Shown here one piece after another: positions 1 through 35,541 of a stretch of DNA of 35,541 nt. The notes under the pieces were generated by a model, which worked only from the letters and a program-made list of their open reading frames with translations, did not search any database and had not been told where the DNA came from. The stretch is from Candidatus Iainarchaeum sp. (GTDB lineage: Archaea > Iainarchaeota > Iainarchaeia > Iainarchaeales > JAFCCJ01), in the NCBI GenBank assembly GCA_017610305.1, contig JAFCCJ010000005.1, positions 1 to 35,541 of the forward strand, given 5' to 3'. Numbering within the stretch: position 1 is the stretch's first letter; every line of letters begins with the position of its first letter. Both the position numbers and the translations under genes were made by a program.

Positions 1-990
1 AGGCCCTGCAGGCTTTGACGGTGGTGCAGGCCTGGTTATTTTCTTCTCAGTGGATGCCGCAGCCCACTTCCCCGGTTTTGCGGGTTTGGGTTTTGGTGCG
101 GGAAGGGCAAGCCTTCTTTTCTTAATCGGCAACACGGTTTTTGGTTTTGGTACGGGTTTTGCAACAGGCACAGGTTTTGGTGCGGGGGCAATCTTTTTAG
201 GCGTAGGTTTTGAAAAAACAGGGTCCTCAATTTTTGCATGTACTGGTTCTTTGGATTTCGCCGCACCGGGCTTTTCATCCCCGCCAAATATGCCCCTCAA
301 TCTCCCGAAAATATCCTCCCCCGCTTTTTCTGCCTTCTCTTCCTTTGGAATGGCGGCGTCTTTTGGTTTGGGAGGCACTGGCTTAACAGCAACTTTTTCC
401 GGAACTTTTTTTGCCTCAACTTTAACCGGCTTTGGTTCAGGCTTTTTCATTTCGGCCTGCACAACTCTTTTTGGAATTATGCCCATTAAACTTTCAATTT
501 TATTTTCAGTCATTTCCCTTTCCGTAGCCTTCTTTGCATCAAGGCTTTTTCTCAGATCATCGAGTTTTTTCTCCCCCTTTTTTGAGATGATGACATCCCC
601 CTTTTTTGGCCTGATTTTTTTGGCGGTTCCTGTAGTTGCGATTTTTATGCCGACGGATTTTGGAACACTAACCGCAACAGCCTTTCCGGTAAACAGTTTC
701 CTTCTTGCGGTGAGAACTCCCATTCCTATGAATGAAAAAACAATCAAATTCAGGAGAAAATAACCGCGAAAGCTGGTGAACGGAAGTAAAACCGAAAGAA
801 GAAAGGACGAAAGTATTATGGTGATGTTAAGCGCAAGTGTGATTACCAGCGCCCAGCCAAGCCTGACCTCTTTGGAAAGAACCCTTATCTTTGGCCAGCC
901 TGTCCGAATAAAAATATACCCTATAGTCGTCAAGCTGAAGAAAACATAGCCTACGAGGAGAATATCTATTGCCAGCTGTGCCCAATCCAT
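1..990 (-). CDS. Membrane protein with N-terminal TM helices and a Pro/Lys/Ala-rich C-terminal tail (3' end beyond window start)
   Basis: Minus-strand frame from ATG at 990 (MDWAQLAIDILLVGYVFFSLTTIGYIFIRTGWPKIRV...) stays open to position 1; absent from the ORF track because no stop lies in the window. Tail such as PKPVKVEAKKVPEKVAVKPVPPKPKDAA. Confidence 0.85.
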   Translation of the reverse strand, partial: MDWAQLAIDILLVGYVFFSLTTIGYIFIRTGWPKIRVLSKEVRLGWALVITLALNITIILSSFLLSVLLPFTSFRGYFLLNLIVFSFIGMGVLTARRKLFTGKAVAVSVPKSVGIKIATTGTAKKIRPKKGDVIISKKGEKKLDDLRKSLDAKKATEREMTENKIESLMGIIPKRVVQAEMKKPEPKPVKVEAKKVPEKVAVKPVPPKPKDAAIPKEEKAEKAGEDIFGRLRGIFGGDEKPGAAKSKEPVHAKIEDPVFSKPTPKKIAPAPKPVPVAKPVPKPKTVLPIKKRRLALPAPKPKPAKPGKWAAASTEKKITRPAPPSKPAGP

Positions 991-1040
991 CAATAACGCC
1001 TTACTAAAGTTATTTATATGAGTTTATAAATATTCTTCCT

Positions 1041-1577
1041 ATGGTATTAGACCTTATTATCAAGATAATTTTCTCAATTGTGGATTTGCTGAAAGGCACC
1101 ATTATTTTCACAGTTCCCACATTTGTTTTGGTATTGGTTTCCAGTTATGTGAGAAAGAGAATTGCGGAAAGATTCAAACTGAACTGGTTCCTTTCTGCAG
1201 CAGTAATCACATATATACTTCTTTTCACCATAATCCTTGTTTTTTACTTTCTCCCCTTTGCCAGCTCCCTGCTTGAAACGCAGATTGGCACAATTCCGCA
1301 GCCTTTTGCAGATAGCTTTCTGGAAATGGCTGCCAGCACTCTTTTTGTGCTGATAAGGACTATCCTTGTTGTTGCGGTCCTGACCCTCTTGGTTTTGCCC
1401 CTAGAGTTTGTGGGGGTGTTCCTGTTTGAGAAGTTTGAGGAAAAATGGCCGAAGAAAGGGTATCTCAATGTTTTGCTTACAACTTTTTTAATGGTGCTTA
1501 TTACTGCGGTTATTGTGCTGTTTATAATTCCCTGGTCATGGATAGGTGTTTTTTTCCTCATTTTTTTCAGCCTTTAG
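1041..1577 (+). CDS. Multi-pass integral membrane protein, unknown function
   Basis: 178 aa ORF with several hydrophobic helices; upstream TATA-like ttatttata/tttataaatatt. Confidence 0.75.
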   Translation: MVLDLIIKIIFSIVDLLKGTIIFTVPTFVLVLVSSYVRKRIAERFKLNWFLSAAVITYILLFTIILVFYFLPFASSLLETQIGTIPQPFADSFLEMAASTLFVLIRTILVVAVLTLLVLPLEFVGVFLFEKFEEKWPKKGYLNVLLTTFLMVLITAVIVLFIIPWSWIGVFFLIFFSL

Positions 1578-1643
1578 CCGGAGGAAACAAATATATAATA
1601 TAAATAGCATTAGTTTTATTATTGCTGTAACATTGGTGAACGA

Positions 1644-4214
1644 ATGAAAAAAGCCCTTTGCCTTCTGATAATAGTCCTTCTCCTTAACACTACTTATGCA
1701 AGCACAATCTCATTTCAGGAGGAGGATGGTGCTGAAGAACCGGAAATATTTGAGGAACCACTTATTAACGAATTTGTCTGCGAGGAACCAAAATCCCTCA
1801 CTCCTGAGGAGGCCAATAACATCCTTGATGTTGTGAAGGATGGCTTTACAGGTGCCGAATTGGATTCAGGCGCGCCTGCAAATGAGGACAGGGAAGAACT
1901 GTTGAATAATGAAGTGATAGTTGTTACAGACGATCCTGATGGGGCTGCCGCAAAGGCGGAGATGCCGAACAAGAAGATGGAGCCCTGGGAGATGTCCCAT
2001 ATACTGAACAACCGCATTGACGGGGCATATGCCTTTGGTGTTGTTCTTGAGGACACATTGAGGGCCGGAAGATGTAATGATATTGATTACAATGTGACTT
2101 GTGCCCTCACCGGCGGAAATTTGTTTGTGAGAACCTCCGGGGCGGGAATAGTTAATAATGTGAGGAATGTCGCAACCGATTTTTCAAAGTTCTGGAAGGA
2201 TGAGGAAGATTTCAAAGTTCTGACCCCTGAGGAGAATGCGGACCTCCGGAGAAAGTTTGAGAGCCAGGATGAGGAGACATTTGAATACACGACATTGAGC
2301 AGGAAAAAAGACAGGATGATTGAAAACACCATTCTTGCGGAGGGGTTTGAGGCGGAAATGCAGACCAATTCAGGAAACCCCTCATCAGTAATAAATACCT
2401 ATTCTGTTTTTGACAAATACTTCAACGCCTATGCCAGCACTGAGATGGTTTTCAGCAGTTTTGGTCCCACGCTTTTGGGTGCAACAAAGAAAACCTTTGG
2501 CTGGACCAAAAGAAGGGGTGTTTTTGATGCCATTGGGGTAAAAAAGAAGTGGGATGGCTTCATGGACTTCTTCAGGAGAAGATTGGTTACGCATGAGTCA
2601 TTCCTCGGGGACCTCAAAATGCACAGGATGCATGACCGCATCGACCATCATGGCTGGAGGCAGTGGTTCCAGGATATGACTACGGGGAAGGACGGCGACA
2701 CCCATGGATGGACCCTTTCCCAAACACAGGAATTCCAGGACTGGTGGGGCGAAATGAGCAAGAAAGGAGGATTCCTTGACTCAATCAAATCAAAGCAGGC
2801 AAAAAAAGATTTCGTTAAAACCCTTACTGAAATGAGGAGCTTTGCAAGGGCAGGTGACGCAAACCTGAGGTCTGCAAAAGTGGCATATCAGGCAGTCGCA
2901 GAATCCGGTGGCATGAATACCCCTGCCACAAGAAGTGCATTGGTTGATTATGGGAGGGCAACAGTTGATTGGATGAATGCTATTGATGACGGATTAAGGA
3001 TGGATATGCCTGAGTATATGGTAAAAAATCATTCCTCGCAGTTCTGGAATAAGGGCGTGAGAAGTACCGCGTCAGGGGAGGTTATTGACCTTTACAAGGA
3101 GCACAGGCATATGAGGGTGCTGTTTGAGAAATTCTCCGATTCAGGAAACTGGAAGGGGATGAGTGATGAGATAGCAAAGTATAATTCAGCATACCAAACT
3201 GATGAAGCCGGAAACCTGATTCTTTACGGCTTTGACAAGTCAAAGGCAGTGAAAGGCACAGGACTTTCCTATTCAAACCTTGCGGCAGGTACAAAGCAGT
3301 TCAGCAATAAATGGATTGAGACCGATTATGGAGAATTTATTCCATATAATCCGGGCACTTATAAGATGGCCCAGGGCAGGCTGAGCACCAATGCCAATTT
3401 GTATGATGGGGCTTGGGCGCCTACACAGGTGCTGACCCCGGAGGAGTTTTCCCTGAGAATTACCAATCCCAGGGTTGGAAGAAACATCCATATGATTCCC
3501 AATAACATTGACCAGATGCTTGACACTGTAAGGGAGAGGAATTTTGCGGAGAGGGGATATTGGGATGCATTAGGCAGGCTTATGGCTGAGGAAGACCAGC
3601 TGATTAAAAGTTATTTCTCATCGGTTAAGGGAGGGGCCAAATGGACCGCAATCCCCTATGGATATTGGTGGGCAAAGAAAGGCGCAGGCTTTGAGAATAT
3701 TTCATATTACCAGCTTCCTGACACATGGTTTGAGGTTAAGTTCCTGCACCGTTCTGAAACCATTTACAATGATGCGTTTATTGATTTCTTCGCAAATGAG
3801 GGCAGCGATCAAGGAGATATTTTTGTTCAGGTCCTTAACAAGCTTCCCTGGAAGTTAGTTCTTGACCAGGTTTCCGATAACTTTGGCCCATTCAAGGATC
3901 TGTATAATAAATTGACCAAAAATGAAATCCGTTCTGAAACCGAAAACCTTGCCTATTACCTGTCCCGCCCGAGTGACTGCCCCAACTGCGGGATTACCCT
4001 GAAAAGCGATGGCCTGAAGGACTTCTCACCCTACTTTACTTCGACCCAGGAAATCAATTCCTATATTTTGGAGGACACCCGCTCTGGAACCGCAAAGAAA
4101 AAGGGGCAGACATTAATTGCCTACGCCCACCACACAAATCTCACAGGCCAGACAGAGGATATTGATTCAGAGGAGAGTGAAACCGGGGACACAATAGATT
4201 TGGTTGCGGCCTAA
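1644..4214 (+). CDS. Large secreted/surface protein, N-terminal part (signal peptide MKKALCLLIIVLLLNTTYA); frame continues past the TAA
   Basis: 856 aa ORF with signal peptide and a CPNC motif near its end; same frame as the ORF ending at 6104, separated only by TAA 4212-4214. Confidence 0.8.
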   Translation: MKKALCLLIIVLLLNTTYASTISFQEEDGAEEPEIFEEPLINEFVCEEPKSLTPEEANNILDVVKDGFTGAELDSGAPANEDREELLNNEVIVVTDDPDGAAAKAEMPNKKMEPWEMSHILNNRIDGAYAFGVVLEDTLRAGRCNDIDYNVTCALTGGNLFVRTSGAGIVNNVRNVATDFSKFWKDEEDFKVLTPEENADLRRKFESQDEETFEYTTLSRKKDRMIENTILAEGFEAEMQTNSGNPSSVINTYSVFDKYFNAYASTEMVFSSFGPTLLGATKKTFGWTKRRGVFDAIGVKKKWDGFMDFFRRRLVTHESFLGDLKMHRMHDRIDHHGWRQWFQDMTTGKDGDTHGWTLSQTQEFQDWWGEMSKKGGFLDSIKSKQAKKDFVKTLTEMRSFARAGDANLRSAKVAYQAVAESGGMNTPATRSALVDYGRATVDWMNAIDDGLRMDMPEYMVKNHSSQFWNKGVRSTASGEVIDLYKEHRHMRVLFEKFSDSGNWKGMSDEIAKYNSAYQTDEAGNLILYGFDKSKAVKGTGLSYSNLAAGTKQFSNKWIETDYGEFIPYNPGTYKMAQGRLSTNANLYDGAWAPTQVLTPEEFSLRITNPRVGRNIHMIPNNIDQMLDTVRERNFAERGYWDALGRLMAEEDQLIKSYFSSVKGGAKWTAIPYGYWWAKKGAGFENISYYQLPDTWFEVKFLHRSETIYNDAFIDFFANEGSDQGDIFVQVLNKLPWKLVLDQVSDNFGPFKDLYNKLTKNEIRSETENLAYYLSRPSDCPNCGITLKSDGLKDFSPYFTSTQEINSYILEDTRSGTAKKKGQTLIAYAHHTNLTGQTEDIDSEESETGDTIDLVAA

Positions 4215-6104
4215 AAGGAGAGAAGAACCTGCTCCCTCGCCCTTGAAGACATTACGCTTGGTGGTGGCTGGCTGAATATCGGGCCTGTCCTGAAAAAGAT
4301 TGCGCCAACAACCGCGGGAGTGGGGGGAGTTCTTGTCACCCTTGAATCAATTTCTTACGCAGCTTTTGGCATGGGAGGAATGTTTTCAAGTGTCGCAATA
4401 CAGCTGGCAATTGCGTCCCAGTTGCAGGACTGTGTTGATGATGAGGAAGGCTATTATGTCCATTACTTTGTTGCGGCCAAAAAGGAGGCGGAAAAGAATG
4501 CCGATGCCTCCGAACTTTCAACAGAAAAGGTTTCGGAGTTTGTTGACAATTTAGGGGGGCAGTTTGAGGCTGCCTTTGGCGGGGAAAGCGAGTCCTTCAC
4601 TAAAGATGCCGCCGAGGATTTGGGTGCGGAAATTGACCAGTTTGTGAATAATGCCGAGGATAATGACATAGTGCAGGCAACCCTTAACCTCAAAGGCCAA
4701 ATCACAGGGGGATTAACCTCAAAAAAACTCTTCTATTTCTGGTGTGGCCCGAATTGTGAAATGAATCCCTCATCCTACAAAAAAGAGGGGAAGATGGTTG
4801 TTACCGATACCGACACAGGCCAGTCACTTGAGTTTGACTATGAAAAGGGGGAAATAAGCCTTGATGGCGAGGTTTTGGTCAGCAATGAGGATGCCGTGAG
4901 GCTTTCAGCCCCCAATGGCAAAATCCCCGCAATAGAGATTCCGCAAACCCTTTCAAAAGTCTGTGTGGTAGATTCAGATTCCGAAATTTTCGAAATTTCT
5001 GCCGATGGAAAAACACGTGTAAAGGATGATGGCCTTTTGGATTGTATCCAGAGCGGTGTTGAGGCACAGACCGGCCTTCCATTGGATTCTGATGAGCTTT
5101 CCGAGGCATTTGGCAGGGCAGAATCAATTCGCACTGATTCCCATCCAAGCATATCCCTCCTTAACAACCAGATTGTTGCAGAGGGAACCCCGAGAAGGGT
5201 TGCTCCTGGCGAAGATTCAAAGATTATTATAAGGGCAAACAAAAATGTTGAGCTTATCGGTTCAGGGGACGGGTTCCCTGATGTCGGGAGCTTTGAGTCA
5301 ATTAATTTTAAGAACGGCACAATTGTCGTTAAGGACGATGGCTGCCTTTTGATATGGCTAAAGCACCATGAGGAGGGAATCCTTTTGCAGAATCTGGCGG
5401 AGGGATTGAAGGCTAATTTAACAACTTCCACAAATCCTGAAACAGAGTGTGAGGAACCGGCAATAGATTTGCAGGTTAGGGCAGACCCTGACAGTGATTT
5501 CGCCCAGGCAAAGGTTGATAATTTCAACCAGTCGCTCGAGCATCTTGGGCCATTCCAGGTTTTCGACACCGAAACAAAAAGATATGTGTTCTATTCAGGT
5601 CCCCCTCCGGAGTGTAAACCACATATGAAGATTATTGACAAGGAAACAGGCGAGGTAAAGGACTTTGCAGGGGATATTGTCAACACCCCAACAGGAATAA
5701 AATTCACCGATGAGGATGGCAAGGAGCATACAATTGATTTTAGTGCAGAGAATGGAGTTCCTACAGTAACTTACAATGACGGCACCCCTGAAACCCTAAC
5801 TTCGGCTCAAGGGAGAAATGGCGCGTTCTACTATGACCCTGATAACGGCCTTTGGTATGCTGAAAATGCGCAACTGCTACCATTAATTGATGCCTTTAAG
5901 CAGTTAGGGTTTGACACAAGGGTTGGGGAAGATGGTAAAGTAGTAACCACTGCCCATGGAAATGAGTTGACCGTTAACGTGGGTGGAGAGGGAGGAGGCC
6001 TCCTAAATCTGCCCTCACTCCCTGAAAGCCTGCTCTTTTTGCTGGTGTTTATGGCTGCCCTATCTGTTGCGTTTGTGATGATAAGGAAGAAATCAGAGAA
6101 TTAA
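4215..6104 (+). CDS. C-terminal part of the same surface protein, ending in TM anchor LLFLLVFMAALSVAFVMIRKKSEN
   Basis: Open frame continuous with 1644-4214 (both frame 3). The ORF track begins at GTG 4320, but coding-like sequence KERRTCSLALEDITLGGGWLNIGPVLKKIAPTTAG precedes it with no ATG. Confidence 0.7.
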   Translation, partial: KERRTCSLALEDITLGGGWLNIGPVLKKIAPTTAGVGGVLVTLESISYAAFGMGGMFSSVAIQLAIASQLQDCVDDEEGYYVHYFVAAKKEAEKNADASELSTEKVSEFVDNLGGQFEAAFGGESESFTKDAAEDLGAEIDQFVNNAEDNDIVQATLNLKGQITGGLTSKKLFYFWCGPNCEMNPSSYKKEGKMVVTDTDTGQSLEFDYEKGEISLDGEVLVSNEDAVRLSAPNGKIPAIEIPQTLSKVCVVDSDSEIFEISADGKTRVKDDGLLDCIQSGVEAQTGLPLDSDELSEAFGRAESIRTDSHPSISLLNNQIVAEGTPRRVAPGEDSKIIIRANKNVELIGSGDGFPDVGSFESINFKNGTIVVKDDGCLLIWLKHHEEGILLQNLAEGLKANLTTSTNPETECEEPAIDLQVRADPDSDFAQAKVDNFNQSLEHLGPFQVFDTETKRYVFYSGPPPECKPHMKIIDKETGEVKDFAGDIVNTPTGIKFTDEDGKEHTIDFSAENGVPTVTYNDGTPETLTSAQGRNGAFYYDPDNGLWYAENAQLLPLIDAFKQLGFDTRVGEDGKVVTTAHGNELTVNVGGEGGGLLNLPSLPESLLFLLVFMAALSVAFVMIRKKSEN

Positions 6105-6108
6105 TTTT

Positions 6109-6837
6109 TTATGGAGGGAGCGGTTCTGCCACTCCTCTAATCGCTTCCTCAATAATATCTTTGTACTTCTTACGAAGTGCTTCATATGGCTCAATATTTT
6201 TAGATAATTCCCCTTTGGCAGCATTATATCTTCCCACAGATTCAACCAGGCTTTCCTCCGCCTCATGTTTACCCTGCCCGACAAGCTTCCCGGCTTTTTG
6301 AGCAGTCGCAAATAGCCTCTCATTAAGGTTGAATATTCCTAGGACCCAGTTTCTTTTTTTCTGTCTGTCATGGTGTAATTTCCACCCGTTGTTTATTACC
6401 TGTCCCTTTTCGTTTAACCTATAACTCCAGAATGCAATCTGCCCTGCCTCATAATTGACCCTTGCATTTAGATTATTTAACTTTAGAAGAGCCTCTAACT
6501 CCTCCTTCTTCACATTCTTATTGGTCCTCAGCAGATGTTGCACTACAGTATCCATGGCAATCGGATTTAACATAGGTGCGGTTTTAGTCGGAAGAAAATG
6601 AGGGTGGAAATTCCAGAAATCCTCGGGATGAACTTTTCTTGGGTGAATCCCCCCTCTACCGTCCCGCATAATAGGCCTGACCACCTTCAGGTTCACATAT
6701 GAAATGGGATGAGTTATCTGAGCTCTGCGTTCCTTTGTCAATGCCCTTTGTTCGGCAGGAGTTCTCGGAACTAAAAGCCCCCTCGCAATAATGCTGGGAT
6801 TAATTCCCGGATGGTTAGTATGCTTGCGCCCAGCCAT
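6109..6837 (-). CDS. Hypothetical protein, 242 aa, basic N-terminus
   Basis: Long ORF, ATG start, MAGRKHTNHPGINPSIIARG...; no family recognised. Confidence 0.65.
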   Translation of the reverse strand: MAGRKHTNHPGINPSIIARGLLVPRTPAEQRALTKERRAQITHPISYVNLKVVRPIMRDGRGGIHPRKVHPEDFWNFHPHFLPTKTAPMLNPIAMDTVVQHLLRTNKNVKKEELEALLKLNNLNARVNYEAGQIAFWSYRLNEKGQVINNGWKLHHDRQKKRNWVLGIFNLNERLFATAQKAGKLVGQGKHEAEESLVESVGRYNAAKGELSKNIEPYEALRKKYKDIIEEAIRGVAEPLPP

Positions 6838-6847
6838 TTAAATCCCC

Positions 6848-7705
6848 CTATCCTGATAAAATATCTTCAATGCAAAGTTCCTTCTCTTCCCCCGCCTGTT
6901 CGCAAAGGGCAACATTCCCTGTCTCATAAGCAATCCATGCAACACATGAATCCCTCCTTTCGCCCACCTTTTCGCAGAGGGAAACATCCCCTTTGTCCCT
7001 TGCAATCTCATAATAGCAATAATCACTGCTTTCCGCATTTGGGCAGAGTGAGGAATTGCCAGTTGTTATTGCAATCTCCCCATAGCAAAATTTGCTCCAG
7101 TCATAAACCTTGTCACATTCCCCCGGCATATCCAGGTCAACGGCATCAAAACAAAATCCCATAAACCTCCCTGTGTTTTTGCATAATGAGTTGTTGTCGG
7201 TTTCAAGTGCCATCAGGCAGTTGTCATGCTCATAGCTTGCCTCATCGCAGAGGGCGGGGTTATTGGTGCGTAACGCAACATCAACAACACATTCAGACCT
7301 GCTGCGCACAACTTTCTCGCAATATGAGGCATCCCCAGTATTGTATGCTATTTCAGTATAGCACAGCTCCCTTTGCTCAAAATCTTCAATCAGTTCACAG
7401 GCGTCATCCGAGTTTTTACCTGTACCAACCATATAAAGGCAGTAATCCTTTGAAACAAAATTATTTCCTGACAGGTCATCAATCCCCAAACACTCATCAA
7501 CAGTAAGCGTGGTTCCAAACTCAATTTCCTCATCAGGCTCAGGTTCCACGTAATTGGGAGAGTCCTTGGTAATTTCCCCCTTAAGATATTCATCCCCCTC
7601 ATATTCCTCATACCAGTCATCGGTTTCGCTTGGCTGGAAGAGGACATACAGTATTCCTGCAAGTATGATAAGGATTGCCGCAGCAACCAAAAGTTTCTTC
7701 TCCAT
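6848..7705 (-). CDS. Membrane-anchored protein with about 7-8 tandem two-Cys helical repeats
   Basis: N-terminal TM MEKKLLVAAAILIILAGILYVLF; acidic linker; repeats such as CYTEIAYNTGDASYCEKV, CYGEIAITTGNSSLCPNA, CYYEIARDKGDVSLCEKV, CVAWIAYETGNVALCEQA. ATG at 7705 preferred over 7723. Confidence 0.8.
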   Translation of the reverse strand: MEKKLLVAAAILIILAGILYVLFQPSETDDWYEEYEGDEYLKGEITKDSPNYVEPEPDEEIEFGTTLTVDECLGIDDLSGNNFVSKDYCLYMVGTGKNSDDACELIEDFEQRELCYTEIAYNTGDASYCEKVVRSRSECVVDVALRTNNPALCDEASYEHDNCLMALETDNNSLCKNTGRFMGFCFDAVDLDMPGECDKVYDWSKFCYGEIAITTGNSSLCPNAESSDYCYYEIARDKGDVSLCEKVGERRDSCVAWIAYETGNVALCEQAGEEKELCIEDILSG

Positions 7706-7728
7706 AAAATAAAAATAGCTCATCCACC

Positions 7729-8292
7729 TTAATAAACTTTGGCAATCTTAAGGAAAAGCTCATGTATCCTCAAATCTTGGCTAAGTTCAGGGTGGAATGA
7801 GCAGAGCATAACATTCCCATCCTTTACCAAAACCGGTTTTTTATTGAATTCCGCAAGCACCTCAACACCATTTGTGGGGGGCAAGAATTCCGGTGCGCGG
7901 ATAAAAACAGCGGGAAATTCCTTCTCTAAACCCTTAATCTTAAGCATGGCCTCAAAACTATCTAATTGGGCCCCATAACTGTTTCTTTTTGCGGTTATCT
8001 CCAGGGCAGGAATAAACTCCTTTTCCCCATCAATCTTTTTTGATAGAACTATAGCTCCTGCGCAGGTTCCGAAAAGGGCCATCCCTTGTTTGTGCTCTGC
8101 AATGATTTTTTCCCGCAGCCCAAATCTGCCAATTAGTTTCCTTAAAGTGGTGCTTTCCCCGCCGGGAATTATCAGCCCTTTCAATCCATCGAGCTGTTCA
8201 GGAGTTCTGACCTCTTTTGCCTCAACACCCAATTTTTTCAGGGCGGACATATGCTCTTCCACCCCTCCCTGAAGCGCAAGTACGCCTATCAT
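7729..8292 (-). CDS. pdxT: Pyridoxal 5'-phosphate synthase glutaminase subunit PdxT
   Basis: MIGVLALQGGVEEH...LIIPGGESTTLRKL...GTCAGAIVL...SFHPELSQD: class I glutaminase signatures; directly follows pdxS. Confidence 0.96.
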   Translation of the reverse strand: MIGVLALQGGVEEHMSALKKLGVEAKEVRTPEQLDGLKGLIIPGGESTTLRKLIGRFGLREKIIAEHKQGMALFGTCAGAIVLSKKIDGEKEFIPALEITAKRNSYGAQLDSFEAMLKIKGLEKEFPAVFIRAPEFLPPTNGVEVLAEFNKKPVLVKDGNVMLCSFHPELSQDLRIHELFLKIAKVY

Positions 8293-9177
8293 TTACCAAC
8301 CTCTTTTCGCCATCTTGGTTTCCAGTTTGTCAATCTCCAAACCTTTCATCGCATCTCCGATTCCCTCGGAAACCTTTGCAATAGTTTCAGGGGAATTGAA
8401 CTGCGCAGTTGCCTCAACAATCGCTTTTGCCATCTTTTCAGGGTCTGATGATTTAAAGATTCCTGAACCGACAAAAACACCATCCATTCCCAATTGCATC
8501 ATCATTGCCGCGTCAGCAGGAGTTGCAATCCCTCCCGCGGCGAAATTAACAACAGGCAGCTTTTTCAGTTTCTTAATCTCTTCAACCAAATTAACAGGAA
8601 CCCGCATTTCCCCTGCCCTTTTTTTCAATCCTTTTCCATCCATTTTTTGTAGTGCGGCAATTTCCGAGGAGATGTTTTTGCAATGCCTTACGGCCTCAAC
8701 AACATTTCCTGTCCCTGCCTCGCCCTTTGTCCTTATCATGGCTGCACCTTCGTTAATCCTTCGCAAAGCTTCGCCCAGATTGGTTGCCCCGCAGACAAAA
8801 GGAATCTTGAATTTGCCCTTATTAACATGGGAAGATTCATCTGCAGGGGTTAAAACCTCACTCTCATCAATATAATCCACGCCCAATGACTCCAGAATCT
8901 GGGCCTCAACAAAATGCCCAATCCTCACCTTTGCCATAACAGGGATGCTTACTGATGCCATAATTTCCTTAATCATTTTAGGGTCTGACATCCTTGCAAC
9001 CCCGCCATCCTTCCTTATATCCGAGGGTACTCTCTCCAGGGCCATAACCGCAACAGCACCCGCATTTTCCGCAATTTTGGCATGCTCCGCATTAACAACA
9101 TCCATTATTACCCCGCCCTTAAGCATCTGCGCAAGGCCGGTTTTTAGTTTATATGTCCCTTTTTTAGTTTCTCCCAT
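8293..9177 (-). CDS. pdxS: Pyridoxal 5'-phosphate synthase subunit PdxS
   Basis: [44 protein letters not shown]...[35 protein letters not shown] 9177 preferred over GTG 9186. Confidence 0.97.
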
Positions 9178-9253
9178 TAGGCTCACCTAATAGAATGGGT
9201 TAGAAAAGATTTTTAATGCAAACTTTTATATCCTAGCCAAGCCTTATTTAATT

Positions 9254-9811
9254 ATGGTGAAAAAGAAATTGATTCCTGGGCTTAAGATAGTTGAAGTTCC
9301 TGGGGCAAATAGGCGAACAACCAAATTTGAATTCAAAGTTACTGAGGGAAGTTTTGCAGACCCTATGTTTTATTCCAGCCCGAGATTGAGGGAACAGTTT
9401 AAAAAATTTCCTTATTTGAAGGGGAGAAATATCGGTTATATTTCCTATTATTTTTATTCCCGAGAGTCAAAGATGAAGGGCGTGGTTGGGGGAAGATTCT
9501 CTGTGAAAAACTATCCTTTTGCAAATCTTAATTCTTATTCGAACCAAAGCGGCGGTGGTTTTAAAGAAGTTGAAGAATTTATGGGAAAATTCATTGCATC
9601 TGACCTGGAAAAAAAGACACTGCGAGAAATGGTTAAACGTCATGGGGAAATAGAAGTTATGCCCGCATACCACATGGCGCAACCAGGAAGAAGACAAATG
9701 GCCGCAAGGGGGATAGAAATAATAAATAGAAGACACCATACGCTTGCAGGAGATATGATTTCAAAAATTAATATGGTGAAAAGAAGGGGGAGGGCAGGGC
9801 GCAGAAGATGA
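9254..9811 (+). CDS. Hypothetical basic protein, 185 aa
   Basis: ORF with ATG start and upstream TATA-like 'cttttatatcc'; C-terminus KRRGRAGRRR. Confidence 0.65.
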   Translation: MVKKKLIPGLKIVEVPGANRRTTKFEFKVTEGSFADPMFYSSPRLREQFKKFPYLKGRNIGYISYYFYSRESKMKGVVGGRFSVKNYPFANLNSYSNQSGGGFKEVEEFMGKFIASDLEKKTLREMVKRHGEIEVMPAYHMAQPGRRQMAARGIEIINRRHHTLAGDMISKINMVKRRGRAGRRR

Positions 9812-9827
9812 TAATAATTTAAATCAC

Positions 9828-10742
9828 TTAAAGCATCTGCGCCAGGTGGTAAACAGCCAAACTAGCAGGCATTAGAAAAGTCGCGTAAATAAGCGCCTTT
9901 TTCATGTTATTCTCCTGGTTTGCGATGAAAAGGCTGGCAATTATTGAATATTCTGCGATGTAGAGAATATTCCCAAGCAGGGCGGCATTTATTATCCCAG
10001 TTCGCTGTGCGGAATCCATCCCTATAGATAATTCGGCCATGGAGGAAAAATTCAGCCCATTTACCATCCCCACAAGCAACCCCAGAACAAGGGGGACAAT
10101 AATCCCCCCTGCAAAAAGAAGGGTGTATTTTTCCACAATTAATGTTGACATCCGCTGGCGAAGGATGTTGTTGGTTTCCATCATATCCTCCGCAGTTTCT
10201 TTCAGGATGTCGCACAAATCAGCGCCTGAATTATACCCTTGCACAAGCAGCCTTACAGCCCGCCCTATTATTTTTGATTTATTCCGCTTCGAAATATTCC
10301 TCAATGCTTCCTCAACAGATGCCCCCCTCTCAATTTCATTTTGGCATTTTTTGAATTCACTGGATAAAGAACCCTGTTTGGTTCCCGCAAGGTAGGAAAT
10401 TATTTTCATTATCGGCGTGCCCTTTGGAAAAACCGATGCCTGCAACAGCATATCGGGAATGATATTTTCCAACTCCCTTTTCCTGTTCTCATTTATGAAT
10501 GACTGGATTAAGTAGTTCAGGGGAAATATTAAAGTGGCAACAATAAATGGAACCGCAATTACAATTAATTCGCCAAAATTCAAGTAAAGCAAAATTGCAA
10601 GTGAAAGGAGGTAGAAGCCAACTGCCTGCAGGACGACAATTTTCCAGAATCTTTTAATTCCCCCATGAAAACCGTTTTGCTCCAGTACAAGTGAAAAGAT
10701 TTCTGCCCGCCCCCTGCCGAAAACATAATTTATTGCTTCCAT
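9828..10742 (-). CDS. Type II/IV secretion (GspF/TadC/EpdK-like) membrane platform protein
   Basis: T2SSF-type layout: TM pair, helical domain (FPKGTPIMKIISYLAGTKQGSLSSEFKKCQNEIERGASVEEAL), further TMs; adjacent to secretion ATPase. Confidence 0.8.
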   Translation of the reverse strand: MEAINYVFGRGRAEIFSLVLEQNGFHGGIKRFWKIVVLQAVGFYLLSLAILLYLNFGELIVIAVPFIVATLIFPLNYLIQSFINENRKRELENIIPDMLLQASVFPKGTPIMKIISYLAGTKQGSLSSEFKKCQNEIERGASVEEALRNISKRNKSKIIGRAVRLLVQGYNSGADLCDILKETAEDMMETNNILRQRMSTLIVEKYTLLFAGGIIVPLVLGLLVGMVNGLNFSSMAELSIGMDSAQRTGIINAALLGNILYIAEYSIIASLFIANQENNMKKALIYATFLMPASLAVYHLAQML

Positions 10743-10743
10743 A

Positions 10744-11544
10744 TTAATCCCTCATAAACAATGGCGTTTTATTTTTTATGTAGAAGAGAATGGAAATATC
10801 TATCAGCGGAAAAACAATTGCTGAAATTAACAGAACTTCAATTGCGCTGAACCCAATTTCCATAAACATGCTCCCCACAATCATAAATGCCTGAAACATT
10901 GCAGGAATTATTGCTGAAACTGCGATAAACATCAGCGAAAACACAACCAACTTCCCTGAAAACTCTTTCGCTTCTGCCTGCTGCCTTGCAAGCTGTTCCA
11001 TTGCAACCCGTTTCACTGATTCCCCGCACATTCTTCCTGTCCCCTGCTCATAAACATTTGCAAGCTGTGAAAGCGCCCTTTTCAGAATGCTCGAATCATA
11101 TCTCTCCCCCAAAGAGATAAATGCCTCCTGCAAGGATGCCCCCTTTGCTGAGACCTCAACCCAAACTTTTTGGAATTCCCTTGAAACCAGGCCATAGTCC
11201 TCTTTGCAGATATTTTTCAGCGCCTTTTCAAAGCCAATATTCGTGTTAAGTTCTGCACTGATTGCCATAAGTGCAAGGGGAAGGTCCTTTTCAATTTCTG
11301 CCGAAAGTTTTTTCTTTTTCAGCACAGGAAGATAGAGGAAGAAGCAAATCGCCGCCGCAAAAAACCCAATTGCAAACGCAAAACCAATAATTATTTCCTT
11401 GAAAAAAAGGGCATAAATAAACCAGAAAAAAACCGTTGCAAGAAGGGAATACTTTACTGAATTTAGCAGATATTTATTCAAATCTATATCCATCTGGGCG
11501 GCCTTCAGGTTGTTGGCAGTTGCATCAAAAATTTTATCGAGCAA
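10744..11544 (-). CDS. Type II/IV secretion (GspF/TadB/EpdJ-like) membrane platform protein
   Basis: T2SSF-type layout (LALMAISAELNTNIGFEKALKNICKEDYGLVSREFQKVWVEVSAKGASLQEAF) with flanking TM helices; abuts ATPase gene. Confidence 0.82.
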   Translation of the reverse strand: MLDKIFDATANNLKAAQMDIDLNKYLLNSVKYSLLATVFFWFIYALFFKEIIIGFAFAIGFFAAAICFFLYLPVLKKKKLSAEIEKDLPLALMAISAELNTNIGFEKALKNICKEDYGLVSREFQKVWVEVSAKGASLQEAFISLGERYDSSILKRALSQLANVYEQGTGRMCGESVKRVAMEQLARQQAEAKEFSGKLVVFSLMFIAVSAIIPAMFQAFMIVGSMFMEIGFSAIEVLLISAIVFPLIDISILFYIKNKTPLFMRD

Positions 11545-13338
11545 TTAAAATTCCCCCAGATTTTTGCAGAATTCCTCCAGGCTAAGGCCCTTCATTGAAA
11601 GATTCAGGAGGAATTTCTCCCTTTTTACCAGTTCTTTTTTGATTTTTGCCGCACTGAGATTGAATGTTCGCCCTATTTTTTCCATAAGCCTTTCACTCTT
11701 CCCCAGTTCTTGGAGAATTCCTTTTTGGTAATTATAATCAAATAATTTATTTATTCTAATCTGCCCTTTTTTCTCTTTAAGTTCGCTTATCTCAACAACC
11801 CTTCTCATTTCTTTTCTTGTTCTTTTCTTCAAATCAATATTGTTCCACCTCCTCTGGACAATCACCAAATCGATGGAAGCAAGGTCCATTTCCATTACAT
11901 CCATTTTCTTAAGCCTTGTAAGCGCCTCTTCTCCGGATTGCGCATGGAATGTTGCATAACTCCCCCTCCCCTGCCCTGCAAGGAGGGTGTCAATGAATGC
12001 ATGCACCTCCTCCCTATTTCTTACCTCCCCGACAATAACCCTGTCAGGCCGCATCCTTAAGGTGTCGGTTATCAATGATTGCATCCCGATATCAGATTCC
12101 ACGACCGTATTGAGGCTTAGCTTATGCCTGTGCGGAATTTTTATTTCCGGAGTTTCCTCGACAACGATAATTCGTTCATCTAGCGGGATAAAGCTGAACA
12201 GGGCATTTAGTGTTGTGGTTTTTCCTGAGCTTGTGTTTCCGCAAAGAAGAAGGGAGGAATCTGTCTCCAAAACCATCCAAAGAAAAGCCATAGCTTTTGC
12301 ACTTATTGTTTTCCCCAAAATGAGATTAAGGGGGGTGAATGGGTTTTTCCTGAATTTGCGGATTGTGAATGCCGGTCCTGAAAATGAAACAGGCTCAATG
12401 CATGCGTTGATTCTGCACCCGTCAGGGAGAACCGCATTAATCCTCGGGGTCTGAACACTCAATCTCCTCCCAATCTTCCTTGCCATTCTATTGACCAAAT
12501 TTTTTGCAAAGATTTCGCTTGAAAAATAAATGTTGCTTTCCATCCAGCCAAATGAGGAATCATAAATATAAACCGGATTTTCTCGCCCCAAACCAGTGAG
12601 TGCAATTTCCTCAATTTCCTCGTTCTCAAGGAATGCTGAAATCGGCGCAAACCGAAACGAAATTTCAGAGGCCAATTCTGCCAAATAATTCTCCTGTTCC
12701 TCATCAAGGGCTATGGAATTACGTTCGCATATTTTTTTGAGAACCACTTTAGTGCTTTTATTGCCGGCCCCATTTTCCTCCCTGAATTCCTCAAGCAATT
12801 GCTTTAGCAAAAATGCTTCCTGCCCTGTGAGCTCAGGAAAGCCATTTATGCAAAATATTTTCTTCCCGTTTCTCAGTTCTACTATTTCCTGATTGCTTCT
12901 GGTTTTTAGTGTCCTGCATTTTTCATGCTCCTCTATCTTCCTCATTCCCCAACCCATCAGATTATTTGCCACCTCCATCTCCCTCCAGGACCTTTTCAGC
13001 CTTATTGCCCCCTTTTCGCAGGCCTCAATACACTGCATAAAAAAGCCATTCCCGGCGCATAAATCGCACTTTTTTGCACCTCTCCCTGAAATTTCAATAG
13101 CTCCCTGCTCGCATGCCTTTGCACAGTCCCCGCATCCATCACACAATTCAATATCGATAGAGAGTATCCCTTCAGCAACCTCATAAATGGCATTTTTCCC
13201 ACAGCTCATAACGCAGGCAGCCTTTTCTGGCTTGCAATGGAGGCATTTTATTGTTGCGATGGATTCCAGTTCATTAGGGCAATTTTCCAGGCATTTGAGG
13301 CAATTATCGCATTTCCCCTCATCGACAATCAACTTCAT
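11545..13338 (-). CDS. Type II/IV secretion (GspE/TadA/EpdL/ArlI-like) ATPase with N-terminal polyferredoxin domain
   Basis: N-term four Cys quartets (CDNCLKCLENCP, CLHCKPEKAACVMSC, CDGCGDCAKAC, CDLCAGNGFFMQCIEAC); C-term secretion ATPase with Walker A GNTSSGKTTT, EETPEI, RMRPDRVIVGEVRNREE, YATFHAQSGEEALTRL. Single uninterrupted ORF. Confidence 0.93.
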   Translation of the reverse strand: MKLIVDEGKCDNCLKCLENCPNELESIATIKCLHCKPEKAACVMSCGKNAIYEVAEGILSIDIELCDGCGDCAKACEQGAIEISGRGAKKCDLCAGNGFFMQCIEACEKGAIRLKRSWREMEVANNLMGWGMRKIEEHEKCRTLKTRSNQEIVELRNGKKIFCINGFPELTGQEAFLLKQLLEEFREENGAGNKSTKVVLKKICERNSIALDEEQENYLAELASEISFRFAPISAFLENEEIEEIALTGLGRENPVYIYDSSFGWMESNIYFSSEIFAKNLVNRMARKIGRRLSVQTPRINAVLPDGCRINACIEPVSFSGPAFTIRKFRKNPFTPLNLILGKTISAKAMAFLWMVLETDSSLLLCGNTSSGKTTTLNALFSFIPLDERIIVVEETPEIKIPHRHKLSLNTVVESDIGMQSLITDTLRMRPDRVIVGEVRNREEVHAFIDTLLAGQGRGSYATFHAQSGEEALTRLKKMDVMEMDLASIDLVIVQRRWNNIDLKKRTRKEMRRVVEISELKEKKGQIRINKLFDYNYQKGILQELGKSERLMEKIGRTFNLSAAKIKKELVKREKFLLNLSMKGLSLEEFCKNLGEF

Positions 13339-13420
13339 ATAAACACCAAAATTACGTCAATTGTCTATATTTAGGTATTTATCTTTTTTTAAGATTATGC
13401 ATAAGATTTAAATATTATTT

Positions 13421-13436
13421 GATATCTATAGATATC
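13421..13436. promoter_or_regulatory. Perfect 16-bp palindrome, putative autoregulatory operator of the TA module
   Basis: GATATCTATAGATATC equals its reverse complement; ends 1 nt before the antitoxin ATG (13438), with AT-rich TATA-like tttaaatatt just upstream. Confidence 0.65.
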
Positions 13437-13437
13437 T

Positions 13438-13692
13438 ATGGCTACCAAACAAATAAATCTGAAAATATCCAAAAACCTTTACGATTCTGCCGAATCATTT
13501 GCCGATAGTTACGGGTACAGAAATGTGCAGGATTTGTTGATGGAATCATTGAGGGAGAAGATTTTCGAAAAAGGCGATTTCGATGAATTCTTTAGCAGTA
13601 AGGAAATAGAACTAATTGATTCCCTTATTGAAAAGTCCGTGAAGAAAAAGAAATTTGTTGATGAAAAAGAGATTATGAAGGCATTGGAATGA
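13438..13692 (+). CDS. Antitoxin (RHH/RelB-like)
   Basis: 84-codon ORF MATKQINLKISKNLYDSAESFADSYGYRNVQDLLMESLREKIFEKG (ribbon-helix-helix-like N-term); overlaps the next gene by ATGA. Confidence 0.85.
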   Translation: MATKQINLKISKNLYDSAESFADSYGYRNVQDLLMESLREKIFEKGDFDEFFSSKEIELIDSLIEKSVKKKKFVDEKEIMKALE

Positions 13693-13979
13693 GCTTCAAA
13701 ATTAAGGCTCTGGATTTCTTCCTTCGACAAATTGAGAAATTGGACGAAAAAAGCAAGAGAATAATAAAGCAAAAAATCCAGATTATTAAGGAGAACCCTT
13801 TCAAGTTCAAGAGAATCCATTCAAAAAGATTCAACAGGGTTTTTAGGGTAAGGCTGAATCTTAAGGGCAAAGAAACAAGACTGATTTATGTTGTGCTTGA
13901 ACCAAATATTGTAATTGTGTGTCTTCTTGAAAGGAAAAATGACTACAGAGACCTTGAAAAATACCTATCTAAAATCTGA
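13689..13979 (+). CDS. RelE/ParE-superfamily toxin
   Basis: DFFLRQIEKLDEKSKRIIKQKIQIIKENPFKFKRIHSKRFNRVFRVRLNLKGKETRLIYVVLEPNIVIVCLLERKNDYRDLEKYL. Confidence 0.88.
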   Translation: MSFKIKALDFFLRQIEKLDEKSKRIIKQKIQIIKENPFKFKRIHSKRFNRVFRVRLNLKGKETRLIYVVLEPNIVIVCLLERKNDYRDLEKYLSKI

Positions 13980-13984
13980 AAATT

Positions 13985-14857
13985 TCATCCCTGAATTTCA
14001 ATCCCATTATTGGTTATTTTATATGGGACCATTTTCTTCACATGGTCGCTGCTACGCAGCTTGAGTATTTCAAGGGCATTCTCTCTTCTCTCATTTTTCT
14101 TCAAATTGTAAAGCACAATAACCCCATCAGCTAAAAATTCCTCTGTCCCTGTCCTGCTGTAAACTGTCGGGTCCTGTTCGGTTTCAGCAAGCACAAAATT
14201 CACCGAGTTTATTTTCTCAAAAGTCTCGAATAATTTCCTTATGTACTTCCTGTAATTCTCCTTGTCATCGAAGGCTATGGAAAGTGCTGAAAGGGAATCA
14301 ACAACAACCCTGTCAGGAACAAATGGCAAACGAATTTTCTTCAGGGGAATTCTTAATCCGCCGCTGGTTTTCAGTATTTCTTCCTCCATCGAGCGCGAAA
14401 TTTTTGTCGGGTCGAATTTCAATACGGCAATCTTCCCGGCCTTTTCAAGCTTCTGGATATCCCAGCCAAAATTGTTTTTCATATGCTTCTTAATTTTCTT
14501 TGGCTCTTCCTCAAATGAGATATAGATTCCTTTCTCCCCCTTCATCGCCCCGTTGTAAAGTGACTGCAGACCAAAAGTCGTTTTTCCTGTTCCGCAACCG
14601 CCGGAAATAAGTATTGTTGAGCCACGTTCAATTCCCCTATCTCGTATAAGTTCATCGAATTTACTCACTCTTGCAGGAATTACATCGTCAACAACTTTTT
14701 TGGCGTCTTTGTAATGGTCAAAAATAATCAGTGAGTCCTCAAATTCCCCGTCTTTTCTCTCAATTGGCTTTTTAGGTTTAGGTGGTTTATCGCTCCCTGA
14801 AAGAAAACCCGTTCTTTCGCTAACCCATTCCTTAAACCTATCAATGAATTCAACCAT
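13985..14857 (-). CDS. KaiC/RadA-superfamily ATPase (archaeal KaiC-like)
   Basis: FDELIRDRGIERGSTILISGGCGTGKTTFGLQSLYNGAMKGEKGIYISFEEEPKKIKKHM; VVVDSLSAL Walker B. Confidence 0.9.
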   Translation of the reverse strand: MVEFIDRFKEWVSERTGFLSGSDKPPKPKKPIERKDGEFEDSLIIFDHYKDAKKVVDDVIPARVSKFDELIRDRGIERGSTILISGGCGTGKTTFGLQSLYNGAMKGEKGIYISFEEEPKKIKKHMKNNFGWDIQKLEKAGKIAVLKFDPTKISRSMEEEILKTSGGLRIPLKKIRLPFVPDRVVVDSLSALSIAFDDKENYRKYIRKLFETFEKINSVNFVLAETEQDPTVYSRTGTEEFLADGVIVLYNLKKNERRENALEILKLRSSDHVKKMVPYKITNNGIEIQG

Positions 14858-14900
14858 TTAACCCCTCTATGTATCTTGTATTTTCTCCTTTAAATTCTTT

Positions 14901-16697
14901 CTATTTCTCCTTTAATTTCGCAATTTCCTCATCCAGGACCTTTAATTCCATTTCATACTTTCCCATGCCGTCCTTGAACTCGACCTTGGAAATTGAGGTT
15001 TCGTCAAAGTATTTCCTCTGCAATTCTGTCTCCAGTTCCTCGACCTCCGTTCTCCTGCTGATGAGCTTGCCAATACGCCTTCTCTGAATTATGAAAAATG
15101 CGGTAATCATCCCCACTGAGATGAGAACGGCGCCAACAATCGCAATTATTGCAAGGTTTTTCATAATGTCAAAAACAATGCTCTTCCCGGAAATAAGGAT
15201 TGATTTTTCAACAAAGTTTGAGTTTCCATATTCATCCTCTGCCCTCACCTCAAACTTCATTTCCCCCTCAGCCTCTTCCTCAACAAAATAATCTCCTTCA
15301 AACAGCCCAACACCAACGGCATTCAGAATTATCTCCCTCCCATTGATAAGTGCGATTACAGTTCCCTTTTCAATAAAATCCAGCGAACCATAGCTCACAT
15401 CAACCTCAATAGGGATTGTGTCCCCCACCTTATATCGCTTCTCTCTGGGCTCAATAATCTCGATAGAAAGGGCGATGGGTTCAATGGTGGTAAAAAATGT
15501 TTCCGAACCACTAAACAGCAGATTTTCAACCTCCTTTCTAGCACTGATTCCAAGACTTCTTTTACCCAGTGGTTCGTCTCTGGGAATCTTATAAAGTGCC
15601 GAATACTGTCCGCTTCTAACCTCGACAAGAGAGACTGTTTCATCACCCATAAGAATCTTCACATTTGCCCCCCTGATTTCCTCCTCAGTCCTGTCGGTTA
15701 CCCTTAAAATAAACTCTATCTCTTCTCCCCGCATGTAGCTTTTTTCCAACCCCTTGATTAATTCAATTTCCAAATGTGATTCAGGAATGGGTTCCCTGAC
15801 AAGAATGCTCTTCTCCAGAGATGCGCTGTTGTTGTTCAGGTCAAAACCTTCAATACTTACAAACCAGATGCCGGGTTCTTCAAGAAAGTTTGTATGGTAA
15901 TTATACAAAAATTTTCCGTCACTTTCAGAAATTATTTCTGCCTCATGCAATGTTTCTTCTCCGGTTTTAAAAACAACTATCAAGGGAATGGAAATCCCCT
16001 TCTTATGTGCTTTAACATAGCCTTCAATATCAATAATATCTCCGAGGAAATAAATCCCCTCAATATCAAAATCGGCAGTTAGTTCAGGTTTGAAATTAAT
16101 TTCAATTGTTTCCTCATCCACCAATCCAATAAACTCGGCACTCACCACTACCTCTTTCTCCCCGCGTTCAAGGTCAACGGGTAACTCAATCCAGGTAGCA
16201 TATACATTATCGCTGATTAATTCATCCCCGTGCCTTCCGTCATTGAAAAGGGTCGTTGTTCCAAAAAACCCAGTTGCCTTAACCTTTGCACTGGCAATGC
16301 CTCTTCCATTGGCAGTAATTTCAACCCTAAGATTAACAAATTCCCCCCTCAGATACTGATCTTCCCCGTCTGGATTGATTACCTCTATTGTTATCGAGGT
16401 AGGCGTACAGTCAGCAGGGCAGTTACCATAACTTTCCCTTGTTTCGCACAAATCATTCCCGCAGCAATTGGTTTCAATTTGAATTGAGCAGATATCCTCC
16501 TCAGTGCAAGAGTATTCCCTGCAGCTTTTGCCGGGCACAGGCCCTGAGCAGGTTCCGCAGTCCACCGAACAGGTGCAGGAATTTTCTCCAGTGTCGCATG
16601 AGCCGTCTCCGCAGCTTGCTGCATTGACAGTGGGAATTATAACAGCTGAAAGAACTAAAAATAAGGCAATTAAAAAAGTGAATTTTTTATCATCCAT
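14901..16697 (-). CDS. Secreted/surface protein: signal peptide, Cys-rich CGDGxC module, Ig-like domains, C-terminal TM plus coiled cytoplasmic tail
   Basis: FTFLIALFLVLSAVIIPTVNAASCGDGSCDTGENSCTCSVDCGTCSG...; C-term TM NLAIIAIVGAVLISVGMITAFFIIQRRR. Confidence 0.85.
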   Translation of the reverse strand: MDDKKFTFLIALFLVLSAVIIPTVNAASCGDGSCDTGENSCTCSVDCGTCSGPVPGKSCREYSCTEEDICSIQIETNCCGNDLCETRESYGNCPADCTPTSITIEVINPDGEDQYLRGEFVNLRVEITANGRGIASAKVKATGFFGTTTLFNDGRHGDELISDNVYATWIELPVDLERGEKEVVVSAEFIGLVDEETIEINFKPELTADFDIEGIYFLGDIIDIEGYVKAHKKGISIPLIVVFKTGEETLHEAEIISESDGKFLYNYHTNFLEEPGIWFVSIEGFDLNNNSASLEKSILVREPIPESHLEIELIKGLEKSYMRGEEIEFILRVTDRTEEEIRGANVKILMGDETVSLVEVRSGQYSALYKIPRDEPLGKRSLGISARKEVENLLFSGSETFFTTIEPIALSIEIIEPREKRYKVGDTIPIEVDVSYGSLDFIEKGTVIALINGREIILNAVGVGLFEGDYFVEEEAEGEMKFEVRAEDEYGNSNFVEKSILISGKSIVFDIMKNLAIIAIVGAVLISVGMITAFFIIQRRRIGKLISRRTEVEELETELQRKYFDETSISKVEFKDGMGKYEMELKVLDEEIAKLKEK

Positions 16698-16745
16698 AGC
16701 TAACCCCTATAGCCATTAAACAAGTAAAAAGAACTATTTAAAGAA

Positions 16746-18473
16746 TTACTTTTGATGGGTGTAGATATAGTATGCAGCAATACCTATAATCACTACCACT
16801 GCAACAACAATTAACAGGGTCATATCCCCTGATGCTGCATCATCATCGCCGCCTGGCGGGGCAGTAATGGCCACACAAGTGCCTGCTTTACATTCATTTC
16901 CAAATCCGCAGCTTGTACTATCAGCAACCTGCACATAGCTACAATTGCCCTCTGAGCAGCTGTCATTCGTGCATGGATTGCCATCGTCACAGTTCACGCC
17001 TGCACAGCTTTCTACAGGAATTTCTTCCTCTTCCGCATTGCTTACAACCGGTGCCGAATAATCATTTAATGCGGCCTGGCTTACTTCCTCATCAATATAA
17101 TAACTGAAACTGATAGTTTCTCCTGGGGAAAGTGTTTTTGTGTCAAATTCTATGATTGGATCATCTAATAGAACTGAGAAATTCCCCCTTAGTTTGGTTG
17201 CGGTTTCTGCCGCTGATTTCGGAATTTCCTCAAGAATTTTAACATTTTTCAATGTTTTGCCGCTTGCGTTTGAAATGGTAAGGGTAATGGTTGCCTGATA
17301 GCTAACATCCCCCTCCGCAGAGGTAATTTTCTCAACAGTAACCTCTCTTTGGACGGTTGTTTTTCCCACAGCGGCACTTGCCTTCTCAATGGCGTTTGGT
17401 GAAGCTCCCACTCTTGTAAGCAAATCAACCATTTCTTGGGAGGTTGGTTTCCCTGTGAATGTTCTCTCCCTTAAGGTTTCTCTCTTCTGCTGTCCGGGGG
17501 TTGTTCCCTCACAATCTTCCTGGCAGCTGTTTGGGCCACTTCCATTCTCTGTTGGGTCGCATATTCCATCTCCGCAAACAATGGTTACAGTACAATCTTC
17601 CGGGCAGCTGCCCACACTTTCAGTCCTTGTGCATGCACCATCCCCGCAAACTTCAGAACAGTCCTCCGGGCAACTTGTTGAATCCTCGTCCCAATAACAG
17701 GTTCCGTCACCGCAGTATGGTCCACTCCCCCCCCCGGTGCGGTCAGCAAGTGTAAATGTTATGGATTTTGTTAGCGTATTCTTATCGCCATCCATTGCCT
17801 TTAAATATATTGTATGTGCTTCTGCAGATACATTTCCAAAATTATAAGTTAGATTGCCCGCGTTATTTACTTCCACGCCCGCAACATTGCTGTCAAGGGA
17901 AACGAAATAAGTATCTATTGCCGGATCCTCAAATGCAGAATAAGTCATGGTAAATGGAGTAACATATGTATTTGTGCCTGATACTGGGAAAGTAATTGTG
18001 GGGGTTGACTCAAACTTAAACGTATAAAGTGAGGAGCCAACATTGCTGTCCTGAACCTGCTCAGTGCCGACATTAAAGTCCGAAATATTTATGTCGATGT
18101 AATAATTTCCGTCAGCGACATTATTGACATCAAGCCAGCTGTAACCGCAGTTGGTCATTGTGGTGAAGTCCGTTGTTCCATTACAGCTAATTACGGCATC
18201 AACAATATTTCCGTCATAAATTAAATTATCCAAGCCACCAGCACTAGTAGAATAGTAAATCGCAATTGAAAGATTTGAATCAGTCGCATTTGCGGAGACA
18301 TTTAAATCCAGAATATTGAAGTTAATGTCCAATGCCCCGGTTGAGGCATAGCCATAATTAACAACAAAATTGATATCTGTTTGAGGCTGATTCAGGGCAG
18401 CACCGGCAGAAACAGTTGCAGCCATCGCAATTAAAATCGCAAAAATTAACAGTATCTTTTTAGTAAAACCCAT
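16746..18473 (-). CDS. Secreted/surface protein with three CGDGxC...CxxDC repeats, juxtamembrane domain and C-terminal TM
   Basis: MGFTKKILLIFAILIAMAATVSAG signal; CGDGTCYWDEDSTSCPEDC, CGDGACTRTESVGSCPEDC, CGDGICDPTENGSGPNSCQEDC; TM MTLLIVVAVVVIIGIAAYYIYTHQK. Confidence 0.87.
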   Translation of the reverse strand: MGFTKKILLIFAILIAMAATVSAGAALNQPQTDINFVVNYGYASTGALDINFNILDLNVSANATDSNLSIAIYYSTSAGGLDNLIYDGNIVDAVISCNGTTDFTTMTNCGYSWLDVNNVADGNYYIDINISDFNVGTEQVQDSNVGSSLYTFKFESTPTITFPVSGTNTYVTPFTMTYSAFEDPAIDTYFVSLDSNVAGVEVNNAGNLTYNFGNVSAEAHTIYLKAMDGDKNTLTKSITFTLADRTGGGSGPYCGDGTCYWDEDSTSCPEDCSEVCGDGACTRTESVGSCPEDCTVTIVCGDGICDPTENGSGPNSCQEDCEGTTPGQQKRETLRERTFTGKPTSQEMVDLLTRVGASPNAIEKASAAVGKTTVQREVTVEKITSAEGDVSYQATITLTISNASGKTLKNVKILEEIPKSAAETATKLRGNFSVLLDDPIIEFDTKTLSPGETISFSYYIDEEVSQAALNDYSAPVVSNAEEEEIPVESCAGVNCDDGNPCTNDSCSEGNCSYVQVADSTSCGFGNECKAGTCVAITAPPGGDDDAASGDMTLLIVVAVVVIIGIAAYYIYTHQK

Positions 18474-18530
18474 GGCAAAATATAACACTTAAGTTATTTA
18501 AATACCTTTCGGCAGTATTCGGAATTAGAT

Positions 18531-18722
18531 TTAGTCCTTAAAATGAACATATTTTTCCTTGCATCTCTCGGAGCAGAATTTTTGATAGTACAAAAAAGGG
18601 TCGCCCTTTACAACATCATCCCCGCAAACCCTGCACCTTTTTTCTGGTTCTTTTATACTTGGCCCAAGGGCATCATTTCTTTTAAAATATTCGCTTAAAT
18701 CCATAAAGGCACCCATCCCCAA
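18531..18722 (-). CDS. Small zinc-finger (treble-clef-like) protein
   Basis: CRVCGDDVVKGDPFLYYQKFCSERCKEKY (CxxC...CxxxC). True start may be the internal ATG at 18704. Confidence 0.75.
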   Translation of the reverse strand: MGMGAFMDLSEYFKRNDALGPSIKEPEKRCRVCGDDVVKGDPFLYYQKFCSERCKEKYVHFKD

Positions 18723-18825
18723 ATTCTTATCGAAATTAAAGGCAATTTACCTATTATATATCACTTCTTTATAGCTTATTTAAATATATTGCCAAAAAGG
18801 GGTTTGATTTTCAAATAGGAAAAGC

Positions 18826-18837
18826 TTTTTATATGGG
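18826..18837 (+). promoter_or_regulatory. TATA-box-like element upstream of the ncRNA candidate
   Basis: ctttttatatgg, centred about 20-25 nt before 18852; no plus-strand ORF downstream before 18968. Confidence 0.45.
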
Positions 18838-18851
18838 AAAGCCCATTACAT

Positions 18852-18946
18852 AAACAGAGGGCAAATTATCACCCCAAATTCTGTATCGAAGACAAAAAGG
18901 CAATGGAGGAAAGTTTGGCTTAAAAACCGGCTTTCCTCTCTGTTTT
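18852..18946 (+). ncRNA. Candidate structured small RNA, about 95 nt
   Basis: Closing helix AAACAGAG (18852-18859)/CTCTGTTT (18938-18945); nested hairpin GAGGAAAG (18906-18913)/CTTTCCTC (18931-18938), sharing base 18938; T-run follows (gttttttaaaaattt). Confidence 0.4.
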
Positions 18947-18967
18947 TTAAAAATTTATTAATCCTAA

Positions 18968-19318
18968 TTATTTCCAGCTCAATTCATTTCCGATTTTAAT
19001 TTCCTTTGCCTTTCCAACAGGAAGCTCAACCAAATACTTCGCCGCCTTTTTCGGGGTGTAGTTTATAGTCCATGGATTAACTGTCGCAACATCAACAACT
19101 TTTCTCCCTGAATCAAGGTACACGACATCAATCGGAAAGAACACAAACAGCATATGGATGCTTGCGCCGATTCTTGATTCCCTAGAAAATTCAAAAACCA
19201 GCCCATAATCAAAATTCTTTTTCTGCTCAAACATCAGTCCCTTTAACTTTCGCAGAAAATTGTCCGCAAATTTCAGATTTCCAATTATGGCGGAATTAGT
19301 GGATTCGTTTCTAAGCAT
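18968..19318 (-). CDS. DUF192 family protein
   Basis: FADNFLRKLKGLMFEQKK...ESRIGASIHMLFVFFPIDVVYLDSGRKVVDVATVNPWTINYTPKKAAKYLVELPVGKA matches DUF192 pattern. Confidence 0.88.
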   Translation of the reverse strand: MLRNESTNSAIIGNLKFADNFLRKLKGLMFEQKKNFDYGLVFEFSRESRIGASIHMLFVFFPIDVVYLDSGRKVVDVATVNPWTINYTPKKAAKYLVELPVGKAKEIKIGNELSWK

Positions 19319-19329
19319 CAGGAATCATT

Positions 19330-19545
19330 TCAGTTTTTGCTTTTGGCCTCTTTTATTATCTTCAGCTCAGGCACATGTATCTCCTCAAGCAGTGATTTGG
19401 TCTGTGCCGAGCTAATTACCTTTCCTTCCTCTTTTTCAAGGTCTGCCCTTAAGTCATCGAGTTCATCAAGCTTGTCCCTCATGTCTGTTAGGATTCTTGT
19501 CATCCTGTCTTTTTTAGGGGAAAGCCTATTCTTCATTTGTTGCAC
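19330..19545 (-). CDS. Small coiled-coil hypothetical protein
   Basis: 71 aa; ATG start 11 nt upstream of the DUF192 gene, same strand. Confidence 0.6.
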   Translation of the reverse strand: MQQMKNRLSPKKDRMTRILTDMRDKLDELDDLRADLEKEEGKVISSAQTKSLLEEIHVPELKIIKEAKSKN

Positions 19546-19643
19546 CTTTGGGAATATAATGGATTCGCAACTATTTAAAGATAACCTTAAAAATATAAAG
19601 AGGATTTATAAGTTATGCAAGGGCCTGACTTAGAGCCCTTAGG

Positions 19644-20351
19644 GTGATATGCTTGGAACTAAATTCGATTGCATTTATTCCTGATGGAAACCGCAGATAT
19701 GCAAAGCTTGGCGGAATTAATCTACTTCAGTCCTATCAGTTAGGGACCAACAAGGCCCATGAGGTCATTGACTGGCTGCTTAAGTACCCGCAGATTAAGG
19801 TGGGAACTTTTTACACTCTTTCCCTTGAGAACATGAACAGGACAAAATTAGAGCTTCATGCACTGTTCAAAATTTTTGAGAGGGAATTGAACAAGGTCAG
19901 TGAGGGCAGCAGTTTTGATGTTAATGAGATTAGACTGAAATTTATAGGGAGACGAAATATGTTCCCGCAGAAGCTGCAGGATAAAATGGCCGACGCCGAA
20001 AAATTCACGGAAAACTTCTCCAACAAAACAATCAATCTCGCCCTGGGCTACAACGGTCAGGCAGAAATAGTTGACGCAGCAAAGAAACTTGCTATTGATG
20101 CAAAGGAAAATAAGGTTGATTTGGATTCTGTGAATGAAAAAAATTTCGGAAAATATCTCTATGGCGATTTCCCCAGCCCTGACCTATTAATTCGCACTTC
20201 CGGAACCCAAAGGCTTAGCGGCTTTCTCACTTATCAATCTGCTTACTCTGAACTCTACTTTTTGGATAAGTACTGGCCTGAAATGAACGAGGCAGACCTT
20301 ACTACTGCAGTAAGGGACTACTATGAAAGGCAGCGAAGATTTGGGAAATAA
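19644..20351 (+). CDS. uppS: Polyprenyl diphosphate synthase (cis-prenyltransferase, UppS family)
   Basis: FIPDGNRRYAKLGG...GTFYTLSLENMNR...INLALGYNGQAEIVDA...DLLIRTSGTQRLSGFLTYQSAYSELYFLDKYWPE: UppS motifs; GTG start. Confidence 0.95.
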   Translation: MICLELNSIAFIPDGNRRYAKLGGINLLQSYQLGTNKAHEVIDWLLKYPQIKVGTFYTLSLENMNRTKLELHALFKIFERELNKVSEGSSFDVNEIRLKFIGRRNMFPQKLQDKMADAEKFTENFSNKTINLALGYNGQAEIVDAAKKLAIDAKENKVDLDSVNEKNFGKYLYGDFPSPDLLIRTSGTQRLSGFLTYQSAYSELYFLDKYWPEMNEADLTTAVRDYYERQRRFGK

Positions 20352-20353
20352 AA

Positions 20354-23300
20354 TCAGCTGCTGAACCCCAACACTCCCGCTGAATTTGAATTCCCTGAAA
20401 TATTCTGCTCTGTTTCAGCAGTTAAATTTTCGATTTTTATGTTGTAGGCGCCATTTGCCTGCAGCCCGCTGACTGTATTCTCCACAGTTTCGGTTGCAGT
20501 GTATTGATACTGCAGGTTATTTTGCATGCAGGTGTTTATTGTTCCGAGAGAAATCGTGCAGGCTTGCGCGTCAACATTGCATTGCTGGAAAGAGCCTGCA
20601 AAAGCGCCCATTCCAGGGCATAAATCAGGGTTGTTAAGATGCAAATCGCCATTTACCGGGTCAACAAACAGGTTTGCTGCCTGCGATTCAGTAAGTTTCA
20701 CAGAACCTAGCTCGTAATAATACGGGGCTTGCTGCACCTGTTCAAAGCTAAGGCATCCATCATCACAGTCATATTGATCATGGTATCTTAAATAGGTCGA
20801 ACCTGGATAATATGCGCAGTTGCGATTGGAACTGATTTTCGTATAGTCCAGTGCCTCATCCACGACATTAATGGTAGCATAACTTGAGCAATTAACAAAG
20901 ATATTGTCGCTAATTATCCTATTAGAAACATCATTATCGTCCCTAAATTCTAAAGCTGCATTGTTGATGCCAGTGCAATTATAGAATGTGTTATTGTAGT
21001 ATTTGTTTGGCACATCATAAAAGTCCCATCCATCTGGATATCCTGGCCCAACAGAGCCTTCATGAACTCCGTTGGCAACATTATAAACAAGATTATTGTA
21101 AAACTCAAGCCCATCCAATGCCCATATGCTTACAGCAACAGAGCAGTCATGGAAAACATTGTCGTGGATATAATATGGCCCATGGTTTAGGTATTTGATT
21201 TTTATGCAGCGGGCAAGCCCGCTTGCGTCATAAATATGGTTATTCCGGATTGTAACATTAATCCCGTAATTCGGGCCCCAATTATAGCCGCCGGGCATTG
21301 CAAAAATCCCTGCTGAATTTTGGCTGTCATGTCCTATGTCATAAATAGTATTATTTTCAACAATTACATTGTTTATCATCCCAATCATAATCATGCCTCT
21401 GTTGCTGCATACTGGATTATTTACACATGCACTCATCCCATGCAAAACATTATTCCTGATTATTATGTTCTCCCCGATAAGCTCGCCAACAATCATGTCA
21501 AATTTAATTGCGCCTGAACAATAATTGCTGGTCCCAGGGGTTTCCCCTATATTTGACATTTCAAATCCGTCAATAATGATATTATTTGTCCTGTAATCCG
21601 GGCCATCAGCGAGAAAATTCATGGGGCAGTTTCCAGTATTTTTTGCGTCAAGGTGGGGCAATTCCCCAGGATATGCCTTGAAAGTAATCCATGCATCTGC
21701 TGTTCCGGAAGCAGTTATCTTTGGTGTGCCGCCACTAACATCATAATATCCCCCGCGGAAATAGACAATATCCCCTGCCTGGACAAGAGTATAAGCTTGC
21801 GTTATATTCCACGGGTTTTCAAAACTGCTGTCCCCCTCATCAGCCCTGTTGCTTGCATACTTGCAGTGTTCGGGGGTGGTTTCGCAGATTCCCCCTTCCA
21901 AACTCTGCTGCCAGACACCATCAACACAATAACCACTATCAACTATCCCTTCACATGCAATTACATTTGGCTCAATACAAATTGTGCTGCTTCCAGGATC
22001 ACATGGGCCTGCAGGATTTGCGCAATCTGGATTTGGTTGTCCAGTGCCACAATAACAAGTTCCTACATTTTCAGGAGTAATCTCAATTGAATCCGGGCAT
22101 TCTACAGGCCCGATATATTCCGTACTAAAAGCAATATCATCCCACCACATTGGTTTCTCTTCCGGCTCAGTCCAAGGCACACTATCTAAATTATCCCCAA
22201 TACTTATTGAGGTAAGGTGTCTAGAAGCATCATCTCTTAGCAATACATCATTCATGTAAAAAACTTTCTCTCCATCAATCCACACAATTAATATTCCATT
22301 ATTTACTCCCTCATCATTTAATTTTATGTATGTTTCCATAGAAATCCAGTCGCCCTCGCCATAATTCTTAGTACATGCATCTAAACCAGTCATGCAAACT
22401 TCAGGATTAGCATAAACAGTTCTTCCATCGGTAAGGGGGTAAATATTGAAAGCCTTCCGAGCCCATACGAATTTTACAATAATATCATCTGGGTCACCGT
22501 GCTTCAAAGGTTCCTCTGGCAAAATCCATCTTATTCTTGATAGTTTCTGACCAGTACCATCTGTCCAAGTCCAAGTAGGGTCATATTTGATGTACCACCT
22601 ATAATATAACTCATCGTGAGTTCTTTCAGGAAGCCATTTAATTATGCCGCCAGAAGTATTATGCCTATCTTCATGATTGATTACCATTGCTGCGCTATTT
22701 AATCGTCCATTATAATGAATAACTTCTGTATCTGGTTTTCCATAAGTGCTCCAACCCGCACTCTCCCCAATATCCCATTTTCCACCAGAAGAAGTGATTA
22801 AATCAGAAGTATTAGTATTCCAAATAATATAATCATCTTCAGGAGCCATATCTGTCCAAGAATCAAAATCATCCTCGAAGATTATTCCTTCTGATGGGCA
22901 TTGGAGGTCAGAACCATCACAATCTTCATCGATTCCGTTTCCGCAGGTTTCTGTTTCAGGAAAAACTGTTTGCTCGCAGGGCCCCCATTCTTCTGCTGAG
23001 CAGGTTTCCTCCCCCTCTGAACAGATTCCATCCAGGCTTGTTTGGCAGGCCCTTGTTACTCCCTCACTGCAGCCCCCAACTTCCTCAACTTCCAGACCAT
23101 TCAAAATAAGGCCAGCACCCGGATTAGAGTTGTAAATCCTTATTGTCAGCTGCCCATCTGTTACTGAGGTTTCAAATGTTTGGGTTGAGTGGGTTCCATA
23201 GGGCAGCATAAGGTCAGTGATTACATTCTGCCCTTCGATATCGGCATTCATAAGTCCTTGGCTAAATACTGCATCATAGAAATGCAGGGTTACATTATAC

Positions 23301-23581
23301 TCGCCATTGGGAACATCAATAAGAAACTCATGCTCAGCATTTATCTGGTGCAAATCCCTTTCCAAATCATTCCCCAGTTCCCGGTCGGTTGCATATATGC
23401 TGGTTAAATTATCCCAGCCATAGCCGATTGATGGACTGTATGCGTCTGCCGTGAACTGAGTATAGCCCGACATTACTGGGGAGCTGGCTGTGCCGAAATC
23501 GAGTTTTAGTGGGAGGGATGCAGTTGCTGAAACCAATCCCGAAAGGAGTATTACGGAAATTAATAGAATCGCTTTTTTCAT
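20354..23581 (-). CDS. Large secreted multidomain protein: malectin-like domain, MopE-type Cys motif, lyase/LamG-like beta-sandwich, right-handed beta-helix
   Basis: MKKAILLISVILLSGLVSATA signal; LKLDFGTASSPVMSGYTQFTADAYS; CGNGIDEDCDGSDLQC; NNIIIDGFEMSN.../IIIRNNVLHG/VIVENNTIYD/VTIRNNHIYD beta-helix rungs. Confidence 0.85.
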   Translation of the reverse strand: MKKAILLISVILLSGLVSATASLPLKLDFGTASSPVMSGYTQFTADAYSPSIGYGWDNLTSIYATDRELGNDLERDLHQINAEHEFLIDVPNGEYNVTLHFYDAVFSQGLMNADIEGQNVITDLMLPYGTHSTQTFETSVTDGQLTIRIYNSNPGAGLILNGLEVEEVGGCSEGVTRACQTSLDGICSEGEETCSAEEWGPCEQTVFPETETCGNGIDEDCDGSDLQCPSEGIIFEDDFDSWTDMAPEDDYIIWNTNTSDLITSSGGKWDIGESAGWSTYGKPDTEVIHYNGRLNSAAMVINHEDRHNTSGGIIKWLPERTHDELYYRWYIKYDPTWTWTDGTGQKLSRIRWILPEEPLKHGDPDDIIVKFVWARKAFNIYPLTDGRTVYANPEVCMTGLDACTKNYGEGDWISMETYIKLNDEGVNNGILIVWIDGEKVFYMNDVLLRDDASRHLTSISIGDNLDSVPWTEPEEKPMWWDDIAFSTEYIGPVECPDSIEITPENVGTCYCGTGQPNPDCANPAGPCDPGSSTICIEPNVIACEGIVDSGYCVDGVWQQSLEGGICETTPEHCKYASNRADEGDSSFENPWNITQAYTLVQAGDIVYFRGGYYDVSGGTPKITASGTADAWITFKAYPGELPHLDAKNTGNCPMNFLADGPDYRTNNIIIDGFEMSNIGETPGTSNYCSGAIKFDMIVGELIGENIIIRNNVLHGMSACVNNPVCSNRGMIMIGMINNVIVENNTIYDIGHDSQNSAGIFAMPGGYNWGPNYGINVTIRNNHIYDASGLARCIKIKYLNHGPYYIHDNVFHDCSVAVSIWALDGLEFYNNLVYNVANGVHEGSVGPGYPDGWDFYDVPNKYYNNTFYNCTGINNAALEFRDDNDVSNRIISDNIFVNCSSYATINVVDEALDYTKISSNRNCAYYPGSTYLRYHDQYDCDDGCLSFEQVQQAPYYYELGSVKLTESQAANLFVDPVNGDLHLNNPDLCPGMGAFAGSFQQCNVDAQACTISLGTINTCMQNNLQYQYTATETVENTVSGLQANGAYNIKIENLTAETEQNISGNSNSAGVLGFSS

Positions 23582-23628
23582 GTGAAATAATAACCACAAA
23601 CTAATATATTAGCCTTAAGGGAAGAATT

Positions 23629-23652
23629 CTGGAATTTCATTGGAAATTCCAG
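23629..23652. repeat. Perfect inverted repeat (10-bp arms, 4-nt spacer)
   Basis: CTGGAATTTC-ATTG-GAAATTCCAG in the divergent intergenic region, just upstream of TATA-like aaaatataaat of the GGR-family gene. Confidence 0.8.
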
Positions 23653-23695
23653 GGAAAATATAAATAATCTTCCATACCAATTATTTCGGGATAAA

Positions 23696-24829
23696 ATGTA
23701 TATGGTTGCTGTTGTTGGGGGAGGTCCTGTAGGATTGCATCTTGCAAGGAGATTGCAGGAGGAGGGTTGGGAAACGGTTCTTTTGGAGGAGCATTCTGCA
23801 ATAGGAAAGCCCGTGAATTGCGCAGGCCTGATAAGTGCCTCAGGGGTTAAGGGCCTAAAACTGAATCTTGGGGATTCCCTTGTTAATGAGATTAAGGGGG
23901 CGAGAATTTTTTCCCCGCACAATGAAATGCTTGAGGTTAAAAGATCAAGAACTGTCGCATATGTAATTGACCGGGAAATGTTTGACAAGTCGCTTTACAA
24001 GGAGGCGAAGGAAAAGGGGGTTGAGGTCAGGCTCAACACAAAACTGATTGATGTCAGGAATGAAACCCTTTTTGTTGAGGCCGGAACAAGGGGAGAGCTG
24101 CTGAAAGCGAAATATGTTGTCGGCGCCGATGGAGTCACCTCCAAAATGAGGACTTTGGTAGGCGTTAACACCTCCCCAAAGGACTTTGTCCACGCCTATC
24201 AGGCAAAGGTAAAAGGGAACTTCAACAAAAAATTTGTGGAGGTTTATTTCAGGGATTATGCGAAGGGTTTTTTCGCGTGGGTAATTCCTGAGAGTGAGGC
24301 TGTTGCAAGGGTTGGCATTGCCACAAGCGAGGGAAATGTAAAGAACGCGTTTGACCTATTTGTTTCGGAAAAGAATTTCACAGGGTCATTTTATTCAAAA
24401 TCAAGCGCACTAATTCCCATAGGCTTGCCCCCAAAAAACCTGATTAAGGACAACCTGTTTCTTGTGGGGGATGCCGCCTTCCAGACCAAGGCATCAACAG
24501 GAGGGGGGGTCATTACAGGAATAACTGCTGCCGAGGCATTGTGCAAGGCAATTGGCGGCTATTTCAAGGAAAGAACTTCCCTTAGCAGCTACTATTCGCA
24601 TCTGAAACCCCTCAATAAGGAGCTGAAAAGCCACTGGAAAATCCATAACTTCCTTTCAAAAATGGGCGAGGACAAAATGGACAAGACATTCCGCAACATA
24701 AAGAATGCCGGAGTGGAAGAATTCCTGAATGAGTATGGGGACATGGACAGGCCGACCTCGTTTTTGGGGAAGGCATTAACAAAACCAAGTTTGTGGAAAT
24801 TGGCCCCATTGGCGCTGCGGTTTTTGTGA
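23696..24829 (+). CDS. Geranylgeranyl reductase family FAD-dependent oxidoreductase
   Basis: VAVVGGGPVGLHLARRLQEEGWETVLLEEHSAIGKPVNCAGLIS; VGADGVTSKMR; NLFLVGDAAFQTKASTGGGVITGITAAEAL. Confidence 0.93.
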   Translation: MYMVAVVGGGPVGLHLARRLQEEGWETVLLEEHSAIGKPVNCAGLISASGVKGLKLNLGDSLVNEIKGARIFSPHNEMLEVKRSRTVAYVIDREMFDKSLYKEAKEKGVEVRLNTKLIDVRNETLFVEAGTRGELLKAKYVVGADGVTSKMRTLVGVNTSPKDFVHAYQAKVKGNFNKKFVEVYFRDYAKGFFAWVIPESEAVARVGIATSEGNVKNAFDLFVSEKNFTGSFYSKSSALIPIGLPPKNLIKDNLFLVGDAAFQTKASTGGGVITGITAAEALCKAIGGYFKERTSLSSYYSHLKPLNKELKSHWKIHNFLSKMGEDKMDKTFRNIKNAGVEEFLNEYGDMDRPTSFLGKALTKPSLWKLAPLALRFL

Positions 24830-24846
24830 AATTTAAAGAGAAAATT

Positions 24847-27123
24847 TCAACTCTTTCTTAAAATAATTAGTACTGAAAGCAAAACGAAAACAACTAATAA
24901 TGGATTTATCTCAGCTACTGATACAGATTTAAATGTGCTGACTGATATGTATTTACTTTGCTCATTATTACTAAGATATTCCTCACCAATGCCTGGCGGA
25001 TCAACGCGCATAGTTATTTTATAACTGCCAGGGTCAAAAGAGGTCAAGGTTTCAGTAAAGCTAACTGTAGTTTCGTTTAAAGCCACAATAGTTTCAGTTG
25101 AAGAGTCAGAAAGCAGTGGTGTCCCGTCTAAACTTTTTATTTCAAGATAAACAGTGGCATCCAAAGCATCGGAATGATTATTCGCCACTGTTGCTGAAAC
25201 CTTTAGCTGGTCTTCGGAATCAAAACTCGAAGTTTCTTCCCAAACTGAAACTTCATATTTTTCAGTTATGATATTTTTCAGAATAAAAATATCTTCCGGA
25301 ATTGGGGGCCCTACTCCGGCAAAATCCAGGGTTAGCAAAGCAGAATCATTCCAAATGGGATTTCCCAAATCATCATATATAGTAATGTCAAGTTTGAAAT
25401 ATTCATCGATTGAGGGGGTCTCATCAATGTCAATACAAATCTCCCCTGTTATTGTGTCTCCCCTATTTACAGTATTTGCGGTTGGCACAATCACCCCGTC
25501 TACTGTAACATCCATGCCTGAACTGGATTCGCTTTCAATAGTCATAATATCTGAGGTTATCTGCTCTGTAATCAACTCGTCAATTATTTCAGGTATTTCT
25601 GAAGGGTCGGTATAAGGTCTTGCAATCCCGCCATTTGCGTTTGTAACAATAGTTATTTCCCCTGCTGGGCAGAGGGGAAATCCTGCGCAACCAGCATTAT
25701 CACAGCTGGGATCGTGATCAGTTGAATAAATTGCCGAAACAGTTATCTCTTCGGGAACAGCATAGTTTTGTATTTCAGTAGATAGATAATTTATAGGCCC
25801 AAATTTTGCTTCCTGGCAATCGTTGCTTGCATCGGTGAGTAATATGATTAATTTTGATGCCTCCTCTCTCCAGGACATCTGAGGAATGGTGCGCCCAGTA
25901 GGCTCTGTTGCTGATGCATCAATAGTGTTTATTATGAAATCAGCCCATGGTTCATGCCCGCCACCGACCTCAACACTGCCAATCTTACTGGCGACGAGCA
26001 GCAAATTTGTAGTCAAATCCTCCCGATAAAAAAACGGGTATGTCGCGCTAGTTCCCTCCATTATTGAAATCCCGATCTTGAGACAATCTTCCGGCGGATT
26101 TTCGGCAGCATTGCAGAGGGTAAGTACTGTGTTTGCAATAAGTACAATAGAACCCATTACAGAATCAATCTCCTCCTGCATGCTTCCACTCGCATCAAGC
26201 ACAAAAACCAAATCAAGGGGTTTTGTAATTATTGAACTTGAAAGATTGTTTTGGATTTCATAACCCAAACAATATGGAGTTGTGCAGGGAGGTCCCCCAG
26301 GGCATGGATCAATTATCAAATCATCCAAAGCATTTGCAGGATAACAAGTATCATAACCTGCAGGTGCAACCTCATCAAGGCACAGGCTAAATTCAAGATC
26401 CCCTGCCTTATAAACCCTTATTATGAAATTTCCTGTTGTGGTGCTGCCCCCGTCGAAAGCGTCCACCGACACTGCGCAATCTTCATAATCTCCTGCAATT
26501 GTCCTACTCGGGGCACCAATATTAACAGAATCCCCGTTAAGTTCGATGGTAGAGCTGGAAAATAAAGAACCTCCCCCTGCTGTGCAATCATCAGCATCAA
26601 GACTTGAAAAAGTTAAAGGATCATTGTCTCTATCAAAGAAAAGATCGTTGAGATTAAATGTTGCCCCGGCGCTGTCTTCAAATAGAATGGCTCTAACCCC
26701 GCTATAAAATTCAGGGGGATCGGAGGTATTTATTACAAGTATGTCTTGAAGCAAATCATAATCTATTTCAATTGGAGTAGCAGTGTTTGCCCCAACTACG
26801 ACAATATCATATTGCCCATCCTCAATATTGCTCCATGAAGCAGTGTGAGTATAGGTTCCGTCATTGGATTCAAGTACCAGTAAAGAATCATAAAAAGGGT
26901 CTGACAACAAAGGGTTAGTTATATTCATGTGCCCAATAACAACCCGATATCCTAGAAGGTCAAAGCTGGGATCTGGCTCGGCAATTGTAAAAGTGATATC
27001 AAACGCTGGCTCAGTAGGATTTCCGTCAGTTATGGTGGTTGGATCATCTATAGTTACAAGCGGAGCTGCGTTTACAAGGGAGAACAACCCGATAATCAAA
27101 AATAAAACTATAATGTGTCTCAT
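24847..27123 (-). CDS. Surface protein with von Willebrand factor A domain, CARDB-like region and C-terminal TM
   Basis: Signal peptide; MIDAS DASGS in LDLVFVLDASGSMQEEIDSVMGSI; ADFIINTIDASATEPTGRTIPQMSWREEASKLIILLTDAS; C-term INPLLVVFVLLSVLIILRKS. Confidence 0.9.
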   Translation of the reverse strand: MRHIIVLFLIIGLFSLVNAAPLVTIDDPTTITDGNPTEPAFDITFTIAEPDPSFDLLGYRVVIGHMNITNPLLSDPFYDSLLVLESNDGTYTHTASWSNIEDGQYDIVVVGANTATPIEIDYDLLQDILVINTSDPPEFYSGVRAILFEDSAGATFNLNDLFFDRDNDPLTFSSLDADDCTAGGGSLFSSSTIELNGDSVNIGAPSRTIAGDYEDCAVSVDAFDGGSTTTGNFIIRVYKAGDLEFSLCLDEVAPAGYDTCYPANALDDLIIDPCPGGPPCTTPYCLGYEIQNNLSSSIITKPLDLVFVLDASGSMQEEIDSVMGSIVLIANTVLTLCNAAENPPEDCLKIGISIMEGTSATYPFFYREDLTTNLLLVASKIGSVEVGGGHEPWADFIINTIDASATEPTGRTIPQMSWREEASKLIILLTDASNDCQEAKFGPINYLSTEIQNYAVPEEITVSAIYSTDHDPSCDNAGCAGFPLCPAGEITIVTNANGGIARPYTDPSEIPEIIDELITEQITSDIMTIESESSSGMDVTVDGVIVPTANTVNRGDTITGEICIDIDETPSIDEYFKLDITIYDDLGNPIWNDSALLTLDFAGVGPPIPEDIFILKNIITEKYEVSVWEETSSFDSEDQLKVSATVANNHSDALDATVYLEIKSLDGTPLLSDSSTETIVALNETTVSFTETLTSFDPGSYKITMRVDPPGIGEEYLSNNEQSKYISVSTFKSVSVAEINPLLVVFVLLSVLIILRKS

Positions 27124-27166
27124 TTGTCAATAATAAGGATAAACTGATATATAAAAGTATAGAAAA

Positions 27167-27261
27167 TAGCCCCGAGGAGATTCGAACTCCTGTCACTGCC
27201 TTTCCCTATTTGGTCATAAAATATCAGAGGGCAGTATCCTTGGCCACTAGACTACGGGGCT
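27167..27261 (-). tRNA. tRNA-Gln(CUG) with 22-nt intron at canonical 37/38 position
   Basis: Acceptor AGCCCCG/CGGGGCU, U8A9, D-arm GUCU..GGAU, anticodon stem CUGCC/GGCAG, T-arm AGGAG-UUCGAAU-CUCCU, discriminator A. BHB: CUCU/AGGG central helix, bulges GA^U and AA^A, helix AUUU/AAAU. 73 + 22 = 95 nt; spliced loop CU-CUG-AA. Confidence 0.93.
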
Positions 27262-27326
27262 GTTAACTAAGAAATTCTGCTGGAAAAGATTTTTAATCTC
27301 TCCCCCCCTACTTATTCTTGGTTCAA

Positions 27327-27683
27327 ATGCTGGATTTCATAATATCAACAATACTTTTCATCCTTGTTGTGACCATTCCGGGCTATGCAATTACACTGGC
27401 ATTTTTCACCAAAAAGGGGGAAATTGACCTTATTGAGAGATTGACCTTCTCACTTTTATTCTCAATAATTTTCCCGCCGATTCTTATCCTGATTGAGAAC
27501 CAGTTATTGGGAATTCCGCTGGATTTCATTTCAGTAGCCAGCACTGAAATATTCCTTATTATCATTTCCCTGCTGGTTTACTTTGCAAGGATAAAAAAAA
27601 TCAATGCCCCGGAAATTTTCTACAAATACATTCCCGCGGTGAATGAGAAAGATGCGCAGGAATTAATCCCTAAAATAAGCTAA
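27327..27683 (+). CDS. Small membrane protein (DUF1616-like)
   Basis: MLDFIISTILFILVVTIPGYAITLAFFTKKGEIDLIERLTFSLLFSIIFPPILILI; ATG 27327 preferred over TTG 27318. Confidence 0.7.
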   Translation: MLDFIISTILFILVVTIPGYAITLAFFTKKGEIDLIERLTFSLLFSIIFPPILILIENQLLGIPLDFISVASTEIFLIIISLLVYFARIKKINAPEIFYKYIPAVNEKDAQELIPKIS

Positions 27684-27692
27684 TTTTTTACT

Positions 27693-30600
27693 TTAATCCC
27701 TGCCAGGTCTCCAGGCGAATTTCCCTGAATCATTGTCGCCCTTCTCCTTTGCATTGAACCAGTCATCCAGTTCCCTGCTTACATTGGACCAAATGGAATC
27801 TCCCTTGTGGACATCCTTTACGGCATCATTCAGTCCCCATGGACCTGCCCCTTCACTTTTCCCTTTCTTGTATTTCTTGTAGCTGTGCCTCACGAAAAGC
27901 CCGCTGCCGAACATCACAAATATAAGGGCAAGTACAACGAGTATGATGATAACGATTATTATGATTGTGACAAGGTCAATCCCTCCGCCAGCAGCCTGTT
28001 TGAATCTTGGTGTTTCCCCGCTTGGCAATGGAACAGGAGGCGCAATGAAATCATTTATCACTCCATCATCAATTAATGCATCGGCTTTGTTCCTGGAAAT
28101 GTTTCGCAGCTCATAGCTGAAAGTTGCTGATTCACCCGCATCAACAGTTGCGCTGAATTTAATTATCGGGTCGGATTCAATTACAGTAAAGCCCCCGGAA
28201 ATTTCCGAGGAATCCTCTGCAAAGCTCTTTGGAACGAATTCTATAATCTGGATTGTTTTTGTTTCCCCTGAGTTGTTTGTAAACTTAATTTCAATCTTCG
28301 CATCATATGTGGCAAGGGAATCTGTCCCCTTTTTTGTAATTGTCAGATTTCTTTCAACACCATTTTCCGAAAGAAGCTCAACAGCTTTTTCTGACTGTGC
28401 GCCGATTAAATTGGTGGCGTTCACCAAACCAACTAGGTTGTCGCTGCTGAAATTATATTTGGCGGTTTTGTAGGTTGTTTCTTCGGATGGAGGGGGCACA
28501 GGAGGAGATTCTCCATTATTTTTCAGTGAAACCGAGATTATTGCCTCATCGGCATTTGCGGCCTTGTCCTTTGCTTCAGCTTTTAGCTCATACTGCCCAT
28601 CCGCAAGTTCGCTTGTGTCCCAGCTGTAAACATAATTCCCGCCGGTTTTTTTGGTAACTCCTGAAATTTTCTCCCAGTCACCGGTTGATTTGTAATAAAA
28701 GTTAACTGTTTTGATTCCTGAGCCCGCATCCGAAGCATCTGCTTTAAGGTCAACAATTCCGCTTAGTTCGGCATTTCCCTCAGGCGCCTCCCAGGTGATC
28801 GATGGTTCGGAAGCATCAATATAAAAGTCGGCCAATGCATCGCACAAATTATCTTCTGAATCATATCCCATTATGAGAATCTGTGCATTGCCGGTTTCAC
28901 CACTATCCACCGTAAATGAGGTTGAAATAAGGGAGGTATTATTCTTATTGTCCTCCAGGCGGGTGGTTTTACCGTCAAACTTCAGCTTCACATCAGTATC
29001 GTACATCCTCCCCCCTGCTGAGGAAACACTAACATCCACTGTTCCTTCCCGCACATAGTCATCAACATCAATATTGATTGTTATATCGCAGCCAATCTCC
29101 GATCTTGCATTCCTCTCAGGAGTCATGCTTCCAGGGTTTCCAAGATCGTCAAGCGGCCTTAGTTTGTAGTAATATGTTGTATTTGCCCTAAGGTCGGCGT
29201 CATCATCGGTAAAGTATGTGTTGGTGGTTGTTTCCAGTTTATGTGTTCCGGAATCAGATATGCCGAAGTCCCTGAAAACACTCCTGTAAACCTCATAGCT
29301 GCCCATTCCCACCTCGTCATCACTTGATGCATCCCATTCAAGCCTTATTGTTCCATCGCTCCTTGCGGTGGCTGTGAAATCACTTGGTGTGCTTGGGCCC
29401 GTGGTGTCAATCTTAACTGTGAAATGGTTTGTGCTTCCGCAGCAGCTTCCAGTGCATGCCCTCAGATGGAAGTAAAAGATACCATCGGCTTTGCTTTCAG
29501 TGTAATCTGTAGCTGGAAAATCAATTGTTTCATTAGGGGTTGTTGAGGATGACTGGTCAAATACAAAACTATAACCTGTTGCGCTGCTTACACTTGCCCA
29601 GCTGAAATCAACACTTCCGTTTGCTGTCCAGGAATTATGTGTGTGAGTGGAACTTTCAACATTAGGGGTTCCCAAACTGCATCCGCTTTCCACAGGCGTC
29701 ACCAAATCACTGCTTTCAGAAGCGGCACTTACATGGCCTAAGGCATCTTGGGCAGAGATTTTGTAATAATAGCCGGTTCCATTGCCCAATCCTGAATCAG
29801 TGTATTCAGTTGTGCCTGTGGCAACGGTTGTAACCGAGGTATTTGCATCCCAGGCATCTCCTGCAGTAATTCTGTAAATTTTAATTTCTGTAACATCAAC
29901 CTCTCCATGGGCGCTCCAGCTGATTGTGACCGCACCATTTCCGGCAGAAACACTTGGCTTTCCCGGTGCGGCAGGGGTTCCGGGAGAAATACTTACTGTT
30001 TCAGCAGGAATAGGGTTTTCATTTGGGACTCCATCAACTGCGGTAACTGCAAAGTAATAATTTATGTTTGTGGTAAGTGAATCTGCCTCATAAGTGGTTG
30101 TTGAGGAGTCTGTAGTTCCAACAGCTGTTAATGAACTGACCTCAGTTATTGCGGAAGTCTCCTGATAAATGTTGTAATGGTCCAAATCCCCTGCTCCGCT
30201 TGCGGTCCAGTCCAACTGGACACTTGTGTCCGTTAACTCTGTAACTGTTAATCCTGTAATTTCGTCAGGAGCAGTCGTATCCGCAGCACTGATTGTGAAC
30301 ATCCAGGAGGCCTGTGTTGCCGCGTTTCCTAATGCATCACTCACATCGAGAGTAATATTAACTTCCTGGGCATCGGTAAAACTTGTGGAAGGGGTAAATG
30401 TAACTGTTCCTGCTGAATAAGCAAGTTCTGCATCGGCGGTTGTGTAATCAGTGCCCTCAACATTCATTGAAATTGTTGCTTCATCAATTCCTGAACCGGT
30501 ATCGGCCAATGTTGCGGTTATTGGTTGATCCACATTGCTGGAAGTACCTGCATCGGCAGGGTCCAAAGCGGAAATTGTGGGAACTCCCCCGTCAACCTGG

Positions 30601-31004
30601 AACTCGTATCCTGCCCCGCCATTGTCTTCAGTTGATGAATCCCCGACAACTATAAAATTAATTTGATCCGCATCGGCCAAGCCTGAAATTGTGCCAGTAA
30701 AAGTCATTGCAGTGGTGCCATCAGTCCAGCTATCCAAGGTGGTTAAGGAAACACTGGTATCCCCTGTTGTTGCAAGTTCTCCATCAGTCTTGTAATATAG
30801 GTCCGCAGGGCCTAAATTGTCGGCATCATCCAGTACAGTTATAGTAACAGTGATATCTGCCGCTTTTAGGAATTCAGAATTATCAAATGCAGTTGCAGTA
30901 TTGGTGCCATCAGAAGCCGAGGATACCGTAATGCCGGTGACTTCAGCCTGTACGCTGATTGCAAGGACTAATAATAGAAGACAAAAAAGGCCAAATTTTC
31001 TCAA
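27693..31004 (-). CDS. Large surface protein with FN3/Ig-like repeats, juxtamembrane domain, C-terminal TM and cytoplasmic tail
   Basis: MRKFGLFCLLLLVLAISVQA signal; FN3-type repeats (PDEITGLTVTELTDTSVQLDWTASGAGDLDHYNIYQ; PSTPSDFTATARSDGTIRLEWDASSDDEVGMGSYEVYRS); TM IDLVTIIIIVIIILVVLALIFVMFG. Confidence 0.9.
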   Translation of the reverse strand: MRKFGLFCLLLLVLAISVQAEVTGITVSSASDGTNTATAFDNSEFLKAADITVTITVLDDADNLGPADLYYKTDGELATTGDTSVSLTTLDSWTDGTTAMTFTGTISGLADADQINFIVVGDSSTEDNGGAGYEFQVDGGVPTISALDPADAGTSSNVDQPITATLADTGSGIDEATISMNVEGTDYTTADAELAYSAGTVTFTPSTSFTDAQEVNITLDVSDALGNAATQASWMFTISAADTTAPDEITGLTVTELTDTSVQLDWTASGAGDLDHYNIYQETSAITEVSSLTAVGTTDSSTTTYEADSLTTNINYYFAVTAVDGVPNENPIPAETVSISPGTPAAPGKPSVSAGNGAVTISWSAHGEVDVTEIKIYRITAGDAWDANTSVTTVATGTTEYTDSGLGNGTGYYYKISAQDALGHVSAASESSDLVTPVESGCSLGTPNVESSTHTHNSWTANGSVDFSWASVSSATGYSFVFDQSSSTTPNETIDFPATDYTESKADGIFYFHLRACTGSCCGSTNHFTVKIDTTGPSTPSDFTATARSDGTIRLEWDASSDDEVGMGSYEVYRSVFRDFGISDSGTHKLETTTNTYFTDDDADLRANTTYYYKLRPLDDLGNPGSMTPERNARSEIGCDITINIDVDDYVREGTVDVSVSSAGGRMYDTDVKLKFDGKTTRLEDNKNNTSLISTSFTVDSGETGNAQILIMGYDSEDNLCDALADFYIDASEPSITWEAPEGNAELSGIVDLKADASDAGSGIKTVNFYYKSTGDWEKISGVTKKTGGNYVYSWDTSELADGQYELKAEAKDKAANADEAIISVSLKNNGESPPVPPPSEETTYKTAKYNFSSDNLVGLVNATNLIGAQSEKAVELLSENGVERNLTITKKGTDSLATYDAKIEIKFTNNSGETKTIQIIEFVPKSFAEDSSEISGGFTVIESDPIIKFSATVDAGESATFSYELRNISRNKADALIDDGVINDFIAPPVPLPSGETPRFKQAAGGGIDLVTIIIIVIIILVVLALIFVMFGSGLFVRHSYKKYKKGKSEGAGPWGLNDAVKDVHKGDSIWSNVSRELDDWFNAKEKGDNDSGKFAWRPGRD

Positions 31005-31184
31005 TCAAAATCCCTCAAATACCATCAAAGACACATCTGATCAAATTCTATATATTCGGTTTAGAAATGTTTTAAAATGCATTACGCGGCACTGATACAT
31101 AATTCAGAATCTGCGCTGAATTTTCTCGCACCATATTTTACTCCCTATACATAACCATTTAAATTCCTTTTATTCCTTTTAAAT

Positions 31185-31643
31185 GTGGTTGGAATGAACC
31201 CTGAACAGATAATCCAATTGATTTTGATAACTCTTGTCCCCTGGATTGAGTTAAGGGGGGCAATCCCTGCAGGAATCATTATGGGCATGGACCCGCTAAC
31301 GGTTTTTCTCATCTCAGTAGTTACAAACATCCTTGTCATTTTCCCGATTTACATTTTCCTTGAATTTATTTTCCCCTATTTTGAATCTCTCCCTATAATT
31401 CAGCCAATTCTTGCAAAAATCAGGTCAAAAACCCAGAAATATGTGGACAAGCATGGTTTTTGGGGATTAATGATTTTTACCGCCATTCCACTCCCCGGGA
31501 GCGGTGCTTACAGTGCCTGTTTAGGAGCCCATCTTTTAAAAATCAGGAAGAGGGATGCAATCCCTGCAATTGTTGTAGGAGTAATAATAGCAGGAATCTT
31601 AGTCACTTTAATTGCGACTGGAGTTTTCAAGCTATTTATTTAG
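31185..31643 (+). CDS. COG2426 / small multidrug export-like membrane protein
   Basis: LVPWIELRGAIPAGIIMGMDPLTVFLISVVTNILVIFPIYIFL...HGFWGLMIFTAIPLPGSGAYSACLGAHLL. Confidence 0.88.
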   Translation: MVGMNPEQIIQLILITLVPWIELRGAIPAGIIMGMDPLTVFLISVVTNILVIFPIYIFLEFIFPYFESLPIIQPILAKIRSKTQKYVDKHGFWGLMIFTAIPLPGSGAYSACLGAHLLKIRKRDAIPAIVVGVIIAGILVTLIATGVFKLFI

Positions 31644-32423
31644 AATTGAGGTTTTAATGTCCTCTGCACAGGAGCATTGTTTCTCTAGAGAATCAATTTT
31701 TGAAATTGTTTCCAAAAATATTTTTTTCACATTATCAACATTCTTTCCCATCACTCCCATCACTTCATCAATTGTGACAGGGTTGCAAGCCTTATCGAAG
31801 CAATCATAGTCAGTCGCCATAGCAATTACTTGATAATGAATTCCCGTTTCCCTTGCAAGAACGCACTCAGGAACTGTTGACATATTAATCACATCCGCAC
31901 CCCATTGGCGAAACATCAATGATTCGGACCTTGTGCTGAACCTTGGCCCCTCAATAGTAATCACTGTTTTGTTCACATGGTTCTTTATCCCCAATTCCTT
32001 TGCAACATCCGTCATCAGGACCCTCAATTCAGGGCAAAAAGGCGCAGCCATTGGGAGATGGCATACCTTGTCCTTATCGTAAAAGGTGGAATCCCTTTTT
32101 GTTGTCCTGTCAATGAACTGGTCAGGGAAAATAAGATGCCCTGGCTCAATTTCCTTTCGCAATGAACCGCAGGCGCTGGAGGCGAGTATATGCGTCACTC
32201 CCAATTGCTTAAGTGCATCAATATTTGCGCGGTTGGGGACATTTGTAGGCATAATGCTGTGTTTAGGCCCATGCCTTGAGAGAATCGCAACTTCCTTTCC
32301 TCCAATCTTCCCGATTTTGATTTTCGAGGAGGGCTTTCCCCAAGGGGTTGAAACTTCCCTCCCCTCAGCAGCTTTTAGGATTTTCGGATCTTCCAATCCT
32401 GAACCGCCAATAATCCCAATCAT
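31632..32423 (-). CDS. mtnP: S-methyl-5'-thioadenosine phosphorylase
   Basis: MIGIIGGSGLEDPKIL...ILSRHGPKHSIMPTNVPNRANIDALKQLGVTHILASSACGSLR...VITIEGPRFSTRSESLMFRQWGADVINMSTVPECVLARE. Confidence 0.95.
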   Translation of the reverse strand: MIGIIGGSGLEDPKILKAAEGREVSTPWGKPSSKIKIGKIGGKEVAILSRHGPKHSIMPTNVPNRANIDALKQLGVTHILASSACGSLRKEIEPGHLIFPDQFIDRTTKRDSTFYDKDKVCHLPMAAPFCPELRVLMTDVAKELGIKNHVNKTVITIEGPRFSTRSESLMFRQWGADVINMSTVPECVLARETGIHYQVIAMATDYDCFDKACNPVTIDEVMGVMGKNVDNVKKIFLETISKIDSLEKQCSCAEDIKTSILNK

Positions 32424-33019
32424 TTTCCTTCCTCCAATTCCTTTGCCTTCTCCAGATACTCGAGAGCAAGTTTCCCTGCATCTTCCATGCTTTTTCCCAT
32501 AGCAAAGAAGCCATGCTCCCTTGCAACAATGAACATATTTCCCTCTAATATATTTAATATTTCATTTATTAATTCTATAGTGCCATATTGCGCGAAGTTT
32601 TCCGTAACCGAAATGCCCAATTCAGTCGCATGTTTCAGAATCAGTTCACTATGCCCGTGGAAAATTGCATTCACTTCAGGCAATTTTCCGTAAATTTCCC
32701 AGTGGATGAAAGTTTCGCTGCTGGGTTCACTTAAACCTACAACTTTTGCGCAAAACTTTTCTGTTTCACATCCCTCCACTTCCACCAACTCATTTTCCGA
32801 GCAATTTCCCAAATTGCTTCCTGAGGAGGTGATAATAATCCCGTTCCCGCTACGAAAAGAAAGATTCCCATGCGATTTCTCCCCATCAAGGGGTGCAAGC
32901 CCTGATTCGGAAAACCTCTTACACCATTCAAGCAGTTTAGCAGAATTCGAATTTTCAGGAGCCTTCTTCTCCAGAAAAACCGTTTCAAACTTCGCAACAG
33001 ATTCTGTCATATCACTCAA
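32420..33019 (-). CDS. Class II aldolase/adducin family protein
   Basis: APLDGEKSHGNLSFRSGNGIIITSSGSNLGNCSENELVEV...PSSETFIHWEIYGKLPEVNAIFHGHSELIL...ILEGNMFIVAREHGFFAMGKSMEDA. Confidence 0.9.
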   Translation of the reverse strand: MSDMTESVAKFETVFLEKKAPENSNSAKLLEWCKRFSESGLAPLDGEKSHGNLSFRSGNGIIITSSGSNLGNCSENELVEVEGCETEKFCAKVVGLSEPSSETFIHWEIYGKLPEVNAIFHGHSELILKHATELGISVTENFAQYGTIELINEILNILEGNMFIVAREHGFFAMGKSMEDAGKLALEYLEKAKELEEGK

Positions 33020-33028
33020 CCTAAGTGG

Positions 33029-33331
33029 TTATTTTAGCTTGCGTTTTTTCGCTTTACGTCTTTCTCTGCGTTTCCTAGTTGCCCTGTTTGCTATATCTTT
33101 CTTAAGCCCATCAAGCTCCCTAGTAAAAGAATCATGGTGCATTAGATTCGTTACCTCTCCCGACCTATTAACTTCAACACCATTTTTTATGCAGCAATCA
33201 AGATAATTCGCACGGGCCTCTTCCCACTTTGCAAGAGCCTCTCCCTGCAAAGGGATATCGCCCTTTGGCACGAGCTTATCTACCTGCTTCTTTAGCCTTA
33301 TGGCAGTAGTCCTTGTTATTTGGCGAACCAT
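33029..33331 (-). CDS. Small hypothetical protein with highly basic C-terminus
   Basis: 100 aa ending RATRKRRERRKAKKRKLK; directly upstream of the aldolase gene, same strand. Confidence 0.7.
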   Translation of the reverse strand: MVRQITRTTAIRLKKQVDKLVPKGDIPLQGEALAKWEEARANYLDCCIKNGVEVNRSGEVTNLMHHDSFTRELDGLKKDIANRATRKRRERRKAKKRKLK

Positions 33332-33371
33332 AAACTATCAAAAGAATAAAGTAATTAAATGGCTTTCGTGG

Positions 33372-34043
33372 TTAAAAACTGCCCTTCAAACCCTTAATAA
33401 AATTAGGGAAAACCTTTGCTTCTGCCTTTCTCAGATTTTCCTGATATGCGCGCCTGCTGCATTTTGCAAATCCAGCAAGTTCCTCAAGTGTCACATTCCT
33501 CGGCCAGCTGTAATAGTTATGCATTTGCGCAAGTTCCAAAGCACTAAACTGCTTCCCTGTGAGAGGCTCATCATTCTTCCTTTCAACAAAATTTCCTGCT
33601 CTGAAAACTTTCACTTCGCCCAAAATTTCAAGCTCGTTCAAAAGATTAATAAGTTCCTTAGGATTTCTCGCCAGCACCTTATGCCTTTCATAACCATTCT
33701 CCTGAACAATCGGCCCTGTGTAAAGGCAGTTGCCGTTTACAATAGTGTCATAGCTTGAGCCCACACATTTCTGGATTGTTGAGGTAATTGCAGAGTTATC
33801 GGTTTTGCGGAACACCTCAAGATTCATTATTCCCTTATGGCTCTTCACAAAATTCAGATAATTTTCCAGGGAGTTCTTGTCCTGTGCCTTAATATCCCAG
33901 GTCACATGGGCAGTGGTCTTTCCATTTTGCCTTTTCATAATGGTAATTGGCCCCTTCTCCCTTGCAGAAACCTCGGGGAAAGCGGCACTGGATTCAGAGC
34001 CCCAACAATTTTGGTGGTAAACACCCAGTTCAATTTCCTTCAT
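33372..34043 (-). CDS. Bat-type helix-turn-helix (HTH_10-like) transcriptional regulator
   Basis: C-terminal LAQMHNYYSWPRNVTLEELAGFAKCSRRAYQENLRKAEAKVF resembles the archaeal HTH_10 pattern. Confidence 0.82.
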   Translation of the reverse strand: MKEIELGVYHQNCWGSESSAAFPEVSAREKGPITIMKRQNGKTTAHVTWDIKAQDKNSLENYLNFVKSHKGIMNLEVFRKTDNSAITSTIQKCVGSSYDTIVNGNCLYTGPIVQENGYERHKVLARNPKELINLLNELEILGEVKVFRAGNFVERKNDEPLTGKQFSALELAQMHNYYSWPRNVTLEELAGFAKCSRRAYQENLRKAEAKVFPNFIKGLKGSF

Positions 34044-34197
34044 AATATACCTGCGATTCCGAGCTATTTAAAGCTTACTAATTCACGTTATTAGGTTAAT
34101 ACTGGCATAATTTTGGGGTTTGAAATGCCAGAATTTCAGCAGGAATCGGCGATTTAAGCAGGTTAAGTATATATAAAAAAAAGGCGTATTTTTAACG

Positions 34198-35541
34198 ATG
34201 AAAAAGTTAATTTTCGGGATTTTGTTGATTTCCCTTGCAGGTTTTGTTTCTGCAGCAGTTTGCGGAAATGGAATAATGGAAATAGGGGAGCAGTGCGAGG
34301 ATGGAAATGATAATGCAAATGACGGCTGCAGCAATTGTCTGTTTGCGATGCCAACTTCAGGAACTATTTACTATGTCGATATTGATTCAATAGGTGGAAT
34401 CTGTTCAGATTCAAATCCAGGAACAAGGGAACAGCCCTGGTGCACAGTTCAGCATGCAATGGATATTGTTGATGCGGGGCAGGCAGTAATGATTAGGGCC
34501 GGCACTTATGAATGGCTAGATCCAAACTGTACCGCTCCCTGGAATGGCCCGCCGGTAAGGCCGGCAAACAATGGAACTGCTGAAAATCCAATTTTAATAA
34601 TGGCTTATCCAAATGAGAGAACTGTTTTGAGAGCAGACCTTTCAACAAACGCTTGCGGAATAATCGGAACATTATATAATCAATATATTATATTTCAGGG
34701 ATTTGTTGTTGAAAACGGGGAAATTAGAATTATCAAATCCGACCATATTACAGTTAGGGGAAATGAATTAACCGGGGGGCCATGGGCCACGGGTGGGAAT
34801 TATGGAGGAATTGATGTAAGAGGCGCTTCTGATTCCCTTATCCAGTCAAATATTATTCATGGATTCCAAACAGGAACTGCTGCTGGCACTTGTACTTCCT
34901 GTGCTTCAGGAATTTTAACGGGGGGAACAGGTAGTGGAGGTCACTATACTGAAAACAACATTTATGAGAATAATGAGATTTACGACAGTGTTAAAGGGGC
35001 TGTAGGAAAGTGGGAAGGAAATGGAGAAATTTTTAGAAGGAACTATGTTCATGACACTGGTTCAGGAATTGGTTTTGGAGGGGGAAATAATGCCTCTGTT
35101 TATGAAAATATTATAATCGTAGATGGTGTCGGAGTTTCATTTGAAAGGCAGGCAAATTATATTCAAGTATACAACAATACTGTAGAGCCAGGAGATAACT
35201 ATTACTATTCCTGTGGAATATACTACAGCCACTTGGACTATTTGCAAAATGATTGGGACCTTGATTATGCAACAGCTGAATTCTGGAATAACATTGTATT
35301 CAATGCAGGAGATTGTATTTACTTATGCGGTGTATGGCCAGATGGTTCGCCCCCTTCAGAATGTGTAATGCACAGCTATGCAAACCATAATTTATTTTAC
35401 AATTATTCAAGGAGGCTTGCAAGTGGTTATGGCACTCTCCCTGAAACTCACTCCTTAGCAGAGTGGCAGGCCGCCAGTCCTCCCGATGATCAGGATTCTA
35501 TTGAGGCAGAACCATCATTTTCAGATTCATTATACCACTTA
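34198..35541 (+). CDS. Secreted beta-helix protein with N-terminal DUF4215-type Cys-rich motif (3' end beyond window)
   Basis: MKKLIFGILLISLAGFVSAAVCGNGIMEIGEQCEDGNDNANDGCSNC...; beta-helix rungs HITVRGNELTGG, SLIQSNIIHGF, NIYENNEIYDS, EIFRRNYVHDTG. Open to window end, so absent from ORF track. Confidence 0.87.
   Translation, partial: MKKLIFGILLISLAGFVSAAVCGNGIMEIGEQCEDGNDNANDGCSNCLFAMPTSGTIYYVDIDSIGGICSDSNPGTREQPWCTVQHAMDIVDAGQAVMIRAGTYEWLDPNCTAPWNGPPVRPANNGTAENPILIMAYPNERTVLRADLSTNACGIIGTLYNQYIIFQGFVVENGEIRIIKSDHITVRGNELTGGPWATGGNYGGIDVRGASDSLIQSNIIHGFQTGTAAGTCTSCASGILTGGTGSGGHYTENNIYENNEIYDSVKGAVGKWEGNGEIFRRNYVHDTGSGIGFGGGNNASVYENIIIVDGVGVSFERQANYIQVYNNTVEPGDNYYYSCGIYYSHLDYLQNDWDLDYATAEFWNNIVFNAGDCIYLCGVWPDGSPPSECVMHSYANHNLFYNYSRRLASGYGTLPETHSLAEWQAASPPDDQDSIEAEPSFSDSLYHL

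Follow-up and report, generated by a model that had tools for sequence, protein, structure and literature searches.

Pilus and secretion motors are usually considered to be tuned by nucleotides, by c-di-GMP or by partner proteins. Among the solved ATPases, the closest to the one described here are the archaeal GspE (afGspE, 2oap) and the archaellum ATPase FlaI/ArlI (4ii7, 4ihq), with which it has in common the fold of nearly the entire ATPase part, N-terminal portion included, the Walker A, Asp-box, Walker-B and His-box motifs, and an adjacent gene for a T2SSF partner. Unlike these proteins, it carries about 117 additional N-terminal residues, which make up a ferredoxin domain; the identity is about 25% and its locus contains two T2SSF genes. 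The TadA/CpaF and Epd-type pilus ATPases belong to the same VirB11-like family, and in their systems, as at the fusion locus, two TadC-like genes come after the ATPase gene. TadA, in contrast to the fusion, has no ferredoxin, and no flp/tad gene set was seen near the fused gene. In bacteria, c-di-GMP is bound by the N-terminal domains of assembly ATPases, and these domains probably bind the stator as well (PMC5013675, PMC11656802). The MshEN (GSPII) domain of MshE/PilB is an N-terminal accessory domain serving as a regulatory input on an assembly ATPase, which makes it comparable to the fusion; it binds c-di-GMP and is of another family than the fused ferredoxin domain. No mention of ferredoxin, iron or redox was found in either of these two papers.

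The added domain has its own relatives: NrfC/PsrB, DmsB, NarH, HycB3/4 and AorA present the same sixteen cysteines in four quartets. In double ferredoxins such as NarH and DmsB, the cluster ligands are paired in an interleaved manner, motif I with motif IV and motif II with motif III. These subunits serve oxidoreductases, whereas the fused domain is joined to a motor ATPase and, compared with double-ferredoxin electron-transfer subunits, is compact (about 115 amino acids). AorA and HycB have been described as double ferredoxin folds (PMC10413684). No description of a ferredoxin-pilus ATPase fusion was found in the open-licence literature searched, which lacks most subscription papers, and the 2016 census of archaeal type IV pili leaves ferredoxin unmentioned (PMC4858521); such an absence is weak evidence for novelty.

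The fused gene and its ATPase

The window, that is the whole stretch of 35,541 nucleotides that was analysed, contains on its minus strand a reading frame starting with ATG at 13338 and extending to 11545 over 597 codons with 0 internal stops, while the plus strand of 11545-13338 holds no comparable frame. The earlier note, which had reported one uninterrupted frame of this length, was exact in its coordinates, and the strand is now established as minus. ORF reading, Pfam and PDB matches describe the 597-residue product (11545..13338) as a predicted four-cluster ferredoxin domain followed by a secretion (pilus assembly) ATPase. The double-ferredoxin domain, delimited by Pfam, alignment and profile match, occupies residues 1-117 (12988..13338, minus strand), where the Pfam models Fer4_6, Fer4 and Fer4_7 each pass their cut-offs; its 16 cysteines form quartets at residues 10/13/16/20, 32/35/42/46, 66/69/72/76 and 91/94/103/107. 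According to the alignment, residues 118-159 (12862..12987, minus strand) are a poorly conserved linker, except for a conserved LGW-like motif (MGW, 128-130), and most unfused orthologs start just before the corresponding motif.

Residues 160-597 (11548..12861, minus strand) constitute the secretion ATPase portion, of afGspE/FlaI type and including its own N-terminal helical part; the T2SSE family (PF00437) matches the protein at 4.4e-34. It contains, on the minus strand, the Walker A motif GNTSSGKTT (367-375; 12214..12240), the Asp-box region E394-E398, the Walker-B region RMRPDRVIVGEVR (428-440; 12019..12057) and the His-box histidine H465 (11944..11946), and, when the protein is aligned with 16 archaeal relatives, most of these motif residues prove invariant. 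Among PDB sequences, too, afGspE (2oap) matches best. The AlphaFold model of the full-length protein, built on 17 rows, is confident for the larger part of residues 200-597 and aligns structurally with 2oap and FlaI along about 476-509 columns, displaying the VirB11-like fold with an N-terminal part and a C-terminal RecA-like domain (Foldseek 1e-36 with 2oap over 476 columns). For the ferredoxin domain, no reliable model was obtained (pLDDT 41 when modelled by itself, under 50 within the full-length protein). As afGspE can be aligned over 476 columns with the modelled ATPase portion, the ferredoxin is an extra domain: to judge from sequence and model together, it has been added N-terminally to an archaeal secretion ATPase that is complete in itself.

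This revises part of the earlier note. Its contrast with the usual helical N-domain does not hold, the ferredoxin preceding a complete ATPase and not replacing its N-terminal part. Its assignment to an Epd/Tad-like secretion ATPase stands as regards a complete secretion ATPase, the nearest solved proteins being archaeal GspE and archaellum FlaI. The best NCBIfam models are those of the archaellum ATPase (218.6 bits, under the ArlI/FlaI equivalog cut-off of 550 bits) and of TadA (158.6 bits, under the TadA/CpaF cut-off of 373.15 bits); since both scores fall under their cut-offs, the ATPase is by this measure a member of neither equivalog.

Cysteine losses in the ferredoxin domain

Fused orthologs were found 28 times in two DPANN phyla, with 23 in the 92 genomes of the own (Diapherotrites-like) phylum and 5 in the 302 genomes of the Micrarchaeota phylum. 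That the fusion is genuine, as first proposed from the window alone, is borne out by the recurrence of the architecture in these 28 genomes, well beyond chance. The profile of the fused domain matches NrfC (2vpw) at 1.4e-16, which agrees with the DmsB/NrfC-like four-cluster spacing noticed at the outset. The nearest free-standing relative found in the source genome is a ferredoxin linked to an aldehyde:ferredoxin oxidoreductase (AOR); at its locus, an AOR-like gene recognised by eye (L007:2-1872) is followed by this free-standing four-cluster ferredoxin. In motif II, six residues separate the second and third cysteines (Cys 35 and 42) of 24 of the 28 fused N-domains, with the signature HCxPxxAxC (slightly variant in G090), as against four residues in NrfC and in the AOR-linked ferredoxin.

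The inferred ligand sets of the putative clusters are A {10,13,16,107}, B {32,35,42,76}, C {46,66,69,72} and D {20,91,94,103}. All 16 cysteines are retained in 15 of the 28 fused proteins. Eight others (families f4 and f22/g46) are without exactly C10, C13, C16 and C107, and four more (f22/g47) are without these residues plus exactly C46, C66, C69 and C72. In the remaining one, the micrarchaeal G401, motif III is deleted, leaving clusters A and D complete; this deletion aside, no quartet was lost in simple sequence order among the 28 proteins. If cysteines were lost at random, the probability of hitting any one of the four sets would be p = 0.002, and that of hitting a second set, given the first, p = 0.006. 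The losses fit the interleaved I/IV and II/III pairing of double-ferredoxin subunits, the cysteines being gone in exactly those sets in 12 homologs. Because the lost sets are the ligand sets of single interleaved clusters, the [4Fe-4S] clusters are very probably real, up to four in number, and three or two in the lineages with losses. As read from the alignment, this cluster-wise loss is the strongest support for cluster formation short of chemistry, and it much strengthens the initial prediction of up to four [4Fe-4S] clusters. The pattern is new evidence, and it also bears, from sequence only, on ligand pairing in double ferredoxins. The loss of cluster A in f4 and f22 may have happened once or twice, a topology with all these proteins in one clade having an AU p of 0.338. 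In the two-cluster homologs (f22/g47, L201-L204), we also observed two extra conserved cysteines (ECVKGVLC in most), neither of which corresponds to any of the sixteen ligands.

Proposed redox input and rival functions

The fused domain is best explained as a redox-responsive accessory input at the N-terminus of an archaeal type IV pilus/type II secretion-like motor, a reading to which we would give slightly less than an even chance. The earlier note had already suggested that such clusters could link pilus building with electron flow or with the redox state of the cell, and a link of this kind is still what the sequence data favour most. The domain is accessory and the motor does not need it, because many lineages run the same motor without the domain. 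The c-di-GMP-binding N-domains of bacteria offer a precedent for an input at that position of the fusion. The double ferredoxin, its motifs paired in the interleaved manner (I/IV and II/III), would hold as many as four [4Fe-4S] clusters; should the motor form a hexamer, as its relatives do, the base of the machine would be ringed by up to 24 of them. These clusters would be reduced by the low-potential ferredoxin pool, and disabled when reductant or iron is scarce or when an oxidant is present; their state could alter the conformation of the N-domain or its contacts with partners, and so gate assembly, the domain being placed like the c-di-GMP-binding N-domains through which bacterial PilB/MshE are controlled. 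A motor subunit carrying up to 16 Fe and 16 S would suggest that the cellular redox state controls it directly. POR is part of ferredoxin-reducing metabolism; it is encoded in 22 of the 23 fused genomes of the own phylum versus 37 of the 48 unfused ones, and this co-occurrence with the fusion is only suggestive (Fisher p = 0.087, uncorrected for phylogeny). No COX1-type oxidase was found in the 92 own-phylum genomes, and no sensor partner gene was seen travelling with the fusion.

Against redox gating speaks the persistence of proteins with three or two predicted clusters, which would also fit a structural role. The clusters would then be redox-silent and staple a docking domain that binds the membrane platform or another partner, much as Fe-S clusters play a structural role in some nucleic-acid enzymes. 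Single clusters were lost in turn while the domain and the fusion persisted, and on many occasions the entire domain disappeared, which would be tolerable for a structural aid. However, the fold from which the domain stems is one dedicated to electron transfer, and the retention of all sixteen ligands in 15 of the 28 homologs represents far more iron than a staple needs, so that we consider a purely structural module unlikely, if a serious competitor to a redox input.

The same double-ferredoxin fold is found in the electron-conducting filaments of AOR and HDCR (PMC10413684), and an AOR-like gene with a four-cluster ferredoxin exists in the source genome as well; on these grounds, the ferredoxin ring could take electrons from soluble ferredoxin and deliver them, at the base of the pilus, to an acceptor in the membrane or on the surface. 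Such a conduit is improbable, since the conserved neighbours of the fused gene include no cytochrome and no membrane redox gene and since the piecemeal cluster loss seen in twelve homologs would not be expected; that loss disfavours an electron wire as the sole role of the domain. It would be just as surprising if the domain were a metabolic scaffold by which POR or AOR, enzymes that depend on ferredoxin, are brought to the membrane machine. The nearest free-standing relative of the domain adjoins an AOR-like gene and POR is almost always present in fused own-phylum genomes, but what is shared with the AOR-linked relative is the general fold only, and POR is common in the unfused genomes too. 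No oxidoreductase gene recurs beside the ATPase-T2SSF genes, in the window or in related loci.

The redox-input reading can be stated in a fuller form, which we advance as a tentative proposal, possible though short of probable: a redox-gated pilus motor, with a multi-cluster ferredoxin built in to set its activity. It would be the first assembly ATPase of this kind, ancestral to two DPANN phyla and then dismantled cluster by cluster, and would tie the deployment of filaments to reducing power. DPANN archaea often depend on contact with hosts, and filament building may be tied to redox state in two groups of these tiny archaea. The homologs with 16, 12, 8 and 0 ligands form a natural evolutionary experiment with predictable iron contents, and this series allows the role of each cluster to be tested without engineering.

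Distribution, origin and gene neighbourhood

Within the own order (80 genomes examined), 13 orthologs have the ferredoxin domain, and most unfused ones begin just before the conserved LGW-like motif; the remainder of the own phylum contributes 10 further fused orthologs (families f22, f23 and f24). In the Micrarchaeota phylum, 106 of the 302 genomes give a strong match, and the domain is present in 5 of those whose N-termini were examined, a survey that leaves out G201 (match from profile position 65). Orthologs without the ferredoxin domain far outnumber the fused ones, and the phyla of Nanoarchaeota type (377 genomes) and Hydrothermarchaeota type (23) gave no strong match at a strict E-value cut-off.

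Two separate reading frames in relatives, the sign of a false fusion according to the earlier note, were looked for in two ways, with tblastn across 48 orthologous loci and with a profile across the 92 genomes. None was found except for G081, a fragmented assembly where the ferredoxin domain and the ATPase core lie on two different contigs; unfused orthologs start after the domain. All domain matches with E < 1e-20 in the 92 genomes stand in a fused frame, apart from the separate-contig match in G081, and no free-standing copy of the domain was found near unfused orthologs. On the ATPase tree, the fused proteins do not form one clade (10 changes of state), and forcing them together is rejected (AU p = 2.8e-5). 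The N-domains look alike across both phyla. The simplest reading is what looks like one old fusion followed by repeated loss; gene transfer between lineages could also have produced this distribution. The identity between homologs is 36-53% for the N-domain, 36-52% for the ATPase core and 11-32% for the linker; since the N-domain diverges at the rate of the core, unlike the linker, it is, on these values, under comparable constraint. The source genome being a fragmented draft of 89 contigs, an assembly chimera or a misannotated fusion of two genes was also considered, and was ruled out as a practically negligible explanation, since 28 genomes from two phyla carry the same fusion, each time on an independent contig, and both halves have diverged equally.

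Downstream of the fused gene lie two genes for T2SSF platform proteins on the minus strand, the first, TadC/ArlJ-like, abutting the ATPase gene (10744..11544, PF00482 9.8e-08) and the second at 9828..10742 (PF00482 1.7e-13). Within the own order, the loci of most orthologs keep the gene order ATPase-T2SSF-T2SSF, as do those loci of the same class and of Micrarchaeota that have sufficient flank. No pilin gene was identified at the fused-gene locus; genome-wide, there are three prepilin-peptidase-like genes (Peptidase_A24 matches) and five more T2SSE homologs. Upstream, the minus strand encodes a KaiC-family ATPase (13985..14857, PF06745 9e-55). KaiC-family genes are known associates of archaeal type IV pili (PMC4858521), so this protein is a possible regulator of the fused motor; its association with the fused ATPase is not conserved among the relatives examined.

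Several other features of the neighbourhood were observed. The interval separating the fused ATPase from the KaiC-like gene holds, on the opposite (plus) strand, a pair of small genes (13438-13979) that resembles a toxin-antitoxin module, with a weak ParE-like match. Further upstream, genes for large proteins of the secreted or surface type form an island on the minus strand (14901-18488 and 20357-31004), with CARDB/vWA-like, fn3/Big_7 and polysaccharide-lyase-like domains, and in some relatives homologs of the pair at 14901-18488 lie immediately upstream of the ATPase gene. In the own phylum, a gene of the PAC2 family (proteasome-assembly-chaperone-like) often follows the two T2SSF genes (L041:10014-10760; L196-L200, L202-L204), and none was seen at that operon position in the window. 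Finally, the minus strand encodes at 6851-7723 a membrane-anchored protein whose cysteines recur at regular intervals and which matches no Pfam family; it is conserved in several related loci.
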